Below are positions 1-64,000 of a DNA stretch of 64,000 nucleotides, piece by piece (within the stretch, counting starts at the first letter, position 1; each line of letters starts with the position of its first letter). The stretch comes from Chloracidobacterium thermophilum B. Its GTDB lineage: Bacteria > Acidobacteriota > Blastocatellia > Chloracidobacteriales > Chloracidobacteriaceae. Below the pieces are notes generated by a model. The model saw nothing but the letters and a program-made list of their open reading frames with translations. It had not been told where the DNA came from and did no database searches. The DNA is taken from assembly GCF_000226295.1 (NCBI RefSeq), contig NC_016024.1, positions 1,533,501-1,597,500 on the forward strand, given 5' to 3'. Position numbers and translations under genes: made by a program.

Positions 1-557
1 CCATTCCGAACCTGACGGTCATCCGGCCGGCTGATGCCAATGAAGTCACCGCCGCCTGGTGTACGGCCATTCGCAACACGGAAGGACCGACGGCCATTGT
101 CCTCACCCGCCAGAAAGTGCCGACCTTTGACCGCACGCGCCACGCCCCGGCCAGCCTCCTCTCCAAGGGTGCGTATGTCTTTTCAAAAGAACAAGGTGAC
201 ACACCTGACCTCATCCTGATTGGAAGTGGCTCGGAACTCCAGTGGGCCGTCGCAGCTCAGGCGCAGCTCCAGCAGGAAGGGATTGCCACCCGCGTCGTCA
301 GCATGCCCAGTTGGGAGTGCTTTGAACAACAACCGGCTGAGTATCGCCACAGCGTGCTGCCACCAACCATCAAAAAGCGGGTTGCCATTGAGGCGGCCGC
401 TCCGCTTGGATGGAGAGATTACATTACAGATGAAGGTGCAATCATTGCCATGAAAGGATTTGGCGCATCAGCGCCATTTACCGTTCTGATGCGCGAATTT
501 GGCTTCACCGTTGAAAACGTCGTCGCCACAGCCAAGTCGCTGCTATCCCAAACCTGA
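1..557 (+). CDS. tkt: Transketolase, C-terminal part (5' end outside window)
   Basis: The reading frame is open from the window edge (first complete codon at base 3) to TGA at 555-557. It encodes the last ~184 residues of transketolase, the thiamine-diphosphate enzyme that moves two-carbon units in the non-oxidative pentose phosphate pathway and Calvin cycle. The visible part starts in the Pyr domain at the IRPADANE segment, a family hallmark. It then runs through the C-terminal domain (DLILIGSGSELQ, VVSMPSWECFE, IEAAAPLGWRDY, FGASAPFTVLMREFGFT). The thiamine-diphosphate-binding half lies outside the window. It is followed 93 bp later by the tal-pgi fusion gene on the same strand, so it is probably the first visible gene of a pentose-phosphate operon. 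Confidence 0.93.
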   Translation, partial: IPNLTVIRPADANEVTAAWCTAIRNTEGPTAIVLTRQKVPTFDRTRHAPASLLSKGAYVFSKEQGDTPDLILIGSGSELQWAVAAQAQLQQEGIATRVVSMPSWECFEQQPAEYRHSVLPPTIKKRVAIEAAAPLGWRDYITDEGAIIAMKGFGASAPFTVLMREFGFTVENVVATAKSLLSQT

Positions 558-650
558 CCGGGCAGAGCCTCACCCCAGTCTCACGCTTTACTTCACATAG
601 ATGCAGTCAAATTGAAGTCTGAATGGCTTTTACCTATGGGAGTAGTACCT

Positions 651-3485
651 ATGAATCCTCTCCGGGCACTCCACGAACAGGGACAGTCTCCCTGGCTCGA
701 CTACATCCGGCGCAGCCTGTTCACCAGCGGTGAACTCCAGCGGCTCATTGATGAGGATGGGCTGATGGGCATCACGTCCAACCCGGCCATCTTCGAGAAA
801 GCCATTACCGGCAGCCAGGACTACACTGCCGCCCTGGCGGCACTGGAAACCGAACACCTCGATGCCATGGCTTTGTACGAACGGCTGGCCATCGAGGACA
901 TCCAGCAGGCCGCCGACCTTCTCAAACCGGTGTATGAGCAAACCCAGGGGCGGGATGGCTACGTCAGCCTCGAAGTTTCCCCCTACCTTGCCAAGGACAC
1001 AGATGGCACGGTCGCCGAAGCCCGCCGGCTGTGGCAGGCCGTTCAGCGCCCGAACCTCATGATCAAGGTGCCGGCGACCCCGGAGGGGATTCCGGCCATC
1101 CAGACGCTGATTGGCGAGGGCATCAACATCAATGTCACCCTGCTCTTTTCGCAGGAAGCTTACCGCCGGGTGGCCGAAGCCTACCTGGCCGGTCTCGAAG
1201 CCCTGGCGGCCTCCGGCGGCGACCTCCGGCGGGTCGCCAGCGTTGCCAGCTTCTTCGTCAGCCGCATTGACTCGCTCGTGGACGCCAGACTGGAAGCCAA
1301 ACTCAAGGCCGGTGAAGGCGACCGGGCGCTGCTCGAAAGTCTCCGGGGCAAGGTGGCCATCGCCAACGCCAAGCTGGCCTATCAGGCTTACAAAAAGATA
1401 TTTGCCGGTGAACGCTGGGAACGACTGGCCGCAGCCGGTGCGCGCACGCAGCGCCTGCTGTGGGCGAGTACCGGCACGAAAAACCCGCAGTACAGCGACG
1501 TGCTCTACGTCGAGGAACTCATCGGGCCCGACACGGTCAACACCATGCCGCCGGCCACGTGGGAAGCCTTCCGCGACCACGGACGGGTGCGTCCGACGCT
1601 CGAAAGCGACCTCGACGCGGCACACGACACGCTTGAAACCCTTGCCAAAGTTGGCATTTCCCTCACCGAAGTCACGGACACCCTGCTCGTCGAGGCCGTC
1701 CGGCTCTTTGCCGAACCTTTTGACAAGCTTCTCAACTCGCTCGACAAAAAGTGCAAGGCCGTCAACTGGACGCGCCTCAACGCGCAGGAGCTGCACCTTT
1801 CGGCCGAGCATCGCCGGCTGGTGGAGGCCGAACTCGATGACTGGAAGATCAAGGGCAAGGTGCGACGGCTCTGGATGCGGGATGCCAGCCTCTGGACTGG
1901 CAGTGACGAAAGCCAGTGGCTCGGCTGGCTGGGGCTGGTGGAAGACCAGATGGCCAACCTGCCAACGCTGATGGCGGCTGCGGCCGACATCCGGCAGCAC
2001 TTCCGGCACGTCGTGGTGCTGGGTATGGGTGGCTCCAGCCTCTGCCCGGAGGTGCTGCGGATGACCTTCGGCATCCTGCCGGAAGCGCCGGTGCTTCACG
2101 TTCTCGACTCCACCGACCCGGCGCAAATTGCCGAACTCGAAGCGCGGCTCGACCTGGAGCAGACAGCATTTATTGTCGCCAGCAAGTCCGGCAGCACGCT
2201 CGAACCCAACATCTTCAAGCAGTACTTCTTTGAACGGATGAAGCAGGTCGTCGGGCCGGAGCGCGTCGGACAACACTTCATCGCCATTACTGACCCCGGC
2301 TCAAAGCTCGAAGGCATCGCCCGGGCCGATGGTTTCCGCTACATCTTCACCGGCGTGCCCAGCGTCGGCGGGCGGTACTCGGCGCTTTCCAACTTCGGCA
2401 TGGTGCCGGCGGCCATAATGGGCATCCCTGTTGGCGAGTTTCTCGATCTGGCCGATGATATGGTCAACGCCTGCTCGTACTGTGTCCCGATTGCCGAAAA
2501 TCCGGGGGTCGTTCTGGGTTGCGCGCTGGGTGTGCTGGCCAAAGCCGGACGGGACAAGCTGACCTTCATCACCTCGCCCAAGCTCTGGGACCTGGGGGCC
2601 TGGCTGGAACAGCTCATTGCCGAATCCACGGGCAAGCAGGGGAAAGCCATCATTCCCGTGGAGGGTGAGTTCCCCAGCGACATTTCGGTGTACGGCGACG
2701 ACCGCATCTTTGCCTACCTGCGCCTTGACGACGACGACAACGACGCGACTGATGCCGCCGTGGCCGCCTTCAAGGACGCCGGCTATCCGGTCATCGTCAA
2801 CCGGCTGGCGACAGAAATGACCCTGGGGCAGGAATTTTTCCGCTGGGAAATCGCCACGGCCGTAGCCGGAGCCATTCTGGGCATCAATCCCTTCGACCAG
2901 CCTGATGTCGAAGCCAGCAAGGTGGCCACTCGTGAACTGACGGCAGCGTATGAGCGCACCGGGGCGCTCCCGGAAGAAACGCCGGTCTTTGAGGCCGACG
3001 GTCTCCGGCTGTTCACTGACCCGGCCAACGCGGCAGCGCTCGGCACGCACGACAGTCTGGACGGCTATCTTCGCGCGCATCTGGGGCGACTCCAGCCGGG
3101 CGACTACTTTGCCCTGCTGGCCTACCTGGAGATGAACGCCCTCAACAAGGCGCACCTGCAGGCCATCCGGCATGCCGTTCGGGAAGAAAAGCGGGTGGCG
3201 ACATGCCTGGGCTTCGGCCCGCGCTTCCTGCACTCAACCGGGCAGGCGTACAAGGGCGGACCCAACACCGGCGTCTTTCTTCAGCTTACCTGCGAGGACG
3301 CCTATGACATGCCCGTACCAGGGCAGGGCTACACCTTTGGCATCGTCAAGGCGGCGCAGGCGCGCGGCGACTTCCAGGTGTTGGCCGAGCGGCAGCGGCG
3401 GGTGCTGCGGGTCCACCTTGGCAGGGATGTTGCAGCCGATCTGGTGAAACTCCGTGAGGCGGTGGCTCAGGCGCTGGCGCACTGA
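651..3485 (+). CDS. Bifunctional transaldolase / glucose-6-phosphate isomerase
   Basis: A 944-residue fusion. Residues ~1-370 are transaldolase: the Schiff-base lysine lies in the MIKVPATPEG segment, and there is GITSNPAIFEKAI near the N-terminus. Residues ~400-944 are a phosphoglucose isomerase with SIS-fold motifs GMGGSSLCPEV and SKSGSTLEPN. The two halves interconvert sugar phosphates of the pentose phosphate and glycolytic pathways in the cytosol. Such tal-pgi fusions are known in cyanobacteria and some other bacteria. The frame opens at a TTG at 612, but ATG 651 is chosen because GGAG at 639-642 sits 8 bases before it and the transaldolase homology starts there (MNPLRALHEQGQSPWLD). Between tkt and gnd it fits a complete pentose-phosphate operon. 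Confidence 0.95.
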   Translation: MNPLRALHEQGQSPWLDYIRRSLFTSGELQRLIDEDGLMGITSNPAIFEKAITGSQDYTAALAALETEHLDAMALYERLAIEDIQQAADLLKPVYEQTQGRDGYVSLEVSPYLAKDTDGTVAEARRLWQAVQRPNLMIKVPATPEGIPAIQTLIGEGININVTLLFSQEAYRRVAEAYLAGLEALAASGGDLRRVASVASFFVSRIDSLVDARLEAKLKAGEGDRALLESLRGKVAIANAKLAYQAYKKIFAGERWERLAAAGARTQRLLWASTGTKNPQYSDVLYVEELIGPDTVNTMPPATWEAFRDHGRVRPTLESDLDAAHDTLETLAKVGISLTEVTDTLLVEAVRLFAEPFDKLLNSLDKKCKAVNWTRLNAQELHLSAEHRRLVEAELDDWKIKGKVRRLWMRDASLWTGSDESQWLGWLGLVEDQMANLPTLMAAAADIRQHFRHVVVLGMGGSSLCPEVLRMTFGILPEAPVLHVLDSTDPAQIAELEARLDLEQTAFIVASKSGSTLEPNIFKQYFFERMKQVVGPERVGQHFIAITDPGSKLEGIARADGFRYIFTGVPSVGGRYSALSNFGMVPAAIMGIPVGEFLDLADDMVNACSYCVPIAENPGVVLGCALGVLAKAGRDKLTFITSPKLWDLGAWLEQLIAESTGKQGKAIIPVEGEFPSDISVYGDDRIFAYLRLDDDDNDATDAAVAAFKDAGYPVIVNRLATEMTLGQEFFRWEIATAVAGAILGINPFDQPDVEASKVATRELTAAYERTGALPEETPVFEADGLRLFTDPANAAALGTHDSLDGYLRAHLGRLQPGDYFALLAYLEMNALNKAHLQAIRHAVREEKRVATCLGFGPRFLHSTGQAYKGGPNTGVFLQLTCEDAYDMPVPGQGYTFGIVKAAQARGDFQVLAERQRRVLRVHLGRDVAADLVKLREAVAQALAH

Positions 3486-3602
3486 ACAACCACTGGACAA
3501 CCGGCCATCACACGGTGGCACAACGTGGTGGCAGAGGCGTTGGGCGGCTTTGTTCACCGTGTTTTTTGACCGCATTCACACAAGGAGCGAGGCACGAACG
3601 TT

Positions 3603-5036
3603 ATGGCGGAAGGATTGGCCGACATCGGCATGATTGGGCTGGCCGTGATGGGCAGCAATCTGGCACAGAACATCGAGCGCAACGGATTCACCGTGGCGGT
3701 CTGGAACCGCGATCCAAAGCGCGTGGACGATTTTATGGCGACCGTCGGCGCCGGCAGGAAGTTCATCGGCGCGCACACCCCGGAAGACTTTGTGAAGTCC
3801 CTGGCGCGCCCCCGCAAGGTGATGCTGCTGGTCAAGGCCGGGGAGGCTACGGACTGGACGATTGAACAGATCAAACCCTATCTCGAACCGGGCGACATCA
3901 TCATTGATGGCGGAAATGCGCTCTACCACGACACCATCCGCCGGGAACAGGCGCTCAGGGCGGCGGGGCTGCACTTCGTCGGATGCGGTGTTTCCGGGGG
4001 TGAGGAAGGGGCGCTGTGGGGGCCGTCGCTGATGCCCGGTGGCGCGCGTGAAGCATACGAACAACTCCGGCCGATTTTTGAGGCGATTGCCGCCAAGGTG
4101 GATGACGGCCCCTGCGTCACCTACATCGGCCCCAACGGTGCCGGGCATTTTGTCAAGATGGTGCACAACGGCATCGAGTACGGCGACATGCAGCTCATTG
4201 CCGAAGCCTACGACCTGCTCAAGCGCGTCGGGAAACTGACGGCCATGGAACTGGCAGCCGTGTTTGCGGCCTGGAACGAAGGCGTCCTCAAATCATTTCT
4301 CATCGAGATCACTGCGCAAATCTTCCGCGCCATTGACCCGGAGACGAACCAGCCGCTGGTGGAACTCGTCCTCGACAAAGCCGGGCAGAAGGGAACGGGC
4401 AAATGGACTTCCGAAACGGCGCTCGACCTGGGTGTTCCGGTTCCGACGATTCAGGCAGCGATTGATGCGCGGGTGCTTTCGGCGATGAAAGAAGAGCGCG
4501 TGGCGGCCAGCCAGGTCATTGTCGGCCCGCCGACATCGCCGGAAAGCCTTGATCAGGGAGACTTTATCGTTCTTGTCCACAATGCGCTCTACGCCAGCAA
4601 AATCTGCTCTTACGCCCAGGGCATGGCGCTGCTCGCCACGGCCTCACGGGTCTATGACTGGAACCTCGACCTGGGCGAAATCAGCCGCATCTGGAAGGGC
4701 GGCTGCATCATCCGCGCGCAGTTTCTCGACAAAATCAAACAGGCTTACCAGCGGCGGCCCGACCTGCCCAACCTGCTCCTTGACCCCGACTTCAACCAGT
4801 GGATGACCGACACCCAGACGAGCTGGCGCAGTGTGGTGAGCATCGGCGCGCTGGCCGGCGTCCCGCTGCCAGCGATGAGCGCCAGTCTGGCTTACTTTGA
4901 CAGCTACCGAACGGCCACGCTGCCGCAAAACCTCACCCAGGCCCAGCGCGATTTCTTCGGCTCACACACCTACGAGCGGGTTGACAAACCGGAAGCGGGG
5001 TTCATCCATACGGAATGGAAGCAACTCATTCAGTAA
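3603..5036 (+). CDS. gnd: 6-phosphogluconate dehydrogenase (decarboxylating)
   Basis: This 477-residue protein oxidatively decarboxylates 6-phosphogluconate to ribulose 5-phosphate with reduction of NADP+. The N-terminal Rossmann segment is IGLAVMGSNLAQNI. The substrate loop GCGVSGGEEGALWGPSLMPGG is followed by the catalytic signature HFVKMVHNGIEYGDMQ, and the C-terminal helical domain is full length. The length matches the long dimeric class (~470 aa). The start is the ATG at 3603, behind a purine-rich AAGGAGCGAGG stretch. The stop codon is part of a two-unit 18-bp tandem duplication (5032-5067). zwf follows 100 bp downstream, so the two NADPH-forming steps are adjacent. Confidence 0.97.
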   Translation: MAEGLADIGMIGLAVMGSNLAQNIERNGFTVAVWNRDPKRVDDFMATVGAGRKFIGAHTPEDFVKSLARPRKVMLLVKAGEATDWTIEQIKPYLEPGDIIIDGGNALYHDTIRREQALRAAGLHFVGCGVSGGEEGALWGPSLMPGGAREAYEQLRPIFEAIAAKVDDGPCVTYIGPNGAGHFVKMVHNGIEYGDMQLIAEAYDLLKRVGKLTAMELAAVFAAWNEGVLKSFLIEITAQIFRAIDPETNQPLVELVLDKAGQKGTGKWTSETALDLGVPVPTIQAAIDARVLSAMKEERVAASQVIVGPPTSPESLDQGDFIVLVHNALYASKICSYAQGMALLATASRVYDWNLDLGEISRIWKGGCIIRAQFLDKIKQAYQRRPDLPNLLLDPDFNQWMTDTQTSWRSVVSIGALAGVPLPAMSASLAYFDSYRTATLPQNLTQAQRDFFGSHTYERVDKPEAGFIHTEWKQLIQ

Positions 5037-5067
5037 ACCCGCTTCGGCTAGTAAACCCGCTTTGGCC
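5032..5067. repeat. 18-bp tandem duplication containing the gnd stop codon
   Basis: Two adjacent 18-bp units (5032-5049 and 5050-5067) both begin AGTAAACCCGCTT and match at 16 of 18 positions. The first unit contains the TAA of gnd. It is one of several junction duplications in this window. Confidence 0.85.
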
Positions 5068-5136
5068 CCGACCACCGTCACGGACGGGTGTCGCGGTTGC
5101 ACCGGCCGTGACGGTGAGCGTAAAGGAGCACATCCT

Positions 5137-6669
5137 ATGGCGAACGATCTCAATCCCCTGCGCGCTGAAGCCCGCGTCGAACGCACCCCAGACCCCTGTA
5201 CCGTGGTCATCTTTGGCGCTTCGGGCGACCTGGCCAAACGCAAGCTCGTCCCGGCGCTGTTCAATCTGGCCCGTGAGCGCCGCCTGCCCGGCGGTTTTTC
5301 CATCGTCGGCTATTCCCGCAGCCCCCTGAGCGACGAAGCTCTGCGGGCACTGATGTACGAAGCCGTTGTCCGGTTTTCCAGTTCGGGTCCGCCCACAGCC
5401 GCCGAGTGGGAGAGCTTTGCCGCCGGCATGTTCTACTGCCAGGGTGGGTATGACGATGTCGCCGGCTACACCCGGCTCAAAGAACGTCTGGCGGCGATTG
5501 ATGCCGAACGGGGCACGAGCGGCAACCGGATTTTTTACCTCTCCACTCCGCCCAGCCTCATCGGCCCCATTATGGATACGCTGGGCGCTTCCGAACTGGC
5601 CCGGAGTGCGCCCGGAAGCTGGACGCGCATCATCATCGAGAAACCGCTGGGCTACGACCTCAAAACCGCCCAGGAACTCAACGCCCACATCAGCCGCATT
5701 TTCGATGAGAGTCAGGTCTATCGCATTGACCACTACCGCGCCAAAGAGACCGTTCAGAATATCGTCGCCATGCGGTTTGCCAACGGCATCTTTGAGCCGG
5801 TCTGGAACCGCCGCTACATAGACCACGTGCAGATTACGGCTGCCGAAGCCGTCGGCGTCGAAGGGCGCGGTGGCTACTACGAAGGCTCCGGCGCGGTCCG
5901 CGACATGCTTCAGAACCACCTGCTCCAGTTGCTGGCCCTGGTGGCGATGGAGCCACCGATCTCGCTGGAAGCTGATGCCATCCGCGACGAAGCCATCAAG
6001 GTGGCCAAAGCCATTCGCCCCCTGGTGCCATCCGAGGTGGATGCCCATGCCGTTCGGGGGCAGTACACCGCCGGCTGGGTTGGCGGCAAGGCCGTTCCCG
6101 GCTACCGCGAGGAGGAAGGCGTCAGCCCGACTTCAACCACGGAAACCTACGCCGCCATCCGTTTTGAGATTGACAACTGGCGCTGGGCCGGCGTGCCGTT
6201 TTTCCTGCGCTCCGGCAAGCGCATGACGAAGCGGGCGGCCGAAATTGCCGTCCAGTTCCGCCAGGTGCCGATGCGCCTGTTCAGCACAACGGAAGCCGAT
6301 CTGCACGAACCCAACCTGTTGGTGATGAAAATTCAGCCCGATGAAGGTCTGACGCTGCGGCTGGCGGCCAAACTCCCCGGCCATGCCATTCACCTGCGCT
6401 CGGTCAACATGGAATTTCGCTACGGCACGTCCTTTGGCGTCCGGTCGTCGGAAGCCTACGAACGGCTCCTGCTCGATTGCATGTTCGGCGACGCCACCCT
6501 GTTTACCCGGCGCGACATGGTGGAAACCGGCTGGGCGCTCATGATGCCCATCCTCGATCACTGGGCGGCATCCGGTGAACGCAACCTGCACTTCTACGAG
6601 GCCGGCACCTGGGGGCCGGAAGCCGCCAACCGGCTCATGGATGAGGGGCGCGCCTGGCGACGGCTCTGA
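5137..6669 (+). CDS. zwf: Glucose-6-phosphate 1-dehydrogenase
   Basis: A 510-residue enzyme for the first oxidative step, glucose 6-phosphate to 6-phosphogluconolactone with NADP+. The nucleotide-binding motif FGASGDLAKRKLVPAL is near residue 25. The active-site segment reads RIDHYRAKE instead of the usual RIDHYLGKE; the catalytic H and K are kept but two residues between them differ. The frame is open upstream to 4897, overlapping gnd. ATG 5137 is chosen because AAAGGAG at 5122-5128 lies 8 bases upstream and the family N-terminus starts here. opcA follows in the same direction 56 bp later. Family assignment is secure; the altered signature is noted separately. Confidence 0.96.
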   Translation: MANDLNPLRAEARVERTPDPCTVVIFGASGDLAKRKLVPALFNLARERRLPGGFSIVGYSRSPLSDEALRALMYEAVVRFSSSGPPTAAEWESFAAGMFYCQGGYDDVAGYTRLKERLAAIDAERGTSGNRIFYLSTPPSLIGPIMDTLGASELARSAPGSWTRIIIEKPLGYDLKTAQELNAHISRIFDESQVYRIDHYRAKETVQNIVAMRFANGIFEPVWNRRYIDHVQITAAEAVGVEGRGGYYEGSGAVRDMLQNHLLQLLALVAMEPPISLEADAIRDEAIKVAKAIRPLVPSEVDAHAVRGQYTAGWVGGKAVPGYREEEGVSPTSTTETYAAIRFEIDNWRWAGVPFFLRSGKRMTKRAAEIAVQFRQVPMRLFSTTEADLHEPNLLVMKIQPDEGLTLRLAAKLPGHAIHLRSVNMEFRYGTSFGVRSSEAYERLLLDCMFGDATLFTRRDMVETGWALMMPILDHWAASGERNLHFYEAGTWGPEAANRLMDEGRAWRRL

Positions 6670-6725
6670 CCTGCCGGCGGCCAAGCCAGGCCCGATCACA
6701 GGAGAAATGGCAGAAGGAGATGCCC

Positions 6726-7895
6726 ATGGGGATTGTCGAAGACATCGAACGCCGCCGCCCGGTTGACGTGGCGGCCATCGAACGCGAACTGACCGAGTTG
6801 TGGAAAGCTGCGGCCGAAGCCAAGGACGGAGCCGCCACCGATGCGGTCATGCGCGTCTGCCTGCTCAACCTGCTCGTCTTCATCACCGATGAAGCCCGCC
6901 TTGGTGAAGTCTCGGAAGTCGTCGCCAAGGTCACGGAATCCGCGCCCTGCCGGGCCATCATCATGCACGCCGACCTCTCCAGGACAGCCACCGAAACCCA
7001 CGCCTGGATAGCCTCCCACTGCCACCTTGACGATCAGATGCGCCAGGTGTGCTGTGAAGAAATCCGGGTGGCGGCCAGCGGTTCCGCCATCCGCTACCTG
7101 GCACGCACGGTGGCCCCGCTCATCGCCCCCGACCTTCCGGTGTTTCTCTGGTGGCAGGATTTGCAGACGCTTCAGGAAAAATACTTCCTCGACTTTCTGC
7201 CGGAAGTGGATCGCGTCATCGTGGACAGCCGTCAACTGACGCACCGTGACGCACAGGCACCGCAACTCGCCCGCTTTGTCCTCGAAGCGCGTCAACGGGC
7301 TGCCTTCAGCGACCTCAACTGGACGCGCCTCACCCGCTGGCGCGACCTTATTGCAGGGCTTTTTGACGCACCTGATTTGACGCACTACCTGCATCAATTG
7401 ACGCGCGTCACAATCCTTTACGCCAAGGACGAAGAGGCGTCAGGCATTCCGCTTCAGGCCTTGCTGCTGACCGGCTTCTTTGCAGCCCAGTTGGGGTGGA
7501 CACTCAAGGATGCTTACGAGGTCAGCCGCCACCAGGCGGAGCTACGCTTCCGCGCCCGTCAGCGGCGCGTCACGGTGACGATTGAGCCACAGGAGAGCCA
7601 GGGATTGCCACAGCGCCAGCTTACCGAAGTCATCCTGCTGGCTGAACGGCCGGAAATGGCGCGCTTCAGTGTGACCTGTCACCCGTCAGAAGGTGCAGAC
7701 TGGCTTTACACACCGGCCGTCGAGATTTCCGGCGGCGTGCGCTACCACACGACGATTGCCCTGCCCCAGTTGACGGAAGCGCGCCTGATGTCGCGGGAAG
7801 TTGAAATCTTCGGCCGGAGCAAGCCCTACGAACGCGCCCTGCGCGTGGCGCTCGACATCATCACGGAGCTGGAACTCGATGCTCAGTTCAACTAG
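6726..7895 (+). CDS. opcA: Glucose-6-phosphate dehydrogenase assembly protein OpcA
   Basis: This 389-residue protein resembles OpcA, which in cyanobacteria and actinobacteria activates or helps assemble glucose-6-phosphate dehydrogenase. Visible family features are the PDLPVFLWW segment near residue 140, followed by the DRVIVDSRQL segment, and a C-terminal mixed domain. No catalytic site is expected. Two in-frame ATGs lie at 6720 and 6726. AAGGAG at 6714-6719 abuts the first and is 6 bases from the second, so 6726 is preferred. Its place directly after zwf matches the gene order in other genomes. It overlaps pgl by 17 bp, suggesting translational coupling. Confidence 0.9.
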   Translation: MGIVEDIERRRPVDVAAIERELTELWKAAAEAKDGAATDAVMRVCLLNLLVFITDEARLGEVSEVVAKVTESAPCRAIIMHADLSRTATETHAWIASHCHLDDQMRQVCCEEIRVAASGSAIRYLARTVAPLIAPDLPVFLWWQDLQTLQEKYFLDFLPEVDRVIVDSRQLTHRDAQAPQLARFVLEARQRAAFSDLNWTRLTRWRDLIAGLFDAPDLTHYLHQLTRVTILYAKDEEASGIPLQALLLTGFFAAQLGWTLKDAYEVSRHQAELRFRARQRRVTVTIEPQESQGLPQRQLTEVILLAERPEMARFSVTCHPSEGADWLYTPAVEISGGVRYHTTIALPQLTEARLMSREVEIFGRSKPYERALRVALDIITELELDAQFN

Positions 7896-8643
7896 CCGCC
7901 GCGTCATTCGGGTGTTCCCGACGGCCGAAGACCTGGCACGGCAGGCCGCCACCTCGTTTGTGGAACAGGCGGCTGCGGCCATAGCGGACCGCGGCCGGTT
8001 CAGCGTTGCTCTTTCCGGCGGCACCACGCCACGCACTGTTTTTCGCTGTCTGGCCCGCCCCGAAGCTGCGTCACAGGTTGACTGGTCACGGGTGCACTTC
8101 TTCTGGGGCGATGAGCGCGCCGTACCGCCGGACGACCCCGAAAGCAACTTTCGTCTGGCGCAGGAACACCTGCTTCAGCCACTTGGAATTGCCGCTGAAA
8201 ATATCCACCGCATCGAGGGTGAGTTGCCTCCGGCCGAAGCGGCCGCCCGCTATGACGCCCACCTGACGGCCTTTTTTGGTGCAGAGCCGCGTCGGTTTGA
8301 TCTCATCCATCTGGGCATGGGGGAAGACGGACACACAGCCTCACTTTTTCCCCACACGGCCGCGCTGGACGACCCGGAAGCCCGTGTGGTGGCCAATGAA
8401 GTTCCACAGCGGCAGACGACCCGCATCACCTTCACGGCGGCGCTCATCAACGCGGCGCGGGCAGTGGAATTTTTTGTGACTGGCGCGGGCAAAGCGGGCG
8501 TGTTGCGGGAAGTGCTGCTGGGTGCGGAGCAGAAACATCATTATCCGTCGCAAATGATCTGCCCGACCGACGGCACCCTGACTTGGTTTGTCACTGCCGA
8601 CGCAGCCGCCCAGCTTCCGGCCGACCTGCTGCGCCATGCCTGA
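7879..8643 (+). CDS. pgl: 6-phosphogluconolactonase
   Basis: A 254-residue NagB/DevB-type lactonase that hydrolyses 6-phosphogluconolactone between the zwf and gnd reactions. Motifs are ALSGGTTPRTVF near residue 45, FFWGDERAVPPDDPESN near residue 75, and LIHLGMGEDGHTASLFP. The open frame begins at 7801, but ATG 7879 is preferred: GGAG at 7865-7868 precedes it and homology starts just after (RVIRVFPTAEDLA). The start lies inside the end of opcA. It completes the oxidative branch encoded by this operon. Confidence 0.95.
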   Translation: MLSSTSRRVIRVFPTAEDLARQAATSFVEQAAAAIADRGRFSVALSGGTTPRTVFRCLARPEAASQVDWSRVHFFWGDERAVPPDDPESNFRLAQEHLLQPLGIAAENIHRIEGELPPAEAAARYDAHLTAFFGAEPRRFDLIHLGMGEDGHTASLFPHTAALDDPEARVVANEVPQRQTTRITFTAALINAARAVEFFVTGAGKAGVLREVLLGAEQKHHYPSQMICPTDGTLTWFVTADAAAQLPADLLRHA

Positions 8644-9505
8644 CCGCCGACTCGGACTGGTCTTTGCCGGGGGCGGCAACCGCGCCTTTTATCAGTTGGG
8701 CCTGATGCAGGTCTGGCAGGATGTCTGGGCGCAGACGGCGGCCGTAGCCATGTGCAGCGCCGGGGCCTGTGTCGTGGCCATGCTGCTCAGCGGCCGGGCC
8801 GAAGCCACGGCCGACTTCTGGAAACGGCGCCGCGCCCACGTCCGGCGCAACATCAACTGGCTGCACCCGCTCATGGGCAAGCCACTGGCGCCCCATGCGC
8901 CCATTTACCGTGACACGCTGGATTTCTGTCTGGCTGAGGGCGGTTTTGAACGCCTGCGCGCGCAACCGTTTCCCCTGCTCGTGCTCACTTCCCGCCTTCC
9001 CGCCGGACTCCCGCCCAAAGCGGCGACACTGGCCGGGCTGCTGGCGTACAACCTTGAAAAGAAGCTCAAGCCGGGTCTGGTTCATCCCACGTGGGGCCGG
9101 CGGCTGGGCTTTCGTCCGGCTGTCTTTGACCTGCGCCGTTGCCCGACGGCCGCCGATGCGACGGCACTGATTCTGGCGTCCTCGGCAACGCCCCCGTTTA
9201 CGCCCCTCGGCCGGGTGGACGGGCAGGCGTTGCTCGACGGCGGGCTGGTGGACAACATCCCGGCCTTTGTGCTGGATGACCGGCCGGATGTGGCGCAGCA
9301 GGTGGTCCTGATGTCGCGGCCCTACCCGCCACAGGTTGTCGGCCGCCAGGGGCACCGGCTCTATATTGCCCCGTTGACACCGCCGCCCGTCTCCCGCTGG
9401 GACTACACCCGCCCCGACCTGGTTGAGGCCACCATCGAGCAGGGCCGCCGGGAAGCCACCCTGCATCGAGCAGCGCTGGATGCCTTTCTCGCTGAACCCG
9501 CCTGA
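8636..9505 (+). CDS. Patatin-like phospholipase family protein
   Basis: A 289-residue patatin-fold acyl hydrolase. The oxyanion-hole motif is FAGGGNRAFYQLG at the N-terminus. The nucleophile elbow reads MCSAGA, so the serine is kept but the first glycine of GxSxG is a methionine. The catalytic aspartate is in LLDGGLVDNIP near residue 200. No signal peptide is visible, so it is probably cytosolic or peripheral. The ATG at 8636 overlaps the end of pgl (stop at 8641-8643), so it is co-transcribed with the pentose-phosphate genes. A functional link to that pathway is not evident. Substrate is unknown. Confidence 0.82.
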   Translation: MPDRRLGLVFAGGGNRAFYQLGLMQVWQDVWAQTAAVAMCSAGACVVAMLLSGRAEATADFWKRRRAHVRRNINWLHPLMGKPLAPHAPIYRDTLDFCLAEGGFERLRAQPFPLLVLTSRLPAGLPPKAATLAGLLAYNLEKKLKPGLVHPTWGRRLGFRPAVFDLRRCPTAADATALILASSATPPFTPLGRVDGQALLDGGLVDNIPAFVLDDRPDVAQQVVLMSRPYPPQVVGRQGHRLYIAPLTPPPVSRWDYTRPDLVEATIEQGRREATLHRAALDAFLAEPA

Positions 9506-9634
9506 AATTTCAGCGTCCCTTCGCGCCCATGACGCAGACGACCAGGTCGCCAGCAGGTTGTATCACCCGGTTGACGCACCGACGTTGTGGCACCCATCCG
9601 CCGGTCATGCTGCCGGGGTGTTTTATCCGAACCC

Positions 9635-9651
9635 GAAAACTGTTAGTTTTC
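9635..9651. promoter_or_regulatory. AT-rich perfect inverted repeat
   Basis: GAAAACT (9635-9641) and AGTTTTC (9645-9651) form a perfect 7-bp inverted repeat with a 3-base centre. It lies in the 238-bp gap between the patatin gene and the next gene. It could be an operator for the downstream pair or a weak hairpin. The rest of the gap (9506-9743) shows nothing else recognisable. Confidence 0.35.
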
Positions 9652-9743
9652 CGGTAACTTTTCGCCCTTCCCCCACAACCTGCTCTGGCAGGCACAGCCA
9701 TGGCACAGGGCATGACCATCTCCGGTGAGGTTTACAGAACGGC

Positions 9744-10127
9744 ATGAGCCAGCTTGACGCCCCGACCATGAAGTTTCGCATGAGCGACACACTCTTTACG
9801 GTGATTCGCACCGCACTCGATACCGGCGGGCCACGTCCACTTCTGGTGCTATACCTGCCTTATGGCATTGTGCGCGGACGCATTTCCCGTACGGTGACAG
9901 ACACACTTTCCGCCGCCCGTGACGCGCGGCTGGAAAACGTCAGCCGCGTGCGCATCGAAACGGATGTCATCGAGCTGGATGACTGTGAAATCGAGCACTT
10001 CCAGAACCACATGCCCACCGCACACTTTCGCAAGCTGTACGTCCGCATGGACGCCGTGCAGAGCTTTGCCTTCGATGTCAAACACAACGAAGTCTTCCCT
10101 TTTGAACCCGAACCCCTGACGCCATGA
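9744..10127 (+). CDS. Conserved hypothetical protein, 127 aa
   Basis: A small soluble protein with no recognised domain. It is rich in alternating hydrophobic/charged strands (KLYVRMDAVQSFAFDV, RVRIETDVIELDDCEIE), suggesting a compact beta fold. There is no signal peptide or membrane segment. The stop codon overlaps the start of the next gene (ATGA at 10124-10127), so the two are translationally coupled and probably act together. A shorter start at ATG 9768 (MKFRMSDTLFT) is possible. Function is not inferred. Confidence 0.75.
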   Translation: MSQLDAPTMKFRMSDTLFTVIRTALDTGGPRPLLVLYLPYGIVRGRISRTVTDTLSAARDARLENVSRVRIETDVIELDDCEIEHFQNHMPTAHFRKLYVRMDAVQSFAFDVKHNEVFPFEPEPLTP

Positions 10128-10906
10128 CGTTCCGCATCAAAGCCGTTCGTGAAGTTGAGCCAGCCCACCGCCCGCTGCCCCAGGTGCTGGACACGATTGG
10201 ACAACCGCCCACCACGGGACTCCAGGTGTTTCTTTCCCGGCAGGCGGAAGAAAAGATTCTGCTGGCTGCCCCGCCCGAACAACCCAGCGAACTCCTGCCC
10301 GACCTGGCGCGCACCTTTCTCGGCGAGAACGAGTGCGGTGGGCTGCTCATCGGCAATGTCTATCAGACAGAAGCCGCTGGCTACCGGGTGACGTTCACGG
10401 CCATTGTGGACGCCATCCCGGCGCAGGAAGCCCAGGCCGGGCCGACCTTTGTGGAAATGGGCGCAACGGATTTGCTGGCTGTAACCAACTACCTGCAACG
10501 CCTGCGTGAGCGCCAACGGAACGTTACCGAAGCCGATCTGCGCATCGTGGGCTGGTATCACACCCATCCGGGGTTTGGGGTGTTTATGTCGGGCACAGAC
10601 CAGGCCACCCAGCGGCAGGTGTTCGGTATGCCGTGGCAGGTGGCCGTCGTCTATGATCCGCTCAATGGCGAGTACGGCCTGTTTTACGGCAAGGACTCCA
10701 CTCACCTGCCAGGATGGTATTTGTTCGACGCCCAGGCCGAAGGCTTCCCTTTCCTGCCTGCCCTGGCAACGGGTCTGGACGGCGTCGCTGCGCCGCGCCT
10801 GAGCAGCGACCTCTCACTGCGGCAACGTTTGATGACCGAGCTTGAAGCGGTGCGCCAGGGTGTGCGCGCCGCCCTTGCACGGTACCGTGACCCGGAAGCT
10901 TCGTGA
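10124..10906 (+). CDS. JAMM/MPN-domain metalloprotease-like protein
   Basis: A 260-residue protein with a central JAB1/MPN domain. The full JAMM zinc motif is visible: an upstream glutamate (in GENECGGLLIG, near residue 70) and H-x-H-x7-S-x2-D in YHTHPGFGVFMSGTD near residue 145. Family members are isopeptidases that cleave ubiquitin-like modifiers, or amidases in sulfur-carrier pathways. The N-terminal ~55 residues and the C-terminal helix are unassigned. No E1-like or ubiquitin-like (ThiS/MoaD) gene lies nearby, so the substrate is unknown. It is coupled to the preceding 127-residue protein by an ATGA overlap. Confidence 0.82.
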   Translation: MTFRIKAVREVEPAHRPLPQVLDTIGQPPTTGLQVFLSRQAEEKILLAAPPEQPSELLPDLARTFLGENECGGLLIGNVYQTEAAGYRVTFTAIVDAIPAQEAQAGPTFVEMGATDLLAVTNYLQRLRERQRNVTEADLRIVGWYHTHPGFGVFMSGTDQATQRQVFGMPWQVAVVYDPLNGEYGLFYGKDSTHLPGWYLFDAQAEGFPFLPALATGLDGVAAPRLSSDLSLRQRLMTELEAVRQGVRAALARYRDPEAS

Positions 10907-10916
10907 AGGCTTCCGG
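10892..10916 (+). terminator. Hairpin at the stop codon of the JAMM gene
   Basis: CCGGAAGC (10892-10899) pairs perfectly with GCTTCCGG (10909-10916) around a 9-base loop, and the TGA stop lies in the loop. There is no U-tract, so termination is uncertain; it may protect the 3' end or slow readthrough into the RNase D gene. Confidence 0.35.
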
Positions 10917-10948
10917 CGGTCAACCAACCTCCCCTGTGGTCAGCACCG

Positions 10949-12166
10949 ATGTGGATTGATACCGACCGTGCCTTTCAGGAATTTTGCCACCAGGCGTACA
11001 CCCAGACCGAACTGGCCATTGATCTGGAGTTTCAGGGCGAAGGCCGCTACACCCCGCTTCTGTGTCTGGTGCAGTTGGGACTGCGTGACCGGTGTGTGGC
11101 GGTTGATCCCTTCCGCGTTAATCTCACCCCGCTTGCCCCGCTGCTGACTCATCCCGGCATTCGGAAAATCGTTCATGCCGGGGGACAGGACATCGTTCTG
11201 CTGCGGCGGGAAACCGATGCCATTCCGGTCAGTGTTTTCGACACCCAGATTGCCGCGGCGTTTCTCGGATACGGTGAAGCCACCGGCTATGCGGCTCTGG
11301 CGCAACGTTTCGCCAAGGTTTCACTCAGCAAAAAACAACAGTTCACGGATTGGACCCGCCGCCCCCTCCTGCCGGAGCAGATTGAATATGCCCTCAACGA
11401 TGTGCGCTACCTGTTTCCGGTTTATGACGGTTTGCTCGAACAGCTTGCCCAGCACGGACGGACAGACTGGGTGCTGGATGCCTGTGCCGATGCCGTGGCG
11501 CAAGCGGTCAGGGTGCGTGAAACAGGGCAGGAATACCTGAAAATTGGCAAGCTTGGCTCGATGAGCCGCCGTGAACTGGCGGTATTGCGGGAGTTGTACC
11601 AGTGGCGCGAAGCTACGGCCCGCAGCCGCAACCGCCCGGTGGGAACCATTCTGCACGATGATGTGCTGCGGCAGATTGCCTACACGCTCCCCAGGACGGA
11701 AACTGCTCTGCGGCAGATGCGTGGGACGACCAATCTCTCGCGGGAACTGGTGACGGAAATTCTGGAGACCATCCAGCAGGCGCTGGCGCTGCCGGAAAGC
11801 GAGTGGCCCGAACCGGTCACTGTCCGCGAGTACGATCCCACGCTGGACGGTCTGGCAACCCTGCTGGGGGCGATTGTCCGGCTGCGCGCCGGAACACTCG
11901 ACATTGCCCCCAACCTTCTGGCCACCCGCGATGACCTGCTCCGCTTCGCCGGGTGGGTCCTGCGCGGCCGCCCGGCGGCAGAGGCCGGACAGCTTGCCGT
12001 CCTGCAGGGCTGGCGGCGGTCTGTCATTGGCGAGCTTCTGCTCGACCTTGTGGCCGGCAAATCCCTGCTCCAGATTGCCCCGGAAGCGCCGGGCGCGCTG
12101 CGGATCATCCCACCGGCGCCCTCCACCCCCGCCGACGGGCAGCCGGACCCCGGCGATACGGCGTGA
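10949..12166 (+). CDS. rnd: Ribonuclease D
   Basis: A 405-residue 3'-5' exoribonuclease of the DEDDy group that trims tRNA and other small RNA precursors. DEDD motifs visible are AIDLEFQGEG (D-x-E) near residue 24, KIVHAGGQDIVLL near residue 72, and YALNDVRYLFPVY near residue 148 with the terminal Y and D. An HRDC domain follows around residues 205-285 (LAVLRELYQWREATARSRNRP). The C-terminal ~40 residues are proline-rich. Its position just upstream of a tRNA gene may be coincidence. The ATG at 10949 is the first plausible start. Confidence 0.93.
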   Translation: MWIDTDRAFQEFCHQAYTQTELAIDLEFQGEGRYTPLLCLVQLGLRDRCVAVDPFRVNLTPLAPLLTHPGIRKIVHAGGQDIVLLRRETDAIPVSVFDTQIAAAFLGYGEATGYAALAQRFAKVSLSKKQQFTDWTRRPLLPEQIEYALNDVRYLFPVYDGLLEQLAQHGRTDWVLDACADAVAQAVRVRETGQEYLKIGKLGSMSRRELAVLRELYQWREATARSRNRPVGTILHDDVLRQIAYTLPRTETALRQMRGTTNLSRELVTEILETIQQALALPESEWPEPVTVREYDPTLDGLATLLGAIVRLRAGTLDIAPNLLATRDDLLRFAGWVLRGRPAAEAGQLAVLQGWRRSVIGELLLDLVAGKSLLQIAPEAPGALRIIPPAPSTPADGQPDPGDTA

Positions 12167-12177
12167 CGCGATGTGGC

Positions 12178-12206
12178 TTGACAGTGCGGTTTATGCCGCT
12201 TTATCT
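12178..12206 (+). promoter_or_regulatory. Sigma-70 type promoter for tRNA-Ala
   Basis: TTGACA (12178-12183) and TTATCT (12201-12206) are separated by 17 bp. The tRNA begins 31 bases after the -10 hexamer. This is one of the clearest consensus promoters in the window. Confidence 0.65.
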
Positions 12207-12236
12207 TGGCGGCTTGCATCCGTTGACGCACGACAT

Positions 12237-12309
12237 GGGGATGTAGCTCAGTTGGTAGAGCGCTGCGTTCGCAATGCAGAGGCCAGGGGTTCGACCCCCC
12301 TCATCTCCA
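12237..12309 (+). tRNA. tRNA-Ala (anticodon CGC)
   Basis: A 73-nt cloverleaf. The acceptor GGGGATG pairs with CATCTCC (one G-U). The D stem is GCTC/GAGC, the anticodon stem CTGCG/TGCAG around the loop TTCGCAA (anticodon CGC, reading GCG), and the T stem AGGGG/CCCCT around TTCGACC. The discriminator is A. CCA is not encoded. No integrated element abuts it. Confidence 0.96.
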
Positions 12310-12606
12310 CTCCCCTTCAAAAGATTCCGCAAGCCGGGTTGTCCGACTCGTTCGGTGCGCCACAGCCCCGGCCCTCTGCCCTCTGTTTACGCCTTGCGGC
12401 GACGGCTTCAGCTACAGCCGCATTGTTGCCGGAAAACACACGGTGACGTAGTGTTTCGCGCAGAACCGGCGGCCTTCGCTGAGCCAGCTTTTGTGAAGCC
12501 TTGGCGGGAGTGTGAGATTCAAGTGAAACCTGCCGGGCAGGCCCTGCGTAAGGGGCTGCAACTCTGACTGTCCACAGTTCGCCGTTTCTGGAATACCATT
12601 GCGACC
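12310..12606. other. Intergenic stretch without recognised features
   Basis: This 297-bp gap lies between tRNA-Ala and the TolC-like gene. No convincing ORF, terminator with a U-tract or known riboswitch is visible. It presumably holds the promoter of the TolC-like gene. Confidence 0.5.
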
Positions 12607-14355
12607 ATGTCACTGCGCAACGTTCTTTGCCTCGTCTTTACCCTGCTCTTCCCTGAACCTGCCACCCTGTCGGCGCCGGCTCAGAACCCGGCGACAGACA
12701 CGCCACCGGCAGGCGCTGTCGCGGGCATTGTTGCCCAAAAGCCTACACCACCGGCCACCCCACCGGGCGGGCAGGTGCCACCGTCACTTCCCGTTGCCGA
12801 CCAACGCACCAAACGGGCGCTGGATGACCTGCCGACCACCCGGATTGGGATCACCCCCGGGCGCATCCTGCGCCTCCCCCTGCGGGAAGCCATTCTCATG
12901 GCGCTGCGCAACAACCAGGACATCGAAGTTGAGCGCGCCAATGTGCAGATTGCCCAGCAGAACGCGCGTGGCGCGTATGGCAGCTACGATCCCATTTTCC
13001 AGGCTGCCGTACAGTTTCAGTCCTCCACCTCGCCGACGGCGCAGACCTTCATCGGCGCGGAAGGTGGGGCCTTCAAGCGCAAGCAGCTCCAGTTCACGCC
13101 TACCCTGGTGCAGAGCCTCCCGACCGGCGGCAACTACTCGATTACCTTCACCAACGGCCGTGAAACGAACAACGCCGGTTCCGCCGGGTTGAGTCCGCAG
13201 TACTTCTCGACGCTTGACTTCCGCTTCACCCAACCGTTGTTTCGGAACTTCCGGTCGAGCGTCAACGAGCGGCAGGTGAAAATCAGCCGCAAGCAGTTGA
13301 CCATCAGTGACGCCCAGTTCCGGCAGCGTGTCCTGACGACTATCGCTGCCGTCCAGTCGGCGTACTGGGATTTGGTCTTCGCCATCCGCAACCTGAACAT
13401 CCAGCGGGACGCCGTTGAACTGGCAGACATCTCGCTGGCCGTCACCCGCCGCCAGGTGGAAGTCGGCACGAGCGCGCCCATCAACGTCGTCGAGAACGAA
13501 TCCGAACTTGAAAACCGCAAAAATGCCGCCATTGCGGCCCTGCAGCAAATCACCACGGCCGAAAACCAGCTCAAGCAGCTCATTCTGGGCGATCCCCAGG
13601 CCGAAGAATGGCAGGCGGCCATTGAGCCAACCGACGACGTGGATTTCACCCCGGTTGAACTCGATGTGCAGCAGGCGCTCGCCAGCGCCATGCGCAACCG
13701 GCCGGAACTCGAACAAATCCGCTTGCAGCAGGAACTCAACGACATCGAGCGGCTGTTTGCCGAAAATCAGCGCAAACCCCAGGTGGATGTGTTTACCGCG
13801 CTGACGCTCAGCGGTCTGGCAGGTACATCCCGCCTCGAATCTATCCCCGGCGCGCCAGTGTTCATCAATCCACGCTTCATCGGCAGCTACGGCACCGCGC
13901 TCAACAACCTTTTCTCCTTCGACTTTCCGACCTACACCGTCGGCGCAAACATTTCCTTCACCTTCCGCAACCGGACGGCCAATGCGGTCGTGGGTCGGAC
14001 GCTGGCTACGGGACGCCAGCTCAAGGCCCAGGAACGCAACCTTCAGCAGAGCATTCAGGTCGAAGTGCGCAATGGCCTGCAGGCGGTTGCCTCGGCCCGC
14101 CAGCGGGTGGAAGCCACCCGCGCGGCGCGGATTGCGGCTGAAACCCAACTGCGCGGTGAACAGCAGCGGTATGCCGCCGGACTTTCCACAACTTTTCTCA
14201 TTCTCGACCGCCAGAACCGTCTCTCCATCGCCCGTGGCAACGAAATCCAGGCACTGACTGACTACAACAAGGCCGTGGCCCAACTGCAACGTACGCTGGG
14301 CACGTCGCTGACCGCCAATGGCATCGAGATTGTCCAGCCAGACCAGACACCTTGA
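12607..14355 (+). CDS. TolC-family outer-membrane efflux protein
   Basis: A 582-residue outer-membrane channel protein of the TolC/OEP type. The N-terminus (MSLRNVLCLVFTLLF) looks like a signal sequence, followed by a ~70-residue Pro/Ala/Thr-rich linker. Two OEP repeats follow, with long amphipathic coiled-coil helices rich in Q, E, R and A (LREAILMALRNNQDIEVERANVQIAQQNARGAYG near residue 100; LKAQERNLQQSIQVEVRNGLQAV near residue 480). Partner pumps (RND or ABC and membrane-fusion protein) are not in the window. The last 38 bp overlap the biotin-ligase gene. Confidence 0.88.
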   Translation: MSLRNVLCLVFTLLFPEPATLSAPAQNPATDTPPAGAVAGIVAQKPTPPATPPGGQVPPSLPVADQRTKRALDDLPTTRIGITPGRILRLPLREAILMALRNNQDIEVERANVQIAQQNARGAYGSYDPIFQAAVQFQSSTSPTAQTFIGAEGGAFKRKQLQFTPTLVQSLPTGGNYSITFTNGRETNNAGSAGLSPQYFSTLDFRFTQPLFRNFRSSVNERQVKISRKQLTISDAQFRQRVLTTIAAVQSAYWDLVFAIRNLNIQRDAVELADISLAVTRRQVEVGTSAPINVVENESELENRKNAAIAALQQITTAENQLKQLILGDPQAEEWQAAIEPTDDVDFTPVELDVQQALASAMRNRPELEQIRLQQELNDIERLFAENQRKPQVDVFTALTLSGLAGTSRLESIPGAPVFINPRFIGSYGTALNNLFSFDFPTYTVGANISFTFRNRTANAVVGRTLATGRQLKAQERNLQQSIQVEVRNGLQAVASARQRVEATRAARIAAETQLRGEQQRYAAGLSTTFLILDRQNRLSIARGNEIQALTDYNKAVAQLQRTLGTSLTANGIEIVQPDQTP

Positions 14356-15028
14356 AGAAGCCGGTCTGACCCGGCTGTGGCGCTGGTCGGAGCGGTTCAC
14401 GGTCGGCTGGCTGGCACAGGTGGACTCGACCAATACGGCGCTCAAGGCACTGGCTCAGGCCGGAGCGCCGGATGGTTTCTGCCTCGGTGCAGACGAACAA
14501 ACGGCTGGCCGGGGGCAGTATGGCCGCACGTGGCATTCGCCGGCCGGAGAAGGACTGTATTGCTCGCTTCTGTTCCGTCCACCGTGTCTGACCTCCGACC
14601 AGTTGCATCACGTCACCACCTTTGCCGGGCTGATGGTTCACGACACGCTGGCCCGGTTCGTGGGCACGCCAGCGCGCCTCGCCGTCAAAGAACCCAACGA
14701 TGTCTTCCTCGATAGACGCAAGGTGGCCGGCATTCTGGTTGAAGCCGACTGGCAGGGCGGGGTGCTCCGCTTCGTGATTGTCGGCATCGGCGTCAACATC
14801 GGGCAGGTTTCGTTCCAGGAAGGGCTGCGTCAGCCAGCCACGTCCCTGCACCTGGCGCTTGGCGAAGCTGCGCCGCCGCGCGAGGCTGTCCTTGACGCAC
14901 TCCTCAATGCCTTTCAGGACCACTGGGACGCCTTTCTGGCCGACCCGGCCGGCGTGGTTGCCGTGCGGCGGCAGGACATCTGTTTTCTCCCAAGCACTTT
15001 TCATGACCGGCAGGAACGTCCATACTAG
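14318..15028 (+). CDS. birA: Biotin--[acetyl-CoA-carboxylase] ligase
   Basis: A 236-residue biotin-protein ligase lacking the N-terminal helix-turn-helix of E. coli BirA, so it is probably only an enzyme and not a repressor. It activates biotin to biotinyl-AMP and transfers it to carboxylase carrier proteins. Motifs are VDSTNT near residue 36, ADEQTAGRGQYGRTWHSPAGEGLY near residue 58 (the biotinyl-AMP loop), VKEPNDVFLDRRKVAGILVEA near residue 126, and VIVGIGVNIGQ. The catalytic-loop arginines are present. The usual K-W-P-N-D is K-E-P-N-D here. The ATG at 14318 overlaps the end of the TolC-like gene. Confidence 0.88.
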   Translation: MASRLSSQTRHLEEAGLTRLWRWSERFTVGWLAQVDSTNTALKALAQAGAPDGFCLGADEQTAGRGQYGRTWHSPAGEGLYCSLLFRPPCLTSDQLHHVTTFAGLMVHDTLARFVGTPARLAVKEPNDVFLDRRKVAGILVEADWQGGVLRFVIVGIGVNIGQVSFQEGLRQPATSLHLALGEAAPPREAVLDALLNAFQDHWDAFLADPAGVVAVRRQDICFLPSTFHDRQERPY

Positions 15029-15063
15029 CGTCAGCCCACGATCCTGTTCCGGGAGTAAACTTC

Positions 15064-15999
15064 ATGCGCCATCCCGATGACTCTCCAGCCCGCCGTTCGT
15101 TTTCGTCAGGGCGGGCCGTCGCCATTCCGGTTGAACAAAACCGCAACTCCTCTCTTCTGTGGCTCATTCTGGCGACGGTGGCGACCCTGCTGCTGATGAC
15201 GGTGCCGTTTGCTTCCGTCGTGACGTTCCCGATTCGGATGTTCGTCACCTTCATTCATGAAGGAAGTCATGCCTTGGCGGCCCTGCTCAGCGGGTTCTAC
15301 GTCATCCGTATGACGATTCACTGGGACGGGAGTGGGCTGACGCTGACCTCCGGGCAAAATGTGTTCGTGGCCAGTGCCGGCTATCTGGGCACGATGTTGT
15401 TTGGCGTTTTCCTTCTGTATCAGGCGCAGCGCCGCGACCGCACCAGCCTGCTGCTGGTCGGGTCGGGTATTCTGGTGTTGCTGCTCACGATTCTGTTCGT
15501 GAACGGTCAGGCTTCGTGGCTCATGGTGCTGCCGCTGGCGCTGGCCGCAACACTGCTGTTGGGGAGCTTGCGGATGAACCTCCCGATGCCGTTTCGGTGG
15601 GGCATGCTTGGCGCCGGGGGGCTGCTGGTGCTGCTGCTGGCCGTGGTCTGCGTCATGACCGGGACATTCTACAGTTGGGTGGCCGGACTCAGCATAGGTA
15701 TCAGCCTGATTGCTCTCGGCATCTTTATCAAACCCAACTGGGGGCAGTTCATTGCCAATTTTCTGGCCGTGCAGTGTTGTCTGGATGCCCTGTCGGACCT
15801 CAAAACACTGTTTTTCATCTCAACCCTGACGGACATCCAGAGCGATGCTGCGAGCATGGCGCGGATGACCGGCATTCCGGCTTTCATCTGGGCTTTCCTG
15901 TGGCTGGCTTCCGGCGTCCTGCTGCTGGGCGTGACGCTGTGGCTGATTTTCCAGCACCCGGCCCGCAAGGGCGTGGCGACTTCCTCCTCCGCACGTTAG
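15064..15999 (+). CDS. M50-family membrane metalloprotease-like protein
   Basis: A 311-residue polytopic membrane protein. The zinc-binding HExxH motif is present as FIHEGSHALAALLSG near residue 62, within the first transmembrane hairpin, as in M50 site-2-protease relatives. About eight hydrophobic segments are visible, including one at residues 30-60 and paired segments at 110-170, 180-210 and 215-250. There is no PDZ domain. The second metal-ligand motif (N/D-PDG) of classical S2P is not obvious, so activity is uncertain. SD GGGAG lies ~10 bases before the ATG. It converges with the RqcH gene. Confidence 0.7.
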   Translation: MRHPDDSPARRSFSSGRAVAIPVEQNRNSSLLWLILATVATLLLMTVPFASVVTFPIRMFVTFIHEGSHALAALLSGFYVIRMTIHWDGSGLTLTSGQNVFVASAGYLGTMLFGVFLLYQAQRRDRTSLLLVGSGILVLLLTILFVNGQASWLMVLPLALAATLLLGSLRMNLPMPFRWGMLGAGGLLVLLLAVVCVMTGTFYSWVAGLSIGISLIALGIFIKPNWGQFIANFLAVQCCLDALSDLKTLFFISTLTDIQSDAASMARMTGIPAFIWAFLWLASGVLLLGVTLWLIFQHPARKGVATSSSAR

Positions 16000-16005
16000 A
16001 CCGCA

Positions 16006-16035
16006 AACGGCGCAGACAATAACGGCTCAGACAAT
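16006..16035. repeat. 15-bp tandem duplication at the rqcH stop codon
   Basis: Two adjacent units (16006-16020, 16021-16035) match at 14 of 15 bases. The second contains the rqcH stop (16027-16029, minus strand). It fills the convergent gap between the M50-like gene and rqcH. Confidence 0.8.
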
Positions 16036-17724
16036 ACGCGGTAACATTTCACGCGGCATCGCCCGAACCGTCCGACTCTCACGCACGAGCACCTGCCCTG
16101 GCGCGCCCTTGCGGGGGCGCGTCAGATGCCGTCGTTCCGCCACCCGTACGTCCACCCAGTCGTCCTGTTTGGCCTGCGAGAAATAGGCTGCCAGCTCCGC
16201 CGCCGCCAGAATGACCGCCGGTGGGACCACCTGCCGCTGCGGATTGCGGATGACGACATGCGCGCCGGGGTAATCGGCGGCGTGGAGCCACAGGTCATGC
16301 GGACGCGCCAGCTCGAAGGTGAGCCGGTCATTGTCGCGTGCGGTGCGTCCGACGACGATTTCGTACCCTTCGGGTCCCCGGTAGCGGCGCAGGCCGGACA
16401 GGTCAGCCCTTTCACGGCGCGCCCCGTTTGTCGGCGGTGGCGTGCGCGGCTGCAAATCAAACGGCACCCGGTCACGCAACTTCTGTACGCAGGTGGCCAG
16501 CACCGCTTCGTCCGCGGCCCCGGCCAGTTCCCGTTCACAGTCCAGTGCTGCCGACAGTTCGGCCTCCAGCGCGGCCCGCCGTTCGGCGTTGGCGACGAGT
16601 GTGCGTTGCGCCCGCTGGTAGCGCCGGAAGTACCGCTGGGCTGCCGCTGCGAGGTCTTCGGTGGGGGATTCAAGCGGGATCACCAGGGCCGACGGCGGCT
16701 CGGCATAGTAATCCACAACCTCCACACCCCCGGCCGTGCGCCTGGCCGTAGCGAGATTGGCGTACAGCAACTCACCCCACCGCCGGTACTGTTCCGCTTC
16801 CCCGGCCTGTGTATCGGCCACATCCAGTTTGTGCCGGGCCCGCTCAAGGCGTTTGCGCCAGGTGGTGAGGGCGTGCTGCCACTGCCGGCGTAGGGACGCC
16901 TGTGCGGCGCGGTGTTCCCGTCGGGCATAGAGCGCCGCCGCGGCCTCGTGCGCCGAAGCAAAGGTTGTCACGGGCAGCCCGGTTTCATGGCTCAACGGGA
17001 GCAGGAACACCTCCGGGCCTTCCGGTAACTCGTAGAGATAAAATGCCTGTGGATGGCACAGCTCCCGGTGGACGCGCTCAAAAGCCTCCCAGGGCGTGCC
17101 CGCTCGGGCCCGAAAGACCACTTCCCGCACCAGGCGCCGATGACAGCCACGCAGGGCATTTGACAGGAAAGCTTCCAGTTCGGCAAGCGTCTGCGGCAGG
17201 TTTTCTGGGGTCATGGCTGACCAGTCAGGGGCGGGGCCTGTGGTGGGCGGTGCGTGGTACGGCGTATTGGGAAGGCCCTCCCACGGACGCAGCGCCTCGA
17301 CCACGCGCTCTTCGGCCGTCAGCAGCCACAGGTTGGCGTAGCGTCCGGTCAGGTCATGGCGGAGATGCCAGCGGGTGGGCTGCTCCGCTTCATCAAAACC
17401 GGCAAAGGTCAGCGTTACTGAACGCTCGGCCGGGGCTTTGACAACGCCGACAAGCCGCGCACCACGCAGCGCCTTCCGCAGCCGCGCAACGAAAGGCGGC
17501 TCGCCAGACAGGTCGGACTCCTGGGGATGGCGATGCGTCAGGTAAAACCGGCTGTCGTGCGGACGCGCCGCCAGCACCAGCCAGCGCCCATCCCGGCGGC
17601 GCAGATCGAGCGTCACGACGTCCCGCCCGATGGCAGACACCTTTCCGACCGGAAGCCCGGCATCCAGACGGTCAAGCGAGTCCTGCAACTCACGCACGAG
17701 CGCTGCCAGGAAAAAGCCATCCAT
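16027..17724 (-). CDS. NFACT/RqcH-family ribosome quality-control protein
   Basis: A 565-residue protein of the NFACT (FbpA/Rqc2/RqcH) family. It binds obstructed 50S subunits carrying peptidyl-tRNA and, in bacteria, directs C-terminal alanine tailing. The N-terminal NFACT-N domain covers residues 1-250 (ARPHDSRFYLTHRHPQ; DLTGRYANLWLLTAEE). A coiled-coil middle region covers ~280-420 (RRQWQHALTTWRKRLERARHKLD). The C-terminal NFACT-R domain contains YEIVVGRTARDNDRLTFELARPHDLWLHAADYPGAHV, truncated here to the key residues. It is preceded by yajQ on the same strand. The start at 17724 lies directly after a 16-bp tandem repeat. Confidence 0.9.
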   Translation of the reverse strand: MDGFFLAALVRELQDSLDRLDAGLPVGKVSAIGRDVVTLDLRRRDGRWLVLAARPHDSRFYLTHRHPQESDLSGEPPFVARLRKALRGARLVGVVKAPAERSVTLTFAGFDEAEQPTRWHLRHDLTGRYANLWLLTAEERVVEALRPWEGLPNTPYHAPPTTGPAPDWSAMTPENLPQTLAELEAFLSNALRGCHRRLVREVVFRARAGTPWEAFERVHRELCHPQAFYLYELPEGPEVFLLPLSHETGLPVTTFASAHEAAAALYARREHRAAQASLRRQWQHALTTWRKRLERARHKLDVADTQAGEAEQYRRWGELLYANLATARRTAGGVEVVDYYAEPPSALVIPLESPTEDLAAAAQRYFRRYQRAQRTLVANAERRAALEAELSAALDCERELAGAADEAVLATCVQKLRDRVPFDLQPRTPPPTNGARRERADLSGLRRYRGPEGYEIVVGRTARDNDRLTFELARPHDLWLHAADYPGAHVVIRNPQRQVVPPAVILAAAELAAYFSQAKQDDWVDVRVAERRHLTRPRKGAPGQVLVRESRTVRAMPREMLPRIV

Positions 17725-17756
17725 GACGCATTCAGGAAACGACGCATTCAGGAAAC
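17725..17756. repeat. Perfect 16-bp tandem duplication at the rqcH start codon
   Basis: GACGCATTCAGGAAAC occurs twice in tandem (17725-17740, 17741-17756) immediately upstream of the rqcH ATG on the minus strand. It thus fills much of its leader between yajQ and rqcH. Confidence 0.9.
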
Positions 17757-17780
17757 GCCGGGGGCAGCCGGCCGCAGACC

Positions 17781-18278
17781 CTAGTTCGAGCGGTAGTTGG
17801 TAAACTGCATGTCAATCCCAAAGTCGTGGGCGCGCAGCCTGGCAATGACTTCCTGCAACACATCCCGGTCCTTGCCGCTGACACGTACCATGTCGCCATT
17901 GATGGCGGCCTGAACCTTGGCCTTGGTGTCCTTGATAAACTTGACGATTTCGCGGGCTTTTTCAGTTGGAATGCCCTGTTGCAGGGTCACGCGCTGCCGA
18001 ACGGTTCCACCGGCCGCTGGCTCGATCTTTCCATAACTCAGCGCCTTGAGCGACACATTGCGCTTGACGAGCTTGGATTCGAGAATGTCTATGACGCTTT
18101 TGAGCTTGTATTCGTCGTCCGACACCAGAACGATGTCGCGGCCTTCAAGTTCGATTCGGCTCTGACTACCTTTGAAGTCGAAGCGCTGACCGATTTCCTT
18201 CATAGCCTGGTTGATGGCATTGGTGACTTCCGCCATATCAACCTGCGAAACGATGTCGAATGAGTTGTCCTTTGCCAT
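17781..18278 (-). CDS. yajQ: YajQ-family nucleotide-binding protein
   Basis: A 165-residue protein of the YajQ family, some members of which bind cyclic di-GMP and affect transcription. Recognisable segments are the N-terminal [29 protein letters not shown] near residue 34, and the C-terminal [31 protein letters not shown]. It is full length for the family (~163 aa). It lies 56 bp upstream of rqcH on the same strand. Its 5' side is the proposed left boundary of the integrated element, so its native promoter region may be disturbed. Confidence 0.95.
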
Positions 18279-18337
18279 AAATCAGCTACCCAAAGCCAAG
18301 TTATTGAAGATAAAGCTATTTGCAGGCACACAGAAAA

Positions 18338-18349
18338 GCCTGTTCTTAC
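18338..18349. repeat. Candidate left attachment repeat
   Basis: GCCTGTTCTTAC here and GCCTGTTTTTAC at 27391-27402 match at 11 of 12 positions in direct orientation, and both are preceded by an A-run. They bracket the element exactly between host genes, but the match is short and could be chance. Confidence 0.22.
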
Positions 18350-18375
18350 CTTGAAGCTTACTTTTGGCGCCGGGG

Positions 18376-18732
18376 TCACGCGGTTTCGGCTTCGAGTGCC
18401 AGGGCTTCGGCACGGGTCAGACACCGGACGCTCCGCACATCTTCGTTCAGCACGCGCACCCGCGGGTCATTGGCGCCGAAGAAATCCTCGTAGCCGTCCA
18501 CTTCAATCACCTGCACGAACGGCGCCGTGCCGTCCCAGTCCAGCTCGTCCAGGTAGCGCAAACCGACTACCGCCTCGAAGCCGTCCACTTCCACTTCGCG
18601 CCAGCCAACCGGCACTCTGATGGTGCGCCCGCCCCACAGTTCGTAGGGCACGGTCACGTCCTCGTCGTGCCCGAAGGCTTCGGGCAGGTCAGTCGTGCAT
18701 TCGTAAACAGGCCGGTAAACCACAGTAGCCAT
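18376..18732 (-). CDS. Hypothetical protein of the integrated element, 118 aa
   Basis: An acidic small protein with no recognised domain, rich in V, D, E and aromatic residues (VPVGWREVEVDGFEAVVGLRYLDELDWDG). It has no signal peptide or membrane segment. Two consecutive ATGs occur at 18735 and 18732. GGAGG (minus strand, 18739-18743) is 6 bases from the second, so 18732 is chosen. The strong ribosome binding site argues that the gene is real. It is the last gene of the element before the yajQ side and is separated from the replication operon by the iteron block. Confidence 0.65.
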   Translation of the reverse strand: MATVVYRPVYECTTDLPEAFGHDEDVTVPYELWGGRTIRVPVGWREVEVDGFEAVVGLRYLDELDWDGTAPFVQVIEVDGYEDFFGANDPRVRVLNEDVRSVRCLTRAEALALEAETA

Positions 18733-18735
18733 CAT

Positions 18736-19305
18736 CGTCCTCCCGGCGTTTCAGGGCCGCCCGCGCCCATAGGTTGCCGCACAGACTGGCAAACGCCCGT
18801 GCCCGGCGTCAATCCGGCGTGCGGATAACAGGCTGTGACCACCGCCTGACTGCGAGTGTCCAGTTTCCGCCTGGACACAAGCCAAACCGCTGGGCACGGC
18901 TAAACCGTACACGGGCAAGGGCTTATGCGGGCTGTGTCCATGTGTCCACAAATTTCGCGCATAGGGGGGGGTATATATACGCATGATGCATGCACATCAC
19001 TGACACAATCCCTTTTCAGCATTACGCCAGACATGCCCCATTGCATCTCCCGCTTACACTGCACGCTCCGCTTGTAAGGCTATATTTCTAATTTTCTGGA
19101 TTTCTGGACACACTATATATAAACCGTTAGCAGCTAATAGTTTAGACGTGTCCAGCGGTTTGGACGCAAGCTGGACACAGTGGACATAGAGGGCAAAACA
19201 AAAACCGGCATTGCTGCCGGCTGTGGGTTTTGAGTACTTCGGGATGGGCCGGGTGGAACAGTCCGGGCCGGACTGCCTGCCCGCACTGCCTGCCTGCCGG
19301 GATTA
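18736..19305. other. Non-coding AT-rich block with GTGTCCA iterons, candidate replication origin
   Basis: No convincing gene lies in this 570-bp stretch. It contains at least eight copies of GTGTCCA/TGGACAC: 18856-18863, 18871-18878, 18934-18940, 18942-18949, 19104-19111, 19148-19155 and 19171-19178, plus a partial TGGACAT at 19181-19187. Two pairs form GTGTCCAG...CTGGACAC inverted repeats (spacers 7 and 15 bases). AT-rich tracts with TATATATA lie at 18971-18979 and 19114-19121. Repeats plus an AT-rich tract next to replication genes are typical of iteron origins in plasmids and satellites. The G8 run at 18964-18971 is also unusual. Confidence 0.55.
19194..19221 (-). terminator. Intrinsic terminator of the element's replication operon
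   Basis: On the minus strand, GCCGGC and GCCGG form a stem with a 6-base loop (AGCAAT), followed by TTTTTGTTTT. It lies 85 bp after the stop of the TerS-like gene, where an operon terminator would be expected. Confidence 0.75.
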
Positions 19306-19842
19306 TCAGAGTAGTTCGCCCGCGCCGTTTGCGCCCGGCTCCATCACCCCGTAGCTCCGTTCGATGACGATTTCCGTCTTGCCCGTGGCGTCATCCAGCC
19401 CGTGGCTGACACGCTCCATCCGTTGCAGGTTGGTCAACGTCTCGCTGGAAATCTTTGCCGCCTTGAGCGTCTCGAAGGCCAGCCGCTTGTCGTCCAGCGT
19501 CTCCGCCGCCCGGTGAGCTTCCAGCCCGCGCCAGAGCAGTTCCCGCACCTGTTCGGCTTCCGCCTGATGACGCCGGATAACGTCCGCCGCCAGTTCCGCC
19601 GCCGTGTCAATCGCCGCCGCCCTTTTTTCCGGGTCGGTGATGGCTGTGCCGGTGACTTGCGCCATGGCTTTGCGCCGCACCATTTCCGCCGCGTCCGTCC
19701 CATCGCCCCAGCCTTCGGCTTTGGCGCGCCGGACAATGGCTGCCTTGTCAATGCCGTACCGGGATGCCAGCAGCCCGAAGCTCAATCCGGCTTCCCGTTC
19801 CGCACGAATCTGCGCCCATGTGTCACGCGATAGTCTTGGCAT
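19306..19842 (-). CDS. HTH protein resembling phage terminase small subunits
   Basis: A 178-residue protein. The N-terminus carries a helix-turn-helix (SRDTWAQIRAEREAG, then LLASRYGIDKAAIVRRAKAEGW, residues 5-45) of the kind found in terminase small subunits (TerS), which recognise packaging sites on phage DNA. It continues as a long charged helical region (AAELAADVIRRHQAEAEQVRELLWRG, residues 82-150) suited to oligomerisation. No large terminase subunit is in the element, as in satellites that redirect a helper phage's packaging motor. GAGG lies 9 bases before the ATG. The TerS assignment is inferred from domain order and context; a general DNA-binding regulator is the alternative. Confidence 0.55.
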   Translation of the reverse strand: MPRLSRDTWAQIRAEREAGLSFGLLASRYGIDKAAIVRRAKAEGWGDGTDAAEMVRRKAMAQVTGTAITDPEKRAAAIDTAAELAADVIRRHQAEAEQVRELLWRGLEAHRAAETLDDKRLAFETLKAAKISSETLTNLQRMERVSHGLDDATGKTEIVIERSYGVMEPGANGAGELL

Positions 19843-19864
19843 AGCTTGTTACCTCGTCAGTCGG

Positions 19865-20992
19865 TTATGCCACAGCGCACGGCTGTGCGCCGTCTGTAAT
19901 CGTCTCTGGCGCGTTCTGCGCCGGGATTGTGTGGGTTGGGTTGTCCAGCAGCGCCAGAATCTCGATAAAGGCTTCCAGCTTCGAGACGGCCATAGGCAGG
20001 CTTTCACGCGCTTCCTGTTCGAGCTTGTCCAGGTAGCCAAGCAGCCACGCACTGGCTGTGCTTCGGCGCGCTTCCTGCAATCGCCACTGGAAGGCGGTTT
20101 CGGGGCTGCCGGTGACGAACACGGCTGCCAGCCACAGCCACGTCGGGCTGGTACGTGCGTCAATATAGCCCTCCATCCCTTCGCCTGCTCCCGGCGGGTT
20201 GCTGACGGCTTTGCGCGCCAGCTTCGCCAGGTAGCAGCGTGCGACAGGTTCCGTCTCTGCCCTGAAAGCGGCTTCGATGCGTTCGAGTATCGCCTTCCGC
20301 CCCCCGGTGTCCCCCCGTACCAGCCGCTTGCCGTCCGGGTCAACGGCAACGTCGTTCAGCGCCCAACTCATGTGCAGCGCCGCCAGCCGGTTCAGGAAGT
20401 CTCCGGGAGTGCCGGGTTGCAGGTAGGCTTCGAGTTCCTGACGCACAGACTCCACCGGGTACTTGTGGATGTCCCGGCGTAGCTGTTCGAGAAACAGCCG
20501 TAGTGCCGGGTCGGTTTCCATTGCCAGGCAGCCGTCAATCTGCGCCTGCAACCGCGCCACGTCGTCCGCTTGGCTGTCCGCTTTGCCGGGCTGTGTACTT
20601 TGCCCTGTAGTGCCTTTGGACGCATTCTGTGGCGCGTCTGAAGGTAAAGTGTCAACCGCCGGTTCAGCGCGCGTCTGTGCCTGTCTGAATGCGCCCGAAG
20701 TATTCGTCCGGGTTGGGCTGGCGGGCTGGCGGGCGTGTGCCGGGGTTGACGGTGACGTGCCGGACGCCTTGCGCAGCAGGTTGGCAACGCTTCCTTCCAC
20801 GTCCGGCTCGAACGGCTCGAAGCGTGACTTCGCCGCCGGTGACGATTCACCCGCCGGGAGTGCGCCGGCATCCACTTCGCCGGACTGTGTACTTTGCCCT
20901 GTAATGCCGCCAGACGCATTCTGCGTTGCGGGTGTGCGGGTTGGGTCATCCCGAAAGAAATCAAACAGAATGCCTGTGCCAATGACTTTCAT
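19865..20992 (-). CDS. Unknown element protein with internal duplication, 375 aa
   Basis: No recognised family. The first ~140 residues are low-complexity (P, S, T, A, G, Q) and contain two near copies of QNASxGxTGQSTQ (residues ~25-36 and ~121-133), with a degenerate third near the C-terminus. Residues ~145-340 are predicted helical (DVARLQAQIDGCLAMETDPALRLFLEQLRRDIHKYP; EPVARCYLAKLARKAVSNPPG). The start codon overlaps the stop of the primase-helicase gene (ATGA, 20989-20992), so the two are translationally coupled. This suggests a replication-accessory or packaging role, but none can be shown. Confidence 0.7.
   Translation of the reverse strand: MKVIGTGILFDFFRDDPTRTPATQNASGGITGQSTQSGEVDAGALPAGESSPAAKSRFEPFEPDVEGSVANLLRKASGTSPSTPAHARQPASPTRTNTSGAFRQAQTRAEPAVDTLPSDAPQNASKGTTGQSTQPGKADSQADDVARLQAQIDGCLAMETDPALRLFLEQLRRDIHKYPVESVRQELEAYLQPGTPGDFLNRLAALHMSWALNDVAVDPDGKRLVRGDTGGRKAILERIEAAFRAETEPVARCYLAKLARKAVSNPPGAGEGMEGYIDARTSPTWLWLAAVFVTGSPETAFQWRLQEARRSTASAWLLGYLDKLEQEARESLPMAVSKLEAFIEILALLDNPTHTIPAQNAPETITDGAQPCAVA
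20591..20923. repeat. Two copies of a ~39-bp segment inside the 375-aa gene
   Basis: CTGTGTACTTTGCCCTGTA occurs at 20591-20609 and 20885-20903. Each copy is followed by TGCC, four variable bases and GACGCATTCTG. The copies are 294 bp apart, in frame, and produce the repeated peptide in the encoded protein. Confidence 0.85.
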
Positions 20993-23900
20993 TCGTCACC
21001 TCCCAGCTTTTCCAGCGCTTCATCCAGCGCCTTGTCTGGTATGCAGAAAAGACGCTTGTATCCCTTCACCAGGCGTACGGTCACGGTATCCCGCCCGCCG
21101 CTTGTTTTCAGCACATTCAAGTCTGCCAGCGTCTTTCTGGCGAGTTTGAAGTCAAATCCACGCACCGCGTCCTTGAAGCCTTCGGGAGTGAACAGGTATT
21201 CCCGCCCGTCATCTGTATCGCGGTAGTAACCGGCCCGGTCATGTACGACTACATCCTTAGTGCATTCGCTGAACTTCGAGTCGCCGTACTTGTCAATGAA
21301 GTCGCGCATCCGGCGCAGTATGTCCACCTGCTCGAAGTCGGTTCCGGCAGCCCGTCTCCGGGCCCACAGCCGGTAGCAGTAACGCGCCGCGTCAAATGCC
21401 GTCCCCCGCTGCCAGCCGGTAATGCCATACCGGGTTGCCAGTTCGCCGGCCAAAGCCACCAGCGCCATTGAAGTCAGCACGCGGCTGGCTTGTGCGCCTA
21501 CCGGCACGCCGTCGCTTTCAACCGCCCTGCGCAGACGGGCAACGCACTCGCTTAGTTCCGAGTCCAGCCCGTTCATATCATCGCAAACAAGCCGTTCCAG
21601 AAACGCCCGCAAAGGCGTGCCGTAGTACCGACGGACAGCCTGGCGCAAGGTATCAGCAAGGGTTTCGCCCGACTTGTAGCCGTGGAGTTCCGTGAACGCG
21701 CCGTACCGTTCTTCCGCCGGGATTTCAATAAACCGCACAACCTGCCCGGCGTTGACGCTGCGTTTGTCCTTGTCCATCGCCAGCAGCGTTTCCAGCGTCT
21801 TTTCGCCGGTCGAAAGCGCCGCCACCCGCCAGCGTTGCGTTGGCGCCGCCCCTACGCCGTGCTTGTACACCGTGGCGCGTTGCTTGGCTGCGCCATTCGC
21901 CAGTGTGTAAATCGCGCCATCCAGCACATCCGGCTTCACCTGCCCGATTTCGTCCAGCGCCAGGAAGCCATCACAGTACGTTAGCGCCTTCTGCTCCAGC
22001 CCGTTATCTGTAGCCCGCCAGGTTGCTACCAGCTCCGGCGGCCCGACAACGGAGTTTGCCGCTAGCAGGCAGGTCGTCTTGCCGGTCGTACTCCGCCCGA
22101 CAAGCTGTGCCAGTACGGAGTTATGATCGGTCAGCTTGAGTAACGGCCCGGCAAAAGCCAGAGAGATTGAGAACACCAGCAAGGGGTTCCCTGTAGCCAA
22201 CGCCGCAACCGACTTCTGCCAATCCGCAAGCTCGCCACTCGTCAGAGGTTCATTTGTCGCCCGCTTGCCCGTGAACAGGATGGTGACGCCCTTCCCTATG
22301 GTGACATCCGGGAAAACGTACTGCTGCTTGTGCCAGCCGGTACGCTCTGTGGTGTATTCCCACTGGGGTGAGGATTGTTGCAGGTATTCCTCAAGCCGTG
22401 CCCTGGCGCTCTTGCTGTGGGTCTCCAGTGTGGCGCCTTCGTCCAACAGAGTTTTACGATATTCCAGTGAAGCCAGTTCCTTGCGGGGTAGCACTACATC
22501 ACGCCAGCCGCTTCCGTCATAAACATCCAGCCTTACGCCTTGGGCACCGTCAGGCCACTCGATGGTTCGCGCCTTCCGCCGGATCGGGCTACACAGCCAG
22601 GTTTCCGTCGGCACCGGCACGACTTTCCCAAACTGTTTTTCGTGTTCGATGCCACAGTGATAGACGCCTGCCTTGTATTCCTGTTCGCCGATGACCGCCG
22701 GCTCTTCGAGCAGCCAGTAGCACGGGCGTTCGTCCAGTCCGGGCCGGACGGGTTGCGACAGGATGCTCTCGACATCAACCTGCCGGCGCACAGCGTCCAG
22801 ACCTTCCGCCCGCGCCAGGTCGTTGAAGTCGGTGTCCTTTTCGCCGCGTTCCCCTGACCAGGGCGGAACGACAACCACCGCCCCGACAGAGCAGGCTGCC
22901 TTTTCGGCTTTGGTGACCCCGGGGTTGCCGGCGGTTTTCCAGTCGTCATCGGCGCAGATGACCAGCTTTTGCCCTGGGAACTTCTCCCGCAGGGCGCGCG
23001 CCGCCGGCAGCAGGTTGCCGCAATTCATCGCCGCCGCAACCGGTAACCCGGTAGCCTCGTGCAGCGTTGCGCCCGTTGCCCATCCCTCGCAGACAAGGAT
23101 AGCCTTGCCGCGCTCAAAATCCTCGCGCGTGCCGAACGGATGAAACAGCCCGGAGACGCGCCCGCCCTTGAGAAACCGCTTTCCGCCGTCCGGCTGGATA
23201 AGCTGAAGGTTCCATATTTGCCACTCGGCATCGCGTAGCGGAACGAACAGTACGTCGGAGAGTCCGCCCCATCCGGTGCGCGCACTGTGGGGCTGAACGT
23301 TTTTGCGTTGCAGGTAGGGGTTGTCGGTGGTAGCAGCCCTTGACCGCCGCCACAGACGCTCCGCCTTGCCCTTTGCTACCAGGTGCCTTGCCTGTTCTTC
23401 CCGTTGCTGCGCCTCCCTGATCTGGCGTAGTTCCCGGTCGAAAGCTTCCTTCTCCCCGGACGTGGACGGTTCCCGGGAGTGCCATTCGTGGTGCTCACCG
23501 GTACGCCAGTCGCCAAACTCGATGAAGTACGATTCCTTCCCCCTCCCGTACTTCACCCGCGTGACACGGGCCCACCCGGATAGACTACTTCCGGTCGTCT
23601 TGAAGCGAATCGGGGTTTTCCCTGTCTCGTACAGCTTCTCCGGGGCGCCGCCCAGCGTTTCACGGATAAGGTGCAGCGCGAAGCCTAGCGGGTCTTCGTG
23701 ACTCCACGGCACAGATTTTTTATCCGGCTTGCTGTCCGGCGCGGCTGTGTCCGCCGCCTTGCCGGAGTCGTCTGGCGCGGCTTTCCGGGGCGCCTTGCCG
23801 GTGCGCTTGCTAGTGTGTTCTGGCGTGGCTTTCCGGGGTGATTTGCCGGCGCGCTTGCCGGTGTGTTTTGGCGCGGCTTTTTTAGCCGGCTTGCCAGGCT

Positions 23901-24177
23901 TTTCCGGCGCAGGGTTTTCCGGCGGCAGTCCTGCCGGTGCGGTTACCGGGGCTTTCGGGGCGCGCCCGCTTTTCCGCGCCCTGCCGGTTTCTGTCTTGCG
24001 CGGCCCGTCGTGGCGCAGCAGTTCCGTCGTGGGCGCCCCGTTGAGACTGGACGCTCCCGCCCGCGCCACACGCCGTCCGCGCGTCTTTTTCCGCGGCCCG
24101 TCATCCGGCAAAGGCCCTGCCTGAACGGGTTGGGGTTGTCCGTGCAGAGAATCCTGTGTAGTATTCAACTCAAACAT
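20989..24177 (-). CDS. Toprim and DUF927 primase-helicase
   Basis: A 1062-residue replication protein. Residues ~1-150 are Lys/Ala/Pro-rich with 16-residue repeats. A primase-like toprim domain follows (CEGWATGAT near residue 362; ADDD near 409). The C-terminal half is a DUF927 helicase with Walker A GRSTTGKT near residue 690 and Walker B FLALDEIG near 736. Such proteins prime and unwind DNA in plasmids, phages and satellites. The open frame extends to 24252. ATG 24177 is chosen because GGAGG lies 5-6 bases upstream, although MEEK at 24189 is possible. It sits 81 bp after the RepA-like gene and overlaps the next gene by 4 bp. Confidence 0.85.
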   Translation of the reverse strand: MFELNTTQDSLHGQPQPVQAGPLPDDGPRKKTRGRRVARAGASSLNGAPTTELLRHDGPRKTETGRARKSGRAPKAPVTAPAGLPPENPAPEKPGKPAKKAAPKHTGKRAGKSPRKATPEHTSKRTGKAPRKAAPDDSGKAADTAAPDSKPDKKSVPWSHEDPLGFALHLIRETLGGAPEKLYETGKTPIRFKTTGSSLSGWARVTRVKYGRGKESYFIEFGDWRTGEHHEWHSREPSTSGEKEAFDRELRQIREAQQREEQARHLVAKGKAERLWRRSRAATTDNPYLQRKNVQPHSARTGWGGLSDVLFVPLRDAEWQIWNLQLIQPDGGKRFLKGGRVSGLFHPFGTREDFERGKAILVCEGWATGATLHEATGLPVAAAMNCGNLLPAARALREKFPGQKLVICADDDWKTAGNPGVTKAEKAACSVGAVVVVPPWSGERGEKDTDFNDLARAEGLDAVRRQVDVESILSQPVRPGLDERPCYWLLEEPAVIGEQEYKAGVYHCGIEHEKQFGKVVPVPTETWLCSPIRRKARTIEWPDGAQGVRLDVYDGSGWRDVVLPRKELASLEYRKTLLDEGATLETHSKSARARLEEYLQQSSPQWEYTTERTGWHKQQYVFPDVTIGKGVTILFTGKRATNEPLTSGELADWQKSVAALATGNPLLVFSISLAFAGPLLKLTDHNSVLAQLVGRSTTGKTTCLLAANSVVGPPELVATWRATDNGLEQKALTYCDGFLALDEIGQVKPDVLDGAIYTLANGAAKQRATVYKHGVGAAPTQRWRVAALSTGEKTLETLLAMDKDKRSVNAGQVVRFIEIPAEERYGAFTELHGYKSGETLADTLRQAVRRYYGTPLRAFLERLVCDDMNGLDSELSECVARLRRAVESDGVPVGAQASRVLTSMALVALAGELATRYGITGWQRGTAFDAARYCYRLWARRRAAGTDFEQVDILRRMRDFIDKYGDSKFSECTKDVVVHDRAGYYRDTDDGREYLFTPEGFKDAVRGFDFKLARKTLADLNVLKTSGGRDTVTVRLVKGYKRLFCIPDKALDEALEKLGGDE
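23774..23869. repeat. 48-bp tandem repeat coding a 16-residue basic repeat
   Basis: Two 48-bp units (23774-23821, 23822-23869) and the start of a third encode the KAxPxHTxKRxGKxPRK-type repeats in the N-terminal tail of the primase-helicase. The composition resembles histone H1 or AlgP-type DNA-binding tails. Confidence 0.8.
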
Positions 24178-24258
24178 TTTTTCCTCCATTAGCGGCCCGA
24201 TACGGCGCGTATCCGTACCGGGCTGTAACTTTTGGTCACTGATTTCGCGCAATCCCGT

Positions 24259-25128
24259 TCAGAAGGGTGGCGGTTCGTTTATCGCCTTGCCGGACTCGTC
24301 GCACTCCACCAGTACCGGCACTGTGGTGGGAGCGTTACCGTCCCACCACTCCGGTGGGAGCAGGGTTTTGTGAATGATGAAGTGGCGCGCGGCTGGCGGC
24401 TCGAAGTCCTTGGCCTTGGTGCAGGCAAACGTCCGCACCCTGTTCTGCTTCACTTCAAGCTGGTAAATCACGTCCATCGCCGCCGGCAGCGATGAGTAGC
24501 CGCGCGCGCGCCCCTTATCGCTGTGACCGGAGTGATGGACAATCAGCACGGTGCAGCCATAGCGAAGGCGCATCGCGTCGCACGCGGTCAGGAAGCCGCC
24601 CATACCGCCGGCACTGTTCTCATCGCCGGTAAAGCAGCGCGCCAAGGTGTCAATAACCACCAGCAGCGGCTTCCCGTACCGGATGGCAACCGCGTCAATG
24701 CCCTCGATAACCGCGCCTACGCTGTCGGGCAGTCCGGCAATGCACTCTGAAAAGAGCAGCGGCACATCGGGAGACGATTCCTGTCCGTTCACCCTTTCCC
24801 ACGCGGCCAGCCGCCGGGCCAGCCCCCGGTAGCCTTCGCCCGCCAGGTAGATTGCCGTCCCCCGCCGGGTCTGGCGTCCGCACCAGGCGCGTCCGGTTGC
24901 GACAGACGCGGCCCAGTCCAGCGCCAGCAGCGACTTTCCGGCTGCCGGTTCGCCGAACAGAAGGGCGAGCGTATTGGCTTCGAGAAAACCTTGAATCAGC
25001 CAATCGTGCGACAGCGGGTTGCGCCGCAGCTCGAAAGCCGATGTCATCCTGAATCTCCGGCCGCGCCCTGACGCATTGTTCAGCGCCGGTTCCAGTTGAC
25101 CGTTCGTGCAGTTAGATTTAGCTTCCAT
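24259..25128 (-). CDS. RepA-like AAA/RecA-fold ATPase
   Basis: A 289-residue ATPase of the RecA-fold AAA_25/RepA type, typically a hexameric replicative helicase or its loader in plasmids and satellites. Walker A GEPAAGKS is near residue 56, Walker B LLVVIDTLAR near residue 152, and the sensor-like segment VLIVHHSGHSDKGRARGYS near residue 198. The N-terminal ~35 residues lack homology. A downstream ATG (MTSAFELRRNPL, residue 28) is possible, but AAGG lies upstream of the ATG at 25128. It precedes the primase-helicase and probably works with it at the iteron block. Confidence 0.83.
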   Translation of the reverse strand: MEAKSNCTNGQLEPALNNASGRGRRFRMTSAFELRRNPLSHDWLIQGFLEANTLALLFGEPAAGKSLLALDWAASVATGRAWCGRQTRRGTAIYLAGEGYRGLARRLAAWERVNGQESSPDVPLLFSECIAGLPDSVGAVIEGIDAVAIRYGKPLLVVIDTLARCFTGDENSAGGMGGFLTACDAMRLRYGCTVLIVHHSGHSDKGRARGYSSLPAAMDVIYQLEVKQNRVRTFACTKAKDFEPPAARHFIIHKTLLPPEWWDGNAPTTVPVLVECDESGKAINEPPPF

Positions 25129-25199
25129 ATAAGCCTTTTTCCTTTCCCGGCCCGGTCACAGTCTCCCTCTGTGCCGGGTCGAAACTTTTAGGAACCCAC

Positions 25200-25418
25200 C
25201 TAAGCTGACGTGGCGTTATCGCCAGCATTACGTGAACGCGCATCCAGCCATTTCAGCACGTCACTTCTGCGCCAGCCGACAACGCGCGGCCCCAGTTGAA
25301 TCCGCTTTGGGAAAAGCCCTTTCTTTTCCCATTTGTAGATTGACGCCCGGCACACACGCACCAGCGCCACCACGTCAGAACAACGTAAAACCCGGTCGGT
25401 TTCTTCGATTGCCCTCAT
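25200..25418 (-). CDS. alpA: AlpA-family HTH regulator / excisionase
   Basis: A 72-residue MerR-fold protein of the AlpA/excisionase group. The winged HTH is visible: VLRCSDVVALVRVCRASIYKWEKKGLFPKRIQLGPRVVGWRRSDVLKWL, given here only as a residue range (9-57). In P4-like satellites AlpA activates the integrase or excision and early genes. It is the first gene after the operator/promoter at 25509-25565, and the RepA-like gene starts 71 bp downstream on the same strand, so it leads the replication operon. Confidence 0.85.
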   Translation of the reverse strand: MRAIEETDRVLRCSDVVALVRVCRASIYKWEKKGLFPKRIQLGPRVVGWRRSDVLKWLDARSRNAGDNATSA

Positions 25419-25508
25419 TCCGCAGCACCCCTACGAATAGTGTCTGTGTAAACGCCACCGCCAAGTGCTTGCGCTTGGTGCGCGGCTTTACACGCTCATA
25501 GTCAAGCA

Positions 25509-25538
25509 TATATAACGCGACCTGTCAAAGCGCGTCAA
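25509..25538 (-). promoter_or_regulatory. Predicted promoter of the alpA-replication operon
   Basis: On the minus strand, TTGACG (25533-25538) and TATATA (25509-25514) are 18 bp apart, about 90 bp before the alpA start. The -35 box lies within the inverted repeat at 25532-25565. Confidence 0.5.
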
Positions 25539-25565
25539 TGAGCGCGTTAATACCGGTATTGACGC
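25532..25565. promoter_or_regulatory. Palindromic operator overlapping the element's early promoter
   Basis: GCGTCAAT (25532-25539) and ATTGACGC (25558-25565) form an 8-bp inverted repeat. Inside it is a perfect 12-bp palindrome AATACCGGTATT (25549-25560). The left arm covers the predicted -35 box, so a bound repressor would block the replication operon. No separate repressor gene is obvious; AlpA or a helper-phage product could be the ligand. Confidence 0.55.
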
Positions 25566-25588
25566 ACACTTTTTGCTTTTTCGGGCAC

Positions 25589-25616
25589 GGAAAAGCACCG
25601 CACGACGGCGGTGCTT
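25589..25616 (-). terminator. Terminator after the frameshifted element gene
   Basis: Minus strand: AAGCACCGC and GCGGTGCTT form a 9-bp stem with a 6-base loop (25593-25616), followed by TTTTCC. It lies 25 bp beyond the -1 frame stop at 25642, matching the end of the integrase transcript. In the 0 frame the ORF would read through it. Confidence 0.6.
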
Positions 25617-25641
25617 CGAGTGTGTCATCGCTCTGATAGGA

Positions 25642-26051
25642 TTATGTGTTTTCTGCCCCCTGCAGGTATCGGCGAATCGTCGCCTCGGAGGGCTTTTCCC
25701 CCGAAAAAAAGTTTCAAACTTTTTTACCAGATGTTTGCGTAATGACCTTTTTGATGTGCGCTTATGCGCCTGTAGCTCTCTGGCTTTCGCTCTGACTTTC
25801 TCTACGGGTTCGTCCCGCCCTTCCCATCGCTTCTGGATGGCAGTGCGGCCGCGCGCCGTAACGGTTCCCTTTGCGAGCTTTTCCGGCAGGCTGGACGGGT
25901 CGGCTTCCCGAAGGGCATCCCGCAATTCCCGATAGACGACAGCCAGTTCCGGCTTTCTTTTCTCCCAGAAGCCGATTGCCCTGGTAAGTCCGCTGTCTAT
26001 TTCCCGGTGGGCTTCAGCAATCTCACGGAAGTTTTCGAGAAAGGCTGCCAG
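25642..26051 (-). CDS. Small element protein requiring -1 frameshift (CTG start)
   Basis: Unknown protein, ~136 residues, helical and charged (FREIAEAHREIDSGLTRAIG; RTAIQKRWEGRDEPVEKVRA). The frame opens right after a TGA at 26052-26054 and has no ATG or GTG; the first codon CTG (26051-26049) has AGGA 9 bases upstream, 20 bp beyond the integrase stop. In the 0 frame it runs past the terminator to 25488 with an implausible basic tail. A -1 shift at T_TTT_TTT (25710-25704) instead gives SGEKPSEATIRRYLQGAENT and a TAA at 25642, before the terminator. The shifted end looks like a genuine HTH-type helix. It may be programmed frameshifting, polymerase slippage, a one-base mutation or a sequencing error. 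Confidence 0.55.
25704..25726 (-). promoter_or_regulatory. Slippery heptamers and poly-A/T palindrome at the frameshift site
   Basis: In the 0 frame of the minus strand, A_AAA_AAG (25725-25719) is followed by T_TTT_TTT (25710-25704). Both fit the X_XXY_YYZ pattern. Bases 25705-25725 form a perfect 10-bp inverted repeat with a single central base. A shift at the first heptamer would stop at once (GTT TGA), while a shift at the second gives the sensible C-terminus. Confidence 0.5.
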
Positions 26052-26071
26052 TCAGTGACTTCCTGCTGGTT

Positions 26072-27298
26072 TTATTGCCCATGGCTCCCCCCGGCAGCAG
26101 CGGCAAGGCGCTGTGTCGCGTGACCAGTGACGAAAGCCGCCCAAGCGTCCATCAGCTCCCTGCGCCGGGCAAACAGGTCGGAGCGTTGGTAGGCGGCTTC
26201 CGTGGCGTTGGTATTGGTGTGCGCCAGCGCCGCTTCCGCCACACTCGAAGCGTAGCCGTGTTCTTCCGCCCAGACGCGGAAGCTGGAACGGAAGCCGTGA
26301 ACGGTTGCACCCGGCGCAACGGTACGGAGCAGCTTCAGAAGCGTGGCTCCGCTCATGGTTCCTTTGGGCGCGCCGGGAAAGATCAGGCTGTCACTGCTCC
26401 ACGGCTGGACGGACATAAGCAGGTCAACGGCTACGGGAGAAAGCGGGATTTTGTGCGTGCGCCCGTTTTTCATCCGTTGCGCCGGGATTGTCCAAACCGC
26501 GTCGTTCAGGTCTATTTCCTGCCAGCTTGCGCCGCGCGCCTCATTCGAGCGTACGGCGGTAAGGATAATGAATTGCAGGCAGAGTGACGGTATCCCCGGT
26601 TTTTCACTCAGACAGGAGTACAGCGCCGGCACTTCCTTCCAGTCAGCAGCGGCAAAATGCACGACTGGACGAACCTTACGGGGTGACGGGAGCGCCAGTT
26701 CGAGTTTACCCTTCCACTGCGCCGGGTTGTCGCCTTTCTGCCGGAGTCCAATGACCGCCGCGTAGTCCAGTACAGCGGCAATCCGGTCCCTGACGTACTG
26801 CGCCGTTGATGGTTTCGTCGTCCATATCGGCTTCAGCACTGCCAGTACGTCGTTGGTTGTGACTTCGGCAGGCGCTTTATTCCCCAGCACCGGGAAGGCG
26901 TAGTCCCGGAGCGTCTGCGTCCATTGCCGTACTTTGTTTTTGGTTTTCCAGCCAGGGCGCTTGCTTTCGATAAGTTCCAGGGCGCACTCGGAGAAGGTTT
27001 TGTTTTTGCGCCGCCGCCGCTGGAGCAGTTCGTCGGGGGACTGCCCGTGAAACAGTGCCTTGCGCAATTCCGCCGCCACCTGGCGCGCTTCAGCAAGGCT
27101 GCGCACGTCCACAGCGCCGAGTCCACGCTCGAAAACCTTGCCGTCGCGTGCCCAGCGGAAAACCCACGATTTCGAGACGCGCCCGTTACGCGCCTGCACC
27201 CGCAGGTAAAGATTACCCCCGTCGGCGTAGGTTCCGGGTTTCCTGATAGTCTCAACCCGCCGCGCACTCAACCGCGCACTCAACCGCTGCCTGCCCAT
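26072..27298 (-). CDS. int: P4-type tyrosine site-specific integrase
   Basis: A 408-residue integrase. The N-terminal DUF4102 arm-binding domain covers residues 1-90 (GTYADGGNLYLRVQ; SWVFRWARDGKVFERGLG). A core-binding domain follows (~95-195), then the catalytic domain with R in LTAVRSNEARG near residue 252, HGFRSSFR near 335, a further H in LAHTNTNATEAAY, and the nucleophile tyrosine near 370. All catalytic residues are present. It integrates and excises the element. It lies at the end next to gltB, reads inward, and its upstream 250 bp hold candidate arm sites. The small frameshifted gene follows 20 bp after its stop. Confidence 0.95.
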   Translation of the reverse strand: MGRQRLSARLSARRVETIRKPGTYADGGNLYLRVQARNGRVSKSWVFRWARDGKVFERGLGAVDVRSLAEARQVAAELRKALFHGQSPDELLQRRRRKNKTFSECALELIESKRPGWKTKNKVRQWTQTLRDYAFPVLGNKAPAEVTTNDVLAVLKPIWTTKPSTAQYVRDRIAAVLDYAAVIGLRQKGDNPAQWKGKLELALPSPRKVRPVVHFAAADWKEVPALYSCLSEKPGIPSLCLQFIILTAVRSNEARGASWQEIDLNDAVWTIPAQRMKNGRTHKIPLSPVAVDLLMSVQPWSSDSLIFPGAPKGTMSGATLLKLLRTVAPGATVHGFRSSFRVWAEEHGYASSVAEAALAHTNTNATEAAYQRSDLFARRRELMDAWAAFVTGHATQRLAAAAGGSHGQ

Positions 27299-27549
27299 CG
27301 CCGCCCTCTGTTCCTGCTATGGTTCTTACTTTCAGTCATAGACTGCCATAGCTTTCAGTAGGCGGCAATAGACAGTGCATTGCGCAAAACGCCTGTTTTT
27401 ACAAGGCTTCTGTGGACAGTCTTGGACGGTAGTAGTCACCCGGAGCGACTTTTGCCATAGGTCATCACTGGGGCTTGGCACGCAGCCAGGAATGGGTGTC
27501 ACCCGGCCATGTTCATCCATAGCCGGGGCGACGGTGCAGGACACAGAAC
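27299..27549. promoter_or_regulatory. Integrase upstream region with candidate arm-type sites and right attachment repeat
   Basis: Four copies of CCATAG/CTATGG lie at 27317-27322 (inverted), 27346-27351, 27455-27460 and 27517-27522, and TTTCAGT occurs twice around 27330-27358. GCCTGTTTTTAC at 27391-27402 is the candidate right attachment repeat. No gene is seen. The region presumably contains the integrase promoter and recombination arm sites. Confidence 0.3.
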
Positions 27550-30500
27550 TTACGCTTCCTGCCGGCGGGGAAGATAGGCCACGAAGCGCGTGGAATGGGT
27601 TTCCCATCCTTCCAGCAGGTCCTGCACGGCGCGGCTTTCCGTTTCTACCATGAAATCCACAAGCAGCGCGTGCAGGGCCGTCAGTTCCTCCGGGGACAGG
27701 GCGGCCGCTTCCAGAAATGCCCGGTTGACGTGCGCCTCCGGCGCCCCGCCATAGACGTAGATTTTGCCGCCGGTCATGCCGGCGCCCAGATTTTTCGACG
27801 TTGGCCCCAGAATGACGACCAGCCCGCCCGTCATGTACTCACAGGCGTGCAGGCCCACGCCGTGCACGACGGCCGTGGCTCCGCTGTTGCGTACGGCAAA
27901 CCGGTCGCCGGCGAAACCGGCGACGTACAGCGTCCCGCCGGTTGCCCCGTACAGTGCCGCATTGCCAATAATGGCATTCGTTTCAACGTCGCTGCGCAGG
28001 GAGTCCCGCCAGCGCGGATGGGGACGGATGACAATTTTCCCGCCGCTCATCCCCTTGCCCACGGAATCGTTGGCTTCACCCTGCAAACCCAGACGCAGGC
28101 CATCAGTCAGAAACACCCCAAAGCCCTGTCCGGCGCTGCCGGTAAAGCGCAGCGTGATGGGCGGCGGCGGAAACACCCGTTGGGGAGCCGACGCGGACGG
28201 ACCTTCAGCCACCGGAAACTGCCGTGCATGCGCCTCTGCGGCCAGCCAGCCCGCCAGCGTAGCCGGTACGGCGCGGTCGCGGGTCGTGATCGGGTAGTCG
28301 AAAGCAGACACCGGCGGAGATGCGCCCAACCCGGCGCGCACGTCATCAAGAATCCGCTGGTTGAGTGCCCCCACCTGAAACGGCGCACGTGGTACAGGCA
28401 GCGGCAATGGCAGCGGGGGCGTCAGGAAAAAGGACAGGTCCAGGCGGCGCTCTGCCACGCGGTCAACATGACGCGGGTGCGGCATGAGAAGGTCAGTCCG
28501 CCCGACAGCCGCATTCAACGTCGGAATTCCGGCGCGGGACAGCCATTGACGCGCGTCATCGGCAATAGCCTCGAACAGGCGCACCACATGTTCGGGCTGA
28601 CCCGTGTATTTGGCCTTGCGCCGTGGGTCATGGGTGGCAATTCCAGCCGGGCACTGGTTGGTCTCGCAGATGCGCGCCATGATGCACCCCTGGGCGACCA
28701 GCGCCAGCTTGCCGAAATCAAATTCCTCAGCCCCCAGAATCGCCGCCAGGACGACATCCAGCCCGCTGGACAACCCCCCGTCCACCCGCAGGGTCACAGC
28801 TCCGCGCAATCCTTCTTCACAGAGCGCGCGATGGACTTCAACAAGTCCGATTTCCCACGGCAACCCGGCATGGGCCATGGAAATGAGTCCGGCTGCGCCT
28901 GTTCCGCCATCGCCGCCCGCAATGTGAATGATGTCGGCCCCGGCCTTGGCCACGCCCACGGCAATCGTGCCGATGTTGTTTCCGGCAACGAGCTTGACGC
29001 TGACCCGCGCGCCCGGATGCAGGTTTTTGAGTTCCTCGATGAGTTGTTTGAGGTCTTCGATGCTGTAGATGTCATGCATCGGCGGCGGCGAAATCAAATC
29101 TATGCCGGGCGTGGCGTACCGCGCCCGGGCAATTTCGGGCGTGACCTTGTGCCGCATCAGTTGGCCGCCTTCGCCGGGCTTGGCCCCCTGGGCCATTTTG
29201 ATCTGGATTTCGCGCCCCGTTACCAGGTAGCGCGCGGTCACACCAAACCGCGCCGAACCAATCTGTTTGGTGCTGGCCGTCAGGCCAGCCGTGAAGTAGT
29301 AGGGATTCTCTCCCCCTTCCCCACTGTTGCTGCGCCCACCAAGCTGCTGCATCGCCAGAATCAAGTCGCGCTGCGACTCAGCGCTGATGGCGCCGAAGGA
29401 CATTCCGCCCGTGCCGAACGTCCGCACGATTTCCTGCCGGGACTGAACCTGCTCCAGGGGGAGTGGCGCGCCGACGGAACGAATCGTAAGCAGATGCCGT
29501 GGACTCACCGGCTCGTGATGGGTCCCGGAAGCCAGGTAGGCAGCATACCGCTCCGGCGAGGGATCACGGACGAAAGCATGCACCAGCCGCGCCCGCGCCG
29601 TTGTCATGGCGTGCTGCTCGCCCTGCCGGCCCTGAGTGTCTTCCTTGAACCGGAAGTGGCGCGGCAGCACGCGCCAATCCAGCGTTTCCGCCGCTGTACA
29701 CCAATCGGCATGCTGGGCAAGCTGCTGACGGGCGAGGTCCTCCAGTTCGAGGCCGCCCAGGCGGCTGTCCTTGCCCGGAAAGAACTCCGCGAGCAGCCGC
29801 GCCCCCAGCCCGACCGGGGTAAAAAGCTGGGCATTCTGATAGCTGGCCAAAACAGAAATGCCCATCTTGGCCATGATTTTGAGCACGCCACCGGTCAAAG
29901 CCTGAATAAGCTGCTGTTCCCGCCGGTCAGCGTCGAGGTCGTCCAGTTTGGGATGCTGACCAAAGCGCGCCCAGTCGAGCGCCACACAGGGACACACCGC
30001 TGCCGCTCCAAAGCCAATCAGCGCAGCGACGTGGTGCGCCGTGCGAACCTCGCCCGTCTCAATGACCAGGGACGTATCGAGCAACATCCCGGCTTCGTTG
30101 AGGCCGTTGACGATGGCGCGCAACGCCAGCAGGCTCGGTATTGGAACCCGCTGCGGACTGATGCCCCGGTCGCTGACGATGAGCACCGAAGCGCCATGCT
30201 CGGTCAGGTTCAAGGCCTGCCGCTGGAGTTCGGCCAGCGCCGTTCGCAGCCCCTCCACGCCATCCGACCGGGCAAAGGTAGCGTCCAGCTCGGCAATGTG
30301 TACGCCCAGCCGGGTCGTCCCCAGCCCTGTCCGCAGTGCCGCCATCCCGGAAAGCGAAAGTACGGGACCGGAAAGCTCGATGGCGGGCGGCGGCGGCACC
30401 AGCGTCTTGGGCGCAAAGATGTTGGGCTTGGCGCCAAGGTGAACCGTCGTGTTCATCACCAGAGCTTCTCGCAGGTAGTCCACCGGCGGATTCGTCACCT

Positions 30501-31998
30501 GGGCAAAATCCTGATAAAAAAAGTCAAACAGCGGACGTGGAATATCGGACAACACGGCCAGACGCGCCGTGTCGCCCATGGAGCCGAGCGGTTCCTTGCC
30601 CGTCGCGGCCATAGGGGCCAGAAATGTCTGCACGTCGTCGTAGGTGTAACCAAAAGCCCGCGCCAGATGGCTGAACTGTGCCGCCGTTGGAGCCGGCATT
30701 GGCGGCAGAGAGCGAGTACGTGGGTCAAAGACCGCGCCGGAAGCCAGCGCCGGCGTGCGCGGCTCGATAAAGGTCACACTGCCGGAACGCAAGTCCACCA
30801 CCACGCCTGTTCCGGCATGCAGCGCGCCTTTGGCACGCACCTGCCCCTCATCCACAGCAAAAGCCCCAGCTTCGGAGGCCAGATAAAAAGCATCGTTGGT
30901 TTCTGTCCAGCGGCCGGGACGAAAGCCGTTGCGGTCCAGGCGTGCGCCCACAACCTGTCCGTCAGCAAAGGCGACGATGGCAGGGCCATCCCAGGGTTCG
31001 AGCGCCCTTCCCCAGAAAGTGTGATAGGCGTCACTTTCGGCCGGCGGCATGACGATGGCCAGCGCCTCGGCCAGACTCAGAACGCCGCTCCGGTAGCGCA
31101 GCGCCTCGACCATTTCGTTGAGACTGCCGGTGTCGCTGATGTTTCCGTGCGTCAGCAGTTCGCCAGCTTCGAGGCCGAGTGACCGTTCCCGCGAGTAGGC
31201 CCAGGCCCGATTTCCGGCAATCGTGTTGATTTCGCCGTTGTGGGCAATGAGTCGGAAGGGCTGTGCGCGGTCCCAGGCCGTCCGGGTGTTGGTGCTGAAG
31301 CGCCGGTGAAAGAGCGCGAACCGGGAAACAAAGGTTGGGTGCTGCAGATCGAGATAGAAGCGGTCAAGGTCGCCCGCGCGCACGAGCGCCTTGTAAACAA
31401 TGGTTGTTGGCGAAAGGGAGGCAAAAAAACAGCTCGTGTCCAGCCCCTGCTTGCGCCAGCGTTTGCGGGTCATCTGCTTGGCGGCATAGAGCAGGCGCTC
31501 GAAGGCGGTCAGCGTCCGGGACTGCGGTGGGCGTTTGATGACGGCCTGTTTCAGCGTCGGGAGCAGTTGCCGGGCAATGGGCCCCAGCACGGTCGGATTG
31601 GTGGGGACATCCCGACTCTCCAGTACGTGCAGGTCATGAAAGTCAAAGGTCTCAGCCAGGATGTCAAAAGCGTGGGCGCTGCGCGCTGGCTCTGCCGGCA
31701 GAAAGAGAAAGGCAACGGCAATGCTTTCCGGCGGATAGCCAAAAAGGGCGTAGGGCAGGTCGGTCAGCAGGCCTGCGCCATCGCTGGTGCGTCCGTCCGC
31801 AGCGCAGGCGCCCCGGTGCTCGACACAGCGCAGGGCGTGCAGCGCCGCCTCCACCACGCCCCGCTCGGGCACACCACGCCGCGACGCGATAAAACCGACC
31901 CCACAACTCGACTTTTCCAGGCGCATACGGACAAAACCCGGCCGGCCATCCGCAGGAAAACCTCCACCCGGATGTCCGGCCCAACGGTGATATGGCAC
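27550..31998 (-). CDS. gltB: Glutamate synthase, large (alpha) subunit
   Basis: This enzyme of up to 1482 residues makes two glutamates from glutamine and 2-oxoglutarate. The class II amidotransferase domain begins at CGVGFIASRRG, where the cysteine becomes the N-terminal nucleophile after removal of a short propeptide. A central domain follows, then the FMN-binding synthase domain with the 3Fe-4S cysteines in CIMARICETNQCPAG, and a C-terminal GXGXG helix domain. A start at ATG 31923 (MRLEKSSCGVGF) would give a very short propeptide; the longer start at 31998 gives ~31 residues, closer to known cases. The small subunit gltD is not in the window. The 3' end abuts the integrated element. Confidence 0.96.
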   Translation of the reverse strand: MPYHRWAGHPGGGFPADGRPGFVRMRLEKSSCGVGFIASRRGVPERGVVEAALHALRCVEHRGACAADGRTSDGAGLLTDLPYALFGYPPESIAVAFLFLPAEPARSAHAFDILAETFDFHDLHVLESRDVPTNPTVLGPIARQLLPTLKQAVIKRPPQSRTLTAFERLLYAAKQMTRKRWRKQGLDTSCFFASLSPTTIVYKALVRAGDLDRFYLDLQHPTFVSRFALFHRRFSTNTRTAWDRAQPFRLIAHNGEINTIAGNRAWAYSRERSLGLEAGELLTHGNISDTGSLNEMVEALRYRSGVLSLAEALAIVMPPAESDAYHTFWGRALEPWDGPAIVAFADGQVVGARLDRNGFRPGRWTETNDAFYLASEAGAFAVDEGQVRAKGALHAGTGVVVDLRSGSVTFIEPRTPALASGAVFDPRTRSLPPMPAPTAAQFSHLARAFGYTYDDVQTFLAPMAATGKEPLGSMGDTARLAVLSDIPRPLFDFFYQDFAQVTNPPVDYLREALVMNTTVHLGAKPNIFAPKTLVPPPPAIELSGPVLSLSGMAALRTGLGTTRLGVHIAELDATFARSDGVEGLRTALAELQRQALNLTEHGASVLIVSDRGISPQRVPIPSLLALRAIVNGLNEAGMLLDTSLVIETGEVRTAHHVAALIGFGAAAVCPCVALDWARFGQHPKLDDLDADRREQQLIQALTGGVLKIMAKMGISVLASYQNAQLFTPVGLGARLLAEFFPGKDSRLGGLELEDLARQQLAQHADWCTAAETLDWRVLPRHFRFKEDTQGRQGEQHAMTTARARLVHAFVRDPSPERYAAYLASGTHHEPVSPRHLLTIRSVGAPLPLEQVQSRQEIVRTFGTGGMSFGAISAESQRDLILAMQQLGGRSNSGEGGENPYYFTAGLTASTKQIGSARFGVTARYLVTGREIQIKMAQGAKPGEGGQLMRHKVTPEIARARYATPGIDLISPPPMHDIYSIEDLKQLIEELKNLHPGARVSVKLVAGNNIGTIAVGVAKAGADIIHIAGGDGGTGAAGLISMAHAGLPWEIGLVEVHRALCEEGLRGAVTLRVDGGLSSGLDVVLAAILGAEEFDFGKLALVAQGCIMARICETNQCPAGIATHDPRRKAKYTGQPEHVVRLFEAIADDARQWLSRAGIPTLNAAVGRTDLLMPHPRHVDRVAERRLDLSFFLTPPLPLPLPVPRAPFQVGALNQRILDDVRAGLGASPPVSAFDYPITTRDRAVPATLAGWLAAEAHARQFPVAEGPSASAPQRVFPPPPITLRFTGSAGQGFGVFLTDGLRLGLQGEANDSVGKGMSGGKIVIRPHPRWRDSLRSDVETNAIIGNAALYGATGGTLYVAGFAGDRFAVRNSGATAVVHGVGLHACEYMTGGLVVILGPTSKNLGAGMTGGKIYVYGGAPEAHVNRAFLEAAALSPEELTALHALLVDFMVETESRAVQDLLEGWETHSTRFVAYLPRRQEA

Positions 31999-32142
31999 GC
32001 CTGCGCTAGCAGGTCACGGCAGCCGTTTTGGGGGACACCTGCCCATGATAGCCGCAAAACCAACAGTTTCACGGGCCCTCCACGGGCCGCTCAAGGCACC
32101 GGCCCTGCGGCAGGGTTCTGCACCTTGTGAGCCGCAGCAACC

Positions 32143-33159
32143 TCAACCGAATGTCTGGCCGACGGCAAAAAGCCCCACGGCAAAATAACCCTGCTCATCC
32201 TGCCACACCATCTGGCGTGTCCAACCGGTGCGTGCGGCCATCTGCTCAAAGTCAGCCAGATCGTACTTGTAAGAATCTTCCGTATGAATGGTCTCACCGG
32301 CGGCAAACGGGATGGCCGTTTCTCCGATGTGAACCGTCTGTGCCTGTCGGCTGACCAAGTGCATCTCAACCCGTCCGTGAGCTGGGTCATAAAAGGCGCG
32401 GTGCTCAAACAAACGCAGGTCGAAATCCGCGCCCAACTCAGTGTTGATCCGCTGAAGCAGGTTGAGGTTGAACGCCGCTGTCACCCCCTGCCCGTCGTTG
32501 TACGCTGCATCAATCACCGTGGGGTCTTTCTTCAGGTCCACACCGATGAGCAGCAGTCCGCCGGGCCGCGCCACTTCTGCCGCATGGCGTAAGAACATCT
32601 CGGCTTCCGGTGGAGTAAAGTTGCCGATGGTCGAACCGGGAAAGAACACCACCCGCCGCCGATAGAAAAATTCCTCAAAGTCCGGGAACTCCATTTCGCG
32701 GGTGTAATCGGCACACACCGGCGTCACCCGCAGACACGGATAGGCCTGGGCCAGTTCCGTGGCGGCGGCCAACAGGTGTTCTTTGGAAATATCCACCGGC
32801 ACATAGGCCGCCAGGCTCGGCAGGTGGTCGAGCAGAATACGGGTCTTGCGGCCGCTTCCGCTGCCGTACTCAATCAGCAGCGCCTCTTCACCGATGAACC
32901 GGGCCATTTCGGCTGCATGGCGTTCCAGCAGGCCCGTCTCGACACGGGTCAGGTAATACTCCTCCAGTTGACAGATTTCATCGAACAGCTCCGAGCCGCG
33001 CCGGTCATAGAAGAATTTGGGCGGCAGGGACTTGGGAGTACGCAGCAATCCGGCCAGCACTTCTTCCCGAAAGTCTGCTGGCGTCGGGTGCAGGTCGTGG
33101 AAAGAGACGATGTAACCGTAGGACGGGCGCGCCGCTTGGCCAGGTTGGGGATGACTCAT
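32143..33159 (-). CDS. egtD: L-histidine N-alpha-methyltransferase (ergothioneine pathway)
   Basis: A 338-residue SAM-dependent enzyme that trimethylates histidine to hercynine, the first step of ergothioneine synthesis. Family motifs are LPPKFFYDRRGSELFDEIC near residue 48, YYLTRVETGLLE, LIEYGSGSGRKTRILL (SAM-binding) near residue 93, VPVDISKEHL, and FFPGSTIGNF. The C-terminal half carries the histidine-binding lid (EDSYKYDL). The open frame extends upstream inside egtB, but the ATG at 33159 overlaps the egtB stop in an ATGA, making this the start and coupling the two genes. Confidence 0.95.
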   Translation of the reverse strand: MSHPQPGQAARPSYGYIVSFHDLHPTPADFREEVLAGLLRTPKSLPPKFFYDRRGSELFDEICQLEEYYLTRVETGLLERHAAEMARFIGEEALLIEYGSGSGRKTRILLDHLPSLAAYVPVDISKEHLLAAATELAQAYPCLRVTPVCADYTREMEFPDFEEFFYRRRVVFFPGSTIGNFTPPEAEMFLRHAAEVARPGGLLLIGVDLKKDPTVIDAAYNDGQGVTAAFNLNLLQRINTELGADFDLRLFEHRAFYDPAHGRVEMHLVSRQAQTVHIGETAIPFAAGETIHTEDSYKYDLADFEQMAARTGWTRQMVWQDEQGYFAVGLFAVGQTFG

Positions 33160-34460
33160 GACATATCCTCCGCCAGCCGAACACCAGTGAACTGCCACCG
33201 CGCATCCGGCGGAAAAAAGTTTCGGTAGGTGGAGCGGATGTGGGTCAGCGATGTGGCGCAGGAACCGCCACGCAACACCATCTGGTTGCACATAAACTTG
33301 CCATTGTACTCACCCAGTGCGCCGGACACAGGCCGAAATCCTGGATACCCCACGTACGGGCTGGCTGTCCACACCCACACATCACCGTAGAACGCGGCCG
33401 AGACCGAAACAGGCCGTGGATGCAGCACGCCGGATTCGTAAAAGTTACCTGTCACCGGCAGGCGGGCGGCAACGACTTCCCATTCGGCTTCTGTCGGCAG
33501 GCGCTTTCCAGCCCAGCGTGCATAGGCGTCGGCCTCGTAAAAACTGATGTGGCAGACAGGTTCATACGGGGCGACGGGCTGCACCCCATGCAGGGTCAGG
33601 GTCTCCCACGTGCCGTCGGCCGCCTGCCGCCAGTACAATGGCGCTTCCCAACCGCGCGCCGTCACTGCTGCCCAACCGTCCGACAGCCACAACTCCGGCC
33701 GCCTGTAGCCGCCGTCGGCCATGAAGGCCAGAAATTCGCCGTTGGTTACGGGCCGGGCGGCAATCCGGCAGGGACGCAGCAGCACGTCGTGGCGCGGCCC
33801 TTCGTTGTCAAAGGCAAATCCGCGGCCGGCATGGCCGATGGCATAGCGGCCGCCCTCCACAATGTGCCAGTCACCGGTGGGTGACAACTGCTCCACTGGC
33901 GACGGCAGAGGCTGCGGCTGCGGCCGGTACACCGGGTCAAGCGGATTTGTGGCAAGGATGGCTTTGATGTCCGTCAGCAAAAGCTCCTGGTGCTGCTGCT
34001 CGTGGTGTAGGCCCAACTCCAGAATGGGTTGGAGAGCCGCCCAGGTGCGCGTGTCGCTGTGGGCGATGAACCGCTCGACAGCAGCATCCACGTGCGCGCG
34101 GTAGGCATAGACCTCGCTTACCGTCGGGCGCGTCAGCAGCCCACGCTGCGGTCGCGGATGCCGCGCCCCAACCGCTTCGTAGTACGAGTTGAAAATGTAG
34201 TCGTAGCGCGGATGAAAGGGCCGGTAATCCGCCAGGCCGGATTTGAGGATGAAGGTCTCGAAAAACCAGCTCGTGTGGCCCAGATGCCACTTTGGCGGAC
34301 TGACATCCGGCATTGGCTGCACGACGTAGTCTTCCGTCTCCAATGGCTGGCAGATGGCTTCGGAAACGGCGCGCACCGCCCGGTAGTGCCGCTGCCAGGC
34401 TTTCCGGTCAGACACTTCTCCAGACTGGATTGGTTCGGGATGGCTACGGGCCGCTTCCAT
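33156..34460 (-). CDS. egtB: Ergothioneine biosynthesis sulfoxide synthase EgtB
   Basis: A 434-residue nonheme iron enzyme that joins hercynine to a thiol with O2. The N-terminal DinB-like domain has WHLGHTSWFFETF near residue 57 and the iron ligands HxxxHxE in HHEQQHQELLL near residue 152. The C-terminal FGE-sulfatase domain (residues ~200-434) ends with MVLRGGSCATSLTHIRSTYRNFF. The pathway gene egtA (gamma-glutamylcysteine) and the EgtC amidase are not adjacent. This fits a type II EgtB using cysteine directly, as I recall reported for the Chloracidobacterium thermophilum enzyme; substrate choice here is inference. It is first in the egtB-egtD unit. Confidence 0.94.
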   Translation of the reverse strand: MEAARSHPEPIQSGEVSDRKAWQRHYRAVRAVSEAICQPLETEDYVVQPMPDVSPPKWHLGHTSWFFETFILKSGLADYRPFHPRYDYIFNSYYEAVGARHPRPQRGLLTRPTVSEVYAYRAHVDAAVERFIAHSDTRTWAALQPILELGLHHEQQHQELLLTDIKAILATNPLDPVYRPQPQPLPSPVEQLSPTGDWHIVEGGRYAIGHAGRGFAFDNEGPRHDVLLRPCRIAARPVTNGEFLAFMADGGYRRPELWLSDGWAAVTARGWEAPLYWRQAADGTWETLTLHGVQPVAPYEPVCHISFYEADAYARWAGKRLPTEAEWEVVAARLPVTGNFYESGVLHPRPVSVSAAFYGDVWVWTASPYVGYPGFRPVSGALGEYNGKFMCNQMVLRGGSCATSLTHIRSTYRNFFPPDARWQFTGVRLAEDMS

Positions 34461-34697
34461 GACGGACGTTCCAGAACAAGTTGCCGTTTGAATGGGGTGC
34501 CTTTGGCTACCTTAGCATTGTGTCGCAGACGATGAAACCCGCCCGGACTCGATGACCGGGCACGATGCCTGATCTCCGGGAGTTACCCGGCTGGCAGCCG
34601 GATGCAAATTGTTGCTGACATGGAGCCGCGGCAAGGCTTACTTTTCCGGTCAACCTGCCGTGCTCTCCATCCCGTATCGGTTTGAAGTCTGACCGCC

Positions 34698-36869
34698 ATG
34701 ACCACGATCTCTGCCACGGAACAAACTCTGGAGACCCGGACAACGGCTGCGGCTTCCCGCCGCTGGCTCTACGGCGCACCAACCGACCTCATCATCGGCT
34801 GCGGACTGTGGTCGCTGCCGCTGCTGCTGATCACCTACTGGGTCGAGCCATACTTTGCCGGCGGCTTCGCCACGGCTTTTTATGCCTTGGCGCTGGTGTG
34901 TAACTACCCACACTATGCGGCGACGTGGTATCGCGCCTGCGCCCAACCGGCTGACCGGCAGCGTTATTGGCAGGTGCTGGTGTGGTCCGGGCTGCTGACC
35001 CTGGCCGGTTTGCTCCTCGTGCATGCGCATCCACCGCTGCTGGCCTGGGTGTTCACGCTCTATGTGTTCTGGAGTCCGTGGCACTACACGGGGCAGAACT
35101 ATGGGATTGCCCTGATGTTTGCCCGCCGCCGTGGACTGACAGCGCTGGACCGGCCCACCACACGCTGGCTGTGGGCGGCCTTTGTCCTGCCCTACGTCAT
35201 GTTGCTGCTGGCTTTCAACAGCGGCCCTTCGGCCGATCCGTTGCTGTTGTCAGCCGGGCTGCCGCCAGCGGCGGTCAAGATGGCAATTGTTGTGTTAGGC
35301 GCCTCCTTTCTCGCCATAACTTTCGTTATCGGACGAAGGTTGCTCCGCCAGCACCCGTGGTCAGTGACAGGCCCCACATTTGCCATGCTGGCCACCCAAG
35401 CGATGTGGTTTACCCCGGCTGCCATCAATACGCTCTCAGGAGAGCCTCTCTTCCAAGCACGCTACAGCTCCGGCATGCTGGCGCTGCTGCATTCGGCTCA
35501 GTACCTCTGGATTACCTCCTATTATGCGCGCCGGGAACAGGGCCCGCAGTGGCAGCCCTGGCGTTATGCCGCCGTCCTCTTTGCCGTCGGCATTGCCCTG
35601 TTCATTCCTGGCCCTTGGGCGGCCAGCCTGTGGTTTGGTCTGGACTTCACCACCAGCTTCCTGGCCTTCACGGCCCTTATCAACATCCACCATTTCATTC
35701 TGGACGGCGCGGTGTGGAAACCCCGCGAACCACGGATTGCCGCCGTTCTCGTGCAGGACCAGACACAGCACCCAAGTGCCGATGTGGCCGGAAGCGGACG
35801 TTTCAGTCCGGGGTGGCGACGTTTCGCCCTGACCGGCGCAGTGGTTGGGCTGGTACTTCTGGCCGGCCTGGATGTGGTCAAATTCGTCCTGGGGGGGCGC
35901 GTCACCGATGCGGCGGCTCTCAATCAGGCGCTGAAGCTCAATCCAAACGATGCCCTCGTAGCAGCGCGGCTGGCCCGGCTGGCGCTGGCTGAAGGCGACC
36001 GTCTGCGCGCCCGTGAAGCTCTGGAACGCGCCATCGCCATCAATCCCTACGATGCTGACAGTCAGGCCATGCTCGGACAGATGCTCATCGAACAGGGCGA
36101 ATACGATGCAGCATACCGGCACTATCAGGCGTTCCACGAACATCTGCCCAACGATGTCCGGGCGCTGGTCAACCTGGGGACACTGGCGGCGCGGCGTGGA
36201 CAGGACGAAACCGGAATTGCCGCCTGGGAACGGGCCGTGCAGCTTGACCCGGAGGGACAGACCATGGCCTGGGCCAACCTTGGCGACGCCTACATGCGCG
36301 CCAACCGCGTACCGGATGCCATCCGGGCCTACGAACAGGCGCTGCGTGCGCCAGCGGCCGATGACCGCCAGCGGCTTGAATGGACGCTCAAACTCGGCGA
36401 CAGCCAGGCGGCGGCCGGTCGCACCGCCGACGCAGAACGTCTCTACACCCAGGTACGGGAAACAGCCCCTGCCAAAGGCTTCCCCGGACTGGCAAGCACG
36501 GCCGCAACCCGGCGGGCCGGCCTGTATGCCGGCCGTAACCAGTTGGATATGGCCGCGGCCGAACATCACGCGGCACTTCAGTTGGCCGCTGAGAGCCAGG
36601 AAGACCTGGCACAGGGAGCGGCCTGGTTTGAGTACGCGCTGTTCATGGCCCGCCAGAGCGCGCCCACGGAACTCGTCTTTGCCGCCTGCTTACAGGCCGA
36701 AACGCACTTTCGCGCGGCTGGCGCCAGCCCGGTTGTACAGGCTACCGTCCAGGCGCGTCTTCGGGATGCAGAAGCGGCCGCCGGGTCAAAGGCGGCCGGT
36801 GTGCGGGAACGCCTTGCCGAAGTGCTGTCCCAGGCACGCGCCTGGCAGCCGCAGGCAGCAGCCCGCTGA
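34698..36869 (+). CDS. Polytopic membrane protein with His motifs and C-terminal TPR repeats
   Basis: A 723-residue protein of unknown function. Residues ~25-395 hold about ten hydrophobic segments and four conserved-looking histidine motifs facing each other across them: NYPHYAATWYRA, SPWHYTGQNYG, LLHSAQYLWITSYY and INIHHFILDGAVWK. This pattern suggests a membrane metal-binding site or enzyme. Residues ~400-715 contain at least five TPR-like repeats (DALVAARLARLALAEGDRLRAREALERAIAINPYD and following), placing a protein-interaction domain on one side of the membrane. It is divergent from egtB across a 237-bp gap in which nothing else is recognised. Confidence 0.75.
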   Translation: MTTISATEQTLETRTTAAASRRWLYGAPTDLIIGCGLWSLPLLLITYWVEPYFAGGFATAFYALALVCNYPHYAATWYRACAQPADRQRYWQVLVWSGLLTLAGLLLVHAHPPLLAWVFTLYVFWSPWHYTGQNYGIALMFARRRGLTALDRPTTRWLWAAFVLPYVMLLLAFNSGPSADPLLLSAGLPPAAVKMAIVVLGASFLAITFVIGRRLLRQHPWSVTGPTFAMLATQAMWFTPAAINTLSGEPLFQARYSSGMLALLHSAQYLWITSYYARREQGPQWQPWRYAAVLFAVGIALFIPGPWAASLWFGLDFTTSFLAFTALINIHHFILDGAVWKPREPRIAAVLVQDQTQHPSADVAGSGRFSPGWRRFALTGAVVGLVLLAGLDVVKFVLGGRVTDAAALNQALKLNPNDALVAARLARLALAEGDRLRAREALERAIAINPYDADSQAMLGQMLIEQGEYDAAYRHYQAFHEHLPNDVRALVNLGTLAARRGQDETGIAAWERAVQLDPEGQTMAWANLGDAYMRANRVPDAIRAYEQALRAPAADDRQRLEWTLKLGDSQAAAGRTADAERLYTQVRETAPAKGFPGLASTAATRRAGLYAGRNQLDMAAAEHHAALQLAAESQEDLAQGAAWFEYALFMARQSAPTELVFAACLQAETHFRAAGASPVVQATVQARLRDAEAAAGSKAAGVRERLAEVLSQARAWQPQAAAR

Positions 36870-36894
36870 TGCTTTCCCGGTTGGCCGCAGCCAG

Positions 36895-37635
36895 TCAGTC
36901 CGCATCAGTTTCATCTGTCCATGGGTCGCCGGTTTTTCCGCATCGGGCGGCTTCATCCTCTTCGGCGCGGGCTTTGGAAAGTGCCGAGGCCACAATGCCG
37001 GAGGGCAGGGCGACGATCCCCAGACCGATGACCAGAATGACAAAGGTAAAAAACCGCCCGCCGGCCGTAATGGGATAGCTGTCGCCATAGCCCACTGTGG
37101 TCAGGGTGGCCACCGCCCACCACAAACCGTCGAACATCGAGGCAAAAACTTCGGGCTGCGCCTCATGCTCGAAGTAGTAAATCCCCACCGCCGCCAGGTA
37201 AATCAGAATCAAGGCCGTGGCCGCAAACAAAATCAGTTCTTCGCGGGAAATGATCAGTGCCCGGTGGAAGCGTCGCCACGCTTGGCTGTAGCGCGTGAGC
37301 TTGAGAATCCGCAGCAGCCGCAGGAAACGCAGCGCGCGCAGGGCGCGCAAATCCACGACCAACCCCAGGTAGAAGGGCAGAATCGCGACCAAATCCACAA
37401 TACCGTAAAAACTCAGCAGGTACTTGACCGCCGGGCGCGACCCGACGGCGCGGACGACATATTCCACCGTAAACACCGCCACCGAGAACACCTCAAACCA
37501 CTCCAGCAGGCGGCGCTGGGTCGGACTCAGACTGGGGAGGGTTTCAAGGGCAAAATCCACCAGCGACAACAGGATGACCGCCTGGATGAATAACTCCCAG
37601 CGTCCCAAGTGCGGTTCTTCACTCTGTTTGGCCAT
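36895..37635 (-). CDS. Voltage-gated-type potassium channel / ion transporter
   Basis: A 246-residue six-helix channel subunit. An S4-like positively charged helix (LRALRALRFLRLLRILKLTRYSQ) lies near residues 96-118. The pore loop carries the K+ selectivity filter TTVGYGDSYP near residue 188, followed by an S6 helix (VILVIGLGIVALPSGIVASAL). A short cytoplasmic C-terminus follows without an RCK domain. It would tetramerise in the inner membrane. It is preceded by pgpA on the same strand, 22 bp away. Confidence 0.92.
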   Translation of the reverse strand: MAKQSEEPHLGRWELFIQAVILLSLVDFALETLPSLSPTQRRLLEWFEVFSVAVFTVEYVVRAVGSRPAVKYLLSFYGIVDLVAILPFYLGLVVDLRALRALRFLRLLRILKLTRYSQAWRRFHRALIISREELILFAATALILIYLAAVGIYYFEHEAQPEVFASMFDGLWWAVATLTTVGYGDSYPITAGGRFFTFVILVIGLGIVALPSGIVASALSKARAEEDEAARCGKTGDPWTDETDAD

Positions 37636-37657
37636 GGTTTTTTCAGAAAGCAGCCAC

Positions 37658-38242
37658 TCAACCGGCAGCGCCGAGCCAGAGTGCCATTCCTTTGGCGCAC
37701 AGCAGCAGCACCAGCCCGGCCTGAATGCCGGCTACGATGTCGTCGGCCATAATGCCCAACCCGCCCCGCAGGGCTTCAAACCGGCTGGCCGGATAGGGTT
37801 TGATGACATCGAACAGACGAAAAAGCAGAAATCCACCTAGCGTCCACAGCTCAAAAGCCCACACCCGGCCGGCCAGTTGCGGGACAAGCGGCAGAAAAAG
37901 ATAGGTGATGATCTGTCCGGCAAACTCATCCACCACGACTTCATTTGGGTCCTTGGCCCCGAAAAAATGCTCGGCGCGTTCGGCCGCCCACACCCCGGAA
38001 TAACTGACGACCACGGCAACCAGCAGGAGCCACACCAGAGTGTCCAGGGCGAAGGGCTGAAACCATCCCAGCCTGCCGCCGGCATAGTAGAGCGCTGCCA
38101 TTACAGCCGAGCCGGCCGTTCCGGGCGCCATCGGTGAAAACCCGGAAAACAACCCCGTGGCCCACACCAGGGCCACATAGTCGCCGGGCGTTTGAGGCGG
38201 GATACGCGGACGATCCTGGACAACAGCCTTGGTCAACGGCAC
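37658..38242 (-). CDS. pgpA: Phosphatidylglycerophosphatase A
   Basis: A 194-residue membrane enzyme that dephosphorylates phosphatidylglycerophosphate to phosphatidylglycerol. Motifs are GLFSGFSPMAPGTAGS near residue 32, the metal-binding EVVVDEFAGQ near residue 95, RLFDVIKPYPASRFE and GGLGIMADDIVAG near residue 165. Four transmembrane segments are visible. The start at 38242 lies 3 bp after the stop of the DUF7003-like gene, so it belongs to the flotillin-DUF7003-pgpA run. Confidence 0.93.
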   Translation of the reverse strand: MPLTKAVVQDRPRIPPQTPGDYVALVWATGLFSGFSPMAPGTAGSAVMAALYYAGGRLGWFQPFALDTLVWLLLVAVVVSYSGVWAAERAEHFFGAKDPNEVVVDEFAGQIITYLFLPLVPQLAGRVWAFELWTLGGFLLFRLFDVIKPYPASRFEALRGGLGIMADDIVAGIQAGLVLLLCAKGMALWLGAAG

Positions 38243-38245
38243 AGG

Positions 38246-38935
38246 TCACACTCCGGCCGGCCAACATGACCAGTGGGTATTGGGCGGCTGCATTGGACGA
38301 TAGCGGGTGACATCCCCGGTGGCCAGCACCTCAGCAAGCTGACAAAACGTTTCGGAGGCACTGGGCAGGACTTCACTGCCCAGATCGGGATGGTGCCAGG
38401 CATCGAGTGTCAGCACTTGCGGTAGTTCGGCTGGCACCCGCGCTCGCCGTTCGGCTTCAGTGGAGAGCAGGTCAGCGCGGTGCTCAGCAACCAGCCAGCG
38501 CAACAGCTCGTAATCCCGCCACTGCCGGCCGTAGGCAAGCGGACGGCCCTCCAGATCATAGAGCGGCGACTGATCCGGCAACGGCACTGACCGTCCCCGG
38601 ATGCGTACAGTGCGCGCCGTCCGGCGGACATACTGCCGGTCATCGAAGGTCGGCCCTTCGTCACCATCGGCCGTGGGAAACAGGTAGTCCTCTGCCAGAA
38701 CGCCCGGCGGCCGGTGCAGGCCGTTGCCATAGACGTGCAGGCAGTTGTCAATGGCTTTGTGCCCGGCGCCGAACTCGTGACAGCCCAGGGTTTCAATGAG
38801 CAATGCCCAGCGGGCTTCGTCCCGGTAGGCATGCAGCCGGACGGCCGCCAGCCAGAAGCCCGGCGCATCCAGCATTGGAAAGGCCAGGCGTTCGGCGCAG
38901 GCATCGAGTTGGTCGAGAATGGCTTGTGTCGTCAC
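38246..38935 (-). CDS. DUF7003-like conserved hypothetical protein
   Basis: A 229-residue soluble protein similar to the uncharacterised DUF7003 family, to judge from segments such as LDACAERLAFPMLD, RLHAYRDEARWALLIETLG, AIDNCLHVYGN and FPTADGDEGPTFD. No catalytic motif is recognised. The GTG start at 38935 overlaps the flotillin stop (38932-38934), indicating translational coupling with the upstream flotillin gene. The family name is from memory and should be treated as tentative. Confidence 0.7.
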   Translation of the reverse strand: MTTQAILDQLDACAERLAFPMLDAPGFWLAAVRLHAYRDEARWALLIETLGCHEFGAGHKAIDNCLHVYGNGLHRPPGVLAEDYLFPTADGDEGPTFDDRQYVRRTARTVRIRGRSVPLPDQSPLYDLEGRPLAYGRQWRDYELLRWLVAEHRADLLSTEAERRARVPAELPQVLTLDAWHHPDLGSEVLPSASETFCQLAEVLATGDVTRYRPMQPPNTHWSCWPAGV

Positions 38936-40539
38936 CCTTCTTTCGTCGCCGGTGGCTTCGCGGCCGGTGTCACTGCCGGACGTGGCAGGGCTTTTTCAGT
39001 CGTGCCGTTTGTCGCTGACTCCACCAGCGAGCCAAGGTAGGCCGGCAACTCCATACCAGCCTGCCGGGCAATTTCCTGGAGTGGCGGCAGCGCCGAAACA
39101 AAGTTGCGGATGAACTGGGAAGTGGCGCTGCCATCGCCGTTGCCGCCATCCCAGACGGTGATCTTGTCAATCTTGAGATTGGAAATGGCCTCGACCTGCT
39201 TGTCCACAATGGTTTCGAGTTTTTCAAGCAGCAGCAGCTTGGCGGCCGTGTTGGGATCGTTGCCGCAGGCGCGGATGATGTTGTGGTAGCCCTCGGCCTT
39301 GGCAAGCAGGAGCTGCTTCAGACCGTCGGCATCCGCCTTGTACTTGAGCAGAATGGCGTCGGCTTCGCCTTGTGCAACGCGCCGGATGCGTTCGGCTTCG
39401 GCGTCGGCATCCACCTGCCGCTTGAGTTTTTCGATTTCCTGGCGGACGAGTTCTTCTTTTTCCAGCAAGGCGGTCTCGCGCTGGCGCTGCGCAATGAGGA
39501 TTTCCCGCTCGGCATTGGCTTTGGCAACTTCCGCCCGCTGCCGTGCCACGGCTTCGCGCTCGGCCAAAGTGGCATTGGACTCAATCACCGCTGCCCGTGA
39601 AGCGTTCTCCTTCGCGGCCGTTTCGGCTTCCAACTCGGCAACCGAGATGCGTTGCTGTGCCTCGGCGCGTTTGAGACCGACTTCGGCTTCGGCCCGCTCG
39701 GCCGCAATCTCAATGGTTTTCTTGCGGTTGGCCTGGGCTTCGGAAATGGCGGCTTCGGCCTCCAGTTGGGAAGTGGCGATGCGCATTTCCCGCTCAGCTT
39801 CTTTTTTCCCCTTTTCGGTTTCGGTGGCTTCAAGTGCTACCTGCACCGTACGTTCACGGACGGCCTTGGCCTCACCTACAGCCCCAAAGCGTTCCTGCTC
39901 GGCGACTTCGACGCGCGCCTTGTTAATGGCTTCGGCAGCCGATTTCTTGCCAATCGCCTCGATGTAACCGGATGCATCCGTAATGTCGCGGACGTTGACG
40001 TTGAGCAGCTCCAGCCCCAGCTTGTGCAGTTCGGCGGCGACGTTTTTGTTCACCTGCTGGAGAAACACTTCGCGGTCGCGGTTGATTTCCTCAATCGTCA
40101 GCGTCGCAATGACCAGCCGCAACTGCCCCAGGATGATTTCCTGCGCCTGTTCCTTGATTTGGCGCTCGTCCAGTCCCAGAAGCCGCTCGGCGGCGTTGTT
40201 CATAATCCGTGGGTCAGTCGAAATGGCCACGGTGAAGGTGCTCGGCACATTGACGCGGATATTCTGCTTCGAGAGCGCCCCCGTGAGGTTGATCTCGATC
40301 GGCATCGGCTGCAGGCTCAGGAACTGGTAGTCCTGAATAATCGGGATGACGAAGGCCCCGCCGCCGTGAATGCAGCGCGCGCTGCGCCCGCCGCCAACCT
40401 TACCGTAAATGACCAGGATGCGGTTCGAGGGACAGCGTTTGTACTGACTGACAATGATGAACAGAAGAATGAGCAGGGCGACAACCGACACGAGGATGAT
40501 GCCCAACAGGGCGCTGCTCATACCACCGATGCCCGGCAT
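38932..40539 (-). CDS. Flotillin-like SPFH-domain protein
   Basis: A 535-residue flotillin, a scaffold of functional membrane microdomains. The N-terminal hairpin/transmembrane segment (ALLGIILVSVVALLILLFIIV, residues ~9-30) precedes the SPFH/band-7 domain (residues ~35-215). A long Ala/Glu/Arg coiled coil with EA-rich repeats (~215-400) follows, then the conserved C-terminal flotillin region (ADGLKQLLLAKAEGYHNIIRACGND; NLKIDKITVWDGG). AAGGAGAGG lies 7 bases before the ATG. The NfeD-like gene lies 16 bp upstream on the same strand, the usual partner arrangement. Confidence 0.93.
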   Translation of the reverse strand: MPGIGGMSSALLGIILVSVVALLILLFIIVSQYKRCPSNRILVIYGKVGGGRSARCIHGGGAFVIPIIQDYQFLSLQPMPIEINLTGALSKQNIRVNVPSTFTVAISTDPRIMNNAAERLLGLDERQIKEQAQEIILGQLRLVIATLTIEEINRDREVFLQQVNKNVAAELHKLGLELLNVNVRDITDASGYIEAIGKKSAAEAINKARVEVAEQERFGAVGEAKAVRERTVQVALEATETEKGKKEAEREMRIATSQLEAEAAISEAQANRKKTIEIAAERAEAEVGLKRAEAQQRISVAELEAETAAKENASRAAVIESNATLAEREAVARQRAEVAKANAEREILIAQRQRETALLEKEELVRQEIEKLKRQVDADAEAERIRRVAQGEADAILLKYKADADGLKQLLLAKAEGYHNIIRACGNDPNTAAKLLLLEKLETIVDKQVEAISNLKIDKITVWDGGNGDGSATSQFIRNFVSALPPLQEIARQAGMELPAYLGSLVESATNGTTEKALPRPAVTPAAKPPATKEG

Positions 40540-40555
40540 AGCGTTACCTCTCCTT

Positions 40556-41221
40556 TCAGGTGGATGAAGTGGTTACGGAGTTGGAAGCCCGGTTGGAAGC
40601 CACCGGCACATCTGAAGCGGATGGGTGAGCGCCAGTTTCCGGCAGGGGGTCAAGCGCCTGCTCCGGCAAAACCCGAAGCACCCCCTGACCGGTATCAATC
40701 ACAAAAACCCTTGTCCCGGTGGGAATCGCCGGGCCGTCGGTGATGGCTTCCAAGGTGGCCAGGCGTCCCTGGATTTCAATCTGAATCTGCCCGGTGCCAC
40801 TTCCTTGGGCGGGAATCGTGAGATAGACCGTCCCAAACCGGCCAATGGCGTTAGCCGGTTGCAGCGTTCCGTCGGATTCCAGATGGCGGACCCGGCGCAG
40901 CAGCCACACGGCTGAGGTGAACGTCATCACCCCAGCGCTGAGCGCGGTGACAAGCACCATCAGCGGCGACAGGCGGGTGAGTTGGAAGCAGATCACGCCA
41001 CTCCAGCCCATCACCATCAGTCCAACCAGGATCGCCTTGAGGCCGCCGCCAGCGCCGGAAGGGTCATCAGCACCAAAGATTGCCAAGTGGCCGTCCAGAT
41101 GGCCGTCGAGACCATCGAGAAGCGTCCCGACGGTCAGCTTGAGCACCAGCAGCGTTGTTGAAAACAGCGCCAGGCCCCAGCAGAACATTTCCAGGTTTGA
41201 GCCAGAGAAAAGGCCGGACAT
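40556..41221 (-). CDS. NfeD/YuaF-like membrane protein
   Basis: A 221-residue protein with an N-terminal membrane helix (MFCWGLALFSTTLLVLKL), two further membrane helices around residues 65-110, and a C-terminal OB-fold domain (IGRFGTVYLTIPAQGSGTGQIQIEIQGR; PAIPTGTRVFVID) of the NfeD/YuaF kind. Such proteins are encoded with flotillins and support their membrane clusters. The last ~30 residues are Ser/Ala/Thr-rich. The flotillin gene follows immediately. Confidence 0.82.
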   Translation of the reverse strand: MSGLFSGSNLEMFCWGLALFSTTLLVLKLTVGTLLDGLDGHLDGHLAIFGADDPSGAGGGLKAILVGLMVMGWSGVICFQLTRLSPLMVLVTALSAGVMTFTSAVWLLRRVRHLESDGTLQPANAIGRFGTVYLTIPAQGSGTGQIQIEIQGRLATLEAITDGPAIPTGTRVFVIDTGQGVLRVLPEQALDPLPETGAHPSASDVPVASNRASNSVTTSST

Positions 41222-41302
41222 GGCGATACTCCACTGTGAAAAGCCGGACTGGAAAAAACGTTAGGGACATAACAGTAGTAGTTCCACATCATCTCTGGCA
41301 AG

Positions 41303-41335
41303 CAACAAAACCGCTAGGGAGGAATTCCCTGGCGG
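41303..41335 (-). terminator. Intrinsic terminator after the SBBP gene
   Basis: On the minus strand, CCGCCAGGGA and TCCCTAGCGG form a 10-bp stem (one G-U) with a 5-base loop (41311-41335), followed by TTTTGTTG. It lies 40 bp past the SBBP stop codon and before the NfeD gene. Confidence 0.75.
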
Positions 41336-41374
41336 TCAGGCAAGTCAGAACTGGCTGTTACCGGAAACGCCACA

Positions 41375-44149
41375 CTAGGGCGTCAGCCGCACCGAACCCA
41401 GATAGGCGTCCTTGCGGTCACTTGTGTTGTTGGCCCGGGTGTTCTGAAACACGTCGTAGGGCGCTGGTGGTATGTCCGAGGTGGTGGGCAGGACATTGTT
41501 GGCATTGGTCGAGCCGGTGAAAAACAGCACACCAGCAACAGGCAAATAAGACGCAATACTGAGAACCCGCTGGATCGGCTGCGCGCCGGTGGCAAAGGTG
41601 CGCCCGCCAACATTGACGAGGTTCTGAAGGGTCGCCGGCAGGTTTGTACCGCCTTCATTGACAGCCGAAATCCGGGCCAGAAAACCACGGCTGACCGGTA
41701 TCGTCGAGCCAGATGCCGGGTAAAGCAAATCGTTGGCAAAGTTGGGCAAGCCGGAGCCGATACCCACCGGCGTAAAGGCCGCGGTCCCTTCGGAAATGCC
41801 ACCGACATAGACTATCGAGTTGCCCGGCCCGGGCTGCTCACTGGTGGCCAGCGCGTAGGCTTCGTCATCCCCGGTGGTTCCAAGGTAGCCGAAATACTGT
41901 ACGGTGCGTAAGCCAGACAAGGATTCATCCCACCTTATCTGGGTGACAAAGGCATCAATCCCGCCCTTGTTGGCTTTCGATAGCTGTCCAGACGAGGGAA
42001 CACCAAAGCCGGTGGTGGTCGAATCGGTCAGACCGGCAACGTGGACGACATACCGCCCACTGCCGCTGACAACCCGCCGCCGGGCACGAATCCCCATGCC
42101 CCAGTCGTCGTTGTCCCCCCCGAGGTACATGGAAAACTCCCGCGAGGGACCTGTATTGCCGTTGAACATGGCCACAAAGGCATCAAAACTGCCGTTGCGT
42201 GTTCCACCACTGACGGTGCTGGTTATGGGGTTGCTACCCGAATCAATGAAGCTTGTCTCCGGGTCTGACCCCGTGACGCCAGTGACACCAATGCGTGGGC
42301 CAGTAACAAAGTAGGAAATGCCTGTGACGGTATCGTAGCCATTACCACCAAAGTAGGTGATATAGCGCCGCTGGGCAGCCGACGTGTTTTGTGTTGGATC
42401 GAAGTGCGCTAGGAAACCATCGGCATCACCACCGCCATAGGTACTGTCAAATGGGGAGCCGGAAGCGCTTCCGGTCGGGAGGTTGCCGTCGGTTTCCCCG
42501 CCCAGAGCGAACCGAAGTGCGCCTGTGCCCATTCCCTGTTGGGCTGTGCAGGCCCAGGCGAGGTCATTGCCAGAACCGCCAAGGTAAGTGCTGTAAGCAA
42601 GCGGGGAAGTGGGGGTACTGGTGATGTTGTTGGCTGACAGATCGAGGCAGAAGGGCAGCAACATCGCAAAGGCATCCGTGAATCCCCCGCCGAAGGTGGA
42701 TTGAAATGTCGTCGCAGAGCCGCTCCCCAATCCTAACCTGCCAGTGGGGAAGTTCGTACTGGTGGTGTACCCGACGAGCACGGGGCCGGTTGCCGGACGC
42801 CAATACACTCCACCGACATCTTCCACAGCATTCTGGCTGGCATTGATGCTGACGCCGGTACACACATCATCGCCGCTTCCACCGTAAATGACGACGGCGG
42901 CCAAGCCGCGCTCAGCGCCACGATCGTCGTAGGTGAAGTCCGGCTCACCCCCGTTGGTAAAGGCATCCCAGGGGGCAAAACGTCTCGCCGGGCCGACATC
43001 GGGAATGTTGGTCGGCACGGTCCCATCAGCGCGGAACTCGAATCGCGCCACGAAGATGTCCACATCCGGGACGGTGATCGGATTATTGGCGTTAGGGCCG
43101 GAACCTACCGGCACCGGAAACGATGTACTGTGGGTCGTGCCGGCAATGAACACCGGAATGGTATCCTGCGATGAAAAGACGGTTCCTGCTGTGAGCGCAT
43201 TCCGGTTGTAGATGCGCCCGACGGCGACGCCGACGGCTTCCTCATCCTGATTGCCGCCGAAGTACGTCGAGTAAAACGGCAGCACCGGGTCAATGACCAG
43301 CGCCAGATTCCGGTCATAGGCCCCGACTTCAAACGCCACGTCGTTGCCGGTCAGGGCGAAACGCCCCGGCACGATCCGGCGCTCCCCGGCAACTTCCTGG
43401 TAAAGCGTCGGCTTCTGCATCACCACCGTCTGCTGTCCGACCAGACACTGGAGATTGCCTTCCGAATCCAGGGCCAGCCGGTCCGCGCCCTCGAAATGCA
43501 GACGAATGGCGCTGGGATCGGCGCCGGGCGCCACCCGGAAGTCGTAGGTCAGCCGTTCATCTTTCGGGTAATAGACAAGGCCTATGCCGGGATAGACCTG
43601 ATGATAGACCACCTCGCGGTAGAGCGGCACGCGGCTGCGCCACTGTGAGCGGTCGCCCTTGCAGTACGACAGTGCAATGGGACTGCGGGTTAGTCCTTCG
43701 GAAGCTGCCGGCGGCACGGGCCGGCCGGTTTCACGCTCAACCGGCTGCATCCGCAGCGCGCGGTACACCGGACGCGATGCCGGCAGGGTCTTCCAGCGTG
43801 GGTTTTCGGCCGCTTTGCCGGTCGGCCGCCATAGCGGCTCGCGCCCGGCTTCGACAAGCATGCAGGCTTCGGCGCGGTCGGTCAGAAAGACCGATCCGCC
43901 AAACATCTTGTAACGCACCGGGCCGGCGTGCTGGCCCAGATTTTCCTCAAACAGCAGGCGTCTACTCCGGGACGGGGCCGCCGCCGGAGCGGAAGGTGCC
44001 ACCGGCCCGGTTCGTTTCAGCACGGGCCGGGACGGACGGGGCGCATCGCGGTCGGCACGGGCGACCAACGGCACACAGGTGAAGGCGATAAGTGGAGCTG
44101 TTGCTACGGCCAGCCACCGACGCAGGGGGGAGAGGCGTAAATGTTTCAT
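41375..44149 (-). CDS. SBBP-repeat (beta-propeller) secreted protein
   Basis: A 924-residue exported protein. A signal peptide spans ~35 residues (MKHLRLSPLRRWLAVATAPLIAF). Residues ~65-290 resemble the domain that precedes SBBP repeats (ENLGQHAGPVRYKMFGGSVFLTD; RSRVPLYREVVYHQVYPGIGLVYY). The rest holds at least seven SBBP-like blades with the YSTYFGGNQDEEA / TYLGGSGNDLAWA pattern and Asp/Asn-rich turns that may bind calcium. It is probably a cell-surface or secreted adhesin-like protein. A GTG at 44158 is an alternative start. It is preceded by a 208-nt leader with several hairpins and followed by a terminator. Confidence 0.83.
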   Translation of the reverse strand: MKHLRLSPLRRWLAVATAPLIAFTCVPLVARADRDAPRPSRPVLKRTGPVAPSAPAAAPSRSRRLLFEENLGQHAGPVRYKMFGGSVFLTDRAEACMLVEAGREPLWRPTGKAAENPRWKTLPASRPVYRALRMQPVERETGRPVPPAASEGLTRSPIALSYCKGDRSQWRSRVPLYREVVYHQVYPGIGLVYYPKDERLTYDFRVAPGADPSAIRLHFEGADRLALDSEGNLQCLVGQQTVVMQKPTLYQEVAGERRIVPGRFALTGNDVAFEVGAYDRNLALVIDPVLPFYSTYFGGNQDEEAVGVAVGRIYNRNALTAGTVFSSQDTIPVFIAGTTHSTSFPVPVGSGPNANNPITVPDVDIFVARFEFRADGTVPTNIPDVGPARRFAPWDAFTNGGEPDFTYDDRGAERGLAAVVIYGGSGDDVCTGVSINASQNAVEDVGGVYWRPATGPVLVGYTTSTNFPTGRLGLGSGSATTFQSTFGGGFTDAFAMLLPFCLDLSANNITSTPTSPLAYSTYLGGSGNDLAWACTAQQGMGTGALRFALGGETDGNLPTGSASGSPFDSTYGGGDADGFLAHFDPTQNTSAAQRRYITYFGGNGYDTVTGISYFVTGPRIGVTGVTGSDPETSFIDSGSNPITSTVSGGTRNGSFDAFVAMFNGNTGPSREFSMYLGGDNDDWGMGIRARRRVVSGSGRYVVHVAGLTDSTTTGFGVPSSGQLSKANKGGIDAFVTQIRWDESLSGLRTVQYFGYLGTTGDDEAYALATSEQPGPGNSIVYVGGISEGTAAFTPVGIGSGLPNFANDLLYPASGSTIPVSRGFLARISAVNEGGTNLPATLQNLVNVGGRTFATGAQPIQRVLSIASYLPVAGVLFFTGSTNANNVLPTTSDIPPAPYDVFQNTRANNTSDRKDAYLGSVRLTP

Positions 44150-44158
44150 GGCTGTCAC

Positions 44159-44366
44159 CTGATATCCTTCTGAAATGGTGGAATGCCAGCGAACCGCCTT
44201 TCGGCGGTCATCGGGCGGGGCTGTGAAGAGATAGTGGTTTAGAAGCGGCTATGCCACAGTTCATGCTCCCCCCTGCACAGTGGCAAATTCCAGTCTTTCA
44301 GGTAAGAAGCCACGCCACCGGACGACAGCCGGATGGCTTTCCGGGCTGGCTGACGGGCGTGACCGG
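44159..44366 (-). ncRNA. Candidate structured leader of the SBBP gene
   Basis: Three hairpins are visible in the 208-nt region between ruvX and the SBBP gene: AAGCCA/TGGCTT with an inner CCGG/CCGG (44307-44339), TGCCAC/GTGGCA (44252-44285), and ACCGCC/GGCGGT (44193-44208, close to the ribosome binding site). The layout could be a cis-regulatory leader, but no known riboswitch signature was recognised. Confidence 0.25.
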
Positions 44367-44930
44367 CTAACGGTGGGCGCGGGCAGATAGAAAGTCTTCC
44401 AGCAGGATGGCAGCGGCAATGGCATCCTGCCGGGACTTCCACCGCTCCCGTGGAATCCCCTGCTCGCGCAGCCAGTCTTCAGCAGCCACGGAGGTGAGTC
44501 GCTCGTTCCAGGTGATGACCTCGACCGGCGTCGCCCGGCGCAGGGCTTCGACAAAAGCCAGAATCTGCGCCGTGGCCTGGTTGTCCGAGCCGTCCAGCCG
44601 GCGGGACAGCCCAACCACGCAGCGCACAATCTGTTCTTTCGTGATCAGCGCCGCCACGCGCGCCACGAGTGACTTTCGCGAGCCGGTCGGCCAGACGGCC
44701 AGTGGGCGTACGAGCAGCCCCAGTTCGTCACACACCGCCAGTCCGGTGCGCTTCCCGCCCCAGTCCACCGCCAGCGTCCGCTGCGAGGGAGGCAGCCCCG
44801 GCACACGTTCTTCATTAGAAGATACATCCGACGAACCGGCCGGGCCGGTCGGCAGGCTATCCGCAGGCATGGCGGGTCTCACCGGAAGACAGTCGGAAGC
44901 GGTTTTCGCTTCGGTGGCTGATTCTGACAT
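44367..44930 (-). CDS. ruvX: YqgF/RuvX pre-16S rRNA nuclease family protein
   Basis: A 187-residue RNase H-fold nuclease of the YqgF family, involved in pre-16S rRNA 5' processing (earlier called a putative Holliday junction resolvase). The family signature AVDWGGKRTGLAV is near residue 55. The later acidic residues are in TWNERLTS and RQDAIAAAILLEDFL. The first ~48 residues are a poorly conserved Ser/Pro-rich extension. ATG 44930 is preferred over the upstream frame opening at 45023, which would overlap the divergent dksA-like gene. It is divergent from the dksA-like gene with a 92-bp gap. Confidence 0.88.
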   Translation of the reverse strand: MSESATEAKTASDCLPVRPAMPADSLPTGPAGSSDVSSNEERVPGLPPSQRTLAVDWGGKRTGLAVCDELGLLVRPLAVWPTGSRKSLVARVAALITKEQIVRCVVGLSRRLDGSDNQATAQILAFVEALRRATPVEVITWNERLTSVAAEDWLREQGIPRERWKSRQDAIAAAILLEDFLSARAHR

Positions 44931-44972
44931 AAATTGACACTCGCCGGCGGCCTCACTAGGCTTGCGCGTCCA

Positions 44973-44992
44973 AAAAAGCTTTCCCGAAAGCT
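44973..44992. promoter_or_regulatory. Duplicated AAAGCTTT palindrome in a divergent promoter region
   Basis: The 8-bp palindrome AAAGCTTT occurs twice, 4 bp apart, between the divergent ruvX and dksA-like genes. It could be an operator or an AT-rich promoter element. Confidence 0.35.
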
Positions 44993-45022
44993 TTGATTCC
45001 TGACACAAGGAGCAAACTGCCA

Positions 45023-45373
45023 ATGGACGCGGACTTTCTGTCCCAGCAGCGGGAAAAACTTCTACAGAAGCGTCGTGAGCTGCAACTGGCGCTCAACCTG
45101 ACGCCCCAGGATGAAAGCAGCGAGGAGGTCAAGGACCCGCTTGACGCCGCTGTAACCTATGCCAACCGTGAACTGGCCGCGCGCCAGGCGGAGCAGTATC
45201 GCCAACTTCTCCAGGATGTGGAAGACGCCCTCGAACGCATTGCCGACGGCACTTACGGCATCTGCCAGGGTTCGGGCGAAGAAATCCCGCGCAAACGCCT
45301 GGAGGCCATTCCCTGGGCGCGCTACACCGCCGCCTATCAGGAAAAAATCGAGCGCGGGCTGGTCAGTGAATAG
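45023..45373 (+). CDS. DksA/TraR-like protein with degenerate zinc finger
   Basis: A 116-residue coiled-coil protein of the DksA/TraR family, which acts through the RNA polymerase secondary channel. A helical hairpin spans residues 3-85 (QQREKLLQKRRELQLALN; ARQAEQYRQLLQDVEDALERI). The C-terminal zinc-finger region aligns with GICxxCGexIpxxRLeAiPwArxCxxCQ but reads GICQGSGEEIPRKRLEAIPWARYTAAYQ. Only the first of four cysteines remains, so zinc binding is unlikely. AAGGAG at 45007-45012 is 10 bases from the ATG at 45023. yggS follows downstream on the same strand. Confidence 0.85.
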   Translation: MDADFLSQQREKLLQKRRELQLALNLTPQDESSEEVKDPLDAAVTYANRELAARQAEQYRQLLQDVEDALERIADGTYGICQGSGEEIPRKRLEAIPWARYTAAYQEKIERGLVSE

Positions 45374-45376
45374 GCC

Positions 45377-45412
45377 GTGTGCGTTGTTTCCGTGGTGCGC
45401 GTTGTTTCCGTG
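45377..45412. repeat. 18-bp tandem duplication between the dksA-like gene and yggS
   Basis: Units 45377-45394 and 45395-45412 (GTGTGCGTTGTTTCCGTG type) match at 17 of 18 bases. They begin 3 bp after the dksA-like stop codon. GTG triplets in the repeat open a false upstream extension of yggS. Confidence 0.88.
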
Positions 45413-45429
45413 GATCGTTCGTCAACCCT

Positions 45430-46131
45430 ATGAGCCACGAGGCTTCCCGGTCAACAATTGCTGAAAACATTGCCAGGGTTCGGGAACGCCTGGCCGATGC
45501 CTGCCGGCGGGCCGGGCGAAGCCCTGACCAGGTGACGCTCATCGCCGTCTCGAAAACCAAACCGCTGGACGCCATTGCCGCCGCTGCCGCCTGTGGACTT
45601 CACGACTTTGGGGAAAACCGCGTTCAGGAAGCCCTGACGAAAATCCCCCACGCGCCGCCGCAACTCCGCTGGCACCTCATCGGCCACCTGCAAAGCAACA
45701 AGGCCAAACCGGCCGTGGAGCACTTCCACCTCATTCACACTGTGGATTCACCGGCCCTGGCGCAACGGCTGGACCGTCTGGCGCAGGAGCGACAGAAAAC
45801 GCAACCGGTGCTGCTTCAGGTCAAGCTCGGAGACGAGGCGACAAAATCCGGCGTCGCTCCGACGGCTTTGCCGGCGCTGTATGCCGCCGTCCGTGCTCTG
45901 CCCAACCTGCGGGTATGTGGATTGATGACCATTCCTCCGTTTTGCCCGGACCCGGAAGCCGTCCGTCCCTACTTTCGCCACCTGCGGGAACTGCGCGACG
46001 CTTTGCAAGCCGCATTCCCTTCCGATGACCTCCCGGAACTTTCCATGGGAATGAGCCACGACTTCGAGGTGGCCGTTGAGGAAGGAGCCACCCTCATCCG
46101 GGTTGGGACGGCCATTTTTGGCGACCGCTGA
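45430..46131 (+). CDS. yggS: YggS-family pyridoxal-phosphate homeostasis protein
   Basis: A 233-residue fold-III PLP-binding protein that helps keep vitamin B6 and amino-acid pools balanced; no catalytic activity is known. The PLP lysine is in LIAVSKTKPLD near residue 38, followed by FGENRVQEALTKI, WHLIGHLQSNKAKP near residue 80, and LSMGMSHDFEVAVEEGATLIRVGTAIFG at the end. The frame opens at GTG 45379 in the tandem repeat, but homology begins at the ATG at 45430. The stop codon overlaps a further short duplication. Confidence 0.94.
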   Translation: MSHEASRSTIAENIARVRERLADACRRAGRSPDQVTLIAVSKTKPLDAIAAAAACGLHDFGENRVQEALTKIPHAPPQLRWHLIGHLQSNKAKPAVEHFHLIHTVDSPALAQRLDRLAQERQKTQPVLLQVKLGDEATKSGVAPTALPALYAAVRALPNLRVCGLMTIPPFCPDPEAVRPYFRHLRELRDALQAAFPSDDLPELSMGMSHDFEVAVEEGATLIRVGTAIFGDR

Positions 46132-46156
46132 GTTTCCCTCCGTAGTTTCCCTGCCC
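46131..46156. repeat. 13-bp imperfect tandem duplication at the yggS stop codon
   Basis: AGTTTCCCT begins two adjacent 13-base units (46131-46143, 46144-46156) that match at 10 positions. The first base is the last base of the yggS TGA. Confidence 0.5.
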
Positions 46157-46203
46157 CCGGCGGCTTTCTGCCCGGCAGCCCACACCGGAGAGCACCACAC
46201 CGG

Positions 46204-47025
46204 TTACATCCGCCGGATAACAGCGTGCAGCAGTTGGGTGAAGTGGGCGGCAACCTGCTTGCCCACTTCAAGCACATCATCGTGATTGATGGGCCTTTCA
46301 AGGACACCGGCGGCCAGGTTCGTGATGCAGGAAATCCCCAGCACCCGCATTCCCATGTGCCGCGCCACGATGGTTTCGGGAACCGTGGACATGCCGACCG
46401 CGTGGGCGCCGAAAGCGCGAATCATCCGAATTTCGGCCGGTGTTTCGTAACTCGGCCCCAACAGGGCGGCATACACCCCGGACTTGAGCGGAATGCCCAG
46501 CCGCGCCGCCTCCTCGCGGGCTATGGCCCGATAGGACGGATCGTAGGCTTCGGTCATGTCCGGGAAGCGCGGCCCGAAACGTTCGTCATTCAGCCCCTGA
46601 AGCGGATTAGCCGCCATGAGGTTGATGTGGTCCTCGATGAGCATCAGGTCCCCCGGCGCCAGGCTGGGGTCAATGCCTCCGGCCGCATTGGTCAGGATAA
46701 GTTTTTCAATGCCGAGCAGTTTGGCTACACGCAGGTAAAATGTCGCCTGTTGGAGCGTATAGCCTTCGTAAAAATGAAACCGTCCCTGCATTGCGGCGAC
46801 ACACTTGCCATCGCTGTAACCGCATACCTGCCGCCCATAGTGGCCCACCACCGTCGAGGTCGGAAGGTGGGGAATCAGCCGGTAATCCACGTGGACGGGA
46901 TGTTCGAGCGTGTCAGCAAAAGCTCCCAACCCGGAACCGAGCACAACCAGTATCTCGGGAACTTCCGGCAGCTTTGACTGAAGAAATTGGGCAGCTTCCA
47001 GGGCTTTTTCGTAGGTGTCTTTCAT
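46204..47025 (-). CDS. Purine nucleoside phosphorylase
   Basis: A 273-residue trimeric-type (PunA/XapA-like) purine nucleoside phosphorylase that splits purine nucleosides with phosphate into base and (deoxy)ribose 1-phosphate. Motifs are VVLGSGLGAFAD near residue 26 (phosphate site), GHYGRQVCGY near residue 62, LTNAAGGIDPSLAPGDLMLIEDHIN near residue 112, and AVGMSTVPETIVARHMGM near residue 214. It is last in a minus-strand run after BMP and thiO, which suggests nucleoside uptake and salvage. Confidence 0.95.
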   Translation of the reverse strand: MKDTYEKALEAAQFLQSKLPEVPEILVVLGSGLGAFADTLEHPVHVDYRLIPHLPTSTVVGHYGRQVCGYSDGKCVAAMQGRFHFYEGYTLQQATFYLRVAKLLGIEKLILTNAAGGIDPSLAPGDLMLIEDHINLMAANPLQGLNDERFGPRFPDMTEAYDPSYRAIAREEAARLGIPLKSGVYAALLGPSYETPAEIRMIRAFGAHAVGMSTVPETIVARHMGMRVLGISCITNLAAGVLERPINHDDVLEVGKQVAAHFTQLLHAVIRRM

Positions 47026-47047
47026 GTGTGGTTTTTCTCAGTCGAAG

Positions 47048-48202
47048 TCAGGCAGGTGGCGTGGCGTCCGAACATACCATAGCCGACGCAGAAAACCGTC
47101 TGGGTGAAAACGGTGCCATCTCACAGGGCGGTGGAAGCTGCTGTACGAGGCAGCGGATAATCTCGGCCGTGATGGGCGTGAGCAGGACGCCGTTGCGATA
47201 GTGCCCCGTCGCACACCACAGCCCGGCCAGCGCTGTCTCCCCGATGAGGGGCAGGTGGTCTATCGCCAGCGGACGCAATCCGGCCCAGGTTTCGATGAGT
47301 GACGCCGCTGCCAACGGCGGTGCCGTCGCCAGCGCCCCGGACAGCAGGGAACAGACGCCCCCGGCCGTGACGGCCTTTTCGTAGCCGACATCCTCGACCG
47401 TGGCACCAATGATGAGGCGCTGGTCACGCCGTGGCACGAGATATACCTGGGAAGTGCGGATGACATGCCGCAATCGAAGGGATACCGGCATCTGAAGCGC
47501 CACCATCTGCCCACGGATGGGACGTATCACCCGCGCCGGCAGCCCCAGCAGGTTTGCCGACATCTGGGCCGCCCAACTCCCGGCGGCATTGATGACGACC
47601 GGCGCGGACCAGCGTTCATCCCGTACTTCGACGCCCACCACACGCCCTTTCTCAAGGCACAGCGTCAGTCCATCGCTATGGCAGTGGATGGGAACCTGGG
47701 CCGCTGCCACAGCAGCAATGAGAGCCTGGGTCAAACGCCGGTTTTCCACCTGCCAGTCGTCCGGCAGGTAGAGCGCGCCGTGACTTCTGACCAGTGGTTC
47801 GAGATTCTGGACATCAGAGGGCGACAGCCATTCCGCGTGGCAGCCAGCCGCCGTCTGCCAGTCGAGTTTGGCGTGCAGGGCGGCCACATCCTCCGGCTGG
47901 GACGCGACCAGCAGGGTACCGGCCGGGCACAGCTCGATGTCAATCCGGGTTTCCTCCCAGAGGGCAGCGGCAAAGTCGGTGTAGAGGGAACGGCTTTTCA
48001 GGCACAGGTCAAACAACGGCCCCGGCGCATCAGCTTCCGCCTGGGGCGCCAGCATCCCGGCTGCGGCCCACGACGCTTCGCCGCCCGGACGGGCATTGCG
48101 TTCAAAAACCGTGACGCGCAGCCCGTCCCTGGCCAACGCACGGGCAATGGCCAGGCCAATGACCCCACCGCCAATCACAATGGCATCACAGGTCTGTGTC
48201 AT
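47048..48202 (-). CDS. thiO: Glycine oxidase ThiO-like FAD enzyme
   Basis: A 384-residue D-amino-acid-oxidase-fold flavoenzyme. The FAD motif IGGGVIGLAIARALARDGL is at residues 10-28, ERNARPGGEASWAAAGMLAPQ follows, and GPLRPLAIDHLPLIG-type and CATGHYRNGVLLTPITAE segments lie near the C-terminus. ThiO oxidises glycine to iminoglycine for the thiazole of thiamine, but substrates in this family vary and no other thi gene is nearby. It starts 9 bp after the BMP lipoprotein stop on the same strand. Confidence 0.88.
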   Translation of the reverse strand: MTQTCDAIVIGGGVIGLAIARALARDGLRVTVFERNARPGGEASWAAAGMLAPQAEADAPGPLFDLCLKSRSLYTDFAAALWEETRIDIELCPAGTLLVASQPEDVAALHAKLDWQTAAGCHAEWLSPSDVQNLEPLVRSHGALYLPDDWQVENRRLTQALIAAVAAAQVPIHCHSDGLTLCLEKGRVVGVEVRDERWSAPVVINAAGSWAAQMSANLLGLPARVIRPIRGQMVALQMPVSLRLRHVIRTSQVYLVPRRDQRLIIGATVEDVGYEKAVTAGGVCSLLSGALATAPPLAAASLIETWAGLRPLAIDHLPLIGETALAGLWCATGHYRNGVLLTPITAEIIRCLVQQLPPPCEMAPFSPRRFSASAMVCSDATPPA

Positions 48203-48211
48203 GCGGGCTGG

Positions 48212-49228
48212 TTATTTCAGGTTGGCCATGTAATCCGTGACCTGGATTTCACCCCGGATGATCTTCTGCCGTGCGGCTTCAACCTCCCGCAGGGTGTCTT
48301 CGGAAACCAGGGGCCGGTTGTAGTCATCGAGAGCATACGCAATGCCCTCATTTTCCAGACCGTAGGCGTGGATACCGCCACGAAAGCGTTTTTCGAGGGT
48401 TTCCTTGATGATGGTGTAAACCGCCACATCCACGCGCTTGACCATGCTGGTCAGGATGAAGCCCGGTTTGACCCAGTTCTGGTTGGCATCCACGCCAATC
48501 GCCAGCTTGCGGTTTTCCTCGGCGGCGTCAAAAACTCCGATGCCGGAGTTGCCAGCCGCCTGAAAGACGACATCAGCGCCGGCTTCATACTGAGCCTTGG
48601 CCAGTTCCTTGCCCTTGCCCGGATTGTTCCAGGCCGCATCGGTAATGCCGACGAAATTCTTGAGAACGACGATGTTGGGGTTGACGTAGCGCGCCCCTTC
48701 CTCGTAGCCGGTGGCAAACTTGCGAATGAGGGGAATATCCATGCCGCCGACAAAGCCGATCTTGCCAGTACGGCTGGCGCGGGCTGCCATCATCCCGACA
48801 AGAAAACTGCCTTCGTGTTCCTTGAAGACCAGCGAGGCCACGTTGGGCAGGTCCACGACCGAATCCACAATGGCAAAGTGCAGGTTTGGGTATTCTTTGG
48901 CCACGGTCGCCAACACGGGCCCCTGTGCAAAGCCAATTCCGATGATGAGGTCATAGCCCCGTTCGGCAAAGGCGCGCATGCAGGGTTCAAGATTGTTCGG
49001 TTCACCCGGCTCGGCATGGCGCAACACAATCGGCAGTTCCTGTTTGGCGCGCTTGGCCCCTTCCCAGGCGGCGGCATTGAAGGACTTGTCATCCTTGCCG
49101 CCAATGTCAAAGACCAGTCCCACGCGCAGTTTTCCTTCTTCATCACGGGGGACATGCCCACAGCCCAGGGCGGCCCCCCACACCAGGGCTATCAGGAGCA
49201 GAACGCTCCATCGCACACGTTGCATCAT
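48212..49228 (-). CDS. BMP-family substrate-binding lipoprotein
   Basis: A 338-residue periplasmic lipoprotein. The signal peptide ends in the lipobox GAALGC (cysteine near residue 23). The mature part has the BMP/Med fold: VGLVFDIGGKDDKSFNAAAWEGAK, YDLIIGIGFAQG, GFVGGMDIPLIRKFATGYEEGA, FQAAGNSGIGVFDAA. BMP proteins such as PnrA bind purine nucleosides for ABC uptake. The purine nucleoside phosphorylase two genes downstream supports this ligand. No ABC permease or ATPase is in the window. Confidence 0.92.
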   Translation of the reverse strand: MMQRVRWSVLLLIALVWGAALGCGHVPRDEEGKLRVGLVFDIGGKDDKSFNAAAWEGAKRAKQELPIVLRHAEPGEPNNLEPCMRAFAERGYDLIIGIGFAQGPVLATVAKEYPNLHFAIVDSVVDLPNVASLVFKEHEGSFLVGMMAARASRTGKIGFVGGMDIPLIRKFATGYEEGARYVNPNIVVLKNFVGITDAAWNNPGKGKELAKAQYEAGADVVFQAAGNSGIGVFDAAEENRKLAIGVDANQNWVKPGFILTSMVKRVDVAVYTIIKETLEKRFRGGIHAYGLENEGIAYALDDYNRPLVSEDTLREVEAARQKIIRGEIQVTDYMANLK

Positions 49229-49248
49229 GACCTCATCAGGACGACGTT

Positions 49249-49286
49249 ACCAGATGGCCGGCTCTTCACCAGATGGCCGGCTCTTC
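49249..49286. repeat. Perfect 19-bp tandem duplication upstream of the BMP gene
   Basis: ACCAGATGGCCGGCTCTTC occurs twice in tandem (49249-49267, 49268-49286), in the gap between the photolyase-like gene and the BMP lipoprotein start. Confidence 0.92.
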
Positions 49287-49316
49287 ACGGCAGCGTCAGG
49301 ACAGCGCACCCCACGC

Positions 49317-50096
49317 TCACCGTTCAAAGAGCATGTCTGCCAGTTCATCATAGGTTCGGTTGAAGGGACAATCGGCAGTGCACTTCCGGCACCACACCCC
49401 GTCGGTGTACTTCTCGATGTTCTGGCGGTTGAAGTAGTAGGGCTTGCTGGCGAAGGTCGAGGCCACCCACTGCCAGGACAGGGCGTTCGGGGGTGGATTG
49501 CCGTCCAGCAGATGCGCAAAAAAGAGCCGCTCTCCAACGCTCCAGTGCACCTTCCGGTGGTGAATCAGATAGGCTGCAAACCACATCCGTGCGTGATTGT
49601 GCAGATAGCCGGTCGTGTATAACTCGCGCAGGGTTTCATCCATGCAGACCAGCCCGGTTTCAGCGCGCGCCACATCCTCCGGCAGGGTCATTGCCCAGGC
49701 CGGCGGTGAGAATTTGTAGTCCTCGATGTCAGCGTAAATGCCATCGCCCAGCGCGGCATAGACTTCCTGCCAGAACTGATGCCAGGCCAGTTCAAAGACG
49801 AATTTGTAAATGCTTTCACCGGAACGTCCAAAGCGGGCAAAGATGGCGTCGCGCACTTCCCGCAGGGTCAGGACGCCGTGGCGAATGTAGGGCGACAGCC
49901 GCGAAACATGTCCGCGGGTCACATGATTGCGTGAGGCATAGCGCCGGGCGTCAAAGGCGGCGAGCTGGCGTTCCGCCGCCGTGCGTCCGCCTTCGATAGG
50001 TGAAATGGTCGGTTCGCCGATGTAGCAACCGTCCAAGGCCGCGGCAAGGTACGTCCGCATGGCCTCCCGCGAACGCCGCGTGGTGTCGAGCTTCAT
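49317..50096 (-). CDS. Short photolyase/cryptochrome-like FAD-binding domain protein
   Basis: A 259-residue protein that corresponds only to the FAD-binding half of photolyases and cryptochromes. It has GGRTAAERQLAAFDARRYASRNHVTRGHVSRLSPYIRHGVLTLREV-type features (residues ~36-80; key parts SRLSPYIRHG), a WHQFWQEV helix near residue 105, NHARMWFAAYLIHH near residue 167 and WQWVASTFASKPYYFNRQNIEKY near residue 208. The N-terminal antenna domain is absent. The C-terminus carries a three-cysteine group C-x2-C-x3-C (WCRKCTADCPF). The role could be DNA repair or light sensing. Confidence 0.82.
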   Translation of the reverse strand: MKLDTTRRSREAMRTYLAAALDGCYIGEPTISPIEGGRTAAERQLAAFDARRYASRNHVTRGHVSRLSPYIRHGVLTLREVRDAIFARFGRSGESIYKFVFELAWHQFWQEVYAALGDGIYADIEDYKFSPPAWAMTLPEDVARAETGLVCMDETLRELYTTGYLHNHARMWFAAYLIHHRKVHWSVGERLFFAHLLDGNPPPNALSWQWVASTFASKPYYFNRQNIEKYTDGVWCRKCTADCPFNRTYDELADMLFER

Positions 50097-50166
50097 CGTA
50101 CAACCTCTTGCCGGTCTTGAACGTCGCCAGCAACCTCAAGCAGGCAGAACAGGTGGACCGTTCGCT

Positions 50167-51447
50167 TTACGCAGCCTTCGGAAGCGCAACCGTGGGACGT
50201 GCCGGCTGGCGGGCCTGTTTGGATTCGCCTTTGAGCACTTCCAGAGCGCGTTTGAGGATGACATCCTCACTGGGCGGCGGGACCTTTTTGGTGTCCTCCG
50301 GCAGATCGGTCGGAGCCGGGGCCTCAGTGTCCACGTCCGGCACAGACGGCTCGATGGTGGCTACCTTCACCTCAACGGAAGGCTTGACCGGCTCTTCCAT
50401 AAACGACTTTCCGGTGGCCGGAGCGTAGCGCTGGGTGGTCAACAGCAGGGCCGAACCATCGCGCAGGGGGAACAACGCCTGTTCCGACCCCGCACCAAAG
50501 GTTTTCTCGCCAACGATTTCCCCGCGCTGATGGTCCCGGATGGCCGCTGCCACCACCTCGGCCGGGCCGGCCGTGGAACGGTCGGTCAGCACGACAAGTT
50601 TCCCCTCAAAGGTCACAGCGCCGGGCTTGGCAACCAACGTTGTGACCGTATTGCCAGCACCGATGGTTCGCGCTACGACACCCGACGGAACAAAGACACT
50701 CGCCAGGGCAACGGCTTCGGACAGTTCGCCATGCGCCGACTCCCGCAGGTCAAGAATAAGTTTCTGCGCCCCGCGCTGTTGCAGTTGGCGCACCGCCGTC
50801 ATGACCTGTTCTGCCTTGCCACGCCCAAGCAGCCCAACCTTGATATAGCCGGTGTCGGGGGCCTCCAGGCGCGATGTCACCGGAGACTGAAAAGCGCCGG
50901 GTTTCAGGGTCAGTTTCTCACCCTTGGTACGTCCGGAACGCAGCACCGTAATCTCGATAGAACCCCCTTCTGCCACTCCCGTCAGCATTTCCATGATTTC
51001 ATAGAGGCTCACATCGCGCGTCGCCACGGTGTTGACATACTCGATGATGTCGCCGGTTTTGACCCCGGCCTGGGCAGCCGGTGAGCCGGGGACAACGGCC
51101 AGGACGTAGCCAAAGCCAGCGTACTTGGAGACGACCATCCCGAAGGGCACGGCCGTCATGGTTGTCGGTTTGAAACGCTGCACCTGCTCCGGCAACAGGT
51201 AGGCGCAATAGGGGTCAAGCCCCTCGGCGAGACCACGCAGGGCACCGATGCGCACCTTGCCCATGTCCGGCTCGTCCACGTAATCGTTGGCAATGTGCTT
51301 GACAACTTCATTGAAGATTTTGAGCTGGACGTAGGGATTTCCCTTTGCGACCGCACTGGTGCGCCGGGCCAGCAAACCACCAATGACGGCATACAGGGCA
51401 AGCGCCGTGGAGAGAGCAACGAGGACGAGTTTGGCTTTGAACGACAT
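50167..51447 (-). CDS. S41-family C-terminal processing protease homologue, catalytically degenerate
   Basis: A 426-residue CtpA/Tsp-like protein. An N-terminal membrane anchor (VLVALSTALALYAVIGGLLA) is followed by a helical region, a PDZ domain (~95-185, VVPGSPAAQAGVKTGDIIEYVN) and the S41 core. In the core the usual TASASE reads TAGPAE and FGKG reads FGAG. Both catalytic residues, serine and lysine, are therefore replaced (Ser to Gly, Lys to Ala), while the fold (GGxxxLILDLRE, IVGEKTFG) is kept. It is likely a pseudoprotease scaffold in the periplasm. ATG 51447 is preferred over the upstream frame opening at 51642. The VWA gene lies upstream on the same strand. Confidence 0.85.
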   Translation of the reverse strand: MSFKAKLVLVALSTALALYAVIGGLLARRTSAVAKGNPYVQLKIFNEVVKHIANDYVDEPDMGKVRIGALRGLAEGLDPYCAYLLPEQVQRFKPTTMTAVPFGMVVSKYAGFGYVLAVVPGSPAAQAGVKTGDIIEYVNTVATRDVSLYEIMEMLTGVAEGGSIEITVLRSGRTKGEKLTLKPGAFQSPVTSRLEAPDTGYIKVGLLGRGKAEQVMTAVRQLQQRGAQKLILDLRESAHGELSEAVALASVFVPSGVVARTIGAGNTVTTLVAKPGAVTFEGKLVVLTDRSTAGPAEVVAAAIRDHQRGEIVGEKTFGAGSEQALFPLRDGSALLLTTQRYAPATGKSFMEEPVKPSVEVKVATIEPSVPDVDTEAPAPTDLPEDTKKVPPPSEDVILKRALEVLKGESKQARQPARPTVALPKAA

Positions 51448-51542
51448 TGGGCAGGCCTCAGCAGGATTGGGCGGATAGAAGGCAACACGGAGCCAGTCCG
51501 CAACCGGCGACCGGCGTACATAATAACCACAACACGGCAGGC

Positions 51543-52523
51543 TTATTCCGTGGCAAAGGTCGCATAATACCCCTCGCGGGCATTGACCGTCAGGTTCGGC
51601 AGCCCCTTGGGCGGGTTGAGCTTGACCTTGAGCTTGCGCCACCGCTGTTTCTCGTTGGGTTTGAGTCCGACCGGAAGCGTCGCCAGGTTGGTCGGCGTGT
51701 AGCCAATGCCGTACTGATGGCGCAGCTCTATCGCAATGCGGGTGATGATTTCCTGTAACTCCATCTGGCTGTTGGGGAAAAAGGCCCGTCCGCCGGTCAG
51801 GCGCGTGATTTCGTCGAGAATGGCCCGCCCCTGCAGGTCAAGAGAGGTGTCGTTGAAGGCTGTGGCAATCCCGATGGCATAAATCTGAACATCGGCTTCG
51901 CGTACCAGTTGGCGCACCTCACGGAACGTATAGCGGCTGCTGTTGTCCTGCCCGTCGCTGATGATGAGCAGCGCCCGACGGCCATGGCGGCCTTCCTTGA
52001 GTTTTTCGACTCCGATATACACGGCATCATAGAGTGCCGTCTGCCCCTTGGCTTCAGCCAGCATGACCGCGCCGCTGATGCGTTCGGGATTAGGCGTGTA
52101 GTCCACGAGCAGCCGGACCTGGTGATTGAAACCAACGAGAAAGAACTCGTCTTCCTCATGACAAGCATCCAGAAACTTGCGCAGGGCGATGTTGGAACGG
52201 TTGAGCCGCCCGCGCATGCTGCCTGACATGTCGAAGACAATGCCGATAGAAACCGGCGCATCCTCGTCACTGAAGAACTCGATGGTCTGCTTGACGTTAT
52301 CTTCGTACACCTCAAAGTGCTCGGCGTCGAGTCCGGTCACGAAGCGTCCCTGCGGGTCGGTGACACTGACGTTGAGCGTCACCAGGTTGGTCGTGGTTTT
52401 GACAACTGGCGGCTCGTCCGGGCGCGGGGCTGCCGGCTGCTGGGCGCGACCTTCCAGCCCGCTGAAAAACCCGAACAGAATGAGCAAAAGGGCGTAAGTG
52501 ATGACGAACAACCGGCTTCGCAT
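51543..52523 (-). CDS. VWFA-related (acidobacterial type) VWA-domain protein
   Basis: A 326-residue exported protein. A signal peptide (LFVITYALLLILFGFFSGLEGRAQ) is followed by a short beta domain (TTNLVTLNVSVTDPQGRFV; HFEVYEDN) and a VWA domain with the MIDAS motif DMSGSM near residue 116, plus TALYDAVYIGVEKLKEG and LLIISDGQDNSS. This domain pair is typical of the abundant VWFA-related proteins of Acidobacteriota. ATG 52523 is chosen because it starts a signal peptide and has AGAGG upstream; the frame itself opens at 52751. It is divergent from the PP2C phosphatase gene. Confidence 0.9.
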   Translation of the reverse strand: MRSRLFVITYALLLILFGFFSGLEGRAQQPAAPRPDEPPVVKTTTNLVTLNVSVTDPQGRFVTGLDAEHFEVYEDNVKQTIEFFSDEDAPVSIGIVFDMSGSMRGRLNRSNIALRKFLDACHEEDEFFLVGFNHQVRLLVDYTPNPERISGAVMLAEAKGQTALYDAVYIGVEKLKEGRHGRRALLIISDGQDNSSRYTFREVRQLVREADVQIYAIGIATAFNDTSLDLQGRAILDEITRLTGGRAFFPNSQMELQEIITRIAIELRHQYGIGYTPTNLATLPVGLKPNEKQRWRKLKVKLNPPKGLPNLTVNAREGYYATFATE

Positions 52524-52765
52524 AAGCGCCGAACCTCTTCCAGATGCAAGGGCCATCACCGGGAGCGTTCCCGCCGGGGCGACCGACCTGCCGCCGACAT
52601 CGCCTTGGCGTTTGGCAGGGAATCTCATTGTAAGATTGTACGCAAGCAACGCGCAAGAAAGACGAACTGCTCCACTCACTGCCAGCATAGCCATCCACCA
52701 GGCTCCAGTGATGCCAAGGCATCCCTGACACCCTTGGCTGTGGCCGCTCACAACACCTTTTTGCC

Positions 52766-55387
52766 ATGGCTCACCGTACGCTTTCGTTACTTTCCCTGTG
52801 GTTGTTGACCGTCTTGGTTGGCTTCTACGTCGTGGTGCGCCTTGCTTCCGGCGTGACCGAATTGCGCAGTTGGTCAGCCGGCCTGGTTCTGGAGGAAACC
52901 CAACCCGTCGTGCGCTTTGTCGAGGAGGGAAGCGCTGCGCAGCAGGCCGGACTTGAACCCGGCGACGAAATCTTTCAGCCGGACGGCCGTCCCCTGAAAG
53001 CCTTCAGCGACTACGCCTGTTTGCGGCGGATGGCCGAACAAACCAAAGTCCTTCCCCTGCTTGTCAAAAAACGTGACGGCCAGTTTTACCGCGTCGAGGT
53101 CAGGCTTCTTCCCCCAACGGGCAGTTGGTTTTCGCTGGAGTTTTTCTTTGCCATCGAGACAGCGCTCATCGTCCTATTATGCGCCGGCGTCGGTCTGGCC
53201 GTGTGCTGGCTGCGCTGGCTGCGCTGGGAAGACGCCACGGCCCGGTTCGGGGGGCTTTTCTTCATCTCCCTCAGCACCCTGTTTGGCAGTGCCCAGTCGG
53301 CACTCCTGCCGCCGTGGGTCTCCATTCCGGCCGGACTTTTGCAGACCATCGGGAGCAGCGCCGCTGGCTACCTCTGCCTGTGCTTTTTCCTGGAATTTCC
53401 CACCCCCACCCGGCTTAGCCAGCCGGCGCGCTGGCTGAAGCAGGGCTACGGATGGGTGACGCTGTTCCTCGGTCTGCTGAGTGTCACAAACTTCACTGTG
53501 CGGCTCGCTTCCTTTGAAGCCACGCACTGGCTTCACACGGTGCCGCTCGTCAACGAACTCCTGTCGGCCCGGATCATCACGCTGTGGATTGGGTTGGCGT
53601 CGCCATTCGGGCTGTACCTCGACCGCCGCCGGACCCAGACGCCGGAGCAGGCCCGCCGCCTGAAGGTGTTTACTGTTGGCTCGGCCGTGGGCGTCATTCC
53701 GGTGCTCCTGCTGATCCTGGCGACCTACACCTTTAAGCTCAACGCGGAAGACTACCCGTGGCTCTACGTCCTGCCGATTGCCCTGTTCCCGCTGTTTCCC
53801 CTCTCCTTTGCCTATGTCGTCGTCAGGCACCGGGTGCTCGGCGTCCAGCAGATTCTGCGCAGTGGCGTGCGGTATCTGTTCGTTTCGCGTGGGGTCATCG
53901 TTCTCGAATGCCTGGTGTTTTACTTCCTCGCACGCTACCTGGTGTTTCCCCTCGTGCTCTGGGGGCACCGACTGGTCGGACAGCAGCCAACATTTTTCAG
54001 CCTCAGCCTCTGGATGGTGGCCACCGGAGGCACGTTCCTCGGACTGGCTCTCTCCATCAACCCGCACTTACAGAAGACCATCGATCGGCGCTTCTTCCGT
54101 GAAGCCTACCAGGTCCAGCAGGTGCTCAGTGACCTGGCGGCCTCAGTCCGGCAGGCAACGAACATCGAAGAGATGCTCCGGCGCGTGGCGGCCACAGTGG
54201 ATGCCGCCCTGCACGTCAAAACCATTGGTTTTTTGCTGCACCCCAGCCTGCTTGGGAGTCCAGCCGAAACCATCACCAATGGTACTCCCCCGATGTTGCG
54301 TGGCTTTGCCTGTCGCTTTGGCCTCAACACCTCCGGGATTGTTGAGTCGGAGTTGTCCTTTCCCCTGACTTCACCGCTGATTGCCAGACTGCGCCGTGAA
54401 CCGGAACCGTTTGACCTCGAACCGGAATCCACGGACGGTATTCCCTATGGAAAACATCCGACGCTGCGCCGTCTGGACTCGCACCTGCTCATCCCTTTGG
54501 TCTCCGGCGACAACCTGCTGGGGGTGTTCAGTCTGGGGCCGAAGCTCTCCGGTGAACCCTACACCAGCGAAGACAAGGCGCTGCTGATGGCCGTGGCTGA
54601 GTCGGTGGCGCTGCGGCTGGACAACGCCCAACTCGTCCGGCGGCTGACCGCCGAAGCGACCCTGCGCCGCGAACTGGAAATTGCGCGCGAGATGCAGCAG
54701 CGGCTGCTCCCTTCAGCGCCACCCAGGTTGCCTGGACTGGACGTGGTTGGGGTTTCCTTTCCGGCCAACGACGTTGGCGGGGATTACTATGACTTCCTGC
54801 GGCTTGATATGTACCGTCTGGCCGTGGCTATTGGGGATGTCGCCGGGCATGGGATTTCATCCGGGTTGCTTATGGCGCTGGCCAAAGGTGGGTTGCACAA
54901 CCAGGTTCGCAGCGACACCGACCCTTCAGCCGTGATGGCGGCCATGAACCAACTCATTGCCGTTTCGGGCAGCCGGCGGGACCTCATGACCTTGACGTAT
55001 TGCGTCATTGACACGGCAACCCAAACCATCGCCATGGCTAATGCCGGGCACCCGCCAGCCTATCACTACCACGCGGACACGGGTCTCGTGGAAGCCCTTG
55101 AACACGGTGCGTATCCGCTTGGTGTCCGTCGCCACAGCCACTACCCGACGCGGTGCGTGACCTACCGCCCCGGCGACACGGTCGTCTTCTACACGGATGG
55201 ACTGATTGAGGCGCGCAATGCCGCCGGCGAAGTTTTTGGCTTTGAACGTCTGGAAACTCTTCTGGCCCAATACGGCAACTGTTCTGCCGCAGAACTGCAA
55301 ACGACGCTCCTGAACGCACTACGCACATTTCTGGGTGAACTGACCGCTGAAGACGACGTTACGCTGGTCATCATCCACTTCACCTGA
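52766..55387 (+). CDS. PDZ, multi-membrane, GAF and PP2C (SpoIIE/RsbU) phosphatase
   Basis: An 873-residue signalling protein. A first membrane helix (residues ~6-28) is followed by a PDZ-like domain (~38-110, VEEGSAAQQAGLEPGDEIFQ), about eight membrane helices (~120-430) and a GAF domain (~440-610). The SpoIIE-type PP2C phosphatase (~640-873) has its metal ligands in GGDYYDFLRL, GDVAGHGISSGLL, GHPPAYHYH and VFYTDGLIEARN. RsbU-type enzymes dephosphorylate anti-anti-sigma factors, so it probably links a membrane or periplasmic cue to transcription or surface behaviour. Two response regulators follow on the same strand. Confidence 0.9.
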   Translation: MAHRTLSLLSLWLLTVLVGFYVVVRLASGVTELRSWSAGLVLEETQPVVRFVEEGSAAQQAGLEPGDEIFQPDGRPLKAFSDYACLRRMAEQTKVLPLLVKKRDGQFYRVEVRLLPPTGSWFSLEFFFAIETALIVLLCAGVGLAVCWLRWLRWEDATARFGGLFFISLSTLFGSAQSALLPPWVSIPAGLLQTIGSSAAGYLCLCFFLEFPTPTRLSQPARWLKQGYGWVTLFLGLLSVTNFTVRLASFEATHWLHTVPLVNELLSARIITLWIGLASPFGLYLDRRRTQTPEQARRLKVFTVGSAVGVIPVLLLILATYTFKLNAEDYPWLYVLPIALFPLFPLSFAYVVVRHRVLGVQQILRSGVRYLFVSRGVIVLECLVFYFLARYLVFPLVLWGHRLVGQQPTFFSLSLWMVATGGTFLGLALSINPHLQKTIDRRFFREAYQVQQVLSDLAASVRQATNIEEMLRRVAATVDAALHVKTIGFLLHPSLLGSPAETITNGTPPMLRGFACRFGLNTSGIVESELSFPLTSPLIARLRREPEPFDLEPESTDGIPYGKHPTLRRLDSHLLIPLVSGDNLLGVFSLGPKLSGEPYTSEDKALLMAVAESVALRLDNAQLVRRLTAEATLRRELEIAREMQQRLLPSAPPRLPGLDVVGVSFPANDVGGDYYDFLRLDMYRLAVAIGDVAGHGISSGLLMALAKGGLHNQVRSDTDPSAVMAAMNQLIAVSGSRRDLMTLTYCVIDTATQTIAMANAGHPPAYHYHADTGLVEALEHGAYPLGVRRHSHYPTRCVTYRPGDTVVFYTDGLIEARNAAGEVFGFERLETLLAQYGNCSAAELQTTLLNALRTFLGELTAEDDVTLVIIHFT

Positions 55388-55721
55388 AACCAGCTAGGGA
55401 CGGTGCAGTTGGCCGGTGTTGCCGGAAGCCACACCTTCCCCGGTGATGGCATCCCGGTGTGGCACCAGGCCGTCCCTCAGGCCTGTGACCGGGCCGGCGA
55501 CTCACTCAGTAGTACGTTGCTTCAATGGCCAACCTGTCCTAGACTGCAAACACTTTCGAGCTGCTTCAAGTGCGGATGACACCAGTCAGATGCTCCCGCA
55601 GCCCCGGAAAACCTGATGCCTGGCCGTCACAGCATCGCAGGGTTGCTGGCTTGGACTTGTCACCCCTTATCCGTCAGGCAGACCCACTGCACTGACCGTT
55701 CCGGTGGAGCCGTGAGTAACT
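55388..55721. other. Intergenic region with candidate structured RNA
   Basis: This 334-bp gap has no convincing gene. Its first part (55396-55477) can fold into the nested structure described in the next entry. The remainder presumably carries the promoter and leader of the response-regulator gene. No consensus promoter stands out. Confidence 0.5.
55396..55477 (+). ncRNA. Candidate three-way-junction RNA structure
   Basis: AGGGACGG (55396-55403) pairs with CCGTCCCT (55470-55477). Inside it are a small CCGG/CCGG hairpin (55413-55425) and GCCACACC/GGTGTGGC (55428-55463). All three stems are perfect, giving an 82-nt three-stem structure just after the phosphatase stop codon. There is no U-tract, so it is not a standard terminator. 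No known family was recognised. Confidence 0.35.
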
Positions 55722-58004
55722 ATGGAACTTTTCAAGAATGTTCGGAAACAGGTTGCCAGCCAGCTCGACCAGATGAAACTTGCTCGGGAAATCGAGCAAC
55801 TCTCCAATGCTGTCCGCGAAAATCCCAACAATGTTGATGCCCTGAAGCGGTTGGCCGAAGCATATCAGGAAAGTGGCAACCTCGAAGCCGCGGTGAGTCA
55901 CTTCCTGCGCCTGGCGGATGCCTACCGGAGCAGCAAACAGTACGAACTGGCGCTGGTCTTCTACCGCAAGGTGGAGCGGATGGTTGAGCCTTCCCAGCGC
56001 GCCACCATTCTCAAGAACATCGTCAACATTTACTTCGAGACACGGCAGTTTGACCGGGCTTACGAGTATTCCCGGCAGGTCATCGGACTCTACCTTGCCG
56101 AGCAGCAATCCGAAGCCGCTATGGGCTTTCTCAAAATGCTGCCGGGTTTTGGGGAAAAAGACGCCGATTACCGCAAAGAGCTGCGCGAAATGATTCAGGA
56201 GCGCAGCGAGAAATGGATGCAGGGGGCCAAAGCCACCTGGGTGACGGAGGCGAATGCAAGCCGGCTCCAGAACAAGGACCCAGAAGACTTCTCCGATCGC
56301 CTCGTCGTCCTGGTGGACGACGAACCCCACGTGCTGATGATCCTTGAAAAGATCATCAAGCCTCTCGGCTGCCAAATCATGACGGCCAACAACGGGCTGG
56401 AGGCACTCAATATCATCAAGCAACACCCGCCGGCGCTGGTCATCTCCGACCTGATGATGCCCAAGATGGATGGCAGCCAGCTTTTTGCGGCGCTGCAGGA
56501 CGACCCGAACCTGGCCAAGATTCCCTTTGTCTGCCTTTCGTCGCGGGCCCAGGAGGACGAAAAGGTTTCGGCACTTGAACTCGGCGTTGAGGACTACTGG
56601 GCCAAACCGTTCAGCGTCAAGGAAATCCCGCTCAAGGTCAAACGGATTCTCAAGCGCCAGCCAGCGGCAGTCCGCATCGGGGGGCAACTGTCACACACCA
56701 GCGTCACCGACATCCTCAACCAGATGGAGCGGGAACGAAAGGAAGGTGTTGTCAAGATTGTCACGCCCAAGCAGGAAACGGGGATGATCTACTTCAAGGA
56801 CGGCACGGTGCTGGATGCCGAAGCCGGCTCGTTTCAGGGGATGGCTGCCATCATTCACATGATGCAGTGGTCAGAGGGCAGCTACGCCTTTACGCAACAG
56901 CCGGTCAACCGCCCAAATGTCATCAACATGCGGGCTTCGGAGCTGATTCTGGAAGCCCTGCACCGCTACGATGAGGAGCAAAGCCTGCTGGCGTCGCTGC
57001 CCCCGTCCCACACACTCGCCAAACTGCCACCGGGCTTCGACATTTCCTGGCTGGCGGGCTTTCCCCAGGAAAAAGTGCGTCAGGTGCTGGCGCTGATTGA
57101 CGGCAGGCGCACGGTCGGACAGTGTATCGAGCAGGCCCACCACGACATTGACATTCTGCGCATACTGGTGGCGCTCTGGGCGCCACGGGAAGCCACCCCG
57201 GCCGAGCCGCCCCCGCTCAGCCCGGCAGCACTGCCCACGGCAGCTTCCCTGCCGGTGTATCCGCCGCCTGGACCGGCCCTGTACCCGCCCAACCAGCCTT
57301 ACCCCGGTGGCAGCGGGTATCTCTCTCCCACCAGCCAAACACTGCCGCAAGCTTCCTACGGCTCACCATCACCCCAGGCGCCACCGGCCTATTATCCACC
57401 AGCGCCACCAACCTATCCCGCACAGCCGGCGCCGCCCTCTCAACCGACCTACCCACCGGCCGGCTACGGTCAAACCGGTTACGGGCAGACCGGTTATGGG
57501 CAGGCTGGCTACGGACAGATGGGTTACGGACAGGGTGGGCACACACCGCCACCACCATCCCCGTATGCCCCTCCCTCTTACACCCCTCCACCAAGCTATG
57601 GTGCGCCCTCACTTCAGCCGCCTCAGCAGCCCACGGTACCTTCGGTGATGCCAACCGGGCCGTTGCCACCAGCCTACGATCCGGGGCCATTGTCGCCGCC
57701 ACCGGCCTACACTGGGCCGCTGCCACCGCCCACTCAGTCCCCGCCACCGTCTGTTCCGGGAGAGTTTCGGGTTACGTTTGCCGATCCGGCAGCCGAAGAA
57801 GCCCTGGCCAAGCAGCTCTATGAGGCGGTCGTTGCGGCCAAACGCCAGTGTGGTGAATCACTTCAGGATTTCACCTTTGCGCGGTTTCACCAAATTTTGT
57901 GCGACCAGGCAGCGAAAATCAAAAATCAACTGAAGTGTACCCACATTTCATTTTCCGTCTCGGTTGACAACGGGCGCGTCAAGTTCATTGCCAAGGGACT
58001 TTGA
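55722..58004 (+). CDS. TPR, receiver, PATAN (DUF4388) response regulator with GYGQ-rich linker
   Basis: A 760-residue regulator. TPR-like helices (~30-165, AYQESGNLEAAVSHFLRLADAY) are followed by a receiver domain (~195-315) with DDEPH, the phospho-acceptor aspartate in VISDLMMPKMDG and lysine in WAKPF. A PATAN/DUF4388 domain (~325-440) leads to a ~200-residue disordered Pro/Tyr/Gly/Gln linker with five GYGQx repeats. A ~70-residue C-terminal domain (LYEAVVAAKRQCGESLQDFTFARFH) resembles one seen at the end of myxobacterial proteins (tentative). It is probably a signalling hub for surface or motility behaviour with its neighbours. Confidence 0.88.
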   Translation: MELFKNVRKQVASQLDQMKLAREIEQLSNAVRENPNNVDALKRLAEAYQESGNLEAAVSHFLRLADAYRSSKQYELALVFYRKVERMVEPSQRATILKNIVNIYFETRQFDRAYEYSRQVIGLYLAEQQSEAAMGFLKMLPGFGEKDADYRKELREMIQERSEKWMQGAKATWVTEANASRLQNKDPEDFSDRLVVLVDDEPHVLMILEKIIKPLGCQIMTANNGLEALNIIKQHPPALVISDLMMPKMDGSQLFAALQDDPNLAKIPFVCLSSRAQEDEKVSALELGVEDYWAKPFSVKEIPLKVKRILKRQPAAVRIGGQLSHTSVTDILNQMERERKEGVVKIVTPKQETGMIYFKDGTVLDAEAGSFQGMAAIIHMMQWSEGSYAFTQQPVNRPNVINMRASELILEALHRYDEEQSLLASLPPSHTLAKLPPGFDISWLAGFPQEKVRQVLALIDGRRTVGQCIEQAHHDIDILRILVALWAPREATPAEPPPLSPAALPTAASLPVYPPPGPALYPPNQPYPGGSGYLSPTSQTLPQASYGSPSPQAPPAYYPPAPPTYPAQPAPPSQPTYPPAGYGQTGYGQTGYGQAGYGQMGYGQGGHTPPPPSPYAPPSYTPPPSYGAPSLQPPQQPTVPSVMPTGPLPPAYDPGPLSPPPAYTGPLPPPTQSPPPSVPGEFRVTFADPAAEEALAKQLYEAVVAAKRQCGESLQDFTFARFHQILCDQAAKIKNQLKCTHISFSVSVDNGRVKFIAKGL
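57462..57536 (+). repeat. Five 15-bp in-frame repeats encoding GYGQ(T/A/M/G)
   Basis: Five consecutive 15-bp units encode GYGQT, GYGQT, GYGQA, GYGQM and GYGQG within the disordered linker of the response regulator. Synonymous differences between units indicate that the repeat is not a very recent expansion. Confidence 0.9.
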
Positions 58005-58034
58005 TGGCATCATGAGACAACCGCACGTCCCAGA

Positions 58035-59498
58035 ATGAGCCGCCGAATTCTGATTGCTGACGATCACGTTCCAACCCGCCGTGACCTGCAAGCTTTTTTG
58101 CAGCAACAGGGGTTTGAGGTGCTGGCGGTTGGCAATGGAGATTTGGCCGCGCGCCGGGCCGGGGAAATGCATCCCGACCTGGTCATCCTGGACGTGCTCA
58201 TGCCCGGAAAAACCGGCTATGAAGCCTGCCGGCATATCAAGCAGGTGCTCAAGCTGGAACTTCCGGTGCTGATGATTCACCACGACGTTGAACCGTTTGA
58301 CCGGAACGAGGCGGCGCGCGTCGGTGCCGACGAAACCTTGGTCAAGCCCCTTGACCCGTTTGCGCTGCTCGAAACCATCCACGCACTCTGGCGCAAGTAT
58401 GGACGCCCGCTTATGGGCACAGAACCGGCAGAGCTTGTCGAAGAAGTCCAGGAAGAGGACGTGGAGGCGGTCTTTGGCGGAGGGGCAGCCGTGCCGCCGC
58501 CGGACAATGCTCCGTCCAGCGACCAGGAAGCCGCGACTACTGCGGACGACACCCCCCTCGCACCATTGCCAGAGCCTTCTCAGTCCGCTCAGGCGGCAGC
58601 GGACACACCAGAGGCTGCCCACTCCCTGGATTCAGCCAGCGTTTCCAGCGCCACGGAGCAACCAGCAGCAGTCCCTTCTGCACCTTCAGAAACAGGTACA
58701 GAGCCGCCAGTACCACTCCCGGAAGTGTCACCGACAGCGGTGGACGCCCCGGCAACGACACTCCGCACGCCCACGATGGAACTGCCCGACCCCTACTCCG
58801 TCGTTGCGAGTGGTGATTATGCGACGTATTTCAGTGAAGAATCCTCCAATAACCACACAGCGCATACCGTTCCAGAGGCAGACCAGGACACAGCCGGGGA
58901 TACCATTGCCCATCCCCCGGCTCCAGATATATCCGCTGTGGATACCTCCGCCTCTACACCACCGGCTGAAGCTGAAACCATTATCAAGCAGGATATTCCG
59001 TTCACCGATCCCTATCCTTCCCGAAACATCTTCGCTCCCATCCCAACGCAAACGATCTCGGACATCAGCTTCACCGTGCCGGAACGCATCACTTCTGAAC
59101 TGCCACCCCCCGACCCTTCGGCAGGGCTGAGCATTCATTTCGACTCCCGCAATGCAGCCGTCCATATCGGCGGACTCTACGAAGTGACGGAAGTTGAACT
59201 GCCGGAACATCCCACCCAGGAACTCACGCCAGTTCCCACAACTGTGGCATCCCCTTCGGAAACCCTTGATGAAGCTGATGTCTCCGGTGATCTCCTGCCG
59301 CTGGAAGCACTACCGGCGGAAGAGGTGGCACGGCTTCAGGAAACTGGAACGGATATTCTGGCCAGTGCGGTTATCGTGGCAGTGACGCCGCCGCCAACTG
59401 AAAACGCCTCAGAAGTTCAGACGGTCGTATGTCCGCACTGTGGTGGGCAGGCCTTGGAAAGTGACATCATCTGTCCACACTGCGGTGAAATGCTGTAG
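58035..59498 (+). CDS. Receiver-domain protein with long linker and C-terminal zinc ribbon
   Basis: A 487-residue response regulator. The receiver domain (residues 1-120) has IADDH, phospho-acceptor D in VILDVLMPGKTG and lysine in TLVKPLDPF. A ~330-residue acidic, Pro/Ser/Thr/Glu-rich low-complexity region follows. It contains a more ordered stretch with SDISFTVPERITSEL around residue 345. The C-terminus is a zinc ribbon CPHCGGQALESDIICPHCGEML with two C-x2-C pairs. No output enzyme is present, so it likely acts by protein contacts. It follows the TPR-receiver gene by 30 bp and probably shares its pathway. Confidence 0.88.
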   Translation: MSRRILIADDHVPTRRDLQAFLQQQGFEVLAVGNGDLAARRAGEMHPDLVILDVLMPGKTGYEACRHIKQVLKLELPVLMIHHDVEPFDRNEAARVGADETLVKPLDPFALLETIHALWRKYGRPLMGTEPAELVEEVQEEDVEAVFGGGAAVPPPDNAPSSDQEAATTADDTPLAPLPEPSQSAQAAADTPEAAHSLDSASVSSATEQPAAVPSAPSETGTEPPVPLPEVSPTAVDAPATTLRTPTMELPDPYSVVASGDYATYFSEESSNNHTAHTVPEADQDTAGDTIAHPPAPDISAVDTSASTPPAEAETIIKQDIPFTDPYPSRNIFAPIPTQTISDISFTVPERITSELPPPDPSAGLSIHFDSRNAAVHIGGLYEVTEVELPEHPTQELTPVPTTVASPSETLDEADVSGDLLPLEALPAEEVARLQETGTDILASAVIVAVTPPPTENASEVQTVVCPHCGGQALESDIICPHCGEML

Positions 59499-59547
59499 GC
59501 GCGCGTGACTGACAACGCGCCCCACCGGCCCAACAAGCGGAAGTTAC

Positions 59548-59567
59548 GGGCGAATGGTTATTCGCCC
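59548..59567. terminator. Hairpin between convergent genes
   Basis: GGGCGAAT (59548-59555) and ATTCGCCC (59560-59567) form a perfect 8-bp stem with a 4-base loop, next to the ftsY stop codon and 49 bp after the zinc-ribbon regulator gene. There is no long U-tract on either strand; it may serve both transcripts. Confidence 0.5.
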
Positions 59568-60953
59568 TTACTCGAAAAGGCTGTCCACGAAGGCCTCCGG
59601 TGAAAACACGGCCAGGTCATCCAGTTGTTCACCGGTGCCGACATAACGGATAGGCAGTCCCAGTTCCCGCGCAATTGCCACCACAATGCCGCCTTTGGCC
59701 GTGCCATCGAGCTTGGTCAGCACCAGACCCGTCACAGGGACGGTCTTGGCAAACTGGCGCGCCTGTTCGAGTCCGTTCTGCCCGGTGGCCGCATCCAGCA
59801 CCAGCAGCACTTCGTGGGGTGCCTGTGGCACTTCACGCCGCGCAATGCGGGACATCTTCTCCAGCTCATTCATCAGATTGACTTTGTTGTGCAACCGTCC
59901 GGCCGTATCCACGATGACCACATCGGCATCGCGTGATTTGGCCGCCTGAAGGGCGTCATACACCACGGCGGCCGGGTCAGTCCCCGGCTTCTGCTGGATG
60001 ACTGGAATCCCGACCCGTTCCGCCCAGACGGTCAACTGGTCGGCAGCGGCGGCCCGGAAGGTATCGGCGGCACAGACAATCACGTCATTGCCCTCGCGCT
60101 TGATGAGATGGGCCAGTTTGGCAATGGTCGTTGTTTTGCCGACCCCGTTCACACCAACGACCATCATGACGTACGGACGGATGTCGGTCGGAATATCGAG
60201 TTCCGAGCGCACAGCACGCCCGGAGACGGACTTGACCGGGGCCCGCAACAAAGCAAGCAGTTCCTGGCGCAACACCCGCTTGAGTTCGTCAGTGTCGTTG
60301 AGCAGTTTTCGATCCACCTGGGTGCGGATTTTCTCCACAAGCTCAAGGGTGGTGCGGACGCCAATATCGGCGCCAATCAGGATTTCTTCCAGTTCGTCAA
60401 GCACCTCCGGGCTGATGACCTTCTTGCCGCGTACCAGGGTATCGAGTCGGCCTACGAGATTTTGCCGGGTTCGCCGTACGGCGTTTTTCATCCGCAGCAG
60501 GAAGGTCTCCCGTGGCGGCTCGTCCACGACGGCCGGCGGCGGATTCGTGACCGGCTGGCCCGGTGGTGCTGTATCTGGGACACCGCCGGAGGTTGGCGTA
60601 TCCGCTGGCGCCGGCCATCCCAGCCAGCGGGAAAGCAGGCCACGGCGGGCTGGCTCAGCCGTGACATCTGACGCTGGCACAGTTTCCACTGGCATGGAGG
60701 CGACCGTCTGGGGGTCAGCCGCCGGCGACGCCATAGGCTGCGACGGCGGAGCCACAGGCAGAGGCGGAGAGGCCGCCGGCTCCGGGACAACCATCTCCAA
60801 CTGGGGTGAATCGGGCCGCAGTGGCGCTGGCTCCGCAACCTCAACCCCGGCCGGTGGCGCTGACGGGGACGGAATCGGCTCATTCCCAAAGAGGGTGGTC
60901 AGGCCAGCCCGTTCAGCCGGCGTTTCATCCTTCTTGCGTCTCCAGAACAGCAT
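59568..60953 (-). CDS. ftsY: Signal recognition particle receptor FtsY
   Basis: A 461-residue SRP receptor GTPase that delivers ribosomes with nascent membrane proteins to the translocon. The first ~140 residues are Pro/Ala-rich and poorly conserved. The N domain (~150-235) precedes the G domain with [18 protein letters not shown] near residue 270, [27 protein letters not shown] near residue 345, [10 protein letters not shown] near residue 408 and the closing [16 protein letters not shown]. It follows the penicillin-binding protein gene on the same strand after 45 bp, a gap that holds a degenerate ~23-bp repeat (60952-60998). Confidence 0.96.
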
Positions 60954-60998
60954 GGTTCTCCTTCGTGGAAACCGATGGTCTCCTTGGCGCTGAAACCA

Positions 60999-63707
60999 TT
61001 AACGATCTCTCCCAGGCGGTTCCCGCCGGGGTGGCTTGGGTGGGTCATCCGTGATGAATGATGGTTTCTTGACCGTTGGTTTCGGAGCCGGTGGCGCCAC
61101 ATCACTTGGTTCGGAGGGGCGTTGTCGCTGCGCGCGCTTCGCCGACTGGGCCTCATCCACAGCAGTTTGCCCGGTGCTTTCCTCCATCAGCGTCTGTGCC
61201 CGGCGGGGCCGGGTTGGTTCCTCATCCCGTGGTGAGCCTGGCTGACCGGTGATGGCCCGCTTGGCCGATGAGGTTTCCGTATCCTCCATCAAGGTGGCCA
61301 CACCGCTTTCAAGTTCTTTGCGCTCCTGGCGGTCCCGTTCTGCCTGGAGCTTTTCAAGTTCGGCGTCCGGCACCGGAGCTTTGTCGAAGGTTTCAATCGG
61401 TTTGCCACGCAGATAGACCTTCATGAACTCAATCCACATAGGGAGCGCGGCTTCACTTCCGGTTTCGCCTTTCCCAAGGGTTCGTTTTTCTCCGGGGTAG
61501 CCGATCCACACCCCGCAGGTAATGGAAGGGGTGTAGCCAATAAACCAGGCATCGGTCCAGTCGTTGACCGTTCCCGTTTTGCCGCCGATCTGACGCTTGT
61601 TGAGATCGCCATCCGCCACGGCGCGGATTTTCGTGGCTGTGCCGCCGTCCACGACGCCGCGCATCATGTCCACCATCTGGGCGGCAACGTAATCCGAAAT
61701 GACCCGCGTCTCGCGCTCCGTTTCATCCCGGTCGAAGTCAAAGAGCGTTCGCCCGTCGTAATCGAGAATCCGCCGGATGAGGTGGGGCTTGGCCCGTTTC
61801 CCCTTGTTCGGAAAGACTGAATAGGCCGCAACCATCTCAATGAGGGGCACTTCCGTCGCCCCCAGCGCCGAGGGCAGGTACGGTGCCATGGGATTGGTAA
61901 TGCCAAAGCGCCGGACCATTTCTGCCCCACGCCGAATTCCGACACTGGCCAGCAAGCGGACGGCCGGAATGTTTCGGGATTTGGCCAGCGCCGTACGCAG
62001 CGGAATCGGCCCCGTGAAGCTGCCATCATAGTTCCGGGGCGACCAGTTGCCGGACTGAAACGGGGTATCGGAGACGAGATCATCCGGCGTCCATCCGTTC
62101 TCGATGGCTGCGGTGTAAATGAAGGGCTTGAAGCAGGAACCGGTCTGCCGGTTCGCCTGGGTGGCATTGTTGAACTTGGATTGCGAAAAGTCATAGCCGC
62201 CGACCATGGTCTTGATCTCGCCCGTCCTGGCATCGAGGCACAGCAGGGCCCCAGCCACAGCCGGAAGGGAACGCAGTTCAACCTGAAGGACCCCGTTGGG
62301 AGCTGGCACCGTAGGAGGCGGACTTGACTCGCGCCGTCCCTTGCGGCCCGGCGCTGAAGTTGACGCCGGTGCCGACGGCAGTGGGGTATCAATCACCGGC
62401 TCCATGGCGCTGTTGCGCGGCGCACCACTTTTGATGACAAACATCGGCAGGTCCCCTTCGCGCAGGGGATGGTCGGGCGAAAATGTGACCGTCGCCCGGT
62501 ACTTGCCGAAGGAAACTTCGGCCGTCCGACCGGTGACGCGCATCACCAGTCCGTGCAGATACATGCCGTTGAACGGCTCATAGGCCCATTCCGGGTGCCG
62601 GTACGTGGAAAGGTCCTTGCCCTTGAGTTCTTCCAGAATGTTCGGAATGGGGGTATCCCGCCGGCTCCCGCCGTGGCGCTCTTCATACCGGTGCAGCCCC
62701 CATCGCACCGCATTGACGGCCTGAATCTGCGCCGGGGCATCAATCGTGGTGATGACCTGCAAGCCGCCGGTGTGGGTTCCCCGCGTTCCGAAGCGGCTTT
62801 CAAGTTCGCGGCGGACTTCTTCGACAACGTAAGCAAACGGCCCGCTGGTGTTGAGTTCCCGCGCTGAAGTGACGTTGAGCTTCAGCTCAGTGGCTTTGGC
62901 GGCTTCGGCCTCGGCCGCCGTGATGTAGCCCGCTTCGAGCATGTTGGTAATCACCAGATTGCGCCGGCGCTTGGCTTCCTGCGGACGCAAAATGGGCGAG
63001 TAACCGGAAGGGGCCTTGGGAATAGCCGCCAGCAGGGCGCATTCCTCAATCGAGCAGTCCTTGATGGATTTGCCAAAGTAGTACTGCGCGCCAGCTTCAA
63101 CGCCATACGCGCCCCCACCCAGGTTGATCTGGTTGCAGTACAACTCCATGATTTGCTCTTTGGTGTACTGCCGTTCAATTTGCAGCGCCAGGATGGCTTC
63201 CTGAATTTTGCGCTCGATGGTTCGCTCCGGCGACAGGAACAGAATCTTGGTCAGTTGTTGGGTGAGGGTTGAGCCACCTTCCACCGTCCGCCCGGCGAGA
63301 AAATTTTTCCAGGCGGCCCGGGCCAAACCAATCGGGTCCACGCCCCAGTGATACTCAAAGCGGGCGTCCTCAATGGCCATGATGGCCTGGCGCATGCGCA
63401 GCGGGATTTCGTCGTAGGACAGCGGAACCCGCCGCTCCAAGGCAAATTCCCCAATCACCGTCCGCCCGTCATCGGCATACACGCGCGTCACCACACTGGG
63501 CTGAAAGTCGGCCAGAGCCGCCACCTGCCGGTAGTCATCCGTTGTGGCAAACCACTGCAGGAACAGCAGTGTGGTGAGCGCTCCCAAGGATGCGGAGATG
63601 ACAAGTGACAGGGGCAGGGCAGCCCAGCGCCACCATCGGGACCAACCCGGACGTGCTACCGCTGCCGGGTCTTCCACCAGGTGCGAAAGGTTGAGGGCGT
63701 TTGACAT
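60999..63707 (-). CDS. PBP1A-type bifunctional penicillin-binding protein
   Basis: A 902-residue class A peptidoglycan synthase. A membrane anchor lies near residues 25-55. The glycosyltransferase domain has EDARFEYHWGVDPIG, GGSTLTQQLTK and RKIQEAILALQIERQYTKEQIMELYCNQI-type motifs (residues ~100-240). The transpeptidase domain has the active-site SxxK in GSCFKPF, SxN in KSRN and KTG in GGKTGTVNDWTDAWF. The C-terminal ~130 residues are charged and Pro-rich. The frame opens at TTG 63713, but ATG 63707 has AGGAG 6 bases upstream. It precedes ftsY. Confidence 0.95.
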   Translation of the reverse strand: MSNALNLSHLVEDPAAVARPGWSRWWRWAALPLSLVISASLGALTTLLFLQWFATTDDYRQVAALADFQPSVVTRVYADDGRTVIGEFALERRVPLSYDEIPLRMRQAIMAIEDARFEYHWGVDPIGLARAAWKNFLAGRTVEGGSTLTQQLTKILFLSPERTIERKIQEAILALQIERQYTKEQIMELYCNQINLGGGAYGVEAGAQYYFGKSIKDCSIEECALLAAIPKAPSGYSPILRPQEAKRRRNLVITNMLEAGYITAAEAEAAKATELKLNVTSARELNTSGPFAYVVEEVRRELESRFGTRGTHTGGLQVITTIDAPAQIQAVNAVRWGLHRYEERHGGSRRDTPIPNILEELKGKDLSTYRHPEWAYEPFNGMYLHGLVMRVTGRTAEVSFGKYRATVTFSPDHPLREGDLPMFVIKSGAPRNSAMEPVIDTPLPSAPASTSAPGRKGRRESSPPPTVPAPNGVLQVELRSLPAVAGALLCLDARTGEIKTMVGGYDFSQSKFNNATQANRQTGSCFKPFIYTAAIENGWTPDDLVSDTPFQSGNWSPRNYDGSFTGPIPLRTALAKSRNIPAVRLLASVGIRRGAEMVRRFGITNPMAPYLPSALGATEVPLIEMVAAYSVFPNKGKRAKPHLIRRILDYDGRTLFDFDRDETERETRVISDYVAAQMVDMMRGVVDGGTATKIRAVADGDLNKRQIGGKTGTVNDWTDAWFIGYTPSITCGVWIGYPGEKRTLGKGETGSEAALPMWIEFMKVYLRGKPIETFDKAPVPDAELEKLQAERDRQERKELESGVATLMEDTETSSAKRAITGQPGSPRDEEPTRPRRAQTLMEESTGQTAVDEAQSAKRAQRQRPSEPSDVAPPAPKPTVKKPSFITDDPPKPPRREPPGRDR

Positions 63708-63824
63708 CAGCAACTCCTACGTCGAAAGGTACGCGCTTGGGACGATTATTCGCCAGCACGCCGCATGACCGCAATCCGGCCTCGGACTGGGGCCATTTTG
63801 GCTTCATAACACAGCCTTTGGAGA

Positions 63825-63919
63825 CGAAGGCGTGTGGGAGTCGAACCCACCCATCCGTGTTGCCACACGGACGCAGCGAATTTGAAGTTCGTGACGGCCA
63901 CCGGACCGCATGCGCCTCC
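63825..63919 (-). tRNA. selC: tRNA-Sec (anticodon TCA)
   Basis: A 95-nt tRNA. The acceptor GGAGGCG pairs with CGCCTTC (one G-U) and the anticodon loop is CTTCAAA with anticodon TCA. A long variable arm has the stem TCCGTGT/ACACGGA, and the T stem is GTGGG/CCCAC around TTCGACT. The discriminator is G. Length, long extra arm and UCA anticodon are those of selenocysteine tRNA. CCA is not encoded. It implies that this organism can decode UGA as selenocysteine; selA, selB and selD are not in the window. Confidence 0.93.
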
Positions 63920-64000
63920 GCGAGTTTTCCTTTTGGCACGCCACCTCCTCCCACCCGGAAGCCTCACTGGAGCCGGGCTGCGGCAATGCCCCGTTCCGTT

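Follow-up and report, generated by a model that had tools for sequence, protein, structure and literature searches.

Background

P4-like satellites combine a P4-type integrase, an AlpA/Vis-like regulator, a primase-helicase and a repeat block with the capsid and late-gene functions Sid, Psu and Delta. The PICIs of Gram-negative bacteria are described as carrying an integrase, AlpA, a replication module and a specific att site, without structural or lytic genes; some of them carry terS, and the helper reported for PmCI172 is a Mu-like phage (Fillol-Salom 2018, PMC6092414). The criteria set out in the same paper are a conserved gene order, an att site that is never occupied by a prophage, phage-dependent induction and specific packaging, at a size of typically 12-15 kb. 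PICMIs, as described in PMC10803314, encode an integrase, AlpA and a DUF3987/DUF5906 primase and reside beside fis. Conflicts between a phage and its satellite can involve CRISPR, as in the CRISPR-Cas attack of Vibrio phage ICP1 on the satellite PLE (PMC6452262, PMC11656645). Finally, virus-borne mini-CRISPR arrays are reported to hold one or two spacers between host-like repeats without cas effector genes and to target related viruses and, in the case of one spacer, an integrated pRN1-like plasmid (Medvedeva 2019, PMC6858448).

In the literature searches made, we found no phage satellite described for the lineage of Chloracidobacterium; the main text of the Gram-negative PICI paper (PMC6092414), for instance, does not contain the string 'Acidobacteri'. 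Here we describe an integrated element, element A, in a 64-kb stretch of DNA (the window) from this genus. Judging from the sequences, it is probably a PICI/P4-type phage satellite, and its most likely helper (the phage lineage of contigs L213-L224) would fight back by means of a mini-array.

Results and discussion

Boundaries and gene content of element A

A junction comparison with the closest relative placed the limits of the element at a 9-bp repeat, TTTGCCATA, found at both ends (Table 1). The element is thus located where the first-pass annotation had put it, the span given there (18338-27402) being slightly short. The site is empty in 6/6 other genomes of the genus, too small a sample to say, as the PICI criterion would have it, that prophages never occupy it: in G001 the flanks are directly joined, and 113-224 bp separate the two flank matches in the other five. 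Element A is hereby confirmed as a real integrated element. All its recognised genes lie on the minus strand, with the integrase as the first.

Profile searches (10 proteins against Pfam, i.e. nine of the element plus YajQ, and nine against PHROGs) agree with the combination of integrase, AlpA, RepA-like ATPase, Toprim/DUF927 protein and TerS-like protein that had been read from the DNA before, and they recognised no capsid, tail, portal, relaxase or partition family. Structural and lytic genes were also not recognised when defence families and a further family search were included; the sole match in the defence-family search, a weak one between TerS and JetA1 (0.0013), was taken as chance and rejected. 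No family was found for the 145-aa ORF in Pfam, PHROGs or PADLOC, none for orf375 in Pfam, PHROGs, the defence families or the further family search, and none for TerS in Pfam. For the helicase part of the primase-helicase, matches were obtained to the SCCmec helicase model and to a solved structure labelled 'pathogenicity island protein' (8tch, 4.7e-11); a downstream ATG may be the true start of this protein. Nothing useful was returned by searches of orf375 (for which no relative was found), the ATPase and orf119 against viral_contigs, of TerS and orf119 against annotated phages, or of orf119 against plasmids. The primase recovered 73 loci in viral_contigs, nearly all spanning just its Toprim part, and these were used solely as targets for spacer matching.

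The word GTGTCCA/TGGACAC, of which the whole window holds 13 copies, is concentrated in the non-coding block beside terS. Since 0/500 dinucleotide shuffles of the block contained any 7-mer as frequent, the repetition of what had been called an iteron-like block lies above chance; presumably the block is the replication origin (or packaging) region.

Table 1. Features of element A, in positions of the window
Feature	Position	Strand	Evidence or remark
Element A, integrated satellite	18271..27459	-	~9.18 kb; joined flanks in G001
att core copy TTTGCCATA	18271..18279	.	covers the yajQ start codon (yajQ = 17781-18278)
orf119, 119 aa	18376..18735	-	distant homologue in candidate helper contig L221
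Non-coding repeat block	18736..19305	.	7 copies of GTGTCCA/TGGACAC
Terminase small subunit (TerS), 178 aa	19306..19842	-	phrog_1206 'terminase small subunit' 4e-11
Phage spacer L222_s2, weaker target (in terS)	19412..19445	+	29/34; 5' flank ACA, not ATG
orf375, no assigned function	19865..20992	-	homologues in elements B and C
Phage spacer L218_s2, target (in orf375)	20482..20518	-	35/37, 5' ATG
Toprim-DUF927 primase-helicase, 1087 aa as called	20989..24252	-	Toprim_3 2e-11, DUF927 5e-57
Phage spacer L218_s1, target (in primase gene)	21738..21774	-	36/37, 5' ATG
RepA-type AAA_25 ATPase, 289 aa	24259..25128	-	PF13481 3e-40
AlpA-type regulator/excisionase, 72 aa	25200..25418	-	PF05930 4e-15; phrog_2790 6e-12
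Doubtful 145-aa ORF between alpA and int	25488..25925	-	possibly no gene
Tyrosine integrase, 408 aa	26072..27298	-	Arm-DNA-bind_3, Phage_int_M, Phage_integrase; PHROG match
att core copy TTTGCCATA, integrase side	27451..27459	.	adjoins gltB

Sister elements

Two further elements, B and C, share the architecture of element A, so that it occurs at three sites in two genomes. Element B resides in the same genome as A, at the 3' end of tRNA-Met between 50-bp repeats with 3 mismatches, and element C in a relative, at the 3' end of tRNA-Phe with a perfect 48-bp repeat; the repeat positions imply sizes of ~10.96 kb and ~8.37 kb, respectively. Both are mosaics of element A. Patches shared by A and B reach 98.9-99.1% DNA identity (98.9% over 743 bp in the AAA_25 ATPase region, 99.1% over 455 bp in the orf119 region), against 74-88% in the other matching pieces. 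The repeat block of element B is built on a different word (GGAACAA, 13 copies; 0/500 shuffles as high), no such block was found in the 241 bp tested of element C (101/500 shuffles as high), and element C carries DUF3987. Each of the three elements has terS, and in none was a terL recognised. Their TerS proteins form one clade in the (unrooted) trees and are under purifying selection (dN/dS 0.39-0.48; compare 0.39 for the primase, 0.20 for the integrase of B and C, and 0.88 for orf318).

The satellite TerS and the TerS-TerL family

Next to the match with phrog_1206, the genomic context of its phage relatives, which sit together with terminase large subunits (TerL), indicates what the TerS protein is. 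A TerL was present at 33/34 tested TerS-homologue loci, of which 17, namely the TerS-bearing loci among 32 newly found via TerL, are not independent because they were picked through TerL. For loci found via TerS the corresponding counts are 4/5 in genome_contigs (L014 being the one without), 9/9 in viral_contigs (three of these, L042, L043 and L044, duplicate L010, L011 and L012) and, G000 and G001 aside, 3/5 in the phylum search, whose weak matches L034 and L035 stood outside the TerL test. The proteins of L031, L032 and L040 are in the TerL panel themselves and were therefore checked separately; in that check these three loci and L033, whose minus-strand TerS and TerL genes overlap each other, matched terminase large subunit families. 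A search of the TerS profile against solved structures gave no terminase, the best hit being a short LrpA match (0.0025). By profile match and gene neighbourhood, then, the satellite TerS is a genuine terminase small subunit. Neither of the findings that the first-pass annotation had named as fatal to a satellite turned up, i.e. the element showed no recognisable structural or conjugation genes, and TerS did not prove to belong to an unrelated regulator family.

Host spacers and the candidate helper phage

The first-pass annotation had taken TerS to imply a helper phage, and the CRISPR spacers of the host lead to a candidate. We collected 673 spacers from 11 arrays near cas1 hits in five genomes (none from G002 and G005). 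Initial matches were imperfect and involved distant phages (best 30/38 end to end), and an exact match (38/38) was found to contig L212 only. Twelve metagenomic phage contigs (L213-L224), presumably from hot-spring mats, are matched by 39/147 spacers of the own genome and 45/141 of a relative's; in all, 88/673 spacers score >=36 bits on them, whereas none did so in any of 10 shuffled rounds. This lineage has portal, head and tail genes besides TerS and TerL, and six of the 12 contigs encode, upstream of TerL, a TerS that is 57-59% identical to that of the satellite. Of the two TerS trees (the first omits L032, L033, L042-L044 and identical rows, the second also L031 and L014; both are unrooted), the second has the phage protein as sister of the satellite clade (94/86, below the starred level). 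The satellites and these phages also have in common homologues of the ATPase and of orf119 (35% identity to L221:3143-3409, 2e-8, a gene two upstream of terS) and a 77% identical HTH stretch, the HTH protein of element B having a phage homologue. The L213-L224 lineage is thus most likely the helper of element A.

Searches for a matching prophage in the own genome, proposed earlier as a check, found none; they were weak tests, and the empty answer of one of them carries no weight. Terminase_6C recovered a helper-type prophage in 0/7 genomes of the genus, a weak test because the TerL of L222 itself gives no Terminase_6C match (it falls just below the Terminase_6N cut-off); a TerL profile matched in 43 of 396 genomes of the phylum, all distantly and none of them G000, G001 or G006, from which we conclude nothing on the helper. 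A packaging motif common to satellite and phages was not found with the two iteron words, the only ones compared.

The L213-L224 phage might instead be a competitor whose replication suffers from the satellite but which does not supply its capsids, with the real helper to be sought elsewhere among phages of this TerS-TerL family. Such a reading, which we consider unlikely, draws on the modest identity of the TerS proteins and on the N-terminal 50 residues of the satellite TerS, which are nearer to L038 (41/50) and L172 (40/50) than to the candidate helper (25-28/50). It is opposed by the C-terminal part, in which the candidate (45/67) comes ahead of the others compared (41/67 and 38/67), by the sister position in the tree, by the additional shared homologues, and by the fact that no other lineage found here is tied to the host by many spacers.

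A phage mini-array with spacers that match the satellites

Contigs L218, L222 and L223 each contain a two-spacer mini-array built from the exact type I repeat of the host, with two exact 36-nt copies and one, the first, degenerate (4 mismatches). Five of the six spacers match genes of satellite A, B or C (int, primase, orf375 and terS), the sixth, L223_s2, giving no match; 180 shuffled spacers reached <=68% identity. The best target of L222_s2 is the terS of element B (32/34, 5' ATG), and a 1-nt indel separates the int-directed spacers from their target. The best targets of all four distinct matching spacers are flanked by 5'-ATG, which is also the commonest 5' flank of the protospacers of host array II (13/22 and 13/38 exact), an array that lies beside genes for Cas3, Cas8a1/Cmx1, Cas5 and Cas7. 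Three host spacers of G001 resemble the primase of B and C, with flanks ACG, GTG or GGT, and TCA.

In the 20.4 of 31.0 kb of L222 that were covered, no cas effector genes were found (10 proteins against Pfam and 9 against PHROGs) apart from a Cas4-domain exonuclease. Just two spacers in host repeats are seen in the phage, and therefore the Cas proteins of the host would be needed. The phage probably directs its host-repeat mini-CRISPR arrays against the satellites, which would exploit its terminase, and borrows host Cas for the purpose. Its own terS is mismatched to the satellite-matching spacer within the seed, and the spacers vary between related contigs at one locus with surroundings that are 91-93% identical, as would be expected in a three-way arms race. 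The mini-array points to conflict between phage and satellite, and a mere competitor could also have one. We found no report of a mini-array against a phage satellite in the literature searched.

A reading to which we give a still smaller chance than to the competitor is that the phage repeats serve as RNA anti-CRISPR decoys against host Cas, the spacers being incidental acquisitions via host Cas1-Cas2 during co-infection. In its favour, the phage needs protection, as 39/147 host spacers target it; the array also begins with a degenerate repeat, and a leader like that of the host was not found beside it. Decoy and anti-satellite functions could coexist. Incidental spacers, however, sit poorly with five of six matching satellites (none exceeded 25/37 against a 30-kb host control), with ATG at each of the four best targets, with the mismatches that the phage's own terS has in the seed and with the differing spacers of related contigs at a single locus.

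Satellite, remnant or plasmid

That element A is a decayed prophage, in which the structural genes were lost while terS, the integrase and the replication genes happened to survive, is very improbable. TerS, orf119, the ATPase and the HTH protein of element B do have phage homologues, but chance retention would have had to produce one architecture at three sites in two genomes, each time with terS and without a recognised terL. It is also at odds with dN/dS values well below 1 for TerS, primase and integrase (orf318 excepted), with the recent exchange between A and B, and with phage-borne spacers that target the elements. Least probable of all is an integrative plasmid or island with another transfer route that merely captured terS: Toprim-DUF927 proteins do occur widely on plasmids, with matches in 4370 of 72,556 records, and the plasmid ranked first for the primase measures 6.4 kb and carries a RepM gene, but relaxase, coupling and partition genes were not recognised (Pfam, PHROGs), TerS is retained as a single clade in A, B and C, and other high-ranked primase matches lie in records with the order int-HTH/AlpA-Toprim-DUF927, of which two also encode a phage capsid.

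For a satellite of the L213-L224 phage we propose the following cycle. When the helper infects a cell that carries element A, AlpA would enable the integrase to excise the element at yajQ, from one TTTGCCATA copy to the other, and the RepA-type ATPase and Toprim-DUF927 primase-helicase would replicate the resulting circle, starting at the iteron block. The satellite TerS would then take over the large terminase of the helper, directing satellite DNA into helper capsids, and the particles would carry it to new cells. Conversely, crRNAs from the phage mini-array would load the host type I Cas proteins and have the satellite cut, seed mismatches sparing the phage's own terS.

Implications

Phage satellites are hereby placed in a lineage for which the literature searched gave none; the sister elements, their insertion sites and a candidate helper likewise come from sequence alone. 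Two known themes are joined, namely a phage that turns CRISPR on its satellite (ICP1/PLE) and host-repeat mini-arrays that borrow host Cas, a combination that we did not find in the literature searched. If true, a phage of a phototrophic acidobacterium borrows the Cas proteins of its host to kill the element that parasitises it. Every matching spacer names a target, a flank and an expected outcome, which makes the claim directly testable, and other uncultured systems are open to the same route, from satellite TerS via host spacer and candidate helper to anti-satellite array.

Comparison with known systems

The P4/PICI gene logic proposed in the first-pass annotation holds as a way of working; we do not extend it to formal membership. 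Like the Gram-negative PICIs, element A has the order int - AlpA - AAA_25 - Toprim/DUF927, with AlpA as the presumed master regulator, and no recognised structural or lytic genes; it differs in size (~9.18 kb against the typical 12-15 kb of PMC6092414) and in using Toprim-DUF927 and an AAA_25 ATPase for replication. A place among the cf-PICIs was rejected, as capsid genes of its own were not recognised (Pfam, PHROGs), and one among the PICMIs as described, as the primase is of the DUF927 type and the site is yajQ, yet element C has DUF3987. With P4-like satellites element A shares the integrase type, an AlpA-type regulator, a primase-helicase and a repeat block. It differs in carrying TerS, and we rejected this filing too, as family searches found no homologue of Sid, Psu or Delta (very diverged forms are possible). 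The records pHS87b and vB_Pae_U10 have the same order int - HTH/excisionase - Toprim - DUF927, with a primase ~34% identical to that of element A, but encode a phage capsid protein, which element A does not.

As in the accounts of ICP1 and PLE, a phage would here turn CRISPR spacers on its own satellite; ICP1 does so with a full type I-F system unrelated to that of its host, whereas here two spacers stand between host repeats. The virus-borne mini-arrays described in PMC6858448 have host-like leaders, none of which was found here. In common with them, the phage array has two spacers between host-identical repeats and the spacers match competing mobile elements (5/6, in satellites A, B and C), but the targets in the present case are integrated phage satellites.

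Element A and its insertion site

The satellite-like element that the first-pass annotation had placed at 18338-27402 is indeed there (element A, about 9,180 bp, between yajQ and gltB), yet its ends lie outside those coordinates: in the closest relative (G001) the flanks are joined such that window positions 15712-18279 and 27451-40000 meet with an overlap of 9 bases, TTTGCCATA, inside which lies the start codon of yajQ. In the other five genomes of the genus the two flank matches lie 113-224 bp apart, and the proposed search for an empty site therefore returned a vacant one in 6/6 genomes. At 18270-18280 the element takes the place of the sequence immediately 5' of yajQ, and it parts yajQ from gltB. 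At the window edge lies a selenocysteine tRNA gene (63825-63919).

The gene set read from the sequence was recovered by profile searches, i.e. an integrase, AlpA, an AAA_25 ATPase, a Toprim-DUF927 protein and a terminase small subunit (TerS; phrog_1206, 4e-11) with relatives beside the large subunit (TerL); as had been claimed, no structural, transfer or partition genes were recognised among the proteins submitted. The iteron-like block was also found, as a cluster of the word GTGTCCA in the non-coding block 3' of terS.

Locations of the elements, phage mini-arrays and associated loci
Feature	Location	Description
Window	G000 contig 1, 1533501-1597500	source genome; two contigs, 3,695,372 bases
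Element B	G000 contig 1, about 442,436-453,440	sister element at tRNA-Met
Element C	G001 contig 2, about 72.1-80.5 kb	sister element at tRNA-Phe
G001 tRNA-Met insert	L197:5528-8520 (contig 1, about 423.5-426.5 kb)	~3 kb, two long ORFs, flanked by tRNA-end repeats
Mini-array	L218:3075-3256	array II repeat, phage contig
Mini-array	L222:5941-6119	array II repeat, phage contig
Mini-array	L223:175-355	array II repeat, phage contig
DevR/DevS-type (I-MYXAN) system	L136:7968-13611; L137:935-8078	system to which the phage-borne repeat belongs; G000 has 99 exact copies

Sister elements

Element B encodes a different integrase, an ATPase that is 89% identical, a Toprim-DUF927 protein, orf289, TerS (77%), orf119 and a small HTH_17-like protein that stays below the Pfam cut-off and matches the phrog_66 excisionase at 9e-7. 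It is bounded by 50-bp repeats (3 mismatches) that correspond to the 3' part of tRNA-Met. The element is absent from G001, where the same tRNA carries another insert, and this tRNA is an integration hotspot. Element C encodes an integrase like that of B, a DUF3987 primase, orf500 and TerS (93%), and lies between perfect repeats of 48 bp, each a copy of the 3' end of tRNA-Phe. At the corresponding site in G000 the left flank is rearranged and some 100 bp beside the tRNA are common to both genomes; that the site is empty there is only partly clear.

Elements A and B have two nearly identical patches in common, one of 743 bp (98.9%) and one of 455 bp (99.1%), amid matching pieces of 74-88% identity, so that a recent exchange of DNA between them is probable. 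TerS has dN/dS ratios of 0.39-0.48, the primase has 0.39 and the B/C integrase 0.20; the ratios are higher, and the constraint weaker, for orf375 (0.62-0.70) and orf318 (0.88). The block 3' of terS holds a cluster of the word GGAACAA in B, and no word cluster was found in the 241 bp examined of C. These blocks would fit an origin recognised by the primase, the differing words pairing with differing primases, and may have a role in packaging.

The TerS family

Relatives found via TerS occur together with TerL, and those in the Albidovulum and Tepidimonas loci also with portal (Mu-type), Mu F-like and head genes. TerL is present in 33/34 loci with TerS, 17 of the counted loci having been found through TerL and therefore lending no independent support to the pairing. 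In an unrooted tree the satellite TerS, three in all, cluster together (100/100) amid those of phages. In the one locus that lacks it, from an Albidovulum MAG (L014:1431-3416), no TerL was found in the 10 kb after TerS; behind the TerS relative come a late-activator (Mor-type) gene (phrog_836) and a tRNA-Ser, and the locus is a possible satellite in Alphaproteobacteria.

Elsewhere (L031:2170-3447, G068), the TerL beside a distant TerS seems, by eye only, broken after Walker A by an intein-like start. A Pseudomonas 'phage' record (L152, PP003922.1, 10.2 kb) and a 'plasmid' record (L154, NZ_KR106191.1, 11.2 kb) both contain int, HTH/excisionase, Toprim, DUF927 and a capsid gene, in L154 of the P2 family and together with an Ogr/Delta gene; they are probably satellites filed under different names.

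A candidate helper phage

Terminase_6C gave no match in the seven genus genomes, and in the accessible part of a published survey (PMC5900883) Chloracidobacterium thermophilum B has no prophage listed; a helper was therefore sought via CRISPR spacers (673, from arrays near cas1 in five genomes). One G000 spacer translates to APTLTDMRGEAW, a motif of the TerL family above, and one G001 spacer to RLELISGGTID, a second TerL motif. Across 20 rounds of shuffled spacers nothing equalled the match of the first to phages, and nothing equalled the matches that three G001 spacers have in elements B and C. The match of the second TerL spacer, at 31.7 bits, fell within chance. A wobble pattern derived from the first led to two viral contigs, one matching the spacer at 38/38, and the TerL of the latter retrieved 12 contigs, L213-L224, which are spread over ten metagenome datasets. 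These are matched by 88 of the 673 spacers at 36 bits or more, as against 0 in each of ten shuffled rounds (G000 39/147, G001 45/141, G003 2/169, G006 2/212, G004 0/4).

Six of the 12 contigs carry a gene for a TerS of almost full length that shares 57-59% identity with that of the satellites (L214 has the TerS end only); in L220 and L221 the TerL gene comes directly after it, and in the other four 1.6-2.0 kb further on. Portal, major head and major tail proteins are encoded in L222 (20.4 kb of the 31.0-kb contig examined). Further likenesses are a homologue of orf119 in L221 (35%, 2e-8; two genes upstream of the phage terS), a homologous ATPase (28-29%) and a stretch of L220 that in translation is 77% identical over 56 residues to the HTH_17-like protein of element B. 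With these phages added to the tree, the satellite and phage TerS are sisters at 94/86, below the starred level. The C-terminal part of the satellite TerS is nearest to these phages (45/67, vs 41/67 and 38/67 for others), whereas the N-terminal part is nearest to other phages (41/50 and 40/50, vs 25-28/50), a pattern that fits a common TerL interface with a differing DNA target but is only suggestive.

Phage mini-arrays with satellite targets

When satellites and phage contigs were compared, an intergenic region of the phage gave short matches, some 37-41 bp long; these are spacers. In L218, L222 and L223, from three datasets, the repeat of the host's type I array II occurs three times each, with two spacers in between; two of the copies are identical to it (36/36), and the third has 4 mismatches. 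The 31-nt repeat core occurs in only 7/224 loci examined, i.e. four loci from the host arrays and these three contigs. The surroundings are 91-93% identical among the three and the spacers differ; exact strings of the flanks were not found in L217, L220 and L221, where the gene order near terS differs. A Cas4-domain exonuclease (phrog_1990) is encoded at L222:1883-2731, about 3 kb from the mini-array.

Spacer 1 of L218 matches the primase of element A (36/37); for spacer 2, orf375 of A and the homologous gene of C give 35/37. Spacer 1 of L222 and its variant, spacer 1 of L223, correspond to the integrase of B and C apart from an indel of 1 nt, and spacer 2 of L222 matches terS of B (32/34) and of A and C (29/34). 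For spacer 2 of L223 no match was found. As controls, 30 kb of host DNA gave nothing better than 25/37, and none of 180 shuffled spacers exceeded 68% identity.

Beside array II lie the genes for Cas3, Cas8a1/Cmx1 ('I-MYXAN'), Cas7/DevR and Cas5/DevS. Among 60 array II protospacers in phage with a strong match and sufficient flank, ATG precedes 13/22 (G000) and 13/38 (G001), the single positions being A in 43/60, T in 44/60 and G in 52/60. ATG likewise precedes the best satellite target of each of the four distinct matching spacers, for the int spacers by the gapped reading. In the phage's own copy of terS an ATG stands in the corresponding position, but mismatches to spacer 2 of L222 fall at positions 6, 9, 10 and 11 as well as elsewhere; satellite terS, whether from A, B or C, agrees with this spacer over the first 20 positions, although the flank in A is ACA.

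Proposed mechanism and comparison with known systems

The sequences themselves establish the boundaries and gene set of the element, its sister elements, the identity of TerS, the link between host and phage, and the array with its targets and flanks. Beyond this, we propose that AlpA would trigger excision of the satellite, that its replication would start at the iterons, that its TerS would take over TerL and that satellite DNA would be packaged, while host Cas proteins, guided by phage crRNA, would cleave the satellite. The mini-array is more direct proof of conflict than of help.

Our search of openly licensed papers found no report of phage satellites in Acidobacteria nor, among the matches listed, of a mini-array directed against a satellite. 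ICP1 attacks its satellite with a complete CRISPR-Cas (PMC6452262, PMC11656645), and described mini-arrays aim at related viruses, one spacer at an integrated plasmid (PMC6858448); the word 'satellite' is absent from the main text of PMC6858448 and PMC11656645. By analogy, element A would work like a PICI with terS: it has the gene order and the absence of structural genes by which PICIs are recognised in PMC6092414, but is smaller than the typical size given there.
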